From contig JALQPE010000603.1 in the NCBI GenBank assembly GCA_030407315.1, forward strand, positions 1-64,000: a stretch of 64,000 bases of DNA, in the 5' to 3' direction. A model generated the notes under the pieces. That model did not search any database, was not told the DNA's origin, and worked only from the letters and a program-made list of their open reading frames with translations. The position numbers were made by a program, and so were the translations under genes. How positions within the stretch are numbered: the first letter of the stretch is position 1; the number at the start of each line of letters is the position of its first letter. This document shows positions 1-64,000 of the stretch, piece by piece. The DNA comes from Asparagopsis taxiformis. Lineage: Eukaryota > Rhodophyta > Florideophyceae > Bonnemaisoniales > Bonnemaisoniaceae.

Positions 1-1
1 A

Positions 2-166
2 CCTGTATACAACGATGCGCAAGGACGCGACGCACGCGAGGGGAAAGGGATGGAATGTGAACCACCGCAGGAGGATGTCCAAGGTGAAGCGTTGTCGAGC
101 ATTCGTTTGAACGCTGCCAGGTGCTACGCCGAGTACAACGCCGATTATATTGTTAGTGACGAATAA
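2..166 (+). CDS. 3' part of an unidentified gene, cut by the copia insertion
   Basis: One reading frame is open from the window edge to the copia insertion point. Its native residues end in ADYIVS. The frame then runs into the LTR and stops at a TAA at 164-166, so the native tail is replaced by two LTR-encoded residues. Across the element, the same frame resumes at 4772 and ends at a TGA at 4815-4817, so the original protein had about 14 more residues. I do not recognise the family. The visible part is hydrophilic, with acidic stretches and no membrane segment. That the frame matches across the 5-bp target duplication is the main reason to believe it is coding. Loss of so short a tail may leave the protein functional. 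Confidence 0.55.
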   Translation, partial: PVYNDAQGRDAREGKGMECEPPQEDVQGEALSSIRLNAARCYAEYNADYIVSDE

Positions 167-258
167 CTTACAGTATTTACAGCTATTGAATCAGATTTAA
201 ACCTCAACCGCCGACCGTCATGAGACAATAAACCCTTGATCACACGATCAACTCAACA
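157..258 (+). repeat. 5' LTR of copia element
   Basis: A 102-bp repeat with TG/CA ends. It contains AATAAA near 226-236, a possible polyadenylation signal. It matches 4665-4766 except for two substitutions in the stretch after ACAGCTA. Confidence 0.95.
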
Positions 259-276
259 GGTTATGAGCCCAGACGC
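259..276 (+). promoter_or_regulatory. Primer binding site, half initiator-Met tRNA type
   Basis: GGTTATGAGCCCAGACGC follows the LTR directly. Its reverse complement has the form of a tRNA-Met anticodon arm ending in CTCATAACC. This is the internal, half-tRNA priming known from Drosophila copia, rather than the usual tRNA 3' end priming that would start with TGG. Confidence 0.75.
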
Positions 277-341
277 TTAACGTTTTTCCTCTCCAATCAC
301 CCGCCCCCCCTCTCCGTTTACCCATCTCGGTTCCTAACAAA

Positions 342-480
342 CGGCGACGCATTCTCCCGCCTACACACCCCAGATCCGGCGACGCATTCTCCCGCCTACA
401 CACCCCAGATCCGGCGACGCATCCTCCCGCCAACACACCTCAGATCGGTGACGTATCCTCCCACCGACACTTCAGAACAC
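342..480 (+). repeat. 35-bp tandem repeats in the copia leader
   Basis: Units start near 342, 377, 412 and 446, each beginning CGGCGACGCATTCTCCCGCC or a close variant. The first two are identical and the last is degenerate. The array runs up to the gag start. Confidence 0.85.
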
Positions 481-507
481 ACATTCTCCCATCATCTTAC
501 ATTTCCA

Positions 508-3500
508 ATGAATCCCGCCCCAGCCGTGCAGCACCAACTTGAAATCCCCTTACTCACACATGACAACTTTATACCTTGGCGTATCAGCGTAGAGCATTTT
601 GCTCGCGCTCAAGACGTTCTTGGCTATCTCACCATTCCTATCCCGGATGAACTATCCCCAGAAGACCTCGCAACACACCAAGCCAAACACAACCAGGCAC
701 AACTGCTCGTCGTCACTACGCTATCCCCCGACATACTCAACTCTTTTACGGACACCGAGCTCACTGGACCACTACACATCCTCTATCACAAGCTCCACAC
801 CCGTATAAATACACCAAATCCCGAACATACACCAGATAATCTCCGCAGGAAAGCACAATCTATCACATGGACCACCGGTATGACGGTTTCCGAATACATC
901 GCTAAACATAAAGCGATCCGCACACTCATGCTGCGTGCAAACTACCCTCAGATCGAATCCGAACATACCACCCTGCAATTTATACTAGAGGGCTTAGAAC
1001 AGCACCCGGACTGGACAGCTTTCCTTCAGACCATCCACACCCATAATGCTCTGAACCCACAAAACACACTCTCCATGGATCGCGTCATAAGCATGATGAT
1101 TAAATGTGCCGAGCTTTCCCAAGCTAGCAAACTCAGCACTCCTGTCCCCAATCCATCATCATCATTCCTACGATTCAACAGGCGCCAACAAAAAGCCAAA
1201 TTCCATCATCGTGCCTCTCGATTCAACGCCAACAACTATTTCCCTCCCCCACAAGCTTACAAAGGACAATGGTGCACTGTACATGGTACGCCCACGCACA
1301 ATACTGCCAACTGTCGTCTACGACAATTCTACATGCGCCACAAGCCTTCCAACAACACACGCTCTCAGACCCCTGCACATGCTAAAATATCCCTTACAGA
1401 GGATGAAGACATTACTTCCAATGTCAATCCCCTGTTCAACCATTCGGACGATCTCGAATCCGTAAGTTATCCTCATGAAACACACTACTATCTGGATTCC
1501 GGAGCTAACCCCTCCCATCTCGCTCTTCCTCCACCAGGAATGACTCCCAACAACTCAATCACCCACATCGCCGACGGTTCCTCGTTACCAATTACCCACC
1601 GCGACGAACTCTCCATTCCGATCTCCGACTCTCTCACACTTCCACCACATACGGCCGTAGTCTCTCCTGCCATACGTTCCAACTTACTCTCCGTCAGTGA
1701 AATAACCAAGTCACATGACGTCCTATTCCAGGAAGATCAGGCCTACATAAAACGAAAATCTGAACCCCCCGCGGACGACGAGATTCTCGTCACCATCCCC
1801 AAGTCTACTAACCAATTATATAAATTGGTCACTCCCTCCCCACCCATTCCTACCAATTCACACTCCCTCACTGCGCGTGCATTTCCCCAGAAACCCAAAA
1901 CAACGACGAAAACCACGTCAAAAACTTCAAAGAACCGCAATGCATCTACTCGACACCGCGTAAAGAAAAGATCAGCACCTCTTCACCGTATAGAAGTCAT
2001 CAAACGCAAAAAGGCGACAACATCAAAAACCCCATCGTTCCCTCGCCGACCACACAAAATGCACATTGACCTTCCTTCCACCATCCGTGATTATCACGAA
2101 TGGCATTTAAAAATGAATCATGTGCACCCAAAAAGCTTCATTACATGGCCAAACACCGCCTCGTCGACAATTTACCAAAAACCCTACTACGCCCCCCCTC
2201 CAACCAAATTTACCTGCTCCGGCTGCGCAATTGGCAAACGTTCTGCCGCACCATTTCACCGCCGCACACGCACTGACTCCATTGGCAGCCATCTCCACAC
2301 AGATATATGCGGTACTCTTCCTAACACCTCACTCCAAAACAACAGATTCTTCATCACATTTTTGGACGAAGGCAGTCGGTACCTTACCGTCCATTGCGCA
2401 CCCACCAAATCTCTTGCCGCTGCAGCCCTAAAATCCCACATTACAAACACACACCACCATAGTCCCCACCGCATCACAGACTTAACTTCCGACAACGCCG
2501 GTGAATATTACAGCCGCGATATGCTACAGTTTTACAACGCTGAACTCATTAATACACATCCTACTGTGCCACATACACCACAAGAAAATTCGTTGGCTGA
2601 ACGCATCAATCGCTCGCTCCTCGACACTGCCCGAACTAATCTTCTCACCTCTCGCTTACCCCTCTCACTCTGGGACTATGCCATATATGCGGCGACCGAC
2701 ACACATAACCACTCACCACACAGTGCCACAGGCCAATTACCTGCTGCTCTATATCACAACTGCACACCACAAGTCGATACGCTCCTTCCCTTCGGAATCC
2801 CAGGTTTTGTCCACAACAGAACACCACACAAGAAACTTGATCCTAGAGCTCGACTCGTCCATTACATCGGCCGATCAAGCTATACTCATTACCACTTCTT
2901 TGATCCCCACACCAACAAAACCGGTATTTGCCGAGCAAAAGACTTCACCATATATAACCCTGCCACAGACCCCGTCAACACATCATATGCAATCACAAAC
3001 ACCATTGATTCAAACCCACCTTTCACATTTCCCAAAACAGTCCAACAAGCACGTAGCGCACTGGACTCTTCCCTTTGGGAACTAGCCTGGAACAATGAAT
3101 TAGACAGCCTCGAGCGCCGTGACATACTTGAATACATCCCCAGATCAAAACTACCCCCAAACACCAAATTGCTTCCTGTCACCACCATACTCAAAGTCAA
3201 ACACGACAGTAATGGTCGTCCAACTCTTCGAAAAGCACGCTGCACAATTCGCGGCGACCGGCAAATTGCCGGCACTCATTATGACCCTAAAGATATCACA
3301 AGTCCCGTTGCCAACCGTGACTCTATCCGCACTGCACTGTCTCTAGCTGCCACACACGATTACAAGGTATACCATTGGGACCTTGAGTCTGCCTTTCTAC
3401 ATGAACGCCTGCCACCCAACATAGAAATCTATCTCCAACAGCCTTCCCGTTTTGACGGCTCCAAAAAGTATCCTGACCATGTTGCCAAACTGAAAGGCAA

Positions 3501-4620
3501 CATGTATGGTAGCAAACAGGCCTGTAAAATATTCACCGACGGCCTTGCCTCTCACTTACAGAATATCGGCTTTACCCGCCTCTCCAGTGACTCATGCTCT
3601 TTCATACACCGTGACCCATCCGATGAGCAATCATTTGTACTCCTAGTGATCACCGTGGACGACTTCTTAGTCGTAACCAACTCCGACCATCTAGTTCAGA
3701 ACGTCAAATCCGCTATCCAACACAAATACACCCTTAAAGACCTTGGCACCGTCGAACACATACTTGGTTGGAAAGTGACACACTCCAAAGAAGGCATACT
3801 CATATCCCAACCAGCATACATTGACTCCCTCCTTGAACGTTTTCGACTCACTGAATCCAAAACATTCAACTCACCTATTGCCTCTGAACTAATATCGGCA
3901 GGAAACAACACAGATTCCCCGCTCGACACAACAAAATTTGACTACAAAGCACTCATTGGCTCCCTTCGCTATGTCACAGACTGTACTCGCCCCGACATCG
4001 CATTCATTGTCGGTTTCCTTGGGCGCTTCTCCAATGCACCAACTAATCACCACTGGAAAGCCGCACTAAGAGTTCTCCGATACCTCAAAAGCACGCAACA
4101 CACTGGTATCCTATACAAACGTGGATACTCATCCCCACTCACAGCCTATTCCGATGCAGACCATGCTGCATGTCCCACAACACGTCGATCAACTACCGGA
4201 TCCCTAATCCTTTACAACAATTTTCCCATTGCATGGCAATCTAAGCGACAAGACCACGTTGCCCCCTCTACACACCATGCCGAGTACGTCGCCAGTTTCC
4301 ACACTTCCCAATTGGCCCTCACCTTATCCAACTTCCTCTCTGAAACTGGACATCCCACTGTATCTCCGGTCACCATTTACATAGACAACGCTGCAGCTAT
4401 CACAACCACGAAAGCTACTTTTCCAACACCGAAATCTCGTCATATAGACATCAAGTACCATTGGCTTCGTGAGCAGTTTACCAACAAACTAATAGCTCCA
4501 ACTCACATTCCCTCTAACTCCAACCCGGCAGACATACTTACGAAAGCCCTTAAACCGGCACAATTCATCAACAAGATAGGGCTCCTTCGCCTCACATCGC
4601 CCACGCCGTGCGGCGACTGA
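508..4620 (+). CDS. Copia gag-pol polyprotein, intact
   Basis: A single frame encodes all retrotransposition functions. I chose the first ATG (508); the frame is open further upstream but only with a GTG. Residues counted from this ATG (1370 aa): gag with an FIPWRISVEHF-type start; a zinc knuckle near residue 256 of unusual form, C-x2-H-x4-H-x4-C instead of CCHC; protease DSGA near 330; the GAG-preintegrase HHCC region (WHLKMNH ... CSGC) near 532-580; integrase D-D-E (HTDICG, DLTSDN, TPQENSLAE); reverse transcriptase with TVDDFL near 1050; RNase H with YSDAD near 1216, ending in the typical ADILTKAL. No stop or frameshift interrupts it. Domain order (integrase before RT) is diagnostic of Ty1/copia. 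Confidence 0.97.
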   Translation: MNPAPAVQHQLEIPLLTHDNFIPWRISVEHFARAQDVLGYLTIPIPDELSPEDLATHQAKHNQAQLLVVTTLSPDILNSFTDTELTGPLHILYHKLHTRINTPNPEHTPDNLRRKAQSITWTTGMTVSEYIAKHKAIRTLMLRANYPQIESEHTTLQFILEGLEQHPDWTAFLQTIHTHNALNPQNTLSMDRVISMMIKCAELSQASKLSTPVPNPSSSFLRFNRRQQKAKFHHRASRFNANNYFPPPQAYKGQWCTVHGTPTHNTANCRLRQFYMRHKPSNNTRSQTPAHAKISLTEDEDITSNVNPLFNHSDDLESVSYPHETHYYLDSGANPSHLALPPPGMTPNNSITHIADGSSLPITHRDELSIPISDSLTLPPHTAVVSPAIRSNLLSVSEITKSHDVLFQEDQAYIKRKSEPPADDEILVTIPKSTNQLYKLVTPSPPIPTNSHSLTARAFPQKPKTTTKTTSKTSKNRNASTRHRVKKRSAPLHRIEVIKRKKATTSKTPSFPRRPHKMHIDLPSTIRDYHEWHLKMNHVHPKSFITWPNTASSTIYQKPYYAPPPTKFTCSGCAIGKRSAAPFHRRTRTDSIGSHLHTDICGTLPNTSLQNNRFFITFLDEGSRYLTVHCAPTKSLAAAALKSHITNTHHHSPHRITDLTSDNAGEYYSRDMLQFYNAELINTHPTVPHTPQENSLAERINRSLLDTARTNLLTSRLPLSLWDYAIYAATDTHNHSPHSATGQLPAALYHNCTPQVDTLLPFGIPGFVHNRTPHKKLDPRARLVHYIGRSSYTHYHFFDPHTNKTGICRAKDFTIYNPATDPVNTSYAITNTIDSNPPFTFPKTVQQARSALDSSLWELAWNNELDSLERRDILEYIPRSKLPPNTKLLPVTTILKVKHDSNGRPTLRKARCTIRGDRQIAGTHYDPKDITSPVANRDSIRTALSLAATHDYKVYHWDLESAFLHERLPPNIEIYLQQPSRFDGSKKYPDHVAKLKGNMYGSKQACKIFTDGLASHLQNIGFTRLSSDSCSFIHRDPSDEQSFVLLVITVDDFLVVTNSDHLVQNVKSAIQHKYTLKDLGTVEHILGWKVTHSKEGILISQPAYIDSLLERFRLTESKTFNSPIASELISAGNNTDSPLDTTKFDYKALIGSLRYVTDCTRPDIAFIVGFLGRFSNAPTNHHWKAALRVLRYLKSTQHTGILYKRGYSSPLTAYSDADHAACPTTRRSTTGSLILYNNFPIAWQSKRQDHVAPSTHHAEYVASFHTSQLALTLSNFLSETGHPTVSPVTIYIDNAAAITTTKATFPTPKSRHIDIKYHWLREQFTNKLIAPTHIPSNSNPADILTKALKPAQFINKIGLLRLTSPTPCGD

Positions 4621-4664
4621 CGAATAACTTCTCCCTTTACACGCCGTGTCCAATATCAGGCTCC

Positions 4665-4766
4665 TGACGAATAACTTACAGTATTTACAGCTAGTAAATC
4701 AGATTTAAACCTCAACCGCCGACCGTCATGAGACAATAAACCCTTGATCACACGATCAACTCAACA
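4665..4766 (+). repeat. 3' LTR of copia element
   Basis: The 102-bp partner of the 5' LTR. It is followed directly by the GTTAG target duplication (4767-4771). I see no convincing polypurine tract just upstream. Confidence 0.95.
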
Positions 4767-4817
4767 GTTAGCTACGAAATGGCCGCCGGCGCAGAAATGC
4801 AATTTATGGACAACTGA
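4767..4817 (+). pseudogene. Severed C-terminal tail of the interrupted gene
   Basis: Starting with the target duplication, this stretch continues the frame of the gene at the window start. It encodes YEMAAGAEMQFMDN and a TGA at 4815-4817. It cannot now be translated as part of that gene. Confidence 0.5.
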
Positions 4818-5029
4818 TCATGTACTGGTGGCTCGTGCCTGGGGGTTGAATATAATTTTTTTTAGATGTTTGGAAGCAAATGATCTCCCCGTCCAGCCAA
4901 TAAGAGGATGGAAAGGGATTTTGTGGCTACAAATCCCCGAACGGGCTTCGCGGAACCAATAGTGTCTCATTGCGAGAGGTACGCGTTACAGTGCATCCAG
5001 CACTGGCGCAAGTATGCATTGTACAATGA

Positions 5030-5057
5030 TATTCGCCTAGCACGTGCTAGGCGAATA
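5030..5057. repeat. 28-bp perfect palindrome in intergenic DNA
   Basis: The arms start TATTCGCCTAGCAC and meet at the centre with no spacer. I see no gene in 4818-5216. This palindrome is the only notable structure there. Confidence 0.85.
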
Positions 5058-5216
5058 CAAATCAGAGTGGTGTGAACAAGTGGTCAACAGAGTGTAAAGG
5101 AGGCTGAATGATTGTTTGTGCATATCCGTCAGTGGGTGGTCATGGAAAGCAAGTAGTAGTATGCATCTTGTGTGCATTGGTGGTCATGGGAGCACAAAAT
5201 ACAAATCAAACGCTCG

Positions 5217-5482
5217 TCAAACCCCAGCACACCCTAGCAAACACCAGCATACCCCAGCGAACAACAGCACACCCCAGCAACCACCCAGAAAACAAAATCA
5301 AACACCCAGAACACATAAGCAAACACCCAGAAAACATAAGCAAACACCAGCGAACACCAGCAAACTCCAGCACACCCAGCACACACCAGAAAACACCCAG
5401 CAAACTCCTGCACACCCAGCACACACCAGCACACACCAGCACACACCAACCAGCATACACCAGCAAACACCAGAAAACTCCA
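5217..5482. repeat. Degenerate 10-11 bp minisatellite
   Basis: Repeats of the type CCAGCAAACA, CCAGCACACA and CCCAGAAAACA run for about 260 bp. All six frames stay fairly open because the repeat lacks stops on one strand. The translated products are cysteine- or threonine-rich low-complexity strings and are not genes. Confidence 0.9.
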
Positions 5483-5488
5483 ATGAGT

Positions 5489-6276
5489 TTATGAGCGTTT
5501 CCATGCGTCCAGGCGATATTCGATCCACGCTCGCGTCGCTGCGTCCAGTTTTCCGTCCGATAATGCGCTGAAAGTCGTAATAATCGAGCGAATAGATATG
5601 CTATCTGTCCATGGCGTTGGCGTATCTAAGACGAAACACGGCTTGTAGATAGACATGTATGCGTCGCCCTCTCCCTTTGCATACCAATGCACAATTATCT
5701 TACTGACACGCTTCCCACGGCGAATAATCTTGTGGGTCCGCGCAACCCAGAACGGCTCCGCCTCGCCACATTGGTCTCCCTTAATGACTAAAAATATTTT
5801 GTTCTGAGGGCCTGCTGATGATAGTCGTGGGGGCGGAGCCGGGAGGGATCTTGGAAGGGCGGCGGAAGGAGATTTTGAGGGCTGGACTTGCGGGGCGGCG
5901 TGCGGTTTCGGTTGGGTGGAGAATGGGGGAGGGGGTGGCGGCAGAATCTTGCGCTTGCGAGGAGAAGGAGAATGACTCGCAAGCCCTTGTGGCGGAGACA
6001 GAGACCGGTACCGCACGCGCTGCTGCTTGGATTTTGATTTCCTCTTCAGAATTCCCAATTTAGCATTCCGTTTCAGGGGTTTCTTGTTGCACCGCTGCAT
6101 CTCGCGCGAAAATCCGAACGTGTCCGTCAAAAAGCGATAACATACCACAATTCCCCCGTATGCGTACATTTCGGATAGAGGTTCGTAGAGCGATACTAGA
6201 AACGCGTTGCGCTGCGGGCGGTTGAATTTTGCGACGCGAAGCGAATCTCGAATTAGATCCTCGCTGGCTGCAAATG
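5489..6276 (-). pseudogene. Shortened relative of the DUF7869-like gene (centre missing)
   Basis: The frame opens just after an in-frame TGA near 6279; the first ATG is at 6169. Its first part matches the N-terminal region of the plus-strand gene at 11153-13528: VSLYEPLSEMYAYGGIVVCYRFL here against HSLLEPNSNQ...GKVVCYRFL there. Its last 100 residues (AEPFWVARTHKII ... IIVHWYAKG) match the product at 14128-14445 (AEMPFWLGQILK ... LFVQWYEV). Between them lies only a basic, proline-rich linker. The catalytic D...D...GHTH part of the full-length gene is absent. It could be an internally deleted transposon derivative or a separate protein with the same ends. No membrane segment is seen. Confidence 0.65.
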
Positions 6277-7869
6277 CGAATCATCGGCGACTGCAGCATT
6301 CCTTTTCCTGTAGCTGTTTAGAGGCAAACAATTCTGAAAGGAATCGAGCCCTTGCCAAATTTTTGCTCATGACAGAGGACACCTGTCCTTCTTCAGGTAC
6401 ATCGGCGGGAAGGGAAGTGTTATTTGTCATGGTTCTCGGTGATGATGGGGAGCTCGCCGATGAAGAACAGACATACTATGTTTTATACGGGAAAGGATCA
6501 ATGACCGGTTCATGTCTGCGATTCAGAAGTTCGATATTTGTCAATAAAAATCAGTTGTATGGTACTGCAGTAAACTCGGACGTGAATTCTTGATCTTTAT
6601 TGGACTGCCAAACCAGTCCACTTGGGACAAAAGACAACCCGGTAGGCACTGCCAGTCGACTGACATCTCGTTTCGGAACTGCTGTGAAACATTTTGTTCG
6701 GTGTATTGCACCTCATGAACTAGCAGAATATCATTACAGCTGTCCACCATGGAGAAGAATGCATGCAATCTCTTCCATGACAAACACACATGCGTGCAAG
6801 GATGGCATGCAGTTAATAAAATGTGAACAGAACAAAAGCTACGATTGATAATAGGTTCTTGAACATCCTGATCATATTGCCGACAAGAATATTTGTTCGA
6901 GTGATAAGTCGTGAGCATGGTTCGGTTCCGAAACCGAACTTTGCTCTTAATAATGCTCCAAACTATTGAGTATGGTTCGGTTCCAGTACCGAAGTTTATC
7001 ATCAAGTATGTTCTATACTGCTTTTGTCTATTCGAAGGAGAAATACAAGTACGAATCCACTGAGGTGAGTTCGTTGGATCAAGTTGTCATGATAAAGTTA
7101 GTAGTAGAGGTGAATAATGAGTTGACAACAATGCGACCGGGATGAATGAGCTCGACAGAACATGTAGAAAAATGTGCAAAGAAGAGAGGTTGGTATCGAA
7201 GGATCATGAATGATGCAGGGAACTACGACCTATCCCATAATACTGATATCGGACGCATTGGTCACCTTACCTATGAAAAATGCCGTGCATGTGGAAACGA
7301 ACAAGCAACTCACAAAAATGGTTTTCTTTATTGCTCAACAGTGATGTTAGATGGGCCAACCTACAGTATCACGTCAACAACTCTCATGATCTTCGTGATC
7401 AATATATGAAATAAAATTCGGATATCATAAAATGAAATGGACGCATATGGCCCTGTTCATTTAGGCGTAATCAAATCCCCAGTACTGATATTGTGTGACC
7501 AGGTCATCGTGGGACCGCAGCTGACTTTGCAATAATCGGGCCAGCACCGTCGGCCGGAGCCATCCTGTTTGTCCCTTTGGAGAGTACGGATCTGGGCTTA
7601 CTTGTCAATCCAATGAAGTATATCCGCGAAAGTGGGCAGTACTAGCTCAATGTTTCCTATTGTATTCGTCATAAGATCATCTCCGTATTCTGCCCTTGTG
7701 CTCTTCTGCACTGCAGTGTATAACTTTTCGCTATTTCGTTTGAAGAAACTGTGATATTTTCTCATCAACCTTACCTGCTCCCTACTTGCAGCGCCAGCTA
7801 TCAATTCTGTATCCTTGTTATCGTTATCATCGTTCCGAAATTCTGGTCATCTATTTCGCTTGCAAAGCC
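6277..7869. other. Stretch without a supported gene
   Basis: The open frames here are short and unlike any neighbour. A hairpin with 8-bp arms (GTTCGGTT / AACCGAAC) lies at 6920-6939, and a partial second copy of the surrounding 20 bp lies at about 6968-6995. A small frame at 7146-7409 contains CRACG...YC, a possible zinc-binding remnant, but I would not call it a gene. CTACTTGCAG just before 7791 looks like a splice acceptor, so the next gene may have a 5' non-coding exon here. Confidence 0.5.
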
Positions 7870-10827
7870 ATGACTAAATTCTTCAAGAATGCCGGCTCGA
7901 GATCCAGGCCGAACTACAGTCCTCCGCAAAACGAACCAGGAACTTCCAGAATGGGCTCTAGTTCTGCATTGTTTGGAGATGTAATGGAGGGCTCAATGAA
8001 CACTCGAGTGGACCCGCGATCGTGCATCCCTCTCACTGCAGTTCGGAAAGTAGTTCGTTCGGGGGTGGTGCGAATGAAGGCAATATTTTCAGGCTCCATG
8101 AAGTCTGCACCGTTCGCGGAGAAAGATGTAATGAGTGGAGTTGACGGTTTCGTTTCAGGTTCCGATAACGCCATAGTTGTGGAACTGACAGGGTCTTTGA
8201 AGCGACACATATTTGACTTCTTCAAATCTCAACAGGGCCCTAATGGCGAGTTTTTTTCTGATCAGGAGGCGAAAGAAAAGTCAGAATGCCGTTCCAATTG
8301 GTATGGTGTTGTTGATGGAATGCACAGGCTGACAGCCATACAGGAGCTTATGGATGAGGACCCAGAGAGATGGGATTCTTTCCTGTGGCCTGTCACTATA
8401 CTTAAGGGAGGACATTCCATTCAGGTTCTCAAACAGCTCGGCAGACACCAGAACCGAAAGCATGACGCATCCCTTTATGTCGAAACAACATTCTATGACA
8501 CCCTAAGCGGAATGAAAGAAGAAGCGCGTCGGATTCAAAGTATGACCTCGAAGAGCCCTACTGCCAAACAGGTAGCTGCGGCGTATGACGGCTGCTCTCA
8601 TCTTAAAGACAACACAATCAGACAGACTGCTGCAACGGCATTGAGACTTCCTGCCCGGGTTGTCGAGGAAATCGGAACTATTATGAACTCGGAGCATCCC
8701 GATCTAGCAGGAGCTAATCACGGTTTCTCCAGCACTCGAAGAAATGGAAATAACACCTTGATGTCAACGACGGACTGTCGGGTCTATCGAAAGTTTGTGA
8801 ATATAACCTCTTTGAAGTCAGCCACGAAGTTTATGAACGCTAGTGGTGATGATGCGGCGGAGATTCAAGTGCATACCTTGTACAGGCTTCGAGACATCTC
8901 CAAACTGAACAAGTTCAAGTCTGTTTCTTACAAGAAAACCATCCAGCAATACGAAAACGTCTGTTTGGCGATGAAAGAAACACGAAAATTTGAGGTTCTT
9001 CTTGAAGGGGATGCTTGGCCTGAAGGGATGCAAGGGACGAAACAAAACTTGTTGCGGTCATCAAAGTTCGACTCTGATATTGCAGAAAATATGGGTAATG
9101 ATACTGACATCCTGGTTCCTCTCTTGAAACAGTATAGGAGATTCTGCCCTCAAACAGCTCCAATGAAGGAGAAGAAGTTTCGAGAAAGCCACCAGAAGGA
9201 CACCGAGCTAGAAAATGCTTCTGGTGTTGAAGTAGGGAACGAGACGAGAGCTGAAGATGACACTGAGGTTATGGTTTCCCAACAGAAGTCTAAAATATCG
9301 GAAGGACGAAAAGACGATAGTTCTGTCCATCGGAACGAATTACTCCAAGGAGATGTTCTTTCGGTGCCGAAAATGAGTCAAATAACGAATTCATCTATAC
9401 AAGATGAGATTGAAGTCCCCGTTGAACCACAGGAAGAATCGAAAAACTGTACTCCTGGAAGAACTCCAAAAATTAGGGAAAGCACTTCTGGCACACCCAG
9501 TATGAACTCAAACCGTTTGAACCTCCGTCCGAAACGAAATTCTCCAGCCAAAGACGCTGCGGAAAGGAAAGACTTTGTCAAGGAAATGGGAATAGTTTGC
9601 CATCAGATGAAGTGGCAGGACTTTGACAAACAGATATGGACAGATGATCATCCTCTCCAGGACATGATTTTGACAGATCCTCCGTACGGAACCCCAAAGT
9701 CTAAATCTCTCCGCTGTACCACATACGACAATTTTATGAGTGATAAAGACATTAAGGATTTATGTCAGTTTGCAAGAAGAGTTTTGAAGCCAGGTGGGTG
9801 GTTCTTTTGCTTCTTGTCGTTCCGAAATTTCTCGGTTTTCCTCGACGAGCTTCGAAATATTGGTTTCGATGGTCCGGAATACCCTTTCGTGTTCATGAAA
9901 GACACGAACACAGTACAAGCACATCGCGGAGACATGTTCCCGCAGAACGCATGTGAGTTTGCAATTGTGGCAAGGGCTCCTGGAAATCGGAAAGATGGTT
10001 TCAAACCAGACCTCAGAAGTCAGTATCACCTTGTACCAACGGAGACGAAACGTAAATTCGCTGCCATGTCTCAAATTCCTGTTCCCAGAGACAAACTCCT
10101 CACCCCTGGAACTAAATCGCCCGTTCTGACTGAAGAGAAGCATATCGGAATGTTATCTGAGATAATCAACACGTTCTGCCCTGAGAGAGGTTCTGTTATC
10201 GATGTTTATGCCGGAACACTTACAACTGCAATAGCGGCCATGAAAACTGCTCGTTCCTGTGTGGTTATAGAAGCTAGTGCCAATGTTTTCCGTCTTGCAC
10301 ATGAGCGGCTTCGTTCCGTCGCCGAAATAATGTATCGGGGCGAATGGAGGTCACGTCCGGGTTCCAAAAAGAGGAAGACAGACCATATCGCAGAAGATAC
10401 AACACCTACTGGTGCATTATCTTCTGAGATTATTTTGGAGAAACCAAAACAAATTTCCCCCAAGAACGGCAGTCCGGAAGGTGGGAAATGTACAGGAAAT
10501 TCTCGCTTTGACAGAATGGGGACGGAACTAAAGGGGGGAGATACCGTCGAACTATATTATATGGAGAATGCTGTAGGCAAAGCAGTACTAATGAATCCAG
10601 CCACTACAGAAGAACGTTTCCAAACTACTATTCATAACACATCATTGGAATTGTTTCAAGAACAGGGTGAAAAACTTGTGTCCTGTTACCGCTTCGAACC
10701 GAGAGAGGGTTCTGTCGACTGTGCCTACCCATACAAGTACGGTGGTTTAGAACTTCCTCCCCAATCTTTGAAGGGGTTGAACGGAATCTTCGCATGGGAT
10801 TTGTACTGCATGAAACCATGTTCATAG
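7870..10827 (+). CDS. ParB-like domain fused to a DNA amino-methyltransferase
   Basis: This intact 985-residue frame joins two modules typical of bacteria and phages. A ParB/Srx-like domain carries VDGMHR at about 148-153, followed by a helix-rich part (SPTAKQVAAAYDG ... ALRLPARVVEEI) resembling ParB helix-turn-helix regions. After a charged linker comes an N6-adenine/N4-cytosine methyltransferase domain: motif IV TDPPYG at about 602-607, and the SAM-binding VIDVYAGTLTTA near 776-787. The order (IV before I) fits the beta class. The C-terminal 90 residues form an unrecognised domain. The start is the first ATG after a probable splice acceptor; the frame is open upstream only with a TTG. The product would methylate an exocyclic amino group in DNA, presumably in the nucleus. 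A transposase-like gene follows 325 bp downstream on the same strand. Catalytic residues are present, so activity is plausible but unproven. Confidence 0.88.
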   Translation: MTKFFKNAGSRSRPNYSPPQNEPGTSRMGSSSALFGDVMEGSMNTRVDPRSCIPLTAVRKVVRSGVVRMKAIFSGSMKSAPFAEKDVMSGVDGFVSGSDNAIVVELTGSLKRHIFDFFKSQQGPNGEFFSDQEAKEKSECRSNWYGVVDGMHRLTAIQELMDEDPERWDSFLWPVTILKGGHSIQVLKQLGRHQNRKHDASLYVETTFYDTLSGMKEEARRIQSMTSKSPTAKQVAAAYDGCSHLKDNTIRQTAATALRLPARVVEEIGTIMNSEHPDLAGANHGFSSTRRNGNNTLMSTTDCRVYRKFVNITSLKSATKFMNASGDDAAEIQVHTLYRLRDISKLNKFKSVSYKKTIQQYENVCLAMKETRKFEVLLEGDAWPEGMQGTKQNLLRSSKFDSDIAENMGNDTDILVPLLKQYRRFCPQTAPMKEKKFRESHQKDTELENASGVEVGNETRAEDDTEVMVSQQKSKISEGRKDDSSVHRNELLQGDVLSVPKMSQITNSSIQDEIEVPVEPQEESKNCTPGRTPKIRESTSGTPSMNSNRLNLRPKRNSPAKDAAERKDFVKEMGIVCHQMKWQDFDKQIWTDDHPLQDMILTDPPYGTPKSKSLRCTTYDNFMSDKDIKDLCQFARRVLKPGGWFFCFLSFRNFSVFLDELRNIGFDGPEYPFVFMKDTNTVQAHRGDMFPQNACEFAIVARAPGNRKDGFKPDLRSQYHLVPTETKRKFAAMSQIPVPRDKLLTPGTKSPVLTEEKHIGMLSEIINTFCPERGSVIDVYAGTLTTAIAAMKTARSCVVIEASANVFRLAHERLRSVAEIMYRGEWRSRPGSKKRKTDHIAEDTTPTGALSSEIILEKPKQISPKNGSPEGGKCTGNSRFDRMGTELKGGDTVELYYMENAVGKAVLMNPATTEERFQTTIHNTSLELFQEQGEKLVSCYRFEPREGSVDCAYPYKYGGLELPPQSLKGLNGIFAWDLYCMKPCS

Positions 10828-11152
10828 TTCTGGTATGATGACCAAGTGGGGCGTCAACCGTCAAAAAAGAGATAGGATATTTCATATTTTACGTATGTGA
10901 CATCCTAGAAAGAACAAAAATTAAATCACAAACCACTTTATGACCCCATTCTGTGATGATTTGGCTTCTGATACGGCTATAGAGTGGCAATACACAGTGA
11001 AAGACTGTTTTATGGGCCAACTGCCGCCGTCGTGAGTGCTGCCATCGTGAGGGAAACCTATAGTAGTGTACGTCGAAGATGGTTTCCGTATCGCTCTTTC
11101 CATCTTCCTGAGCCTTTCCTCGTCCATATTCTGCTTGCAATACAGAGTCTTG

Positions 11153-13528
11153 ATGTTACAAGGGGACTATTCTTTCACAACTTTATTACCTTCACGTTCT
11201 ATCCCCACCGATTCTTTTTACAAGGGAAACCAAACTGCGATTCAGTTCGATATGTTTCCGAATTTTCTTTCTACCGGGATTCGAAATGGGTTGCGACGGA
11301 ACGCAGAGGCGATCATCGCCTCTCTATCCACAGACTACGTATCAGAGCAACCCTTTGCTCCGAGAAACCGGAATGAGTTACTCCTCGATGTACGGAAAAA
11401 TATTTCTGAGCCAGTCGGTGGATCATCTTCAAATTTTCAGAGCATATCCAAGCAGGATGAAGACGAAATTATGCACGGAACACTAGTCACTTCAACTGCC
11501 TCCGATCCATCTATCACATCTACACCCAGAGCGTATGCGAGGGTGCCAAACCGGAAGTCATACGAAAGCAGAACAAGGTCCCATCCAGAACGTCGGAACA
11601 GCGCCATGCGCGAGAAGCGGGTGAAATTCAGCTTGTCCTTCTCGAGAAGAGATATGAGAAGAGTTGTGTGTTGTGACAAAGGTTGTTTTCGGAGAACAGA
11701 TTCCATATTTCTCAGGAACGAGGCTGGAAGGGTGTTGTTATGGAACAGGGACGATCGCCGCAGATATCTGCACAGTCTTCTGGAGCCCAACAGTAATCAG
11801 TTCTACTTTTCTGGAAAAGTTGTGTGCTACCGGTTCCTCGAATTCTCCTTCAGGTTCTCGCGCCACTTACAAAGCTCTGTGAAAAAAACCGCCCAGAACG
11901 GATCATTTCCATCTTCTTTATCTGCGAAACGAATTACTGCCTCCCCACACAGAGATGCGGTGATCTGCTTCCTTCAACGCCTTGCTGACTCAACAGCGGA
12001 TATGATGCCAGACAACAACTCAGAGATGCACTTACCTCTTTTCCAGAAGAATGCTGCATATGAAATGTTTTGCGGCCAGTACAAGGTTTTGTATCCGAAC
12101 CTGTCGCCGCCAACATTGAGCTACTTCTACCAAACTTGGAAAGTTTTTTGCGACAATATCAAGGTCAGAAGAATCCAGAGATTCACGAAATGCTCGGAGT
12201 GCGAGTACATTCGGGAACAGCTGGAAAAGATAGGTACAGATGTGCATCGTACTGCTCCACTCCTCGAGCGTCGAAAGAACCACATTGAGATGGTGGCACG
12301 GGAACGCCGGGAATACCAAAAGGAATGTGAGCAAGCTTCACTATATCCGTCCAGATTCACCTCTTTGATTGTGGATGGAGCTGACCAATCAGGATACGGT
12401 CTACCACATTTCACGGTATGTACGAAAACAACGGTTGGACATAGTTTGAAGGTGAAGCTGATTGGTGTTCTTGAACATGGAGTCAAGAAGCATCTCTCAT
12501 TGTACACTCTAACTGCCGAATTCGAAACTGGCGCAAATCATATCATCGAGGCAATCCACAGAACTCTTTCCAAAAAGGCCACGGGTTCGAAACTACAGGG
12601 TACTCTATACCTCCAGGTAGATAATTGTACCAGAGAGAATAAGAACTCTTTTCTGTTTTGCTATCTAGAGTCTCTCGTGGCTTGGGGTGTATTTGAAGAA
12701 GTGCATGCTTCATTCCTCCCCATCGGTCACACTCATGCCGACATTGATCAGGCCTTCAGCTGTACATCTCGAAGACTACGCTCCCACAACGCCGTCACTA
12801 TGGAAGATTTAGTGGAGGAACTAAGAATGTCATATACGCCAGAACCCTTTGTCTGTCGTATGCTGCACGTGGTGAACTTCTCCGGGCTATGTAAGAAGCA
12901 AAATTCGGTTGGAAAGGTACACGCCTTCTCGAAGTACAGGTATTTCAAGTTCCATAGATCTCATGATATAGGACAAAATTCGGAGTTCTACAGGACTGCA
13001 TGCGATGTGAAGATTTTTTGTGATGACAACTGGGAGCCTCTTCCAGTTCTCACTCCTGGGTTGAGTGGATTCATAGTGCTGCCACCAGATCTCAGAAAAA
13101 TGCCTCCCACTGTACTTCGTTCTCCGCCAGGTCGTCATGAAATTCTGCTCCGTTTTCGCTCAGAGGAAAGCAGAGTAAATGATTGTTCAAAAATGGATCG
13201 ACTGCATTTGCTTCTGAGACAGATATATGAGAACAGGGAGGAATCTTTCCATTGGAACCTTATCGAAAGCTTCGAAATGAATGGTTCATACCGAAAAGGG
13301 AGTAGGCACGCGGCTCCACGCCTGGAGGATGACATTTTGATTGCAGATTACATGCCACTATCCGACCTTCCCTACTCAGTGAATCAGTGGGGGTTAAGGC
13401 ACAACTTGGGAGAAGGTGTTCCGGTCGAAGGTGCCTCCGAATCCCTGAGGTGGGGGGCGGAGGGTAGTTTATATAGACTAGGAGGTAGCTCTAGGAGGGG
13501 TAAAAAGAAGGGTAACTACGAGGAGTAG
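11153..13528 (+). CDS. DUF7869-like (RNase-H-fold, transposase-like) protein
   Basis: A 791-residue frame from the first ATG. The centre holds a pattern I associate with DUF7869-type proteins, which look like RNase-H-fold nucleases: D408 in VDGADQSGYG, D490 in QVDNCTRENKN, then H526, H528, D530 and D532 in GHTHADID. Upstream is a cysteine-containing N-terminal part (CCDKGCF) and GKVVCYRFLEFSF, which is shared with the minus-strand gene at 5489-6276. The acidic and histidine set could bind divalent metal as in DDE transposases; that role is inferred. The last 30 residues after VNQWGLRHNL are glycine/arginine-rich and may be read-through into an intron, because the matching C-terminal domain lies at 14128-14445. 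The gene directly follows the ParB-methyltransferase gene, so the two may form one mobile unit. Confidence 0.8.
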   Translation: MLQGDYSFTTLLPSRSIPTDSFYKGNQTAIQFDMFPNFLSTGIRNGLRRNAEAIIASLSTDYVSEQPFAPRNRNELLLDVRKNISEPVGGSSSNFQSISKQDEDEIMHGTLVTSTASDPSITSTPRAYARVPNRKSYESRTRSHPERRNSAMREKRVKFSLSFSRRDMRRVVCCDKGCFRRTDSIFLRNEAGRVLLWNRDDRRRYLHSLLEPNSNQFYFSGKVVCYRFLEFSFRFSRHLQSSVKKTAQNGSFPSSLSAKRITASPHRDAVICFLQRLADSTADMMPDNNSEMHLPLFQKNAAYEMFCGQYKVLYPNLSPPTLSYFYQTWKVFCDNIKVRRIQRFTKCSECEYIREQLEKIGTDVHRTAPLLERRKNHIEMVARERREYQKECEQASLYPSRFTSLIVDGADQSGYGLPHFTVCTKTTVGHSLKVKLIGVLEHGVKKHLSLYTLTAEFETGANHIIEAIHRTLSKKATGSKLQGTLYLQVDNCTRENKNSFLFCYLESLVAWGVFEEVHASFLPIGHTHADIDQAFSCTSRRLRSHNAVTMEDLVEELRMSYTPEPFVCRMLHVVNFSGLCKKQNSVGKVHAFSKYRYFKFHRSHDIGQNSEFYRTACDVKIFCDDNWEPLPVLTPGLSGFIVLPPDLRKMPPTVLRSPPGRHEILLRFRSEESRVNDCSKMDRLHLLLRQIYENREESFHWNLIESFEMNGSYRKGSRHAAPRLEDDILIADYMPLSDLPYSVNQWGLRHNLGEGVPVEGASESLRWGAEGSLYRLGGSSRRGKKKGNYEE

Positions 13529-13604
13529 GTATCGGGAGATCAACCAATAGGAGAGGAGAATGGGAGATATTGTTGGTGGTGGCGGATCTGGAAACGGTCA
13601 CACG

Positions 13605-14077
13605 TGTAAGAGTCCAGCAATGTCACACGTGTAAGAAGCCGGCAGGAACCCCTGACACGTGGAAACCTGGAGCCCGGCGCTACCGGGCCCCGCAGGGCGG
13701 CTTACAATGTAAGCCTACATTTCTTACATGTAAGCTTACAGTTGAAATTTCATTGAAAAACGAGGTTTCCGTCAGTTACAGTTGTAAGTTACCTGTCACA
13801 CGGGCGTGTGTGTGTAAGTAACCCTGTAAGTGGGGCGAAAGTGGCTGAAAAAGCCATGTAATCTTGTAAGTAACCGTGTCAGTCACATGACAGGTGTTGT
13901 AAGTGTATCATAACATGTAAGTAGCCTGCTCAAGTGTCTCCTAGGTGGTGTAAGGTATATGGAAAGCTGTAAGTAGCCTCGTAGGAGTGGTTACTGTAAG
14001 CTTCCCTTGTAGTTGGGAGCTTTGGTCTCTGTGGAATGTTACTATCTTATTGGTTGGTCGGGTTATGGTGTTGTAAG
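13605..14077. repeat. Array of TGTAAG / CTTACA hexamers, probably intronic
   Basis: TGTAAG occurs at 13605, 13630, 13708, 13729, 13783, 13813, 13825, 13865, 13898, 13916, 13949, 13968, 13995 and 14072. CTTACA occurs at 13701, 13723 and 13735. Seven of the TGTAAG copies continue as GTAAGT, the consensus splice donor. Spacing is irregular (12 to 77 bp). Chance would give well under one copy. It lies between the last codon of the DUF7869-like frame and the exon-like frame that begins at 14128. Confidence 0.9.
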
Positions 14078-14127
14078 AACAGGAATCTAGTGTTTACAAT
14101 GAGGTCTAGAGGACTGATCCCTTACAG

Positions 14128-14445
14128 AATCGCTTCGTGGCCGTAAATGGAGAAGACTGTACTGCAGAGATGCCGTTCTGGCTGGGGCAAATTCTTAAAT
14201 GTAAGAGGAACTGCGAGGGAATTATCAGCCACCTCTTCGTGCAGTGGTATGAGGTCTATGATGGGAGAGACGCGTGGTCAGGTAAGTACAGGCCCGCGAT
14301 GATTCAGAAAGGGAAGAGAAAAGTACCGTGGAAGGGACAGATATCGGTTGACACCGTAGTTACAGAGTTCCCTTCGTTATCTAACAAGCGGAGAGCTGGA
14401 GTAGAGAAAGAAATTAGGTCTGCTTTGGCATCAGTTCTAAAGTAA
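14128..14445 (+). CDS. Probable last exon of the DUF7869-like gene (PFW...WY domain)
   Basis: There is no ATG at the start of this frame. It begins right after GATCCCTTACAG, a good splice acceptor. The encoded NRFVAVNGEDCTAEMPFWL aligns, from its first residues, with NKIFLVIKGDQCGEAEPFW in the related minus-strand gene at 5489-6276. The similarity continues through (V/H)xWY, a Y-x-P/Y-K-P motif, an IS(V/I) stretch and a final amphipathic helix. In that relative the domain is joined in frame to the N-terminal part, which supports reading this as a spliced exon. A donor might be one of several GTAA/GTAG sites near 13485-13515. The role of the domain is unknown; the aromatic motif could suit a reader-type fold. 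Confidence 0.65.
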   Translation, partial: NRFVAVNGEDCTAEMPFWLGQILKCKRNCEGIISHLFVQWYEVYDGRDAWSGKYRPAMIQKGKRKVPWKGQISVDTVVTEFPSLSNKRRAGVEKEIRSALASVLK

Positions 14446-14539
14446 ACAGGCCTCACCAATAAGTCCATGAATAGTTCAATCAACTTTTGTCCAGTTCAAT
14501 CAATATAAAGATACCTTCATTCCCATTCAATCAATATGG

Positions 14540-15320
14540 AAATTCCCAATTCTGTTTTCGAAAGTACGTTCTGTTCATATCGAAATCAGTGTTGATGGAG
14601 TTTTCTTGGGGTTGGTAGGGGACTGTGGTTGAGAATTTTGTTCCAAGCTGGTGGAAGTAAGTTTGGATTGATGTCTGGGTGAATTCTTTTGCGTTGTCGG
14701 ATCGGAAATGGCGTGGTGGGCGGTCATGCTGGGTGCAGACTAGATTGATAATTTTGGGGATCGATGCAGAGACAGCGGCTCGTGACGGGAGGAAGTCGAC
14801 TATGAGGAATCTTGTGGCTGCGTCAATGAAGGTGACGAAATAAGAGTTTCCTTCTGTGGATTTGGTGGGGATTGGGCCGCATATGTCGGAGCTAATGAAT
14901 TCTCCAGGGGAGTAGTTGTGGGAGGTGCGATGGTGTGGCCGAATGGATTGTTTGGCTGGTGCGCATGCAGAGTATGTATTTGCTGTCTCCGTTATGTCTG
15001 TTGGGAGTAGTGGGAGACAATTTGATTTGGACATCGCTGAGAGGCGCTTGGTCGGTGCGTGATTGAGTCTGAGGTGCCATTCGAGTGTCTCTTTTGCCTT
15101 TGGTGTCAGGGGTTTGTTTGTGGCGGGGTTGTGGGTATGCTGGAGTGTTTTGGGAATGGACTGGCGGTGGGTTTGTGGTGGAGTTCTGGGAGAGGGTGTT
15201 GATTGAGTGGGGCTGGGTCCTGGTGGTGGTCTGGGGGGTTTGTTGACGTCTTGGAGCGAGGCTGGCTAGGGATGAGGGTTGGGGTGGCTTTTGCGGGCTT
15301 CTGTCGTGGGGTGGGGATAC
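14540..15320 (-). pseudogene. Truncated copia integrase remnant
   Basis: The GAG-preintegrase segment (LEWHLRLNHAPTKRL ... YSACAPAK) and an integrase core (SSDICGPIP, HFRSDNAKEF, VPYQPQENS) are readable on the minus strand between about 15110 and 14573. The reading frame changes near 15050, and the sequence leaves the family right after QENS. Upstream, 15110-15320 encodes a Pro/Thr-rich stretch like the linker ahead of integrase in copia proteins. No LTR, RT or RNase H is seen. It is not a copy of the intact copia element at the window start, from which it differs strongly. Confidence 0.85.
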
Positions 15321-15392
15321 AGCCACAGCATAAGCAAAAATAGAGAATATTCCATGGAAAATGCCGTATTGTACAGTAGAACTAGTCACCAT

Positions 15393-17588
15393 ATTTTAGC
15401 GGAACGCCCATCCCCAACGTTTGGATAAGGCCCATCGAAAAAAAAGGAAAAAATCATGGGCTGAGACCAGCACGGCGATTTTGTTTTACAGTAGGCAGGA
15501 ACCAAGCAGAAATATGGTGTGGCCGTGAGGTGATGGCTGAACCATGTACGGAAGGACACGTAGGGATGGAAATGAACCACGTCCATATATAAGCAGGACG
15601 GCGGGTTGACTAGAACGGGCCAAGTCACGCAGGCACGGACTGTTGGAATGGAACCAGTACTGTATATGGGTATAGTTAGATATGGGGTGCACTGTGACTG
15701 CGATATGTGGTGGAAGGTGCAGAGCGATTCATAGAAATAAACTATAAAATATAATGGGCACACGGTGACGGTCCGGTGTCTGAAACCAGGCGTAAGCAGC
15801 ACTCGCTGAATGGACAGTGACCAAAGTATGATTATTGTATTCATTGGAATAATTCCAGGGTAGGTGACTTTTTGCTCATGGGACGTGACCAAGCTGACTT
15901 GTGGAACTGGCCAAACGATAATTTGGAAAGGGACCATTGACTGGGCATGTACGGCCCAAGGCAAAGCGCGGTTAGTTTCCAAACTACAGTACTGTGTAAA
16001 GCCCGGATATATTCTATTATCACACCTGCTCGTGACACTGGAATTATTCCACTGTGGAGCACTGTAATGGGTACGGTTCACTTCCACTGGATGTAGTGGT
16101 TGTACCGGTGGGCGCTCTGGGTAGAAACTGAAAGGTAGAATGGGCGGCACATCGCACTTTTGCGGAGAAACTGCAGGACGGATAGGTCTGACTGAAACGA
16201 TATCTAGGAAGAATGGAAATCTGCATAGGGATAAAGAATTAGACTAGGGTGCAGCCAGTAGCGGGCACGCAAGATTTATGATATGGTGTAGTGGATATGG
16301 AATAGGTAAATGGGCAGCTAACGCCAAAAGTTTAACGACATGAAGATCATCTGTACACTGCACTAAGGAACTATGAACTACGCTACCATGGTAGACACTA
16401 AACGGCAAAACGCTAGCTCTACATAAAGTAACTACAAATACATATAAGCATGAAAAGAGAGATGAGGGGAAGCCAGAAATTTCTGTTGGCACCTGGAAGG
16501 AAAAGAATAGATGAATCAATGGTTAGTGCTAGGAATGTAACTTCATCAACGCTAGAAGCATGATTAGAAGCGAGAGAACATACCGTTGATAGTGGAGCCA
16601 GAGCTTGAGTAAGCGGATTGTATAAACTTCTGTCTGCACATAGATGGAAAGAAGTGGATGACACAGTGGTTAGTGCTAGAAACGGTATGCCAAAAGCTCG
16701 ATCAGAAGTGAGAAGATCTAGTAATGACAGTAGCCCTGGAAAAAGACGAAACAGAAAGTAGGAAAGGCAGAAAAGTATGTTAGCAGAAGAACAACGAAGA
16801 ACCGCAGAAAAAGAAAATGGGAGGAATGGATAAAAGACTAAATGAGCTGGAAAACCTTATCGAAGGATGAGGCCGCGGGGCGGAACCACATCCGTAGGGA
16901 TGCGATTGCAAACCGCGACCCCATCCTGCGTAGGTGGTGTGCTCCATGCGACTGGCGATGACGATGGCGCTTAGCGTGACGCAAGCCTTAAATACTGCTG
17001 CAGAGTGAGCCCAGAGGTCGCGTATTTCACTTGCGTAGTGAGAAAGCGCGCGCTTTTCGTACTGACAAATCAGAGACAAATCATCGATGATCCATGGACA
17101 CGGCATGGACTCGAGATGGACACGTCATGAAATAGAACACTGGCTTGTAGCTGCACGCTTGTGAGCGGAAACGTGTATTGCAGGCTGAGGAGCCAATGAT
17201 GAAAAATTAGAAAAAATGACTAGTTACTGCATTAAAAAGTGATCTAGGAAGATGCATTTGGTAGATCATTTTTTACTGCACTAAGAAGTGATCTAGGAAG
17301 ATGAATTTGGTAGATCACTTTTTACTGCAGCACAGCTGGTTCAGGTTGACGGTAGTTCAACGAATGGATAAGGAAGCTGAAGGTAGACTGGGGAATAAAT
17401 ACGTCGGAAAAGGATAGGGAAGTAGTCTAGCGACAAACAGGTGCAAGTTTACGAGTGCGGAAAGGAATAAAGTCATATATTCGGCTGGAGAAGTACAAAA
17501 AGTAGTATCTGTAGAACAGGAATGAGTGAATCCAAGAAAAAGCATTCTGACAGGACGAACCAAACCGAATACACAATTTCATAGATTT
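15393..17588. other. 2.2-kb stretch without a supported gene
   Basis: A 254-codon frame on the minus strand (15386-16150) has no recognisable motif and an odd composition rich in W, H, Y and P, so I do not call it. The only clear structure is the hairpin repeat at 17224-17328. No tRNA B box or rRNA-like segment was seen. Confidence 0.5.
17224..17328. repeat. Two tandem 50-bp units, each a hairpin
   Basis: Each unit reads TACTGCA(T/C)TAA(A/G)AAGTGATCTA, about 15 bp of loop, then TAGATCA(T/C)TTTTTACTGCA. The arms are inverted copies of each other with one or two mismatches, so each unit folds on itself and the two units are head-to-tail. Confidence 0.85.
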
Positions 17589-20500
17589 CTACGCTGTCCT
17601 TGGCGGATAACCATCCGCTCTGGTAATGAAAGAGAACGAACCTCCTGTGAAAGAAGGACCACCGTGCGTTATCCCTCCTCTTCCACTCCTGTTGTCCACT
17701 TTGCAAAGTGACGGAGTGCAGTTTTGCAGCAAGCCAACCTTTCGAACCCCGGATGTAAGAGGGAGGAACCAGGAACCTGAATCCCTATTCACAGTAAAAC
17801 TAGAATTATCGGAGTTATTCTTGGAAACACAATGCACAATTGCATACGATAGAGGATTAATTCCGCCGGAAGATCTGTCCTTCGTAGAGAGATGAGGTAG
17901 GACGTGTTCTTGTCCCGAAGCCGGTTCGAAGACAGTATCTACAGCCCAGAAGGAGGGTGAAGAAGTCTTCTGTAAGATCTTAGAATTTAGCAAATTCGAG
18001 TAGCAAGCTTGTACATCACACCCGGAAGCTATTTCATGACACTTGAAAAACTCTCTAGATGTACCAGAGAATGGTGTGGAGCAAGCAGGGTGCATAGAAA
18101 TAAGTCGAGCACCTTTGCAAAGTATTCCAGAAATGTGTAAAGTATCTGAATTGTGCCCACAGGTGAAGTCCTGCTGGGTTGATATGGAACGCACAGGAGA
18201 CCAAAAGTAATATGAAAAAGGAGATGAGAAGCATGGGAGAGAAGACCTCCTGAGATGTTCGAGAAGTGGGTCCTGCCGAAGATCATGTAGAGTGCTTGCT
18301 GGGATATCCTCCATCTATTTACAATGGTCGCGTCCGAACAAGACCCGGAGAAGGAATCGTTTCGAGATATCTCGCTGAACAGAAGTTGGTGGCGCATTTG
18401 AAAAATTGTTGAGAGCCAGGTTGAGCCTTCCCTTCCAGTGTTTTCCAAGTGCAGCCATCATTGCATCCAACTGCCTGTCAGCACCTCCCGAACGTTCAAG
18501 TCCTCTTTTCATCTGTTGGTGGTTTGCTTCGAAGGAAATTTCAGCCACCTGACGAGCATGGTTGAGTAGAGGAACCGTGTGTTCGAAAGCTTCAATGAGT
18601 CTATGCAAGTTTGGCTTATTTTCCAAAAGCTTCCTTGCCCTGAATCCCGTAGTCTTCTGTTCAACTTCATTTTGGTCGGTGTCAATTACTACAGAGCCGT
18701 CTCCTTTCAGTTTTCTTTTCTTTGATGGTACCGTACTCCTTTTTCTCGGAGGAACGGTTACGAGCAGGTCATCTACACGTTTTGCATAATCTTTCGAAAG
18801 CTGTTGCAGTTTTCGAAAACGCTTAGCTGCCGATAGTCCGGTCGCGCTCTGTACTGACTCTATGCCGTCAATATCGACACGAGGTAGAAAATAAGTAGCT
18901 GCGGCGATTGAGCATAGCAATCGAACAAGTTCTAGGGAAAGTTCTCTTTGCTTCTCAGAAGCTCGGATAGACCTTGCTCCAGAGCCTTCTGAAGACTCCC
19001 CGGACTGGAAGCTCAGAGCGAACCCAAAACAGTGATCTGCGACTAGAAGTACAGCAAATCTGTCCGAGATTCCCATTGTATTTGTTTCACCCGAGGTGAA
19101 GTTATATATCCTTTTCTGGTTAGTGAGACCTAGGACGTGGACGGCATCTACCATAAAACTGTCTGCCATCCTTCTACTACCATCACTAGGCAGGCACGAA
19201 AAAGCATTGTCCAGGGCATCCTTAGCAAGCCCTTGGAGGAGGTGGTCGATCCCAATAAATGTCGAACGGTACGAATCAATAATAGCGGGAACAACAGGGA
19301 TGCTCACAGAATCCATACCAAGGGGTGTACCAGATGGAACGAGGCCTTTAGACCTAGTTTCATCAAGCAGTTGCTCTATAAGAAGCATTGGAGTTTCAGT
19401 AGCGCTTTGCACTTTCCTCATTCCCAGGTACTTCATGATGCTCACCGTACTTTGTGATGACTGAACTGCCTGAGTTCTCTCTGAAGTACGGAATAGAGAA
19501 TCCGAACTAGAATGAAGACTGGAGTCGTACCCGAACTGTGAATGTTTCCCGTGTTTACCTCCTCTGACGAAGAAACACAAGTGGCATGGACAATCTGTAT
19601 TGTGTCCCATGACATCGAGAACATGGGAACATGCGGGATAGTCTGATACAAAACCGACAAAGTCCAGGAAAATGATGCAATCGTTACCCTCTGGATGTAC
19701 GTCATGGAAACCAGTCGTACATCCCTGGATTATGTCGCGAGAGATATGTCGAAGAATATGGTTTGTACTTACACCGGGACCAGTGACACCGATAATACGC
19801 ACTGCAGAACTATTCCGGCGACAGTCCAGGGGCAGCCCCATGGGGATCATATAACATCCTCCAGCACTACCACTCTTACCAGAGGCCTCATTGAAGTCAT
19901 CGCAGTACAAAAGAAAAGGGTAGACATAGTATGTGGTGCCACAGTCGAGAACACCACGGATACTTGTCGGATGGCAGGGAAGGGTATTCGTGCCCTGACT
20001 CAATAAATGACATTGTTAATCGCACGACTGCCACCGATATTAGTGTAAAGTCCTTCAAAATTGATGAAGAACATGAGTTTGCGAAATGGAGACGGGGGAC
20101 CCGGAGAGCTGACTATAAGACCGACGATGAAAGGCTGCCCAGTAGTATACGTAAAGTTACATCCTGAAGCAGGAGATAAAAGTGTGAGATGATCTCCAGG
20201 TCGAGCGAATTGCTCAAAGGACTTTTTGCGTAGTACCAAACCAGGCCCGAAGGAGTGGGGAGAAACGGACTGCTGCTGATCAGAGGCCTTACTGTTGTTC
20301 ACCCATGAAGAGGACGTGAAAGCCACGAAAGAATCTGAGTTGGAGAAAATTGATTTCTTCTGAAAGCAGGAGGCGGCTCTAGGGTCCAGATGGTTGGCTT
20401 GTTGACCAGTGGTAACTCGGACCTGGACAGTACTACCCCCGAAAGCAGTGATGGGTATACCATCCATCTCCTCAGCACTGAGAGAGTGGTTTTGTCCTTT

Positions 20501-21607
20501 CACGAAGCGCTCTCTGAATTTTCCCAGATTCGATGTATATATGTTTCCATGTATAGTTGGTACCCCATCAGATTCGAATGACTTGGAGGCTACGTTATGG
20601 CGCCAGGCAAGATCGAACAGTTCTGGAGTAGAGATGTCTTCTCGGGCGTATTCACTTGGTGGAAAGATTAGTACTGGTGCAGTTTGGCCAGCGGTGTTCT
20701 GTTCAATCTTGCTTCTTCGCAAAATGGCCTGAGATGCCATACGTGCTGCACTGCGGTCTAAATTCACGGGGAAATACACCGTTTCCGAACGCAACCAGGC
20801 GTTGAAGAATAGCCATGGTCTAACTTTTCGGGTGATCGTAGAATAATGAGGAAGCCCTTTCTGAACGTGCTTTTCAGTTGAACCCTTCCTTGCGAAATCG
20901 AACAAAACGCGATCTTTATTCAGATCTGCGGCAGTGCATTTCGTGGATCCGGTCAACTTCGCTACTGCATACAGAGTTGTCCATTGCGTCATATATTGGC
21001 GGGCCTTGAGCGGATTCGAGGTATCCTCGATGAAAGGGGACCAGAGGAGAAGCTTCGATTGTGTCATTTCTTGTAGAAGAAGGTCTTCATCTTCAGCACA
21101 CACATCATTAAATTATGGATGTGTATCATCTTCATCAATATGACCAGGATAATGTTCGGAACCTCCTCTTCTATCAGTTTCGATGTCATGAGTAGGCCCC
21201 CTGGTCGCGTTCTCGCTGCATGGTACGGAAACGACTTCATCTTCAACAGTACTTAAAACTTGATGACCTTCCAAAGCAGGGGGAACAATATATTGGATAC
21301 CATCGCTGTCTACGAAGGCAATGCTACCTTCCTGCGGAAGTAGGCCTTCGGGAGACATCGAAGTAGGAACTACTTCGGAGGGGCTTTCCAGGGGTAATCG
21401 AAGACTAGGCTCGGATCCTGGTGCAGTAGCGAGTGAGTCAAGGGATGAGGCAACTCGATCGACTTGAAAGGGTGTCGAGTCATCTTGCCAAAGTGCAAAA
21501 GGATCAGATACGGTTCTGGACGTCGAACGTCTAGATCGGTTATGGGGATGCGGAACAGTGTTGTAACGAAGGCGCAGACCAGAACGGGGCTTCCTTGGTC
21601 TTCCCAT
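17589..21607 (-). pseudogene. Tnp2-like transposase gene, copy A, broken into four frames
   Basis: Read from 21607 downward: an N-terminal block starting MGRPRKPRSGLRLRY, AT-hook-like and basic (21607-21113); a second block (21103-20000); the core (20003-18315); and a C-terminal block (18314-17589) directly after an in-frame TAG. The core has FLDFVGFVSDYPACSHVLD and CPCHLCFF, the D-x-P-A plus C-x2-C arrangement seen in Tnp2/CACTA-like and KDZ-like transposases, and later KPNLHRLIEAFEHTVP and E..HQQMKRGLER. The order and motifs match copy B at 58981-62686, down to the last residues (TRADGYPPRTA here, TREEGYPPRSA there). Two frame breaks near 21105 and 20002 and the TAG at 18315-18317 suggest decay, although unrecognised short introns cannot be excluded. 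It lies just downstream of POD-A on the same strand. Confidence 0.75.
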
Positions 21608-22417
21608 GAAGTGACAACTGGGAATCTGAAGGTGTTCTAAGATGGAAATGGATTCCGAGACAGTGGATCATTTCGATTAGGACGAAATCGTTTGGTCAAC
21701 CATAAGTTGAGGGCAGTCTGGTACTGAGTAGTCACTCACATAATACCGTTACAAGAGTTTTTCATATTACGTAATACGGTTCCGTAATAACTGAAGCGAA
21801 CAGTAAAATTTTAATGTCGAATAGGATTCCTTTAATAGTACTCTATTCGACATTCGCTGAACGGTGAGAAAGACATGTTGCGAGATGCTGAAATTTCGTA
21901 ACTTTTGAGGTGCAAAAATTACTGGAATAAAAACTGAACGTAATTTTTCGGGCTGCAAAAATTACCAAATTTTATGATCCACGGAAAAGGAGCTGTGGAG
22001 GTGTTCTGGTCGTTGGTAGCAGTGCTAAGGCACACCTGAGGAGTAGTATGAGAGGTCCCAAACCTTTGTTGTAGCCTACTTCTACTCTGCTTTAAAAGAT
22101 GATAGAACTGTAACTGTAACTAAAAGCTAGAAAAGTATCTACGAGAAGGGAGGTGTACATGGAGGAAGGGACAGGACAGGTATATTTCAGTATCACGTTC
22201 TCTTTTTTCAGCTAAGGTTGGCTGGGAGAGTTGATGTATAGAATGAAAAAAGAGACGGTTTATGAAGACATATCGTAAAGGTATGGAATAGTCAACTGGT
22301 TGCAGCAAGCAACAGAATCGTTGAAATACGAGAGATCAACTAATGTCTACGGTAACTAACAGATTCTAGACTTCCATGTAATCCTCCCCAGAACTGCCAG
22401 CTGAAGAAGAGCTGGTA
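21608..22417. other. Intergenic; holds the left terminal inverted repeat of the POD-A unit
   Basis: No gene is seen. The notable part is the 21950-22068 repeat described separately. A short inverted pair (GTCGAATAG / CTATTCGAC) lies at about 21814-21852. Confidence 0.6.
21950..22068 (+). repeat. Left inverted repeat flanking POD-A
   Basis: This stretch (CGGGCTGCAAAAATTACC ... CACACCTGAGGAGTAG) is repeated in inverted orientation at 26938-27065 over more than 110 bp with few mismatches. It is also repeated, as a shorter inverted copy, at 26496-26580. The AT-rich outer part (AAATTTTATGATCC) resembles a transposon end. Confidence 0.85.
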
Positions 22418-25400
22418 TTACATATCTGGCCTTGCGACCGGACGCGGGTCCTTCAACGGTGCATAGACTAGATCGTTGACCAAGACCGATGTTTCCCGAA
22501 TTGCCATGGTGTGGGCCCTAATATGATGAGGATAAACCATCTTGTATTTCTTCCCAAGCTTGGTTTTCATCAGCTCGTGATCTTTCCATCCCGGGCCGCT
22601 GTGCTCGAGGTCCCCACGACATACTATAACAGAATACGGTGGGATCCATACCAATTCTGGCTTGAGCAGGGGAAATATGGCCGCTGCAGATTGATGGGGA
22701 GCGTTAAGGAATGCATGGCCTCGCGGCCGTACAATAAGCGGAGTGCCCATTGCACCAGTAGCGATGAATGAATAATCCGGAAATGGAATAGGAGTCCCGT
22801 TGAAGCAGTTTTCGTCTTCTAACGGAGGACCAGGGTAGACGAAGTCGAGATGTGGGACTTGGCGCTCGCAACGAGATCCAGTTAGAAGCAATCTGAGCCC
22901 TGTCTTCACGAACTGGAGCTTCGGGCCTTTTTCAAATCCGTCCAGAGACGGAGTTGAATCCTCTAGATGCAACTTTTCTGCTATGATAGCAAAGAAAACA
23001 TCCAAGGCCGCCTTGTCTCTTGCGAGAGTGGAAGTAGAATCCTTTTCCAAATCTTCCACTACAGCCTTGCATGGGGTCATGAACCTTTGTTCATCCTGGC
23101 CACCACGCGCATCCTGTTAGGAAGAACCCGAATTCAGAATGGGCCCCCAAGCACCAACCCGCCCATCTACGAACATGTTACAAAACGAGTCGAGCAGTTT
23201 GTGGATAGTAGAGCTGAGCTCGGATGGTCGTAGGATGCCGTCAAGGACGACATAACCAAGAGAGTCCAATCGGGCCCTGGCACGCTCGAAGTAAACCAAT
23301 CTTGAAGAACTTGTATCCCCTGCCACGGACTCTATATCCTGCCGAAACTCTTCCACCTCACCCTCCGTTACATGAAATCCCGAGCGGTGTTCCGGATGCA
23401 GCAAACTGGAATTGGAACGCACCATTGAAGCAGCCTCCTCTACAGAAGTATGACTGGTGAGAAATGATGGGGGCTCAGGTTGCTGTTCCTCGTACTGATG
23501 TACTTTGAACCCTTTGGATTGCAACCTCGTAGGAGTGATTTGATCCTCGTCTTCTTTTTCTTCTCCGGAGTCTTCACTGCCGTCCATGCTTCCTCCCTCA
23601 TCATTACCTTTCTTGACTTGATTTTCTGCTTTCTTCGTCTTCTTTGTTCCAGAGGCAGACCGAGGAGTAACCGAAGGAGTAGATGGGGAATCAAGTGACG
23701 CGATGTGCTCAGCAATAGCAGCAGATCTAGCCTTTGAAGGAGTAAGACGGGAAGGGAAAGAGAGAGATTGGGGGGATGATATAGCTCGCCGCTTCGCGGG
23801 TGGAGCTCCTGGAGAAGAAGGATATTTCCTCTTCGCCCCCGTCTGTTGAAGAGCGGGTTCAGAAGGCTGCTGAGGTTTTTCCACCGAATCAGTACTGGAA
23901 CTGGCCTTCGCATATGGGTTGAAGTCATCCCCTTCCCAGGCTTCCTGTTCCGTTACTCCCGCTGGCGGCTTCCAAGATGGTGGGTCACCATCTTTTCCAC
24001 CATCGTAACATTTCTTGGAACAAACGAAGACCATATCACGCTCCCCTGTAGCGAGGTACTTCCTTGGGATGAGATGATGCACTCGCGCATAGTCACATAG
24101 ATTGTGAACCGGATTAATTCCGCAAGCCGTGCATTTATGAACAGCGGCACTTCCAGGAAAAGCGCAGTAATCTACCAAAGAGCATGGAAACGGGCGTGGA
24201 GTAGTACTGTCACGCGGTATGCGGCTGACTGTGTTGTTAGATACAGTCTTACTTGCTCCCTTCGACGCTGAATCTGGAGCTTTCTGAACTTCTGTGCCAT
24301 CTTCCGCACCATCCGCACCAGTTTCATTCCGTGAAGAGGGAGTGGAATGCGCGTCGGGTGGTTCAGAACGGTTCTCGTCCTCGGAGCCCAGTTGCTTGGG
24401 ATGTGGAGAATCTGCATCCTTTTCAGGTGCATCCTTTTCAGGTGCATCCTCCTCAGGTGCATCCTTGGAAATCTCCATGTCGTCATCCGACCCAGCGCTG
24501 GTTTCGGGTATCACATGTTTTGATGCGGGAGTGGACGGTAGTTCCTCGACGGTCTCGTCGATAACGACGTCATCAGAAGAGATGGGGATTGGGAGAGGTT
24601 CCATGATAACGTCTTCGAATTGGGTTAAACGACGTTCATGTGTCGAAGCACCCGTAGTCTTCGTCGCTGGTTGAGCAGCACCAGTCGACTGCGAAGCTTG
24701 CATAATAGCTTGAGTGACTGGTTCGCCACCTTGGCGCTTGTCTTGAACTCCCTTGTTTTCTCCATTGCAGTCTTCTTCTTCATCCGGGCCGTGTGATTCG
24801 GATGAAACCTGGCGAGTGGACTTAATTCCAAAGCGGTCTCGAAGAACGGATCGAAAACTCTCCAGCCGTGCCTCCTGGTTTTCGGGTTTCCTCGGCACGG
24901 GCTCTTCCTCGTATTGAATCATACGTTTGTAGACGGATTTCCACGTTGGTATCATATCCGTTCCGTCTGATTCCAAGTCTTCGAGGTCAGCGATGTCTTC
25001 GGTCGACAGGTTACTGGCACGTGCCATCTCACGAATGACTTCGTAATATAGTTGAATGTAGGTCAAGTACGTCCGAAGGTCGAAAGACGGGACACGACCG
25101 AAGGTGGGAAGCAGTTGGACAATGCGGTAGTGAATGCACTTGACCATTAGCTCACTGCCACGATCCTCCGCCCTTGTGAAAGCAGTGTCCTTGAGAATTA
25201 AAAGACTGATTCCAACTTCGTTTTCCTTTCTTCCTGAAGAAGCCTTGTACGCAGCGTATGTGCGGGGTGAACGCCTCATGTTCATCGCCACATTCACTAT
25301 AGAAGATACCGTGCTCTTCTTCAGAATACCGCTGAAGTGCCGCTGGAAGAACCAGTTCGCAACCTGTGATGCAGGCATATCAGCGACAGTTCTTTCACCG

Positions 25401-25942
25401 GGTCGGGCATATTTAACATTGCAGTTATAAATGCTAATGATCGCGTGGATACGATCTCGAACTGTGGTCGGTAACACTGTGTGGACGAGTTCATTCAAAC
25501 GCTGACTGAGGTACAGCATGTCCTCCATTGTCATCTTTTCTCCGTCAGGTCTCTGAGCTTCTTGTACTGGGACATTGTCAACCACAGACGCCAAACGTTC
25601 CACCCCTTTTTCTTTGCCTCGTAAAAGAGCACGGCGACGATGGAGTCCGTCCACGATGTAATAGCGGCTTCCACTGGATTGGTAGGGTAAGGAAACAACA
25701 GTGATACATCCCACCGCAGAGGTCTGGAAGCCTTCCATAACCATCTTGCGGAACAACAAGTCAACATGAGAGTCGTCAACTTCCCGGGATGTTTCATCGG
25801 GGACGTATATGTCCAGAATAGGCAACTTGATCATCTTGAAAACGTAATTCGACAACGAAGAAGCAACGGAGCGTGACATCGCAGGAATGGCTAGTTGACG
25901 TGCGCTGGAAGAAGCCTCCCCTCGGTGGGGACGTAGGCTCAT
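22418..25942 (-). CDS. POD-A: ParB-like domain, zinc finger and Fe(II)/2OG dioxygenase
   Basis: The ATG is at 25942-25940; the frame above it is open only with a TTG. An in-frame TAA at 23119-23117 lies inside a likely 57-nt intron (23170-23114) that begins GTAGAT and ends TTCCTAACAG. Removing it keeps the frame and gives a protein of about 1155 residues. In order: ParB/Srx-like domain with VDGLHRR at 97-103; a long acidic, Ser/Pro-rich region; a Cys/His cluster (YCAFPG ... CTACG ... CDYARVHH ... CSKKC) near residues 590-650; and a C-terminal dioxygenase with GLRLLLT, metal pair H-x-D in VPHLDF, the distal His in RGDLEHSGPGW, and the Arg of IRAH as likely 2-oxoglutarate ligand. Likely a nuclear DNA- or chromatin-modifying oxygenase; substrate unknown. 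Long inverted repeats flank it, with no other gene between them. Confidence 0.82.
23114..23170 (-). other. Candidate 57-nt intron in POD-A
   Basis: On the minus strand it starts GTAGAT at 23170 and ends with a CTAAC branch-like motif directly before the final AG. It is phase 0, a multiple of three, and contains the only in-frame stop between the two halves of the gene. Confidence 0.6.
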
Positions 25943-26495
25943 GGTTGGGATCGCAAGGAGGGTCGAATAGCTGACGATTGAAACGGTACCAGAGTAACGC
26001 GGTATGCCTTTCAAGTAGCAGGGGAGTACTAATCAGCTAGCCAGCGAGGGACAATGTATTAACAACAAATTTGTTCGACTGGAAGGACACCAAAACTGTG
26101 CGTAAAAATTCAGACCGTGCGAGCGGTTTCTATTGGCGCATGGTCCAACCTGAATCGAATAAACGGTCATAGCGCCAGTTCGAATAAAAATGTTAATTTC
26201 GGTAATTTTGCAATCTCGAAAAGTTACCGAACTACATACACCTTTCATGACTCGGATATTATCAATAAGAAAAGAAGAAATGGAAACTGACTCTATCTCA
26301 GCAAGTATTAATACAACGGAAGTAGTCCTGAACCATTCATGACTTGTTCCAGTTAGTCAATGTTCTTCAGACATGTGCAGGATGGAGCTACACGAACCGT
26401 TTATTGAGCCTCACACCCTTTTATTTCTCCTACCTACCTTTTCCGCGCAGTGCTGAACTGTCAGTATCTTTTTGTTCTAGTTAGATATAACGGTA

Positions 26496-26580
26496 CTCAG
26501 GTGTGCCTTGCACTGCTCCCTACGACCAGAACACCTCCACAGCGCCTTTTCCGTGGATGATAAAATTTGGTAATTTTTTG
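26496..26580 (-). repeat. Inner inverted copy of the POD-A flanking repeat
   Basis: CTCAGGTGTGCCTTGCACTG through GGTAATTTTTT is the inverse of 21955-22040. It is less similar to the left repeat than the copy at 26938-27065. Confidence 0.8.
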
Positions 26581-26688
26581 GGCTCCAAAAATTACTCGAG
26601 TAAAAACTGATCTAGCTCCCGACAAAGACTAGATCAGTTTTTACTCGATTAATTTTTGCAGCCCAAAAAATTACCAAATTTTATCATC
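26556..26688. repeat. 133-bp foldback element
   Basis: Arms of about 60 bp start GATGATAAAATTTGG and end CCAAATTTTATCATC. They enclose a 13-bp loop around CTCCCGACAAAG. The arms share the transposon-end sequence of the POD-A flanking repeats, so this is probably a MITE of the same family. Confidence 0.85.
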
Positions 26689-26795
26689 TCCCAAATCGTT
26701 CGTTCTGACCACCACGGCAGCCTTTCTGCCTGCCACCAAACCCACTGCACCACTCTCCACGTCTTCATCTACCTATCTGAACCGACCTCACTGAG

Positions 26796-26894
26796 GTAAA
26801 TGATAGCCGGACGGGCACACAAAGACACGGAGTGAGGTGTATTGCCAATACACCTCACTCCGTGTCTTTGTGTGCCCGTCCGGCTATCATTTAC
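26796..26894. repeat. 99-bp perfect palindrome (49-bp arms)
   Basis: The 49-nt arms start GTAAATGATAGCCGG and are perfectly complementary around the single base at 26845. Transcription would give an uninterrupted hairpin. Confidence 0.97.
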
Positions 26895-26937
26895 TGTTGT
26901 ACCATTTCTGAAAAACTGGGCCGAAGTGAGCTAGAAC

Positions 26938-27078
26938 AATGGTTGGGGACCTTCCATACCACTCCTCAGGTGTGCCTTAGCACTGCTACCAACGACCAGA
27001 ACACCTCTACAGCTCCTTTTCCGTGAATGATAAAATTTGGTAATTTTTGGAGCCCGAAAAATTACCAAATTTTATCAT
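26938..27078 (-). repeat. Right inverted repeat flanking POD-A, with terminal hairpin
   Basis: The segment from 26938 to about 27065 is the best inverted match to 21950-22068, including flanking bases that the inner copy lacks. At 27027-27078 the AT-rich end folds on itself with arms of about 21 bp. From 27079 to 27595 I see no gene. Confidence 0.82.
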
Positions 27079-27595
27079 CTCCGAAATCGCCTGTTCGCCT
27101 TCGTTCGCTGCTCGCCCACCCATTGCCACTTGTGGGAAATTGCGCTATAATTCGAGACGTGCGCCCCTTCACGCTCAACTCCATCGATCCGCTCCGGTAT
27201 TATTATCATGAGAACCGTTCTAGAAGGGGTGCGGGATGTCTTCCACAAAAATTGTATTTTGCATAGATAGTGAATGAGGTGTGAACGGGTGGAAGCAGTG
27301 TATTAGCCAGCTTAGAGTCCTCCGCAGTAGACCCCGATTTCACTAATACGATACTTCCAACCGTTCAGTTCGGATTCTCATAGTTTCATGGACAACCCTT
27401 GTAATGTCAGGTGCTGACATGCATGTCCTCGCGACCTCTCTATATCACTTTACAGATTGTTCCGAGGAATGCATAAATTACGATTTCAAATTTGCGGTCC
27501 TTTTCTTACCAGCACCTCCGCTGCCACCGACGCATCGACCTCATTTCGGATTCTGCCTTCTTCTTTTCCTCTTCTATTGCTATATTCAAGGCGCG

Positions 27596-28890
27596 ATGGT
27601 TGATACAATGAAACATGGTGCTGTTATCTCTGCAAGCGAGCGTGGCCCCACCAATCCGGGAGACTTGTATGGAGACGGAACTATCATATGGGTAGATCCA
27701 GCTCGTGTTGTTTCTATACCAGCAATTGAAGGGTTTGGTACTGCAGCTTCAGACATTTCTTCCCGAGTGTCTCTGGACTTTGATGCACTCCATCTTTACG
27801 GATCTATCATTGAAAATGGTGATGTCACCCTTGTCGGAGGCATGGACGTCTGTGAGGAGATCTGGTCGCGCCCCCGCACGAAAACTTCACGGTTTTTAGT
27901 ACGCATGAGCTACGAGTCTATCTCTACAGAGCCACACACTCTGATCTCTATTGGTTATCACATCCTCAGGAGAGAAAGACGGGTTCCCTTCACTGAATCA
28001 GTTACTATATTTGCATACCTTCGTGACTATTGGCATGATCGGGAGAGGAATGAGGATAACGTTCCCCTTGCACATCACACCCTCCCAGGATTTCGAGCTG
28101 CTGTCAAGGCCATGTTCCAATCAAAGCTTCCGCCTGCGGCAGTCGCTGTCATGGAAGATTGGTTTGGGAAGGCCTACCATCGTCATACCTTCAATATCGT
28201 CCAGTACCTCCGCACTTTCTCGTCTTCGGAATGCGATGAGGGGTCTACCGACGTAGACACGAGGGTTTGGGATATGTTCCTGACCAGTTGTTCCCCACAA
28301 GACTTATCAATGTCTCTCTTCACGCCAGTGTTCGTTGTAGAAGAGCACAGAACAACCACCAAGTTACCATCCAGCCAAAGCCTCCACAGCCAAGGTTCGG
28401 AACCTCTTCCCGTTGCACAGTATTTCCGGAAATATGCACTGAGTGGCCACTCAGTGCACACGGCGTCTCGGTCTTCAAAATTGGTCGTGAATCATTCGTG
28501 CGGCAGACTCTGGCTTGCCAATTCTTTGTTGCGCATACCCAGCTACGAACTACGGACCATGGAAACTGGGCTACTCCAAGAGTTTCTTCCGCTTTCGAGA
28601 AGATTATATTTCTCATGGCAATGCTACAAATGGAAAGAGATTTAAAAGCTACCCCGGTGAGGCCAAGAACAAGGTCCTCGTCTAATCGAACTGTATTGAT
28701 CAGAAAGGAATCTCCTGCTTCCGCTCAGTGCCTCGGCTACGCTATTCATGTGGTCGTGAAGGCATGGGATACACTGGCTCGTGCACTGGATGTTTCAACG
28801 GCCGAGGAACTTCTCAAACCTTATCTTCTTTATGATCAGCGCATCACTACTGAGTTTGAGATTAAAAAATGTAGTAAATTTACTGCCTGA
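27596..28890 (+). pseudogene. Divergent ParB-domain relative without the DGxHR motif
   Basis: The start is the ATG preceding VDTMKHGAVIS; an ATG further up (27404) adds a hydrophobic tail that looks untranslated. The product follows the ParB gene at 33414-35132 along its length: IIWVDPARVV for LHIDPFTIK, FAYLRDYWHDRERN for FIEYLNL...YWERN, RESFVRQTLACQFF for SPLCREVLTCEYF, and VVKAWDTLARALDV...LLKPYLLYD for VMSAWDTTAIILGF...MFRPYMVFD. At the active motif it has GGMDVCEEIW instead of DGAHRSKAV, so the catalytic or nucleotide-binding residues are lost. The frame changes at about 28440-28460, at a perfect 24-bp palindrome. It could be a decayed copy or a non-catalytic paralogue that was recently broken. 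Confidence 0.65.
28435..28458. repeat. 24-bp perfect palindrome at a frame break
   Basis: Two 12-bp arms starting TGCACTGAGTGG meet without spacer. The reading frame of the ParB relative switches here. Confidence 0.85.
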
Positions 28891-29220
28891 GGCAGTAAAA
28901 AACACTGCCTGAGCAATTTGGTGCCTGAGGCAGTAAAATTACTATTTTAATTTTTTCAGTTCTAGTGCCGCAGGCAGTAAAATACAAAATTTCCTGGCAG
29001 TACGGTATGTAGCAGAATTCAGTACTGTACGATAGCAAATTCTAGTAATTTTTGCTGGTACCACAGGGCAGTAGTGCAATGCAGTGATTTTTGATGATTT
29101 TTGCAATGGAATGTACTGCCGTACAGTACTGCCCTGGCAAATGACCTGGCATTAGAATCAGGCAGTAAAATATACTGGCTCCGGCAGTGAATTGTACTGC
29201 CTGCAAGTACTGCCTTGATA
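28879..29220. repeat. Cluster of ACTGCC / GGCAGT palindromic motifs
   Basis: The cluster begins with TTTACTGCCT-G-AGGCAGTAAA (28879-28899), whose centre is the stop codon of the preceding frame. Variants of CTGCCTGAGGCAG and GGCAGTAAAAT recur about ten times to 29220. I see no gene between 28891 and 29536. Confidence 0.75.
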
Positions 29221-29536
29221 GTAATTGGTGATTGGTATTTTCTGAGATTCAATATTCCAATAGTTGTCCAGGATAGGGTTGTACAATGTGTTCGCATGTG
29301 AGTTCAAGTAGAGAAGAGATGAAACTATTCTGAAGCTACTAGTAGTGAGAAGGGTAGAGGATGCATGGTCACATGGAAATGACCGTTACAAAAAAGGTAG
29401 GAGAAAATCGGTCGTTTTCCGAGGATATGAGTAGAGTAGTTGGCATTATTTATTACTATTGCTAGCATTCTCGTTGCAGGAAAAGCGTTTGGAGTGACAC
29501 TCTGCGATTGGAACGAGAGGCGAAGTTTGACGGAAG

Positions 29537-31060
29537 ATGGAATCTCAGCGTCTTGAGGAAAATCCAAATGACTGCCTAGCAGGGATTATTCGAGAGGGAT
29601 TCAGGACAGTGACTGGGGAAGTTCGTCGTATTGGGGAGAGGATGGATGAAATCGACGATTATCGAACGTCCCAACGCCAGCAAATCGAAAAGCTGATGAG
29701 TCGCGTCGAGTTTATTGTAACGGAACTACAGGGTGTGAAAGACATCTGTGATGGTTTATTACAGCAGAGTCAGGGCACTTCGAAGAAGGGGATGACTGAC
29801 AAGGACAGGGACCGGTTGCGCATCTCGCAGTCAGCAGAACTATCGTTTTCTTACAATTTTCTGTGCGCAGTATTTGGAACTGTGGTACCTTTGCTGGTCG
29901 ACAAGATTGATGCTGGGGCGACAATTTACACCAACCAAGGAATCTACGACCTCCGTGGGTGCAGGCTGCTCTCTGCAATGATGTTTGCGAAGCAGAGCAA
30001 TGACAAGAGAGATGTGTTCCAATCCAACACCGAGAAGAACAACATCGAGCTTCGATTCCAAGTGGTGATGTCTCTCCTGCGGAACATTCAGAAGGAAAAG
30101 TCGGGTACAGGCCGTACAGTGGAAGGCTCGAGCTCTGGACACGATTCAAATGCGTTCAACGTCTGGAAGGAGAACAGGTACATTCCGGACAAAATAATCG
30201 AAGAAGTTGTTTATGGTGCCACTGGCGATGGCCGAAACCAGCCTGCAGGAAGCATTGACGGAGGGGCTAGGAAGCGGAGGAAAACAGATGGAAATGGTGG
30301 ACAGTTGAGCAAGCGTGAAATATCTTTGGCTGTTACGCAAGTTGCGCTGACAAAGGTGCTCGGTTTCCTGAACAAGTCTAGAGAGCAGGTGCGCCATCGA
30401 TTCCTTGTCGAACTGGGGTTCGCTCTAGTGTTGGAAACGGACGCCTCTATCACTTTCGAGTTTCCAACTCACGATCTCATTCGAGATATGGACGTTATCC
30501 CCGATACCCGTGTGACCAACGGAAATGTAAGGCCTGAGGAACGGAAAGTTGTGGATGACAAGAATTCCGAGATCATGGTACAATTCATCACTGAGCGGAA
30601 AGAAATGGTTGTCATCATTCAGTACGAAGTCGAGATATCGGGATGTGTGACCAAAAGGATGATCCGAAGGAGAATCAATATCCTGGAGGTAGCCCTGAAC
30701 ACTGCAATTGCTTTCCTTCAATGCACGAGTAGAACGTTTTTCCTGCGACGTTCCTGCAATTCACTCAGATTTGTCTATGCAATCGCTTCCGGGATTCTAG
30801 GAATTTTCAAGGTACAATCAGGTCAGACCTTCGAAGAAAGTGTACACGACGAGCTCAAACAATTAGGAAAGGCGATGTTGCCGAGTGAGCGAATCTGTAA
30901 GAGGCATCTCTGCGAAGATGTACTGACAATTACTAACGAAAAATTCGATGAACAACACTTGGAACAGCGTAGTACAGCGTTTGAGGAAGATGGCGGACAT
31001 GGAAATGAAGAAGATGGGAGTGAAAGCTACGTTGAAGTTTTCCTTGATGAGGAAGATTGA
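29537..31060 (+). CDS. Unrecognised protein with N-terminal coiled coil
   Basis: An intact 507-residue frame from ATG to TGA. I do not recognise the family. Residues 15-80 (IIREGFRTVTGEVRRIGERM ... and on through QQIEKLMSRVEFIVTEL) have heptad spacing of a coiled coil. A basic patch, ARKRRKTDG, near residue 245 could be a nuclear localisation signal. The last 35 residues are acidic. The middle has alternating hydrophobic and charged residues as in a folded domain, with no zinc or enzyme motif that I can see. It lies in the same orientation as the ParB and methyltransferase genes downstream. Length and the absence of stops make a real gene likely. Confidence 0.65.
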   Translation: MESQRLEENPNDCLAGIIREGFRTVTGEVRRIGERMDEIDDYRTSQRQQIEKLMSRVEFIVTELQGVKDICDGLLQQSQGTSKKGMTDKDRDRLRISQSAELSFSYNFLCAVFGTVVPLLVDKIDAGATIYTNQGIYDLRGCRLLSAMMFAKQSNDKRDVFQSNTEKNNIELRFQVVMSLLRNIQKEKSGTGRTVEGSSSGHDSNAFNVWKENRYIPDKIIEEVVYGATGDGRNQPAGSIDGGARKRRKTDGNGGQLSKREISLAVTQVALTKVLGFLNKSREQVRHRFLVELGFALVLETDASITFEFPTHDLIRDMDVIPDTRVTNGNVRPEERKVVDDKNSEIMVQFITERKEMVVIIQYEVEISGCVTKRMIRRRINILEVALNTAIAFLQCTSRTFFLRRSCNSLRFVYAIASGILGIFKVQSGQTFEESVHDELKQLGKAMLPSERICKRHLCEDVLTITNEKFDEQHLEQRSTAFEEDGGHGNEEDGSESYVEVFLDEED

Positions 31061-31380
31061 TAATGGAAGCGGATAAGTAAAGTTTCATAACCTTTGAAGT
31101 AAAATAATTACGACGAGGCAGACTGAGGAGAAATAGAAACCTTTAGATATGAAACTTTCTAGGATATAAGTGGAAAAGGTGCACCCTAGCATGCTACGTA
31201 CTACATGGTGTACTGGAAACAATAGCTATCGTTCTTATTTTTCAGCTCACTCTGCGACTAGAAAGCGTCATGTCTACTACGGTTAAGAGTTTTACCCTGT
31301 CATTGAGCACGCCTCTAGTAGCTTCGGGGCCTGTGCAGTCCCATCCAATGCCGTAGCTCCACCTGGCAGAGTAGTGCGGA

Positions 31381-31492
31381 AAATAATACCGGGTATTATT
31401 TTGAGGAATATTTTGCCAAGTGGAGGGCAATCATTCGTACCGACTACAGGCGATCCCTGGACGAAACCTAAGAATAATACCCGGTATTATTT
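31381..31492. repeat. Palindrome array P1 (two copies)
   Basis: The core AATAATACC-S-GGTATTATT occurs at about 31382 and 31473. Both copies are followed by the same 50 bp (ATATTTTGCCAAGTGGAGG ...), giving a period of 91 bp. It lies between the 3' ends of two convergent genes. Confidence 0.9.
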
Positions 31493-31668
31493 TCAGGGAT
31501 ATTTTGCCAAGTGGAGGGCAATCATTGTTACAGAATGCAGACAGTCCCTGGACGAAGGAAGAGGCCAGAAAGATACGGAGCATGTATCGATGGATACCAT
31601 CGACTTGATCGAGGTTGGCTAATTCTGAACAGTCGTGTAGACACATCTATGAAAGATAGAAAAACGTT

Positions 31669-32683
31669 TTATTCGGAGGCGACATCGTGTACGGTAGGAT
31701 GAGGTGCATCGACAGGGGAACTATTCTGTCCAACAATGACGTCATGTCCAATTGTGTCTAGCTCGCTGCAGATGGTGTGTCCACTGAAAATGCATGCTGG
31801 GAGGTTCAAGTATGCAGTTCCCAACACAAAATTCTTGAGAACGCGCTCGAAAGTTCCATATGGACGAGGGCCTTGAACAGGTTTCCAGGTCAGTGAGAAC
31901 GAGTTGGCCAGTTTGAAATTTTTGCTGTCCGGCAGCTCAAAGTTCTCCTGCATTTCTCGACTTGAGAGGACGCGAGCTTCCAAAGGATACGAATAGCTGC
32001 AATTGAAATAGTCGTATTCATCAGATTCTCGAGTAAGAACGACCGTACTACTCATGTTTTCAGATCTCCTGTATAAAGAGGAACCAACAAGAACAGCCTT
32101 TGTAGATGGAATAGAATCTTCTGAAGCACTGTCTGCTAGAGTTCCCAAAACTCTAATGACAGAAGATGGGTCCAGTAGCGCTTGATGAACCGCGACAGTT
32201 GAGAATCGGCCTTTCGAGGTAGGATACCTTTTGAAACAGCTTGGATATGTCCTCATTGATGCTAGGACCAGGAGGACTCTCATCGCAAACTAAGCGCGGA
32301 TCGGACTTGGATCGACTCAACAAGTTTTCTTTGCAGTCTTTTTTATGGAAACTGTCTTCACCCGCAGATGAGATCGTCTGCTCTAGTGCTAGTTGCTCTC
32401 CAAACCTCCAACGTAGCATGTTTCCAGAGTCAATGTCCAGCAGCGAATTGTTCTTGAATAATTTTGCTGTAGAGACTGACTGGTCGAAACCGTGTTCAGA
32501 TTGATATTGCAGCGTAACAAACAAGTTTCCAGTCAAACGATGTTCTCCGGAGGCGTCCGGCTTGGCAGTACTCAGAACTTTGGCGCCCCACCAAACATTT
32601 TTCTGTTTCCTTCCTCTCGTTTGTAAACTCCATTCTACTTCAATGGCTGATCCTTCGGAGACAAAGTCTGTTGGGTCTTGCAT
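31669..32683 (-). pseudogene. Unrecognised gene with Tudor-like N-terminus, one frame break
   Basis: The ATG is at 32683-32681. The first frame runs to 32153 and the second from about 32225 to 31669; one indel or a short intron separates them. The start of the protein (EVEWSLQTRG...NVWWGAKVLS...LFVTLQYQSEHGF) has the spacing of aromatic residues found in small Tudor/SH3-like reader domains, but this is a guess. The second half (TLADSASEDSIPSTKAV ... LANSFSLTWKPVQGPRPYGTF) has no motif that I recognise. It is convergent with the plus-strand gene at 29537-31060. Confidence 0.5.
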
Positions 32684-33413
32684 AATGGGTATTCCCAGGA
32701 TAAGAATGGAAGAGGTATCGACTGAGGAAACAGGAAAGATGACGAAACTGTACAGCTTGTATCCGTGTGGAATGATAGAGAGAAAATTGGTAGGTTACTA
32801 TTTTTATACTTGCATAACTCGTAACGGTTATAAATTACTAACAACTGTCCCAAGCGACATGGGAGACCAACATCGTGATGATCATCTCTCTTGAACATTC
32901 ATCACCATATAATAAAGATCTTATTCCGAGCTGCTCGAAGCCATTACCAGTAGATTGGGTGTATTTTTCGCTGTGGCAATATAACGGAACCTAGACGTGT
33001 ATTTATAAAGAGACGCAGGGATTGAGAATGATGCAGTGAAATCAATGTGTATATTTATATACTGGTTGTAAGAACGAGTCTACAAGTTCGAACAGAAGAT
33101 GAAGTCCTCTCAAGAGATTGGTTTTGAAATCTCCGATGGCAGATTTCAAACTCATCTCTCGAGGGGACTTCAAATTCAAAACAAAAATGGAAATGTCCGT
33201 TGGCGAAATAATTGTATTGAAAGGCCGCCGAAGAACCTAATTATTCCTCGTTACGTACCCTACCTAGCCAAAGTATACCTGAAAATATTCAGGTTAACTC
33301 TTTAACTGTGCATTTAAGGTTTATCAAGATTGTTGCCGAAGGTTTTTAACGGCAGGTAGGAGGGAAGATTGTTTTCTGCTGGTGGCTGATTGAGGTGAAG
33401 AATCTATTTCTCG
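32684..33413. other. Intergenic with an imperfect hairpin
   Basis: No gene is seen. At 33101-33171 arms of about 31 bp (GAAGTCCTCTCAAGAGATTG and the inverse of CATCTCTCGAGGGGACTTC) pair at about 85 percent. Part of the region is probably the promoter of the ParB gene starting at 33414. Confidence 0.6.
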
Positions 33414-35132
33414 ATGGCCTCTGAGAAGAGAAATCCGGCGAGCACCTCTCGGCGTCCCCTTCAAGGTGAGCGGCGCAATGGGCTATTGCACATCGACCCA
33501 TTCACGATCAAAAGATATGTCGAGATTGGAGAAATCGACTACAGGCACGTCGATGTTATTGCCGAGAGCATTCAGGTTTACGGCTACAATGACAACAACC
33601 CAATTACCGGTCGGATCATTGCCGGTGAGGTAGAGGTGCTGGATGGTGCGCATCGTTCGAAAGCTGTAATCAAGCTCATAGAGAACGGTGAGCTTCCGCG
33701 TGATTTCACTGTTCCTATGATTGAAGAAGAAGTCGACATATCTCCGATTACAAGTGCTGCTTTCCTTCTAGATAGTGTGAAAGCATCAAACGCGAACGAT
33801 ATGGCATCCAGGCAGAAGAGGATGACTTTCATTGAGTACCTGAATCTTACTTTGGATCTTAGAGATGGGTACTGGGAGCGAAACGCAGGTGAAAAACAAG
33901 GAAGCTCAAGCATGGTTACAATTCGCGATGTGAATATGCCATCTATTAGGCGATGGCTCGCCGTGGGATCTCAGCGCGAAGATTTGGCAGAAACTGTGTT
34001 GAGGCAGCCACAGTACGAGAGTTGCTTGTCAATTCTTCGTGTGCTTCGCCCCTACAGTCGCATAGAAGAACCCAATCCCAAAATGGTTCGCTGTCTGTGG
34101 CAGTTGTTCTGTATTGTATGGGGAAGGCCGGTGGAAGTTCAGAACAATTTTGCGATGAAGGAGTTTCCCACATCTCTCGAGAAAAGAGCATCAGTCGGCG
34201 AGCAGTTGTTTGGGATGTCTACAAGTGGTGAAATTGCTTCTCCATTGTGTCGCGAAGTCCTCACCTGTGAGTATTTTCGTTCTGGAAGAAGTGCACAGGG
34301 TAGAACATTAACAGAAGAAGACAAAGTATTTGGAATGCTGATGTTTATGATTTCATTTGTGCACATTGCCCTCACTAGACGCAGAAATGCACCCATTCGC
34401 CGGGGTAGGAAGCGTCGTAGAGCTGGGAGGGATACAGAGACTTCTACATTCGCCCCTTTCCAGCGCACAAGAGCAAACGGAGAGTCTGTGGGTGTCGTTT
34501 TGGAAAGGGTCATGTCTGCCTGGGATACAACAGCGATAATTCTGGGCTTCGAAAGCGCCTACATGATGTTTCGCCCATACATGGTTTTCGACTCTGAGAA
34601 ATTCCAATTCATCTGTCTTGCTAATCGTACTGACGGGTTGGCACATCCTGACCACTACTCATATCTTCTGCTTCCGTCCCTGGTAGTGAAAGTCCGCGAG
34701 GATGCAGGTTATCCAGGCACTTTGGATATCTCTGTTGATGCTAGGTTGAGGTCTTTGACAGAAGCCGTACTAGTGTCTGTGTATGACTGTATGACAGGCA
34801 TTGATGTATTTGGATCAAGTACGAACCAGATGGAAGGGCTGCGCACTAAATTTTTCCATCAGCCTGACCGGTTCGGATTGAACGCCTTCATCGAAGCAAG
34901 AATTGAACAATCCATCGCATTGGATGGTCACGAAAGACTCAAGGTATGGAAGAACTGGAACCGTGAAATGCGTGTGAAGCCAGTTGATGTCTGCGACTTG
35001 AAAATTCTCTACGAGACTGAACAGCGCAACGCGGCATCCAGATCTCTTTCTCGTCTTGAGTCGAATGAATCAATGCAGCACAGCACTCGCCGTTTAGGTA
35101 CAGGTGGAAGGAAACCTACCAATGACTCTTGA
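33414..35132 (+). CDS. ParB-like domain protein
   Basis: An intact 572-residue frame with an ATG at 33414. The ParB/Srx-like domain spans about residues 20-110 (IDPFTIKRYVEIG ... VIAESIQVYGYNDNNP ... VEVLDGAHRSKAVIKLI), with D77, G78, H80 and R81 of the DGxHR motif intact. The rest is mostly helical, with a basic patch (RRGRKRRRAGR) that could be a nuclear signal. The stop is a TGA, followed 18 bp later and in the same frame by the ATG of the methyltransferase gene. In the locus at 7870-10827 the same two modules form one protein, so this pair probably descends from a fused ancestor or is on the way to fusion. A role in guiding the methyltransferase to DNA is an inference. Confidence 0.85.
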   Translation: MASEKRNPASTSRRPLQGERRNGLLHIDPFTIKRYVEIGEIDYRHVDVIAESIQVYGYNDNNPITGRIIAGEVEVLDGAHRSKAVIKLIENGELPRDFTVPMIEEEVDISPITSAAFLLDSVKASNANDMASRQKRMTFIEYLNLTLDLRDGYWERNAGEKQGSSSMVTIRDVNMPSIRRWLAVGSQREDLAETVLRQPQYESCLSILRVLRPYSRIEEPNPKMVRCLWQLFCIVWGRPVEVQNNFAMKEFPTSLEKRASVGEQLFGMSTSGEIASPLCREVLTCEYFRSGRSAQGRTLTEEDKVFGMLMFMISFVHIALTRRRNAPIRRGRKRRRAGRDTETSTFAPFQRTRANGESVGVVLERVMSAWDTTAIILGFESAYMMFRPYMVFDSEKFQFICLANRTDGLAHPDHYSYLLLPSLVVKVREDAGYPGTLDISVDARLRSLTEAVLVSVYDCMTGIDVFGSSTNQMEGLRTKFFHQPDRFGLNAFIEARIEQSIALDGHERLKVWKNWNREMRVKPVDVCDLKILYETEQRNAASRSLSRLESNESMQHSTRRLGTGGRKPTNDS

Positions 35133-35150
35133 TCCCAGTATACATCCAGC

Positions 35151-36924
35151 ATGGATGGGAGGGCTTCGTCCGCAATGGACACGGTTATGCAAGATGTTGC
35201 GGAGGATACACAGTCAGCGGAGGCAGTGGGTGAGGAAGAGGGGGTACCGGATCATATTGTGCAATTGAAAAAGGTCATGAAGAGATTTTGCGTGGCTTAC
35301 AACTGTACAGCCTCGAGGTTAGTGCACCAGGTTAACACTGATTCCATTGGCATGCTTTCAGGGAATACTATTGATGGACAAGCACAACTTGTGCTCACCG
35401 ATCCACCCTTCAACACGCGGAGGGAGAAAGGCAAGACCAATTCAGAATATGATGACATTAATAGCGCAAAAATGTTTCGTACCGGAAAGGACATTTCTCG
35501 AATGCTGCGCCCTGGAGGACATGTCCTGATATTTTCCAGTATCAAACAGTTGGTTGGGTGGGGAGAAGCTCTTCAAAATGCAGAAAGCGGGGAACAATCC
35601 ATGCGTACAGACGATGTTCCTCTCATTCTAAGCCGTCGTCCCTACGTATTCATCCAAAACCCAATGAACAAATCGTGTTCATTACACAACATTCACGAGT
35701 TTGTTGTGCACAGTTTCAAACGTGGGATGGGAGCTGCCGCGTTTGAAATGGTTGATTATTCTTTGCATAACCGTGACCTTTCACGACATCCTGGGTACGT
35801 GAACGCAATCGACAACTGCCCGAAGCTCGGACCTCGTGAGTCATTGAACTTCGAAGACAAAAGGTTACGTGCGGAGCAGAATCCTCTGTCCATACTTCGA
35901 GAGCTTATTTCAAGGTTTTCAAAGCCAGGAGACATTGTGGTAGATCTATTCTCCGGAACGTATTCTACTGCAATAGCTTGGATGACAATGAGGGATGGTC
36001 TGTATCGCAAGTTTATTGGATGTGAAAAAGACGCCACATGCCATGGATCAGCTCAGCCGTTGTTGCTGGATTGCTTTGTTAGGCAAGGTCGAGATGGAGT
36101 TTTTGGGGAGGCAACCAAAAATGACATATCGAGTATTCTCGCTAACAAAGAATGGAATTACTCGATAAGGAGCAATGTAGGAAGTGAAAGACTTCGACAT
36201 CGAAGTGATGCGCCTGATGGATTCCCATCGGTATCTTCACTACCACTGCATATGTTGCGATTTGTCTCCTCTGTTGCGCGGGATCAAAGCATGCTCCGAA
36301 GACTTGCCGAAGTCCCAATGAATGAATGGGGCGTAGAAGATTTAGGCAAGGTTTTCTCCGTTGACCCTGAGATGATGCTTGCAGTAGATGCCTCCTTTCA
36401 CAACGTTATTGTTGCTGCATCGACAGTTCGAGAGGGAGGATTGAGGGTTTTTGCCGCAGAAGATTTAGAGAGGGGCTCTGTACCAACCAACAGTTGTTGG
36501 TTGGTACAATGGGACAATTTTATACGGGAAGATTGGGGAGAATGAACCGCAACGCAGTCGTTTGTACGGACCGGACGGGTTCGGTTGTACTGGTGAAAGA
36601 TTCCAAAACTTCAACATGGAGATGGAGACCAGTGTCATCGGAGAAGAAGCACCGGTCGACAAGATATATCTTGTACCAGCGGAATACAATGTCTGCAGCT
36701 ACCTCAACGACAGTAGGACCATTGACGGAATGGAGAGAGTTGCAAATGTGCAACGCAGAAAAAATGCGGAGTTCCGAGTTCACAAAGACGTCAATCCTAC
36801 TTGCGACTTCAAGTATGCAGTAGCAAAACCTGATCTCATCCTAGCGCAGGTTGTAGTAGATGTTCGAGCTGGGGAAGAGATATTCGTTGACTATGGATCG
36901 CGCTACTGGACTGCAGAGAAGTAG
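35151..36924 (+). CDS. DNA methyltransferase joined to a SET domain (one frame break)
   Basis: The first frame (35151-36545) holds a beta-class-like amino-methyltransferase: TDPPFN at residues 83-88 and the SAM-binding VVDLFSGTYSTA near 263-274, with LRPGGHVLIF between. After about 140 residues comes AASTVREGGLRVFAAEDLERGS, the typical beginning of a SET domain. The rest of that domain is in the next frame: WYNGTILYGKIGENEP, then NVCSYLND (for the NHSC-like knot strand) and VVVDVRAGEEIFVDYGSRYW at the end (36868-36910). The frame switches at a 28-bp near-perfect palindrome at 36480-36507. With the break, translation stops at 36545 and the SET domain is truncated. Whether this is a mutation, an insertion, recoding or splicing is open. 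A DNA methyltransferase fused to a protein lysine methyltransferase would be unusual. Confidence 0.8.
36480..36507. repeat. 28-bp palindrome at the MTase-SET frame break
   Basis: 13-bp arms starting GTACCAACCAACA flank a GT centre. The two SET half-frames join inside it. Confidence 0.85.
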
Positions 36925-37074
36925 GACAGTTTAGGCGTCCAATTACAGATATCAAGAGTACCATCAGCAATAAAAAGTCTTGCATCTGAACGCGTACAAC
37001 GTTGTAATACTACAATCTACCTGAGCGATAATAACAGACTTTCATTTCCTGAGCGGTGCGAGTCAGCCCACGCT

Positions 37075-37285
37075 AATGATAGTGCTGCACCTGGGCTTTG
37101 CCATGCCAGAATAATACCCGGTATTATTTTGGGTGTGGCCAGCCCAAGTGCAGCTCTGCCATTGGCTGTCATGAACGCAGCGGCAGCCAATGGAATTGCT
37201 GCACCTGGGCTTTGCCATGCCAAAATAATACCCGGTATTATTTTGGCATGGCAAAGCCCAAGTGCAGCCACGCTATTGGCTGCCA
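37075..37285. repeat. Palindrome array P2 (two copies)
   Basis: Cores lie at 37110-37128 and 37222-37244. The second is the centre of a hairpin at 37199-37267 with 34-nt arms and one mismatch. The arms include CTGCACCTGGGCTTTGCC and outer AGCCAAT / ATTGGCT boxes. It sits between the ends of the SET gene and POD-B. From 37286 to 37613 nothing else is seen. Confidence 0.92.
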
Positions 37286-37613
37286 GGTTTGCATCTCAAC
37301 TATAGTTAGTATACTAAATAGAACAACCCAAGACCTTGGTTACTCGAGTGATGTGGAATTGTGGCAGTCTTGCAAAACTGTGCCATGCATGTAGGAAAGG
37401 AAAAGAGATGAGTCTGTACGATGTAGGGTGGACAAGCTATGCTGGGTGAGAGGTAGAGGAACTCTAATAGTGCAGTAGACGGACCGTGCTAATATTTTCA
37501 AAGTCATGAACAGGAGTAGATTTAGTTGTGGTAAAGGAAGTATACTACCGAAGCTAGCTTAGGATTACCAGATGCTGCCTCTAGAGGGAGAGGCAAAGCA
37601 GTATTCTTGCAGA

Positions 37614-40379
37614 TTATCGCGCACTAGGTGCATCCCAGTAGTTGACTGTTTCGATAGCATCCGCCAATTCTTCTTCGTCACTTGAAAGGTAGAGATGAGA
37701 ACGAACCGGAAGACCATATGTTAGGCGATTTTCCGCTGAACTACTGAATCCTTTGCCTCCATGGTAGAAGTCACCACGACCGATGAAGAGAGAATACGGT
37801 GGCACGTAGATGTCCATAACAGGCGTCTTGTACTTCTCAGCGTCTGCACGCGTCAAACAGACGTGGCTGAAATACGCTCCACGAAGCCAGAACCCATCAG
37901 CCGCGCTTGCCATCAGAAAGTACGATCTTCCAGGTGGGAAATCGGAATCATTGATGACCACCGGTAGGTCTGTGTGCAAGTCTTGATCTGGAGCACCATC
38001 AGAGGTCAGCAAAAGACGTAAACCGGTTTTAGGAAAGGCCACAGGCTCATGGATTCCTAGGCCCAAGTACATTAGCTCGGCACAGATTGCTTTGCCGACC
38101 TCGAGAATCATCTTGTTCTTGAATTGATGTTCATCCATCTGCTCGAGATCGTCGCAAATCTTCTTCCTTGAGATAGAGAACCTTCCCAAACGAGAGGCCT
38201 GTTGCTCTGCTGTTACCTCACCCTTGTTTCTAATCTGATGCCAGGGATCATTGGAACTGTCTTCAGCAGAAGAATGAACAGGTTTGAACTTCTGGGCGTA
38301 GAACGTGAACAGTTCATGTGCTGCATTGCCCACAGTCGAAGAACGGAAGATACCACTGAGTACATGGGCACCCAAGAGATTGAGGGTTGACCTAGCTGTT
38401 GCAAAGAACTTCTCTGCACAGCAAGCTGGACCACTGCACGCCGTACAATTCATATCGACAGCAGCTGCACTCAAAATCTCCTGTCGGATTGTTTCGTACA
38501 GCTTGCTGTCGATATAGTACTTGACCCTAGAGTCTGACGGTATGGTGTTCGGGAGGATATCCATAATCCGTTCATCGACTACCCTGTCGGGGAGGGGATT
38601 TTCTTGCTCATCGCTGAACAATGGAATCTCCTCGGTTGAACGTTTAACCGTACGGTTAACTTCCAGTCTTCTGCGCTTCGGAAGGGGCTCTTCGGACTCT
38701 TCTACCTCCGACTCTGCCTGACTGTCGCCAACCCGTAGACTCTCCGTTCTCTGCCGTTTCGACCTGCGAAGTGTCTCGACTGGCTCATTCACCGCAAGCG
38801 GTGGTGCATTGAGAGGGAGACGGAGGAGAACAGATCCCAATTGCTTCTCAGAACCTGCCACAGTGGCATCAGGGGTTCCTTGAGCCTGCTCAACTGCAGG
38901 AACGGAAGTGGCAGGAGCAGGAGGGGTAGTAGGAGCAGGAGTAGAAGGGGTAGAATGAGCACGAGGAGCAGGAGGGGTAGAAGGGGCAGGAGGAGTAGGA
39001 CCAGAACAGGTAGAAGGGGTAGAAGGCTCATCTGATTGGGGCGTAGATGGCTTCGGCAGATCTTCAGATGGCTGTTCATTATGAACAATGACCCTTTGGT
39101 CTTCTTCCATGTCCACAACGCCCGTGGAAAAGCGAAGCTGCTCATACATTTCGTCGGAGACGAGAGCATGCTTCGTACCGCTGTTGTCGTCGGTATTGAA
39201 GTGCAGGAGGGTCTCCGCGATACTGTTCGCTATAACAGTCTCGGTTCCTGACCCATTGTTCTTGAGCTCGGAGTAGAAATGTTCGAGCGGAGGCTCCATC
39301 ATTTTGTGAGCAGCAACCGGCTCGGACATCTTGAAAACTTCAATCAAAACACGAACGAAAGGATTACCAAATCTTCTTGTCGTCCTACTCAACTGACGCA
39401 GATCTCGCATGCGTGTCCAGAGAGCTGTTATGAGCAAGATGAACCTTTGTTGATACTCCGAGCCGCGACGGAAGTCTGCCATGAAAACGAGATCCATGTT
39501 GCAGCCATACATGTCTACGGACTGCTTGAAGACATCGTCGTTGATGTCACGGCCTTCTTTAACTGCCCTTTCCTGTTCCGCAGCGAGAATTTCCTTGGTG
39601 AACATGCTCGGTACGGAACTCCAGAACTCAAGCGCTTTGTTGTTCACAGTCCGGAAGCCTTTCGCAGCAGTCACGTGCTTGTTGATGGCTTGGTAGCCCA
39701 GTTTCGATATCGACAACTGGCTGTCCATGATGACCTGGATGCACTTCCGATTCGGTTCACCCAGCATGTCCTTGGTCGTGAGCAGTTGGACCACAGAACA
39801 CACTCGGTCTGCCAAAGAAACAAGGGCAACATCATGTGTGAGTGTGTTTGCTTGAATGGACATCCCGAGTACTTCAAAAGGTGTGAAGTACTCATCGGAG
39901 ACTTCTTCTGTCCCTGGGCGCCTGATCAAAGCCACATCGATGTTCCTGAATGAAGCAGCATACGGATGTTGCCCTTCCGGGTCTCCACGAATGCACTTCT
40001 GGAGAGCCGCAACGCGATGGCCACCATCGATGTAGAACGTTTGAAGGGTGGGGGTTGTGCTGCCTTCACTAGGAAGGAGCATTTTGCAGGCAAGGATTCG
40101 GGAGATTGAGGAGGTGAATCCTTCCCTCAGGAACTTCTCCTTCAGCTCAAGCACTCTCCATTCCCTAATATGACGAGAGAATAGGGGAGGTCTGTGCAAA
40201 TCCAAGGGAGACAGCCTGTGGTCAGCTTTGGGACAGTCTGACAACTGAACCTCGGCGGTGACAGAGTTATCGTGACCAGGGCTGCGAGAAGGGGCACGAG
40301 AGCGAGCGGAGGCCCGACCGCGAGTCGAAGGGCGAGCAGGGGCGGGGGCAGAGGGTTTGGAGCGAGTGCGAGGAGCCAT
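37614..40379 (-). CDS. POD-B: intact ParB-like domain plus Fe(II)/2OG dioxygenase
   Basis: A single 921-residue frame with an ATG at 40379-40377 and no break. The N-terminal 40 residues are basic (repeated R-S-R/P-A-P). The ParB/Srx-like domain has IDGGHR at 117-122, followed by a conserved stretch (LTHDVALVSLADRVCSVVQLL) shared with POD-C. A long Pro/Thr/Ser linker comes next and then the C-terminal oxygenase: GLRLLLT, H802 and D804 in DLHTD, YFLMASAADGF, VPPYSLFIGRGDFYHGGKGF with distal H873, and R893 in PVRSHLYL as likely 2-oxoglutarate ligand. The cluster CTACSGPACC lies before it. All predicted catalytic residues are present, and the open frame argues for function. It belongs to the chemical class of base- or protein-oxidising dioxygenases; substrate unknown. 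Palindrome arrays lie on both sides. Confidence 0.88.
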   Translation of the reverse strand: MAPRTRSKPSAPAPARPSTRGRASARSRAPSRSPGHDNSVTAEVQLSDCPKADHRLSPLDLHRPPLFSRHIREWRVLELKEKFLREGFTSSISRILACKMLLPSEGSTTPTLQTFYIDGGHRVAALQKCIRGDPEGQHPYAASFRNIDVALIRRPGTEEVSDEYFTPFEVLGMSIQANTLTHDVALVSLADRVCSVVQLLTTKDMLGEPNRKCIQVIMDSQLSISKLGYQAINKHVTAAKGFRTVNNKALEFWSSVPSMFTKEILAAEQERAVKEGRDINDDVFKQSVDMYGCNMDLVFMADFRRGSEYQQRFILLITALWTRMRDLRQLSRTTRRFGNPFVRVLIEVFKMSEPVAAHKMMEPPLEHFYSELKNNGSGTETVIANSIAETLLHFNTDDNSGTKHALVSDEMYEQLRFSTGVVDMEEDQRVIVHNEQPSEDLPKPSTPQSDEPSTPSTCSGPTPPAPSTPPAPRAHSTPSTPAPTTPPAPATSVPAVEQAQGTPDATVAGSEKQLGSVLLRLPLNAPPLAVNEPVETLRRSKRQRTESLRVGDSQAESEVEESEEPLPKRRRLEVNRTVKRSTEEIPLFSDEQENPLPDRVVDERIMDILPNTIPSDSRVKYYIDSKLYETIRQEILSAAAVDMNCTACSGPACCAEKFFATARSTLNLLGAHVLSGIFRSSTVGNAAHELFTFYAQKFKPVHSSAEDSSNDPWHQIRNKGEVTAEQQASRLGRFSISRKKICDDLEQMDEHQFKNKMILEVGKAICAELMYLGLGIHEPVAFPKTGLRLLLTSDGAPDQDLHTDLPVVINDSDFPPGRSYFLMASAADGFWLRGAYFSHVCLTRADAEKYKTPVMDIYVPPYSLFIGRGDFYHGGKGFSSSAENRLTYGLPVRSHLYLSSDEEELADAIETVNYWDAPSAR

Positions 40380-40763
40380 TGAAGAATGAGGGAAAGCAGG
40401 AATGGAGAGAAGCTTGATTGAGTGTACGACCCGATAACGACGATACAGAGACGATTAAGATAGATTTACTTTGCTACTGCAGCATGATAAAGGATCAAAC
40501 GTGAACAATCCGTTTCAACTCTGATTTCAATTTTTTGTTTATTTCTAGACCACTTGACTCAGATCAAGAGTAATACTCGAAATTCAGTTAATTTCTGCGG
40601 CCAAATACAATCGCTATACGAAGAGTTCATGCTCAAAGTGGCTAAACAGGTACGAGTTGGTCATGGTGATTACCACAAAACCACTGAAGTATACTTTAAT
40701 TATAATTAATGTATCAAATGCGTCTGTATTCAACATGAACCACGAATAAGTGGGCTTCGGCCA

Positions 40764-41170
40764 ATGAGTGCACTGCACCTGGCTTCAGCAACTAGGAATA
40801 ATACCCGGTATTATTTTGGCCTCCCAAAAGCCAGGTGAACCGACGCCATTGGCCGGTGGTAGTCTGGACAACCTCGGCCAATGTGGTTGGTGCACTTGGT
40901 CTATACCGACCCAAAATAATACCGGGTATTATTTTGGCCTCCCAAACGCCAGGTGCACCAACGCCATTGGCCGAGGGTATCCGGCTACCACCGGCCAATG
41001 GGGTTGGTGCACTTGGTCTATACCGACCCAAAATAATACCGGATATTATTTTGGCCTCGCAAACGCCAGGTGCACCAACGCCATTGGCTGAGGTTATCCG
41101 GCTTACCCCCGGGCAATGGGGTTGGTGCACTTGGTCTACACCCACCCAACTTTATACCCGGCCAGACTTC
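40764..41170. repeat. Palindrome array P3 (three copies and a decayed fourth)
   Basis: Cores lie at 40797-40815, 40913-40935 and 41030-41052, in units of 117-118 bp; a decayed core lies near 41150. Each unit has inverted arms (GGCCAATG ... GGTTGGTGCACTTGG and CCAGGTGCACCAACGCCATTGGCC in pieces), so each is itself a hairpin. The array lies 385-800 bp upstream of the POD-B start and could be part of its promoter. 40380-40763 holds no gene. Confidence 0.92.
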
Positions 41171-41297
41171 TACTGTTCTTAGGAACTGAAAATTTTGCCG
41201 GGGATAGTAAACGATGTAATGTAATACCAGTTTTACTATCTGCTATCGGTTCTTGCATCTATTGAAGAGATTTAAAATTTGCAGCTCTTGTAGGTAG

Positions 41298-42082
41298 TGT
41301 GATGCAATTTATGTTGCAAGTGCGCGCGCGGGTCGGAGCGATGCGTCCCGTTGAGTCCGTGTGCATCCGCGTTTAGTTAGTTAGTAAGCGAGCGTACGCG
41401 TGGCGATACAATTACGTGTCACGGCGCGCCTGCGCGAACGCGTGCGATTGCGAGTTTGGCGCCACGTGTAGCGCCTTTTGCGAATTTCCCTTTATTTTCC
41501 CTTTTGGGTTTTTCTGACGAAAGTCTTTTTCCCAAATATTTCCCTTCTGCGTGCGAGCGAGCGGCCGCCGGCCGCCGCGCAAGGACAACCTGTCCCCAGT
41601 AGTTAGCTACTAATGGTCGTTCAGCTTCGCACCTTACCAATAAACAGCCAGCATCTTCGCAGCTACGAGTTAAGCGTTTAGCGAATCGCGAGGACCGATT
41701 GCGTTACAACGTTGCGTGCGGGTTGCTCACGATCGCCGACGTTCGCGTGCGCGCCGCGCGTAAACCGATCGTCGAACTGCGTCGCACCGCGATAGCGCGC
41801 GTTGCGTCGCACGCCACCAGGCCAGGGATTTACGACCCCTGTGTAGATCGCGTTGCGCTCGAGTTTACTCGGTGATCTCGCCCTGAGATCACGGCTTGCG
41901 CCGGCCCGCGAATCCCGTGTTGCGATCGTTCCCTACGCGTTCCGCCGTTGTACCACCCGTTCGCCAGCGCGACCGAGCGACGCGCGAACGCAAGTTCAAC
42001 CAGCGCGTTACGGTTCACCTCGCCCTGACACGGCTGCAATTCTAGAACTCCCTTAGCGATCGCCACCCCGGCTGGTCCTACA
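41298..42082 (+). repeat. 5' LTR of gypsy element
   Basis: It starts TGTGATGCAATTTATG and ends CCTACA. Single-base indels relative to the 3' LTR lie in the run before GGGTTTTTC, in CCCTTCTGCG and in the GCCGCCGGCC tract. Confidence 0.95.
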
Positions 42083-42083
42083 A

Positions 42084-42101
42084 CTGGTCTCTCGACCTAG
42101 A
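42084..42101 (+). promoter_or_regulatory. Gypsy primer binding site
   Basis: TGGTCTCTCGACCTAG begins two bases after the LTR. TGG complements the universal CCA end of tRNAs. I cannot name the tRNA. Confidence 0.55.
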
Positions 42102-42659
42102 ATTGCGCGAACCGACGTGCGAACTCAGCGAAGCACAGAAAATCCGCTTGGGGAAAACACGGGACGCCAAACCTATCGCTTACTCTAATTCCTCTTTTAT
42201 CCGTTCGTCGTGCGCGACAGCGAGGGCGATTGACGCGTGCGCGCGTATCGCTATCCCGGAAGCGGTGCTATAGCCTCTCTGGTTTGTATAACTACCCTAT
42301 CTCTAATACGACGATTCGCAGCGCGGAACGACGCGATCGAAGACGCAGCGCGTGCGTGCGCCAGTTCGGAACCCTAACGCGGGTTCGGCGGTGCCGAAAA
42401 TATTGGGTTCGCGGACGATCGAGACCCGTCTTCGCGCGTTCCGAGCGAGGAAGAACCCCTCCTGCGAGCGAACTCGTCCCCCTCACCCTTACTACGCGCG
42501 CCCGATACGCAGACAATTTTCGGGAAGCGCTTCCCTTTTTACTTACCAATTTTTCGACGCGCCGACGCGAGATTTTGACGCGCGCCGAATTCCCCTTTCT
42601 CCTTCCCCACCATCCCTTTTTCCCTTTTCCCTAGGCGACGATCGAACGCAACCGCGCCG

Positions 42660-44627
42660 ATGCATCCATCCGCGCCCGAGCGATCGAACGCGCCGACCGA
42701 ACCGCCGCCAGTCGCGTCCCAAACGCACGCAGTCGACGCGCTGGTCGCTTCACATATCCCTGACCCTACCGCTTCGCCGTGGCCGCCTTACCGACGCAAG
42801 CGCTCGCGAGCATCGAAGACGACGCGCAAACGTCCGACGATGGCGCCGCAACGAAGCGCGAAGCCGAGTTCCGCGTTTCCGACGTGCACGCTACGCCGTC
42901 CGCAACGCTTCCGAGCTTGGTTCGACAAGTAGTGGACGACCCTACGTTCCAATGCATGCTCCAGGCTGAAGTACGAGCTGCGGTGGACCGCGCTATCAAG
43001 GGCAAATCGCGTGGATTGACAGCTCAGATGAGGGCGCAAGTCCACAACCTAATCGTCACTACAATGGACTCCCGCGAGGAGCACAATATTGAACGCGCGA
43101 ACGTCGCTGCGCGGGAAAACCGAACGCGAACCGCAGCACGCGCGACCCCTACGAACTACGCGCGCAACGCGGACCCCGAAGGATGGCTGGAACTGGCGCG
43201 CCAGGACCTGTCATTCGACGACCACCCGCGTTCGGATAGCGACGATGGACCCGCGCATCCCGGGCTGGTAGAGATCCAGCCGTTGAACGAGCTGTTCACG
43301 CGCGCGCTTTCGTATCGCACGTATCGCTTGCGCAATATGGACCGCGCGTTTAACCGAGCAATTGCGAGCGAATTGGCTAATACCGCGAAAATGGTGCGCC
43401 ATTCGATGCAAGGAGAGAATTTCACGGGCGCTGACGGAATCGCCGTGCTATCGTTCCTAAAGTATTTCAAGAGCGCATGCGACGACACCGGCGTATCCGA
43501 AGGCGCAGCGTTGCCGATTCTCAAGTATTTCCTGGCCGACGAGGCGCGCGACACGTTCCAAACGTACGTGGGACGAACGTTCCGAGGAGCGCGCGGGCGT
43601 CGATTCGATTACGTGCTACGCGGAAGCCGTTCAGTGGCTCCTGCTAACCTATGCGCGCGAAGGCGACGTCGCGCAAGCGTATCGTGACGTGGCGCAACAA
43701 ACGCAAGACCAGAAGGAAACCGAGACGCAGTTCGCTACGAGACTACGACACCGAGCGCTGCGCTGCGCCGATGCGTTTAGCGAGCGAACGCTTGTCTCTA
43801 TTTTCGTCGACGGTCTACGACCCTACGCGCAACACCTCGTGCGGGACGCGCTGTCTCGTGACCCGCGGCGATACACCTTTCGAGAGCTAGTCTCTATGGC
43901 ACAGAGCCACGGGGACACGCACCGAGCGATGACGCCGACGACGAGCGCGCGACCGCTATTACAGCGAACTCCTGCGCTCTACGTGGAAGAGGACGAGACA
44001 CCGACGCTGCAGGCGCTGACCGTGGGGCATACCCCGCCATCAGGCTTCTCATCGCCAAACGTCTCAACCTCCGCCGCGACGCCGCACGCTCCGCGCGAAG
44101 GAAAGTTCTCGACCCCGAGCCCCATGCGAAGTCCAACTTCGCTTGGCACCCCTTCGTCGAATTACCGCACGCCACGCTCTCGCGACTCATCGCCCGCCGA
44201 CCGCTCGCGACGCTTTGCGCATAACGACGACCGAGAACGCGAACGCGCGGGACCGTACACGGCGCACATACCGCGCGCAACTTACCCACCGCCTATCGTG
44301 AGACAGACGGCACCGGCCGACATGTCTCGCACAGCGGCGTTCCGCTGCCTGATATGCCGGAAGTTCGGACACCCAATGGTAAGCTGCCCGTTGCTCTCAT
44401 CCGAGCAACAGGCCGCGATTCGCGAGATGCATAGCCACGCGCGCCTAACGTTCGAAGAACTGAACCTGCAGCGCAACGTTCAAGTTTTCGAAGTTTCCGC
44501 GGACGATGACGCACGCGAGCGCGAAAGCGAACGCACGCGCGAAGATGACGCGCACGACGGCGAGCAGCTCACGCCCCACTCGGTTCGCTTCGCAGAAGAC
44601 CCGGAAAACGCCTACGAGGAGTCGTAG
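42660..44627 (+). pseudogene. Gypsy gag, with two frame breaks
   Basis: The ATG at 42660 begins MHPSAPERSNAPTEP. The frame shifts near 42780 (then DDAQTSDDGAATKREAEF ...) and again near 43617, where TYAREGDVAQAYRDVAQQTQDQ continues it. A retrotransposon gag helical core (FADEARDTF-type and SIFVDGLRPYAQHLVRDAL) is followed by a Ser/Pro/Arg-rich region and one zinc knuckle, CLICRKFGHPMVSC (C-x2-C-x4-H-x4-C), near 44345-44390. It would form the capsid. As it stands the protein cannot be made in one piece. Confidence 0.85.
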
Positions 44628-44671
44628 CGGGTGGGCCGACTCCTCTCCACTCAACGGACACGCGACGCGCG

Positions 44672-47600
44672 ATGATGCAACCACCACGCGAAAGACCGCC
44701 TCCGTTACCACCCGAAACAGTGGTCCTGTTTCAGACCCCTACCGCGAACTACAAACTCGAGGTACGCGTTGGATATAATCTACGCACGGCCACCGCGGTG
44801 ACCGCTGTGCTTGATACCGGCGCGGGCCCGAGCCTCATTCGCGAGAACGTATTAGGTGCTGATTGGAAGCGCCACGCTACGCCGCCAACGCTGCGCTGCG
44901 CGATTATCGACGCGAATGGACGACGCCTCGCGCCGAACGCGTCGTTGCGACTTAGCGTTCTTCTGGGTGCCCGCGCGCACCTTCAAAATTTCCTGGTGAT
45001 GCCGCGCTTATCCGTCCCTTGCATTCTGGGAGCAGACTTCATCGACCGTGTGGTTCGGGTGATCTATACTGGGCCGCAGCGCGCGTTGCGAACCCGCTAT
45101 GGAGACCACGTTCCGATGCTCCCGCGCACGCCGACGAAACCGCGCCGCGCACCGACCCCCAAGACTACCCGACCAACAGATTTTGCACCAATCCGCGTGG
45201 CGCGCCGCACGTCGATTCCGCCGCACGCGACGCGCGCCATCGAAGTTACCACGGGCGCTGACGGACGCTGCATTACGATACCCGCGACTGACCTCTACGG
45301 ACAGAGGTTGCTGCGTCTAGCCAATGGTGAAACGCAGGTTAAAAGGAACGTGCCCTTCAGTGTGCACGTGCACAACGCCGGCACCCGCCTACAGGTATTG
45401 CCCAAAGGCATGAAGGTGGGCGCCGCAGTGCCCAACCCCGTAGGGTGCCTACAAATGGCGCAAGAGGCACCGACTCCGCAAGACCGACCGCCCGACGATG
45501 CGACGCCACGCAACGCGACGAGTCCGCCGGACCCGTGCGAAGCCGACGGAATTGCGAAAGCGACGCCGCATTGGGAAGACCTCTTACGCACGACGCTACG
45601 CGATGAGCGGGTAGACGACGACCTACACGCGCGAATTATCGAGATGCTGCGAAAGCACGAGCGAATGTGGAATGGCACGCTTGGAGCCATCCACGCGACA
45701 GAACACCGTATCGAACTGGTTCCGGGGGCGACCCCCGTCAACCAACCGCCGTACCGCGCCGGACACGCGTCGCGCGAAATTATCCGTACGCAAGTGGAAA
45801 AGATGCTCCGCGCTGGAGTGATCGAACCCGCTACGTCGGAGTGGGCGAGCCCGGTTGTAGTCGTACCCAAGAAGGACGGGACTTCTCGCTTCTGCATCGA
45901 CTACCGCCGTCTAAACGCCGCTACCGTGAAGGACGCGTATCCGATTCCGCGCATGGACGATTGCGTCGACTCGCTCGGTAACGCGACGGTTTTCACTACG
46001 CTGGATTGCAATTCGGGATATTGGCAAATCCCGGTAGCGCACGCCGACCGCGATAAGACTACGTTTACGTCGCATGTCGGTACGTATCGTTTCCGCCGCA
46101 TGCCAATTGGGCTATCGAACGCGCCCGCGACGTTTCAGCGCGCGCTCGATATCTTGCTCGCGAACGTGAAATGGCAGCACTGCCTTATCTACCTGGATGA
46201 ATTAATTATCTCCTCCGCCGATGTAAATGCGCACGTGCATCACGTCGACGAGATACTGGGGATCCTCGGACGCGCTGGCGTTTCGCTTAAATTCGCGAAG
46301 ACCGAGTTCTTCAAGCGCTCGGTGGACTATCTGGGACATACTATTTCGCCTGGAAAGCTATCCGTGCCGATGACGAAATGCGACGCGCTACGCGATGCGA
46401 CGTACCCGACGACGAAAACGCAACTGCGCAGCTTCCTGGGGACGTGCAACGTATACCGCCGATTCGTCGAAAAATTCGCGTTCGTAGCGGCGCCGCTTAC
46501 GCAGCTGCTGAAGAAGGACCAAGGAGACAGCTTACCCGCGCCGACGCCGGAGCAAACGCGCGCGTTCGAATCATTGCGACGAGCGATGCTGTCTCCGCCT
46601 ATTCTCCGCTTACCGCGCGAAGGGCACCCGTACGTGCTCGATACCGACGCGTCGCAGGGACAAATCGGATGCCCGTTACTGCAGTTAGACGCGGACGACG
46701 ACGTACTACATCCAGTCGGATACTGGTCGCGCACGCTTAACGACGCGGAGCGCAACTATTCGACGACGGAACGCGAGTGCCTCGCAGTAGTATGGGCAGT
46801 TTTGCTATTACGCGCGTATCTAGAAGGACGGAAGTTCACGGTTCGTACGGACCACAATTCGCTGTGCTGGATCCTAAACATGACCTCTGCGGAAGGACGA
46901 CTCGCGCGCTGGCGGTTGCGACTCGCCGAGTTCGAATTCGACGTCGAGTAGAAGAAGGGAAAACGCCACGTTATCGCCGACGCGCTCTCGCGAATGGCCA
47001 CGCGAAGCGGCGACGAGACGGAAATACCGGACGAGATACCCTGCTTCCACGCCGCGAACATCGTCGAACCGCACGCGGACGCTTACGCGCGAACCGACAC
47101 CGCGCTATTATGCGACTACGCAGAATACTACCCGAGTCTAGACTGCCTACTGGCGACTCGGTCGTGCATCGAACCGCCCGTATCCACTGACGAGTGGATT
47201 CGCGAGCAAGCGACGGACGAGTTCTGCCAAAACGCGAAGCGCGATGTCGAAACCGCGCCGCAATCGCGTTTTCACCTATCCCCCGATGGGATTCTCATGA
47301 GGACCGCTCCGCTCGACAACGCCACGCAGATAGTTGTTCCCGAAGCGATTAAGGGGCGTATTCTGCGAGCTAACCACTACGCGGTAACTGCAGGACACCC
47401 GGGCGCGCGACGTATGTACGACGCAATCCGACGTGCATACTACTGGCCGATGATGATCGTAGACGTCTACACTACAGTGAGACAGTGCGACGCGTGCGCA
47501 CGTAACCGCGTTACGCAATACCGCCACACGAACGCCCTGAAGCTCTTTCCCGCAACGCGCCCGCTCGAAGACGTCGCTATTGATATTCTGGGTCCGCTAC

Positions 47601-48791
47601 CCGAGACTCCGCGCCAACGCCGCTTCGTACTCGTAATCGCCGATTCGCTATAGCAAGCTTTGCCGACTCATCGCGCTCGGACGCGTATCTGCGCTCGCCG
47701 TCGCGAAGGCCTTTTGCAGAGACTGGGTCTTTGTATACGGACCGCCGCGCACGCTGCTTTCTGACAACGGACCGCAGTTTCGCTCGAAGCTATTTCAGGA
47801 AACGTGCGCGCTCATGGGGACGCGAAACATATTCACGACGACGTATCATCCGCAATCGAACGGACAAGTCGAACGAATGAATCGTACCATCGTCGCGACT
47901 CTGCGCCATTACGTCGACGAAGAGCGAAAGGACTGGGATGAGCATTTGGATGCGCTAGCGTACGCCTACAACCGCGCGATACACCGCTCGACGAATACGT
48001 CGCCGTTCGAGCTTACGCTCACGCGCTACCCCGTGTCGCTAGGTACGGAACAAGTGGATACGACTTGCAGCACGCCGTTCCTTCGTATGTAATTTCTAGC
48101 GCGATTATCGGACGCCTACGCGCGCGCAGCAAACGCGCTGAAGAAAGCGCAAGCGCGATATAAACGGGATTTCGACCGTGGCGTACGCACAGTGAACAAA
48201 GAAATAAAGGTGGGTGACCAAGTATACTTGGATACCCGCGCGGGGGCGACGACTCAAGTGCAGCGAGACGAAGGAGCGCGCGCATCGAAATTGGACTACC
48301 CCGTCTCCGGGCCTTTCCCTGTAATAGGCTGTCATGGCCATACCTACGAAATAGTAATCGACGGCGTGCCCGAGCTCGTTAGCTCCGACCGCATCCGTGT
48401 CGCGCCGCGTATCGCGACGCCCGCACCGGCCTCGCTAGACGACGAGGAAGGTACCACCGCGACGGAAGCCGCTAATAACGCTACGCGCCGCGGCGAACGC
48501 GACCTCGAAGCTGCGCGCAAGGTTAACCCAGAGTCTTGGTACGGAACGCGCGAATTTATGATTGACAGGCTCATGGCCGAAGGCCTTGACGACGCTGGGG
48601 AAGCCGTTTTCCGAGTGCGCTGGAAAGGATATTCGCCGCGCGATGACACCTGGGAACCCATCGGTTCACTACCCGCTCCTATTGTTGCACGCTTTCGCAA
48701 GGACCTAAAGCGAACCGCTCCGAACGCCGCCGAACGCGACACCGAGGACCGACCGCGTTATGCCGCGCAACCGCCGGGGCCCCCCCGTTGA
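44672..48791 (+). pseudogene. Gypsy pol: protease, RT, RNase H, integrase, chromodomain (broken)
   Basis: From the ATG at 44672: protease VLDTGAGPSLI; reverse transcriptase with CIDYRRLN and YLDELII, where the second Asp of the catalytic YxDD is Glu; RNase H with DTDAS; then an in-frame TAG (46949-46951) inside the tether that would continue KKGKRHVIADALSRM. The integrase HHCC zinc finger (HYAVTAGHPG ... CDACARNR) follows, with DIL as first acidic residue. One extra T near 47643-47648 shifts the frame, after which LLSDNGPQF and HPQSNGQVERMN supply the remaining D and E. Another in-frame TAA lies at 48090-48092. The end (48560-48710) is a chromodomain: FRVRWKGYSPRDDTWEP. Domain order marks Ty3/gypsy; the chromodomain marks a chromovirus-like type that targets chromatin. 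Confidence 0.93.
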
Positions 48792-50777
48792 AGAACCTCG
48801 CTCCGAGAGCGACAAGCGTCACCAAACCGCGCTCGACGCCACCCAGCCGCTCAAGTTCGCGATTGGCGGACAAGAGGCGGCGCCACCGTTCGCCACGCAA
48901 CTGACGTGCAGAACCGCCGAACCAAGGACGGCACTTGCATGGTTTTTGGAGGAGACGGACCAGGCCCACGCAGCGTTCCCCAACGCGTAGATAGCAACGC
49001 GTGCCAACACGCTGCCTTTACCGGAAATTTCGCCCGCCCGAGTCGCCCAGTCTTCTCGAACCGGTTCGGCCGACAACGTGGCACCACACGGAAACGGTAA
49101 GCCGCGACGTCTGGCGAAATTTCGCCACGCTCCGCACAATCGACATTCTACTGCTGAACGACCTGGAACTACTGCCACACGCAATGAAGCGACGCTGCTC
49201 GCGAGCCGCGTACGCGTGCGCCCGACAGGTTGGGACACAATTCGACGTTTGCCCGCCGCGCTACCACCCGCGCCGACTACCCGCACGAAGACACGCCGCC
49301 CTGGACCAAGCTGCCTGAATCTCGACGCTTGGCAACACACGAAGGGGCCCTCACAGACGCTGGTCGGTCCGGCGTTGAAACGCGTTGCGCGTGACGCCAC
49401 CACCGGAAAAGATTGCGCCCCCTCGCTGACACTCAAGACGTTGCCTGCTAAGAAGTGTGATAAGCGCGAAGGCCCATTACGGACGTTGCGTCAATCTCGC
49501 TAAATAGGCGCCACGCAATAATCGCCGCTTGCGTTTCGGTCGCCCTTCGTTCGCCACGCAACTATTTGCCGTTTATGCCACGTAACGCCTAAACGACCGC
49601 CTACCGCCACACGACCACTGCGCCACCACGCTCGTTGGAATCGCCGCGAATACGAACGGACGCGTATCTCTGGGTTCGTTGCGAGTTTGATCTCAACTAG
49701 CACCCGACTTACTCCAGGAGCCGCGACTTGCGCGGGACCACGCGATGCGTTTTCGCGCGAAAAAAGGGGAGCGACACTGGCGCTGGTGTGCGGGCTGGCC
49801 CGGCTATTTAGCAATTCTACCGTCCCACTCGAATTGTCCCATTGGAAAAATGCGACAAAAGGGGCACCCGAATCACGCCGCCGTCAAGCTGGCCCCTGCG
49901 CCGTGACGAACTGTCCCCTACTACCGCTACCTGATTGGACGACAACATACGCGAACTCCAGCGAGGCGCTCGAAGCTGGTGGAAGGACGCAGACCCCTGG
50001 ACGCACTCAGCCCTCTACCGAGAATATAGTGGTGCCCACGTGCATGGTTCCCTTCAACCCAAGCGTGGAGAATGAGGCTCGCTCCAAAAAGAGAAGAATG
50101 TGACCCCACCCGAGCCCCCTGGATACCATTCGGCCGTCCGCTCTAGTTACGGGACAGTAGACACGGTAGCAAACGGCGAACGTCGGTAGTAGGCGACACG
50201 AACCGGTGACGCCAACGAAGAATGCGCAAAAGCGAACGAACCGGCGACGCGAACGACGAATGCGTAAGGCGACACGAATCGACGACGCGAAGTGGAAGCG
50301 AACAACGAATGCGCACGGGAGAGCTAACCGGCGACGTTGAAAATTGCGCGTGACGAACCGATGAACGAACCCGCTACGACGAACCCGTACCGACACGCTA
50401 CCCGCCCAGACTCCCTTCTTTTACCCCCACTCAAACCTCCCTCGCTTCGCAACGTATGCACTCTACCCCCTCCCGCACGCACGACTGGACGCCGCCGGCC
50501 GCGTGCCCTCCGAACGCCGACGTGGGCAGCGGGCAAATACGGCTTCAAGCAACGACACGCGTGCCCCTTCGCGGAAACACCGGCTCATACATGCATTTGA
50601 CGGAACCCGCGTTGCGCTGTCGCTCACTAAAAAGCTGCAGGAACCCTGGCGTTTCACGGCCGCAAGCGTGTCGGACGGGAGGAACCCCGCATTACGAAGC
50701 GCTAGGTGGAGATACAAACAAGGAGAGTTTATTTCAAAAAGGATGCAATGCGAGGAGGAGGGTCGAAGTGATAGCTA
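48792..50777. other. Spacer between pol and the antisense gene
   Basis: GC-rich, no recognisable coding motif on either strand. At about 50185-50345 a degenerate repeat of roughly 45 bp with GCGAACGAACCGGCGACGCG and similar variants occurs three to four times. Confidence 0.55.
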
Positions 50778-53607
50778 AGACGGAGGCGCGCGCGTGTCGT
50801 CGTCTCGACGCGAAGCGCGGCTCGACGAACTGGCTGCCGCACCGCGCGAACGAGCACGGCTTGAAGCCGTATCTGCCTGGTGACCGCGTCGCCGCTCGGA
50901 ATTTAACACCCGAACGACGCGCCCGTCGTGTACGCCAATCCGGAGTGGAGGGATGCCCGTACGCCTCGCGCGGCTCGCGGAACTCGCCGCTGCGCGCGAA
51001 CGCGTCATGGGACGCGCCCCGCCACGACCCGAAACAACGTTTCGCGTTGCGCCACGCGTCGCATCTGCGCGTAACCCGCTCTCCGACTGCGTCGCGCCAG
51101 TTGACTCTTTTTCGTCAACAGAACCCGCAGGAGAACGCTGCATGAAATTGACGACGTCATTCAACGCCGAGCCCATACGGTGAGCGCGCTCGATAGTTTC
51201 CTGAACCCGAGGAACAGTCTCCCTCTCCCGAGCGCGATACCCGTCACGCACGGCGGCGATTCGAGCAGCCAACTGACCCCTCTCCGCCTCCAAATTAGAT
51301 TCGACTTCGGCCAACGCACGCTGCGCGGCCTCCTGCGCTGAACCGGCGGAATCGTAACGAGACTGGAGGGCCGCCAACGCTTCGCGACCACCTTCAACCT
51401 CCTTCTCCTGTTTAGCCGCACGACCTTGCATTACGCCGATATCCTTATGCATGCGCTCGATTCGCACGGCATCTTCGTCGACCTTACGCTTCAACGCTTC
51501 AACGCGGCCTCGCGAGCCTCGGAATCGGCTAGCGCTTTGCGAGCCTCGCGCAAGAATGACACGGCCTCGTCGCGCGCCTCGTTCGCATCGTCGCGGGCCT
51601 TAATCGCCTCGTCGCGGGCCTTGATGGCCACGTCAAGGCGTCCCAGGGCTTCGTCTCGAGCTTGGGCGACCGACGTCACACGCGAAAGTGCCTCGTCGCG
51701 GTTTTGTTCAGCTGACGAGATTTGTGCCTGCAAGTTGGCCGCGCCCGTCGAATCCGCTAACGCAACGGCGTCTTTGCCGTCCACCACCGCCGGCGTCTCC
51801 GCCTGGTCAATAACCGCGGCCGCGCTCGACGCCGCGACGCTACCAACCGCCGCGCTCGCGCTCGCAACACCCGGAGCGTTAGCGATGTCTTGGCTCGGAA
51901 TGGATTTCTTCAACTCCTGCAGTTCGTTATAAACCTTGACGTACTCCGCCCGTAGCGCCGCATCCAACTGAGTAATGTCAACAGGAGGCCGGGGCGACTC
52001 AGAGAATAACGAATAGCGTCGCGGAAACGTCGGCGCTCGACGGCCAATAACGCAGCCATGCCGAGGTATTGCGCATACTCGCGCGAATTAGTTGCGCGCA
52101 TCACATGCAACTCGTTGGAAGATAAGGCCGACAAGACGGCATCCACGGTCACAACGTCACCCGCTTCCAAGTGCGCGAACGCGCTGCGCGACGGGTTACG
52201 CGGGGACTTCAATAACAAGTGCGGAATCTCGGTATGACGATGGACCCCGAGCGCGCCGTGAGCCCAGTCTATCACGCCGCGTTCTGCGCTCCAGGGCAGC
52301 CACTGGCCACCTTCGTTAAAGTCCACACCCGGGGCGACGTCGAAGACAGGCGTCTCGTCCCAAGGACATGCGCGATGCTCCGTCAAAAGACTCTCCAAAT
52401 GCGCGACCGAGTACGTGCCGCCACGAACGACCGCCGCAGCGCCGACGCTCTCGATGCCCGCGACGAGTCGGTCGCTCAAGCGAACGATGCGGCGCTCAAC
52501 GAACGCGACATGGAGCCACGCGCAAGCCACCATGACGACCCACTCGCTAAGGGCAACGGCCCAGAAATAAGAACGCGTCTTCACGGGGACGTCAAGGCCA
52601 AGAAGAACGGACGGCGCATAGTGGAAGACGCAAGGCAAGGAACGGATAGCGACTCAGGCGCCTCCGGCCAGTCGCGCGGATCGTAGCGCGGAAAGAAAGC
52701 GCCAACGCGATCTTCGGGGAACTCGTGAAGCTCTGCGTCGCGATAAGTGACGAAGTAACCGGCGGAGCGACGCGTGCGTAACTCGCGGCGCGCTTCGGCA
52801 CGCATCCCCGCGTCGAAGAACCACGGCACACTGACTTCTCCTTCTTGTTCGATGTCGTTCCAGGGGACACCACCGTCCAACAAGAAGCCGGCGCTAGGCG
52901 CCGCCGCCCACGGGTCAAGATGCGCAAATTCGTCGCGACGCATCGTACGGAGCCGCGCCAGATGACGCACAAGCCGCTCGTCCGCTGCATCCTCAAGGAA
53001 ATAGGCGTCGCATGGAAGATTGGTGGGTACGGCTAAATCGCATAGTGCCGCTTCACGCCGCGTCCCATACGGCCTGCGCGTTCTTGTGGCCGGGCAACAC
53101 CGCGTAGCGGTTGACGTCGGCAATGCGCACCCATTGAAAACGCCGCGGGAAGTACTGAACACGGCCTAGCTCTGACCAAGTCGGTATTGCGCGCGGAAGG
53201 AAACGGAAGGCAGAAGGGTCTTCGTAGCGCGCACGCGGGACGACGGCGGGTACCTGTTGCGCAGCAGAAGGAAGAGAAACAGAGGAAGGAGCAGGAATGG
53301 ACCGCAAGGGCACGCCGACGTTCGTGCGACTCCCAGACGCGGATGCGGGAGCAGCAGTCACGTCCACTGTCGCGTCGACACCGGGCGATGTGTCAGCGCC
53401 GTCCGTATTATGCGCGCTCGCCGCCGCGGCAACCGGAGCGCTCGCGGATGACGCCTGAGCCATGGAAAGGTAAAACGGGCTCTCGGGGCTCGCAGGGGAA
53501 GCGAAGCGCGAAGTAGCAGACGGAGTGCGTAGCGACGTCGCAGCGTCTTCGCCGGAAGGAATGCTGGCCCGCAGCCAGCTCGGAAGGGTATCGCCATCGT
53601 GCGCCAT
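50775..53607 (-). pseudogene. Antisense gene inside the gypsy element, five frame blocks
   Basis: The ATG (MAHDGDTLPSWL) is at 53607-53605, about 175 bp inside the 3' LTR boundary, and the gene is read toward pol. Blocks join at about 53080, 52610, 51960 and 51493. The first part is Ala/Ser/Pro-rich and leads to RFQWVRIADVNRYAVLPGHK. The middle has FAHLDPWAAAPSAGFLLDGGVPW and a hydrophobic patch (FWAVALSEWVVMVACAWL). The last part is a long coiled coil (ARDEALGRLDVAIKARDEA and repeats, then ESNLEAERGQLAARI), ending in an Arg/Ser-rich tail. I do not recognise the family. Antisense extra genes near the 3' LTR are known from some plant gypsy elements; a relation is not implied. It may be expressed from the 3' LTR. 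Confidence 0.6.
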
Positions 53608-53773
53608 AGCGTGCGAATCGATAAGGATGACGGCGAACGCGGATGGCAAGAGAGAAAGAAAGAAGGAGATGGAACAAAAGAGAAGAGGTTGCAAGCGAAA
53701 AGAGTAGAGCGAAGGAAACGGAAGAGCACGTGAGGAGAGAGATGACGCGCGAGGACGCGCTGTGATGTTAGTC

Positions 53774-53781
53774 GGGGGGAG
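53774..53781 (+). promoter_or_regulatory. Polypurine tract of gypsy element
   Basis: GGGGGGAG lies directly before the TG of the 3' LTR, as expected for plus-strand priming. TGTGATG, the LTR start, also occurs 20 bp upstream, at 53761. Confidence 0.8.
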
Positions 53782-54569
53782 TGTGATGCAATTTATGTTG
53801 CAAGTGCGCGCGCGGGTCGGAGCGATGCGTCCCGTTGAGTCCGTGTGCATCCGCGTTTAGTTAGTTAGTAAGCGAGCGTACGCGTGGCGATACAATTACG
53901 TGTCACGGCGCGCCTGCGCGAACGCGTGCGATTGCGAGTTTGGCGCCACGTGTAGCGCCTTTTGCGAATTTCCCTTTATTTTCCCTTTTTGGGTTTTTCT
54001 GACGAAAGTCTTTTTCCCAAATATTTCCCTTTCTGCGTGCGAGCGAGCGGCCGCCGGCCGGCCGCGCAAGGACAACCTGTCCCCAGTAGTTAGCTACTAA
54101 TGGTCGTTCAGCTTCGCACCTTACCAATAAACAGCCAGCATCTTCGCAGCTACGAGTTAAGCGTTTAGCGAATCGCGAGGACCGATTGCGTTACAACGTT
54201 GCGTGCGGGTTGCTCACGATCGCCGACGTTCGCGTGCGCGCCGCGCGTAAACCGATCGTCGAACTGCGTCGCACCGCGATAGCGCGCGTTGCGTCGCACG
54301 CCACCAGGCCAGGGATTTACGACCCCTGTGTAGATCGCGTTGCGCTCGAGTTTACTCGGTGATCTCGCCCTGAGATCACGGCTTGCGCCGGCCCGCGAAT
54401 CCCGTGTTGCGATCGTTCCCTACGCGTTCCGCCGTTGTACCACCCGTTCGCCAGCGCGACCGAGCGACGCGCGAACGCAAGTTCAACCAGCGCGTTACGG
54501 TTCACCTCGCCCTGACACGGCTGCAATTCTAGAACTCCCTTAGCGATCGCCACCCCGGCTGGTCCTACT
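53782..54569 (+). repeat. 3' LTR of gypsy element
   Basis: The 788-bp partner of 41298-42082. The last base is T where the 5' LTR has A. The target duplication GGTAG follows at 54570-54574. Confidence 0.95.
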
Positions 54570-54751
54570 GGTAGAGCTTTCTTTCGAGAATAGCTTGCTG
54601 GATGTGGTGTTTGTTACATTTGTGAAATTGATCTGACTATATAAAGAATCCATGCAGTATCTCTTTTATCATGTTCTATTGGAATTGTGTTTATTACTCT
54701 ACGGATTCATACCCCACTAAGGCTTCAACACGGCTGGACAGATGCCCTTCA

Positions 54752-57700
54752 TCACTTCAATTTCGAATAGCCTTCCCAATGTCCAACGACATATTCTCCT
54801 TCTTCACTTTGATGCTGCTCAGTTTTGAGGAATATGTGAGATCGGATCGGGAACTTGTATTGAAGACCCTTATCGCTCTCAAAGCCTTCCTCGTGGTGAT
54901 AAACATCCCCTCGGCAGACAAGAACAGAATATGGTGGTACTTCACACCTCTTCATTGGAACTCTGTATAACTCTCTGTTGGGATGGGATAAACAGACATG
55001 ATGTAGGGTGCAAGCACGAGGCCGAATCCATCTGCGCCGCTTGACATCATGAAGTAGGATGGCGGAGAAGGGGGACTGTTAACTTCATCGATTCCCACTT
55101 CATAGTCTGTATGTCCAGCACGAGGTTTAGTCCGCTCTCCAGTCAGCACTAAAGTAGTTCCAGTGCTGGGGAAGGCCATCGGGTCCTTCCTACTAGTCCT
55201 CAATTCCAAACCTTCCGCACAAATACCTAGACCGAGCTCAACAATCATCTTCTTCCGATAGAGATTATTATTGTGTATCCTCGAGGTCATCACATAAGCT
55301 CTTCCGCTTTGTTATAAAGATTCCTCTGCCCTTCTCACCTTCTTCATCAGAGTTTTTCCCATCCATCATAGCCATGCACCACGGTGTCCAGTCCGGATCT
55401 CTGCGGGTGTCACCGGATTCAGATTTCTTCTTGGCATCCTCGAGAGGTTCCTCAAACAACGCAGAAAAATGAAGGAGCAGTTCGTGGATCGCATCTGCAG
55501 TAGTAGAAGACTTGAATATTCCGTCCAGTATTGTAAACCCAACCAAGTCTATTTCATTTCGTTTCTCTCGGAAATAAGCCCTCGAGAGAAACTCAGCGGA
55601 AACATTTTGTGCCGAATAGGCACTCGCTGCTGCTTCAGCGACCTCGGCTCGAAGCGTATCGACCAGTTTCCCATTCACATAGTATTTCATTCGACTGTCG
55701 GGATGAATGATAACAGGCAGTTTCGCTTCTATACCTTCCTCCACATCTTTGTCAGGGACATCATTTGTTGCCTGTCCGAATACTGACCTCCTTGAACCGC
55801 GTGGACTGCAGCGTCTTTGCCGGATTGCAAATTTGCGTCTTCACGCGTCTTTTGCTTCTTCTTCTGCCGCGGCCTGCTGGTATCCTCTCCCACCAAGTCA
55901 ATAACCTCTTGAGGGGTGACATCCACCAATTTCCGTTTGGATCGTAGAATCATTGGCGGCGTCTCCGTATTCCTCGGCTTTGCCTTTAAGGGCACGAAAC
56001 CACTGCTGTGCTTGGCTTTCATCAACTTCCTAGGCGTAGAACTGGTAAAAGGTGTTTCCGTGTCCTCCAGCTCAGGTAAAACAGGTAGGCCGACATCCGC
56101 TGTAGATAACATAGCGTCTCCAGTGCCATCACCCTGATTTCGTACACCTTTCATCCGGTCCTCCGTTGTCTTTCCAGAAGAATTTCGGGACATTCTTCGC
56201 GGACATCTTTCGTTCCAGACCCATCGCTCTTCCTAGATTCAGGACCTCCTTCACCATCTCGACCAGTTCTTGGATGACCAACTGACATATTCGCCGGCGA
56301 CTTTCCACCCTGCTCTGGTCTGAGCGTGGCACTTCCGGCTGCCACTGGGCTAGGTGGTTGTTGCAGGTCATTTCATCACCGTGGTCATTTCTTCCTCGAT
56401 TTGCACCAGTTGGTTCAAGCTCTTGAGTTCCTACGTTCTTCTGCAACACATCCCCAACTTCACAATCTCCAGGTTTCGAAGAATTGTTCTCGGTAGGCGC
56501 AGTAGGCACTGCGCGGTCCGTTGTAACCTGCTTTGCGCTTTCGGAATCTGCCGCTTTCCCTGTTGCCTCTTCACCAACCTGTGTTGCAGCACCGACCTCA
56601 GCGTTAACACGATCCGATATTTCCAGACTGCCCTGTGTCTGCTGTTGGGTAAGTACATTTGGACTCTGTACCACGTCCGAGCGATCAATGGCAGCATTTG
56701 AAGGTTCACCATACGATGCGGTTTCTTGTCGTGGTCGAGGTGCAGTGTTCCCTTCCAAGGATTTTCGCCTAGCCTGCCTTTCCTGCACACCTATTTCAGG
56801 CGCGACGGAATGGTCGAGAGAGTCATCCGATAGAATTGGGCCGTTGAAAACTACATAACGGATTTCTTTCATCATAGACCGCGTCAATGCTGCACGTATA
56901 CCTCTCCCAGTTGGTGCGTCGGAAGGATAGAAATCTTTGAGGACAGTCAAAATGCGATATCGTATGGTTTTTCGTGTTCGTCCACCTGGCTCCGGTACTT
57001 CATGTAACTTCCTGAAACATGGATGAGGTGAGGAATGCCAGGAGTTTTCTTTCCGTACAGCTTTCTCAAGTATGTCATATATTTCACACATGCTGTAGCA
57101 CCACTTTTGTGCGCATGTCTTTAGACTTATACCACCATCTCCTTTCCTACGTTTCCACATCGTCCACATTGCAGTGAGCTCTAGAATGACAAGTTTGGTG
57201 TCCACCGAAGCTTTTCGAAACGCAGAAGCGAATAGGACGTCCACAGTGCATCCCTGCATATTCTTCGAGTCTGGCGGACTAGTTTCAGTTGCAAATCGAC
57301 TTAGGATAGCTGACCAATGTTCGAACGCCGGGTTATTTACGTCTCCGAAGCCCTGCGCAATCGAAACGTACTTCATCATGATTCCTTCCTGACAACCTGG
57401 AATGACCTTGTTCTCGACTACAACTTTTGTGCACAGATTTACCTTCGCCTTCATCAAGCCCTTCATGATCATGAACTTCATGACCGTACAGACGTGGTCA
57501 GCAATAGAAACTTCTATCACGTCATGAGTCTTTTCGTTCAGCTTCTGCGAAATTCGCATAACTTCAAGAGGATGAAACATTTCACGGGTTCCAGGTGGTC
57601 GGATGAAGTCAACGCTAATGCTCCTCAGTCTCCATCGATCAGCAACTGTCGGTTTGTTTTCCACAATCGACTGCAAAGCGCTGATACGATGACCTCCATC

Positions 57701-58273
57701 AATGCACTGCAGTTTCTTCTGTCCGTCTGACCCCATTGTTTCACAGATGGTCATTCGGGTGCCAGTTTCCAGAAACCCCTCGGTAGATATTTTGCTGACC
57801 AGATAGCGCACTCTGGCCTCCTGCACAAGACGAGAAGTTGATTCCGGTTTGGCAACATCTAGCGGATTGATCATTTTAGGTTCAGTCCTGCATTCGACAA
57901 TGTTGATGTCAATCCCCATCACAGACTCTTCTGATGCTTCCATGCCAGCAGGACTCCCCTCGCCTTCACGGACGTTAGACCTCTCCCTGTTTTTCTATTT
58001 CACCGTCCCAGGAGTAGATGGAAAGCGTAGAGTGTTTTTCCCAGATGGTGATATATCGCCAAGGGTTTTTGCTGCCTCTAACATGGCAGCGTCTGCTCCC
58101 TGAATGGGTGTCTGGCTATCTGCCGTCTCCCTTCCCGCTGCAGACGGAGCCCCTCCATCAGCAGAAACTCTGGAGGGTGTTTTATCACCGCCTACCGTCG
58201 TTGCAAGTCTCTCTGCAACGCTTTCGACGGTATCCTTTTGTTCCGCAGCGCGCTCAGTGTCGCTTCCGGCCAT
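54752..58273 (-). pseudogene. POD-C: ParB-like domain plus Fe(II)/2OG dioxygenase, broken
   Basis: The main ATG is at 57943. A 92-codon frame upstream (58273-57995) is in the same frame, separated by one TAG and 17 codons, and may be a lost N-terminal extension. The N-terminal half has CIDGGHRISALQ (ParB/Srx-like) and THDVIEVSIADHVCTVMKF, matching POD-B. Later blocks (56193-55729, 55744-55268, 55293-54952, 54955-54752) continue the homology with one-base frame changes; one lies in an AATAATAAT run near 55275. The dioxygenase residues survive: H-x-D in AGHTDYE, distal His in RGDVYHHEEGF and Arg in PIRSHIFL. The number of breaks suggests a young pseudogene, or a copy with sequencing errors, given the intact active site. 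Copy B of the Tnp2-like gene lies upstream on the same strand. Confidence 0.82.
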
Positions 58274-58539
58274 TGCAAAGATTTGGACGCGTAGAGAAGC
58301 CGTTCAGGATAACAAAGATACCTTTTCTCTCCGACTACACGATCAAGATATATTCCTGTTTCAAGGTGGTATTTGGCGGGAAAAGATCTCCCTACACGTC
58401 TAAACATGAAATACCAGTTATTGATTCACCTTCCACGCGCTCCAATTGTATTCGGCCATCTGTCATTCCTCGACGAAGGACTTCCCACACACAATTCCTT
58501 CATTTCCTGAACCATCCCATTTCCATGAATCATAGGACT

Positions 58540-58735
58540 CCACTTGTCACTGAAGCCAAAAAACTATACCGGGTATTATTTTCCACTTCATTGGCCAGGT
58601 GCCGGCTCCCCATTGGCCAGCAGACAGCCATCAGTCACAATACTCCACTTGTCACTGGAGCCAAAAAACTATACCGGGTATTATTTTCCACTTCATTGGC
58701 CAGGTGCCGGCTCTCCATTGGATGATGCGAACTCA
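58540..58735. repeat. Palindrome array P4 (two copies)
   Basis: Cores ACTATACCGGGTATTATTTT lie at 58562-58582 and 58668-58687, in a tandem duplication with a 105-bp period that includes CACTTGTCACTG(A/G)AGCC and CATTGGCCAGGTGCCGGCTC. It lies upstream of POD-C and downstream of the Tnp2-like gene. 58274-58539 and 58736-58980 hold nothing else. Confidence 0.92.
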
Positions 58736-58980
58736 ACTTTGTGGAACTAGGAGTCCTGCAACTCGCGGCTCCATCTCTAGTACCAATGGCGTCATACGTA
58801 CGTAAGTGCGTAAGCTCTTCGCAAAACACTCTTTATTTGTGCGCATGGAATAAAAGCCCACTCTATTCTTCAAACGACATGTACAAGTTTTGTATAGCAT
58901 TTGTTGGAAGACTTGATCAAGACTGCTGCTAAATGAATTACGAAAGTTTACTGATGTATTAAACACTGTGCTGGAACACT

Positions 58981-61900
58981 CTATGCTGAACGTGGTGGGT
59001 ATCCTTCTTCTCTAGTTAAGACGCTCACTTCACCACCAGAAAGAATATCACTATTGTGCTCTACAATGCCACTTTGTCTATCGTATGAACAAACTCCTGA
59101 CTCGCAGTTATATACGTGCAAAACTTCTCGGACCCCGTCGTTCATTTCAACGTGAACTATAGTATCATTCCCACCTTTCCGGTACATACCGTCTCCAGTG
59201 CATGTCAAGGGAATGCAGACAGCATATGGAGTTTTCTGCTTCCATTTCTTTGCCTTCTTCTCCTCTCCTCGCTCTACCACAATGAAAAAGGACAATGTGA
59301 CGAAAAGGACACGTCTGGAACATGTGAATTCCTCCATGCTCGTCCTGCTATGGGCGGGTACTACTATACCAGCATCATACCATCCATCTTTGCACACTGC
59401 TTGAATGATGCTTCCAGGTTCAGCACGCCCTAACCTCGATTCGCTCTCAGATCCCTCATGACTAGTGCGCACTCTTTGTGCAGCAGTGAGCCACCATAGT
59501 CGTTCACCATGTTGAGACCCGTTTACCTGTCTGGTTCTGAGAAAAGTTTCAGAAGCTTTACGTATCCTTGCCATCATGACGGTTTCTTCTGCCGGAACAT
59601 TTTTCGCGTCTTCAACAGATTCCCCTCGCCACCGCGTGATTGGACAGTGGGTGCTCACCATAGTACTGCTCCTCTCTGATATGAGATGGAATACAGGACT
59701 TGAGAAGCATCTTTTTGCTGCCTCTTCTGTCGCATGTGGACTCTCCGAAATTCCTTTTCCTAGTGCAAAAGCAAAATACACGCGTCTGCAATCGGCAGAC
59801 GTCCATTGTTTTGTATTGTGACCTACCGCACCCAGCGTGATGGCTATTCGTGCGAGCCAGTCATCGGCCATGATGAGCTCCATTGATGACAGATGTTCAT
59901 TCTTATGGTTCGAGTTTCGAACCCCTCTTTCAAGAGGCTGGTGCATTCTCTCGAATAAAAGCTCTTCCACATGTTTCGCAGCTCCAAAAGCTGGTAATGT
60001 ATGTACGCAAAATTCTATCAACCGATGCAAGTTCGGTTTGTCCAGATGTTTCATTGCAATAGGATCCTTCTTGCATACCTCATGCAGTTCTTTCACATAG
60101 TCTGAAACAAGAGCTAGAATTTGGTCATGGCGTCCGCCATTCTCGGCCTCGAACCTCCTGCTTGACTCAAGTCCATCTATCCACCATGTTGGGATGAATC
60201 GAATGCTGGCAACAACCATTTGAAACTTTTCAGCAAACGAAGAATACGTTCAAGTTTTTCATACCCGTCCCAAGAGTTCCCGATGACGATACGAAATGCC
60301 GAATAAAATGCTTGGGGAGCTACAACGAGAACAGCGAATATATCGCTCATGTTCATCGATAATAGGTAGTTCTGCCCGAATACCTGACTCTGACTACTCA
60401 AACAGAACATTCGGAGGGTATTCGGTAGAACTGTTTCCGCAACATTTCGAATTACAGGTGTTGCTGCAGTGATTGTCGCATTCATCACATCTTGAGCCAG
60501 TCCGGAGAGCAGATGGTCTGGGGCAACTACAGCAGAGCGATATGGATCGAATTGACAAGGAACAACAGGAACTCCTTCTTCGTTTGTAGGAACTCCTCTC
60601 CCCACACGATTAAGGGATTCACTCAAATTATGGAGTGCCTTATTCTCAATCGGATCTAGGCTTAGTCCAAGAAGTTTGAGCTGATCTTGCGATGCAACTT
60701 CCCTCACAAGCTTGTTTCGGTGCATTCCTCGGGCATGCATACTCATCTGACTGTTTAGCAATGCTGTGTATGCATTTCGTGAACCTCCACTGCTGCTCAT
60801 ATCTTGCTTTTCGAAAATGCAGCTATGGCATGGTGTATTACTGGTGTGTCCACGGACATCCAGAGTATGCGAAACAGCTGGGTAATCTCCGATAAATCCA
60901 ACAGGATCCAGGAATATGACCACGTCTTCTCCATTTGCATCTTTCGCTGGAAAACCGTCTGTACTTCCCTTCACAATGTCGGGTACAACTCTCTCAATTA
61001 CAACATTTGTTGAAACTCCCGGGGGAACGAATCCAAGAACGCGGACTGCGTGGAAGCTTGCTCTCTTGCTTGGCTGTATGCCTAATGGAAGCATATAGCA
61101 GCCACCAAAACTTCCTTTCCGGCTTGTGAACGGCTGGAAGTCATCAGCATATAGCAGAAATCGGTATACGATATATTTCCTGCCATCTGAAAGATTCCCC
61201 TCACTGCAGGCATCCATACGTTTAGAGCCGGGGTGCCATCTAGACCTCTTGTCTGGAGCTCCTATGAGCTGGACGTCTTTTACCCGAATTTGTTCGCGAT
61301 GTAGCTGCCCAGTTGCTCCCCTTGTGGAGCAAATGAGAAAAGTCGCATGTTCAGAGCGTCCCTTTTTCAGATGTCTGTTCACGAGTAGTAACTCTTCAAA
61401 TGTGCTCCCATCAGACTTACTTTTTGGCCGAAACAGAGTGATAGCGTCACCTGCCCGAATATCATTGTTGAAATGTTCTCTGTCGAGCGTTGTGGTGGAG
61501 ACGATACGCCTCGCATTTCTTTTCTCGGTTTCTTCCATTGCATCGATTTGCGGGCCTATCACATCTTCCATATTCGATTTTTGTTGTTCTTCTCCGGTTG
61601 CAAGATAACTTGCAATGATGATAGCTTCAATTCTCCAGTCACTCCTTGCTGCAAAACTTCTTCTGCTACTAGAATTCTTTCTAGTTTCGATGTTCTTTCC
61701 CTGTTTCGTTCTGGCTCCTCCCAGCTTAGCCACCAGGACCTCTTGATTTGTCGTCGGCATACATATGATCCTCAACTCGTCTCCATGTCGGGCGTATACC
61801 TTTCTGTGCATCTTGTGACCGTCATGATCTGATGCACTTACCGAAATGCGATGGAATGGGTCATTCAGAACAGCTGAACGGCATTTGACAATGAAAGAGT

Positions 61901-62686
61901 TTTCAATACTTTCTGAAGCAATTTGATATGCTTCATCTTCTCTTTCATCACTACTATCCCTTTTACTAGACTTTATGCAGTCCAGAATGGGTCCGGTCTG
62001 TATATCCCTTTCCGCCCATGTGCTCGGTAGCACGACTCGTACCGATGTAGTACAATGAGCTCTACGGCTACTAGACAGTCCTGGAGACATCTTTCCAAGC
62101 CTACAGCCGCTTTTTGTTCCATCTATTTCACACGTTGTATCCATGCTTTGTGGGAAACATGTTTTCAGAATGAACGGTAAAATGACTTTCCTCATGTACG
62201 AGTCGCTAGGTGCTTGATCCGAAATATCCTGCTTGAAATTAGACATCTCACGCATACCTTCATAGTCCTTGCGTTTCATCCGTAGCGTTCCACTAAGCAA
62301 TACTATTGCAGAGAATACTGGCCAGGTCAGCAGTTTATCCACAAGTCCGCGGTCATCTTCCGATGCCTCTTCTCCGTCGTGGTCATCACAGCTCTCGGCC
62401 GAGCTTTCCTCAGAGCCTATCGTTTCTTCTTCTCTGGTAACTTTTCCAGCCTCAAAAAATGCAATGTGCTCTTCTCCATTGCCACTAGAAATATTCTCGT
62501 CTTCAGCAGTTGCTTTTCCGACGTTTTCGTCCGGTATATCGGCGTGAACCTCGAATGTTTCGTTCGAAACTAGCGGGGTTTCCCATTTTCGTGCCTTGTC
62601 CCACTTTCGTATGGGATTGACAATGATTCAAACCTTCTCCGGGTTCTTCGAGGTGTACCTTTCTTCCGAACAGCTGTTCGTTTCAT
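58981..62686 (-). pseudogene. Tnp2-like transposase gene, copy B, two frame breaks
   Basis: The likely ATG is at 62686-62684 and begins MKRTAVRKKGTPRRTRRRF, a basic N-terminus like that of copy A. The frame changes near 62570-62610, then an acidic stretch (EEETIGSEESSAESCDDHD) leads into the large block ending at 60177. The core carries FLDPVGFIGDYPAVSHTLDV and TPCHSCIF (D-x-P-A and C-x2-C, near 60815-60915), the Tnp2-like pattern, and YRSAVVAPDHLLSGLAQD, shared with copy A. One base shift near 60180-60215 joins the last block: IDGLESSRRF, KPNLHRLIEFCVHTLPAFG, LLFERMHQPLERGVRN, and the conserved end TREEGYPPRSA. Only two breaks over 3.7 kb make this the better-preserved copy. As a DNA transposase it would act in the nucleus on element ends, which I could not identify for this copy. 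Confidence 0.78.
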
Positions 62687-64000
62687 CTCTTCTCTTTGGA
62701 TTCGAGACAACCTTGCACAAATTGTGGATTAGTGTCAACTAGTAGGCAACTAATAAGATGGTATCCGTCTCTTTTTAACCAGGCCACTGTAATAGTTTAT
62801 GGTACCTATATTTTCTTACCGTTACATCTTATCGAAAACTTCACACTGACTAGTGTCCTACCTAACTCAAGGAACAGGTGACTTGATTTCCCATGCTGGG
62901 TTCTTCAGCGAGCTTTCATGATTCCAACGATTCCTGCTTCCTTTTCTGAATGAAACACACGAATCATTTACAATTTAGCTTCAGTACATGGTATAATAGG
63001 CCTCATTAGTAATCTTGTTATGGTAATAAACTATATATAGATGAGAACACGGTTGCAATTCTCTTTCGGATTGTCTACTACTCTAATTTACAGCATTTAT
63101 TAGATGTTTCTCCTTCAGTATGCAGCTAAACATCATTACCAAGACTTTTAGGTTGGTTTGACATTGCATAGGGGCATGATTTCAATTACTGCTATTTTAT
63201 CACTTCCAGAAAATTTGACAGATCATCCGCTGCCAAATCATCTGCCACATCATCGTCTGCCAAATCATCTGCCTTCCAGTTACGACGAGTTTATCATGGG
63301 TGGATGAGCTGTCTATTTAAGGCTATTGACGCGCGACGTATAGGACCATTTCATCATCCGGGTATCATGAAGATGACAGGTAAGGCTGGTACGTTGTCGA
63401 GTAGGTATCTTTCCCCTCTCTCATTTCTTTCCACATGTTTTCCATGGAAGACAGTGCACTAACCATGAGTATCGTTCTTCACTGATCCTATTCTAGTCTA
63501 TTGATTTGAATGGTTTCTGGCATATGTATTGCTTAAGCAATGCATATGCCAGAAACCATTCGAATCAATAGACTAGAATAGGATCAGTTTTCGTCATTCC
63601 AACCTACAACCAATACCGTTGCACGCAAAAATAGTTCAATGATGGTAAGTTTGTTCATTCCATTCATACTCATGTTCTTCTCATCCTTTACAATACTTTT
63701 CTATATCCGATTGCTAACCAGTTGCAAATCATCTGTAATGGTGTTTATTTCCCTCCTGTCTGAACATCACATGTAGTTTTGAAACAGCAAGGAACTCGAT
63801 TTGCTTGCACAATAGTCCTGGTTGTAGAGATAGTAAGATTTTAGATACGATAGTTCGATTTTATGAGTAGTCTAGTCTAATGATAGAACTGAAACAATCC
63901 TTCAGGCATCGTTGTCCTTGCTACATAAAAGTTCTGACATCCTTTTAGATCACACTTGGTTATCCCTATACACTTCTATGAAGACCACCGAGAGAGATAC
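62687..64000. other. Right end of the window without a supported gene
   Basis: AT-rich, only short frames. A 15-bp motif (TGCCAAATCATC and variants) is repeated three times at 63231-63272. A TATATATAG lies at about 63031. The main feature is the palindrome at 63481-63588. Confidence 0.55.
63481..63588. repeat. 108-bp near-perfect palindrome (54-bp arms)
   Basis: Arms starting ACTGATCCTATTCTAG meet at GCTTAAGC without a loop. Only two positions mismatch, both T in the left arm where the inverse of the right arm has C, so both would still pair as G-U in RNA. Confidence 0.95.

Follow-up and report, generated by a model that had tools for sequence, protein, structure and literature searches.

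The window, which is the whole stretch of 64,000 nucleotides that was analysed, contains the POD-B gene together with two paralogues, two methylase genes, several palindrome arrays and an inserted retrotransposon (Table 1). The POD-B gene product is composed, from the N- to the C-terminus, of a ParB-like part, a helical part, a Pro/Ser/Thr linker and a putative Fe(II)/2-oxoglutarate (2OG) dioxygenase. The initial annotation had described an intact gene with residues H802, D804, H873 and R893, and these are present exactly as given, encoded on the reverse strand at 37974–37976, 37968–37970, 37761–37763 and 37701–37703, respectively, with R893 sitting within the string VRSH. The DGGHR string reported with them is also present, but it occupies residues 118–122 (DNA 40014–40028, reverse strand) rather than residues 117–122.

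Table 1. Coordinates of the genes and repeats of the window.
Feature	Position	Strand	Remarks
Second ParB-like/N6/N4 methylase gene	7786–10827		PF01555
POD-A-type repeat block	21878–22116		Downstream of POD-A
POD-A	22421–26014	−	Third, more distant paralogue; single in-frame TAA at 23117–23119
POD-A-type palindromes	26496–27089		Upstream of POD-A; TTTGGTAATTTTT-N8-AAAAATTACCAAA
Gene X	29537–31060	+	Inside the stretch common to the window and copy C2232
Palindrome cluster 1	31345–31556		Two cores AATAATACCSGGTATTATT, spacing 91 bp
ParB-like + N6/N4 DNA methylase + SET gene (candidate writer)	33414–36924	+	PF01555; adjoins POD-B
Palindrome cluster 2	37072–37289		Two cores, spacing 114 bp; between POD-B and candidate writer
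POD-B gene	37614–40379	−	921 aa; intact from ATG to stop, no internal stops
Putative 2OG dioxygenase of POD-B (C-terminal)	37617–38534	−	Approximately residues 616–921
ParB-like core of POD-B	39900–40217	−	Approximately residues 55–160
Palindrome cluster 3	40797–41161		Three cores, spacing 117–118 bp; upstream of POD-B
Gypsy-type LTR retrotransposon (type by eye)	41298–54569	+	Younger; between POD-B and POD-C, outside the system
POD-C	54755–57943	−	ParB-like + 2OG-like paralogue in POD-B's mobile stretch; frame broken in window copy
Palindrome cluster 4	58523–58721		Two cores, 2 mismatches; upstream of POD-C
Transposase-like ORFs	58981–62627	−	Beside POD-C; relative at 17589–21103 (−) beside POD-A

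Both halves of POD-B are common to the two window paralogues. In tblastn searches of the window, POD-B residues 1–430 matched POD-C (E = 2e-38) and POD-A (E = 7e-11), and residues 620–921 matched the same two genes (E = 1e-43 and 7e-15, respectively), so the likeness among the three is beyond chance for each half. The fusion of a ParB-like with a 2OG-like part is real and occurs in these three window families as well as in further subfamilies of the genome. The motifs said to be shared by POD-A and POD-C around H-x-D, the distal His and R(S/A)H were all located: GLRLLLT, HLD, PPYSVIVCRGDLEH and IRAH in POD-A, and GTTLVLT, HTD, PPYSVLVCRGDVYH and IRSH in POD-C.

Profile support places the N-terminal half of the PODs in the ParB/Srx (ParB-CTPase fold) superfamily through POD-A, residues 62–155 of which match PHROG 1033, a "ParB-like partition protein", with an E-value of 4.8e-4. 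POD-B and POD-C are assigned by homology to POD-A (for POD-B, the tblastn E-value of 7e-11), a direct ParB profile match being not significant for either, and Pfam returned nothing significant for the ParB-like parts of POD-A, POD-B, POD-C or the candidate writer. All three PODs contain a GxxR-type string (DGGHR in POD-B and POD-C, DGLHR in POD-A) that we take to be the ParB signature, and a predicted model of very low confidence gives a helix-strand-strand-helix order around DGGHR. The earlier suggestion that this part might cut DNA is unsupported.

For the C-terminal half, the dioxygenase assignment holds at the level of motifs, and no significant Pfam, PDB-sequence or profile-profile match supports it. 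Across five POD subfamilies with identity as low as 26%, 32 columns are invariant, and the four catalytic residues belong to them; the two His are 71–83 residues apart and the next R lies 18–28 further. Conservation of H/D/H/R in aligned homologues had been proposed as a check, and all four positions passed it. Pfam gave no significant match to the C-terminal half, the sole chance match being DUF4734 (E = 0.42) in one POD-C piece, and neither Tet_JBP (PF12851) nor PhyH (PF05721) was matched in the POD proteins; NCBIfam gave chance matches only. PDB sequence searches with POD returned nothing or chance matches only, and PDB profile searches with the oxygenase half returned nothing, or no 2OG enzyme under E = 1.9. 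Protein-database searches with POD-B residues 630–921 and with alignment A1 revealed no relative among 2441 and 7998 candidates, tblastn of POD-B in phages revealed nothing, and a scan of viral contigs with alignment A2 gave 42 pattern matches and no confirmed relative. Comparison with a cyanophage piuC protein by hhalign scored 12.2 versus 14.0 for shuffles. The predicted model of the C-terminal half has a pLDDT of 35.5 and a pTM of 0.28, both halves lying at pLDDT 35–36 with alignments of very low depth (6 and 3 sequences). The oxygenase is termed putative because it has no profile or profile-profile match to any known family. This lack of significant profile or structural confirmation would suit a half that is no active oxygenase, with H-x-D...H...R as a metal-binding or structural feature of an unrelated fold, but such a reading is improbable when set against four residues kept in five subfamilies to 26% identity, their regular spacing and the purifying selection described below.

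A search of the genome for PF05721 gave three matches on two contigs, none of which is a POD. The substrates of PhyH enzymes are mostly small molecules, and a PhyH-like 2OG oxygenase acting on a protein side chain or a small molecule is suggested by a by-eye likeness of the POD half to the host PhyH protein (a GYVVL start, HxD, then an R-x-SH box). The likeness is without statistical support (hhalign score 15.0; mean of 100 shuffles 14.3, maximum 20.2), and both the ParB-like fusion and the adjoining ParB-like/methylase/SET protein suggest a chromatin substrate instead, which makes this alternative unlikely. The hhalign comparison with the host protein aligned H-x-D onto H-x-D, which is suggestive only.

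Copies of the POD genes were searched for in 141.5 Mb of genome sequence, the phycobilisome genes of which are consistent with a red alga. For POD-B, 49 copies were scored among 6421 first-look candidates, with 95–99% identity over the main pieces; 47 are free of internal stops and two (C2001, C2634) are interrupted. POD-C and POD-A-like genes are likewise mostly open: 113 of the 117 POD-C copies scored among 3785 candidates, and 141 of the 150 POD-A-like copies scored among 2888, are stop-free within the matched stretch, which contains a stop in the other four and nine, respectively. Some POD-A-like frames reach about 1233 aa and many are far shorter, so many such genes are broken upstream. 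Residue conservation and pN/pS were determined for the 20 POD-B copies with a single ORF out of 21 stretches (the window and L009–L028, with L024 omitted as it has no single ORF). H802 and D804 are kept in 20/20 copies and H873 and R893 in 19/19, L013 ending before the latter two positions; R122 of DGGHR is kept in 19/20 and lost in one. POD-B evolves under purifying selection, with a pN/pS of 0.24 for the whole gene, 0.12 for the N part and 0.35 for the 2OG part. The 2OG part of POD-C has a pN/pS of 0.50 (17 sequences), and its string DVYHH is changed in two of the 17. A pseudogene is ruled out for POD-B by the open frames together with its overall pN/pS, and a lone host gene by the many copies of POD types in the genome.

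The gene adjoining POD-B combines a ParB-like N-terminal part with an N6/N4 methylase, as do the ParB-methylase accessory proteins of algal transposons, of which Sola1-1_Ec32 of Ectocarpus is an example (PMC12477816, partial text). Residues 41–131 match PHROG 1033 (E = 4.7e-5); the better match is to PHROG 4272 (E = 5.6e-7), a family of unknown function. The window copy has in-frame stops at 35130–35132 and 36543–36545; the methylase and SET occur together in a single open frame in 14 of 21 stretches, and the SET of L010 scores 26.0 bits against PF00856, versus a cut-off of 22.4. The product of the second methylase gene has an N part that is ParB-like by its DGMHR string and a weak GmrSD_N match (E = 0.067–0.14), and at least 150 N6/N4 methylase matches were scored in the genome. 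No match to the C5-cytosine methylase PF00145 was found in the genome, where introns might conceal a gene; the control gave matches in 10 of 14 genomes. Because no C5-cytosine methylase turned up, the TET-like role on 5mC that the initial annotation had considered is unlikely; what the element itself could write is an N6/N4 base methyl or a SET-made lysine methyl. The carriage of TET/JBP genes by fungal DNA transposons of many lineages (PMC12730594, partial text) speaks for a TET/JBP-type 5mC oxidase like those of the fungal TET+ transposons; the missing Pfam and PF00145 matches given above speak against it, and we regard it as highly improbable. A search of the genome for PF12851 carries no information, as there was no match there or in the controls.

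As had been proposed, the PODs are carried by mobile DNA: POD-B, POD-C and the candidate writer lie in one shared mobile stretch of approximately 22 kb or more, and the POD-B/POD-C stretch recurs at other loci. Its length is taken as about 22 kb rather than 35 kb because the interval from 28.9 to 64 kb of the window includes a 13.3-kb Gypsy-type insertion. The LTRs of this insertion are 99.5% identical and it is flanked by the duplication GGTAG; it is missing between POD-C and POD-B at the four loci that were set against the entire window. The transposase-like ORFs beside POD-C and their relative beside POD-A match each other by blastp (E = 1.7e-53, 36%). Pfam gave no match for them, tnp2-type transposase included, and by their motifs we presume a transposase of the EnSpm tnp2-like type. 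A bacterial contaminant contig is ruled out by LTR elements, a plastid-like contig and phycobilisome genes.

Palindromes lie near the POD genes. The POD-B/C-type core occurs nine times in the window (two mismatches or fewer) versus 0 times in 100 shuffles, and 2333 times in the genome versus 0 in the reversed control, in intergenic positions that flank the genes of the POD-B/C stretch. The POD-A-type palindrome has 39 exact genome sites versus 0 in the reversed control; 26 are at most 6 kb from a listed POD-A-like match, five of them adjoining subfamilies of 60–62% identity, and in the window 21940–22116 matches 26888–27065 in inverted orientation (86%). A mechanical ORF of 235 aa at 58018–58725 (+) overlaps cluster 4. 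A single carrier element could by itself explain the nearness of the palindromes to the POD genes. It is possible that the arrays are transposase sites, similar to subterminal repeats, or amplified hairpins, and that POD is a passenger acting elsewhere, for example on host chromatin. Repeated internal motifs are frequent in large DNA transposons. The number of cores per array varies, with 1 to 11 in the fetched loci and 25 among the cores listed at the place in C19 that corresponds to cluster 3; the palindromes at 26796–26894 and 63481–63588 have no known partner gene; and the long dyad, strong in four of the eight window cores tested (34–46 of 55 paired bases), is weak in the other four (20–25 paired bases, which is close to the 99.9% level for random places). 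Each of these points agrees with transposase sites or hairpins. Against them, the clusters lie between accessory genes and not just by the transposase-like ORFs, distinct palindromes accompany distinct POD types, and the 9-base core arms are preserved in the clusters despite diverged surroundings, with CCAATG and CACYTGG boxes recurring in several units on one arm or both.

The reading that we favour, with a rough probability of 0.45, is that POD is an element-addressed eraser that combines a ParB-like address with an oxygenase and keeps its element active. POD would serve large mobile elements, which are probably DNA transposons, as an accessory protein, and its ParB-like part would recognise the palindromic arrays between the genes of the element. 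The oxygenase would then act on the chromatin of the element by removing or oxidising a methyl mark, most probably that of an N6/N4-methylated base or of a methylated histone lysine, and this would keep the promoters or ends of the element active. The neighbouring ParB-like/methylase/SET protein would be the matching writer with the same kind of address, so that the element, judged by its gene content, may encode the means both to write marks on itself and to erase them. Palindrome binding, oxygenase activity, substrate and anti-silencing purpose are what we infer for POD here. Rather more doubtful is a transposon with a complete self-addressed epigenetic switch, present at very high copy in a genome where no cytosine DNA methylase was detected; its writer and 2OG erasers would share a palindromic array, and the element would itself set and clear both the histone marks and the N-methyl marks on its DNA. 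An active oxygenase would make POD a natural DNA-addressed eraser of a non-5mC mark, which for eukaryotes is regarded as an open question, as well as a compact addressable tool. Maps of binding and methylation are directly testable because many copies are intact.

The En/Spm protein TnpA is element-encoded and relieves silencing in a sequence-directed manner; to our knowledge, neither it nor the Vandal regulators of plants are oxygenases or have a ParB part. Vandal-encoded regulators are likewise element-encoded and sequence-directed in their relief of silencing (PMC12730594, partial text). ParB-methylase proteins of algal transposons are already published, and the pairing of a ParB-like part with an oxygenase, for which the initial annotation knew of no described family, was not found in the literature searched, which did not extend to Petroll et al. 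2025 (Bostrychia genome), cited for red algal transposons in the partial text of PMC12477816. The ParB-CTPase fold fusions of phages, bacteria and archaea are likewise joined to enzymes, including N6/N4 methylases, and are often found on mobile elements (PMC12704722, partial text); the main text of that paper contains neither "dioxygenase" nor "oxoglutarate". Gypsy elements of orchids have likewise captured a 2OG demethylase, an AlkB-type enzyme of m6A RNA reported to be active in vitro, but these are retrotransposons, the AlkB family is recognisable by sequence and no ParB part is mentioned (PMC9289625, partial text). The fungal TET/JBP genes are likewise DNA transposon-borne 2OG dioxygenases proposed to counter silencing, carried by Dileera, hAT, EnSpm, Plavaka, Kyakuja and other elements, and the word "ParB" is absent from that text (PMC12730594); POD differs in having no TET/JBP Pfam match and a host genome with no detected 5mC methylase. 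Sola1-1_Ec32 is likewise a giant DNA transposon with a ParB-like part and a DNA-modification enzyme proposed to bind and modify its own element, whereas POD has an oxygenase-like domain where proteins of that type have a methylase, and the methylase protein of the window adds a SET domain absent from the description (PMC12477816, partial text). Transposon ParB-like/methylase proteins and transposon TET-type oxygenases have each been published, in different organisms. Here, in a genome in which no 5mC methylase was found, a ParB-like/oxygenase-like fusion and a ParB-like/methylase/SET protein are neighbours and have palindromic arrays in common.

The POD-B gene, which joins a ParB-like N-terminal part to a putative Fe(II)/2-oxoglutarate (2OG) dioxygenase, is intact as the initial annotation had proposed. 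The DGGHR motif is located at residues 118–122, and H802, D804, H873 and R893 sit at the positions assigned to them. All motifs named for the POD family were also identified in the window, and the observation on POD-B is confirmed. tblastn with the N and C halves of POD-B recovers this two-part layout in two further genes of the window, POD-C (N half E=2e-38, C half 1e-43) and POD-A (7e-11 and 7e-15). The pairing is real, and the fusion of a ParB-like part with an oxygenase-like part is firmly established.

Features of the window
Feature	Position	Strand	Remarks
Second N6-N4 methylase protein	7786–10827	+	1013 aa; PF01555; PHROG methyltransferases
DUF7869 protein	11066–13528	+	1.2e-48; adjoins the second methylase
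POD-A	22421–26014	-	Single in-frame TAA
Candidate writer gene	33414–36924; L010:590–3136	+ (window)	Methylase fused to SET
POD-B	37614–40379	-	Stop-free ORF, 921 aa
Gypsy-type retrotransposon	41298–54569		Separates POD-B from POD-C in the window; type from ORFs by eye
POD-C	54755–57943	-	Frame broken in window copy

Alignment of five subfamilies (POD-A, POD-B, POD-C and the genomic loci L038 and L039; 26–77% identity to L039, with the decayed sixth copy L037 omitted) revealed 32 invariant columns. These include H-x-D, the distal H of RGD-x2-H, and R-x-H, so that the proposed H/D/H/R set is conserved throughout, with spacings of 71–83 residues from H to H and 18–28 from H to R. Of the dioxygenase assignment this conservation is the part that stood, while database comparison of the oxygenase-like half gave no significant match. 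The only Pfam hit was a chance match of one POD-C piece to DUF4734 (E=0.42). One PDB profile search gave no match and the other no significant 2OG enzyme, the sole one being an insignificant stretch of ectoine hydroxylase (E=1.9), and in hhalign the host PhyH protein scored 15.0, where shuffles averaged 14.3. The oxygenase is termed putative because no Pfam, PDB or hhalign match supports it; judged by its motif conservation, the C-terminal half is very probably a real 2OG oxygenase (roughly 85%).

The N-terminal half of POD is probably ParB-like. PHROG 1033, a "ParB-like partition protein", matches residues 62–155 of POD-A (E=4.8e-4) and residues 41–131 of the adjacent ParB-like/methylase/SET protein, the candidate writer (E=4.7e-5); the strongest match of the latter is to PHROG 4272, a family of unknown function (5.6e-7). 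In the same search POD-B had no match and POD-C no significant one, and both are assigned as ParB-like because they are homologous to POD-A. Pfam searches of this half gave no significant family; the N part of POD-C drew two chance matches (E=0.13 and 0.48). A predicted model of very low confidence places helix, strand, strand and helix around the DGGHR of POD-B.

The proposal that POD-B is carried by a mobile element was borne out by homology extending beyond the gene in 20/20 fetched loci (L009–L028), two of which were extended to 30 kb, and a mobile carrier of POD is firm. Whole-window comparison of four loci (L009, L010, L014, L023) placed POD-C directly upstream of POD-B in each, with no intervening Gypsy element. 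The Gypsy-type element of the window is a recent insertion with LTRs 99.5% identical, and GGTAG is present at its flanks. A Copia-type retrotransposon at 157–4767, typed by eye from its ORFs, is also recent (LTR-like direct repeats 98% identical). Copies on contigs C2232 and C1902 jointly cover the window between approximately 28.9 kb and its 64-kb end, with insertions or deletions interrupting each; the shared sequence is at least about 22 kb once the 13.3-kb Gypsy is subtracted, and the ends of the element were not found. The gene order is X(+), Y(-), ParB-like/methylase/SET(+), POD-B(-), POD-C(-) and transposase-like(-). The transposase-like ORFs, which match no Pfam family, presumably resemble an EnSpm-type transposase, and those adjoining POD-A are 36% identical to those by POD-C (E=1.7e-53). 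Support for this resemblance comes from PMC12477816, according to which red algae are reported to harbour giant EnSpm elements that carry accessory genes.

The 141.5-Mb assembly (3156 contigs) encodes phycobilisome proteins and linkers, which agrees with a red alga and would also fit another phycobilisome-bearing alga. Scored matches to it are lower bounds and first-look numbers are unconfirmed candidates. POD-B has at least 49 scored copies (6421 candidates) with main pieces 95–99% identical and frames of 946–1027 aa, and internal stops within the matched stretch in 2/49. POD-C has at least 117 (3785 candidates; stops in 4/117), with 1184-aa frames common and some below 400 aa. POD-A-like sequences have at least 150 (2888 candidates; stops in 9/150 matched stretches), mostly at 93–98% or 59–62% identity with single matches at 88% and 74%; some frames reach about 1233–1352 aa, and many genes appear broken upstream because many frames are short. 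Across 20 single-ORF copies of POD-B (from 21 stretches, L024 left out), pN/pS was 0.243 overall, 0.124 in the N part, 0.404 in the linker and 0.346 in the 2OG part. The ratio was 0.499 for the POD-C 2OG part (17/21 stretches; the window stretch used stops short of POD-C), 0.509 for the writer methylase (20/21) and 0.291 for its SET domain (16/21). These ratios denote constraint during spread rather than exact strengths because the copies are closely related. Synonymous diversity of POD-B (window and L009–L028) is 0.045 for the N part but 0.018 for the 2OG part, a drop suggestive of gene conversion or recombination between copies.

Methylase and SET lie within one open frame in 14/21 stretches, and the window copy of the writer is split by two in-frame stops. 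The L010 copy scores 53.3 bits for PF01555 and, against a cut-off of 22.4, 26.0 bits for PF00856. Genome-wide, PF01555 has at least 150 scored matches (2605 candidates), and no C5-cytosine methylase (PF00145) was found, the control being positive in 10/14 genomes; absence is likely rather than proven because introns could hide a gene. The second methylase of the window differs from the writer and carries DGMHR in its N part; together with the DUF7869 protein it may represent a further transposon equipped with a writer of its own.

The palindrome core of the POD-B/POD-C stretch, AATAATACCSGGTATTATT, occurs nine times in the window at ≤2 mismatches (0 expected), in clusters at 31.4, 37.1, 40.9 and 58.6 kb. 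All eight cores tested fall outside the nine ORF ranges supplied; a 235-aa mechanical ORF not among these (58018–58725, +) overlaps the last cluster. The genome contains 2333 exact sites, against 0 for the reversed pattern, and those listed are mostly in arrays spaced by about 91, 114 or 117–118 bp. One array just downstream of a POD-C copy (C19:27340–30179) has at least 25 cores 116–118 bp apart and is much longer than the window clusters of 2–3. The consensus of 108 sites (window and 24 loci, two without sites) forms a palindrome some 95 bp long in which boxes are nested. Its long dyad is strong at 4/8 window cores (34–46 of 55 bases paired) and weak at the other four (20–25), against a mean of 13.6, a 99.9% level of 25 and a maximum of 34 at random places. 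The first unit of cluster 1 keeps CACYTGG, and CCAATG on one arm, with spacers unlike those of clusters 2 and 3. A distinct POD-A-type palindrome is present at 39 exact sites in the genome and at none in the control. Of these sites, 26 have a listed POD-A-like match no more than 6 kb away, where 0.5 would be expected, an excess that gives no fair basis for a P-value because the copies are related by descent; the informative sites are the five adjoining subfamilies only 60–62% identical. Twelve sites are on contigs without a POD-A-like match among the 150 listed, and C2231:7432 is 15.7 kb from one. Long palindromes at 26796–26894 (99 bp) and 63481–63588 (108 bp) have no known partner gene.

In the most likely view, the ParB-like part would load onto the palindrome arrays through predicted binding, and the putative oxygenase would then clear a methyl mark around them, while the writer would set marks at the same address. 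POD may counteract this writer, or it may counteract host silencing. The presence of an N6/N4 methylase in the element, together with the failure to find a 5mC methylase, would point to 6mA or 4mC as the mark, and SET would point to methyl-lysine. As the initial annotation suggested, no family with the ParB-oxygenase pairing was found in searches of open-licence papers; "dioxygenase" has 0 occurrences in the main text of the ParB-fold survey PMC12704722, and "red alga" and "rhodophy" have 0 each in the 6mA paper PMC12695648. Excerpts of other papers describe fungal transposons carrying TET/JBP genes (PMC12730594) and orchid Gypsy elements carrying an AlkB-type demethylase assayed in vitro (PMC9289625). 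Algal transposons carrying ParB-like/methylase proteins, the same kind as the writer, are already described in PMC12477816; what appears new against these is the fusion of a ParB-like part to a putative oxygenase.
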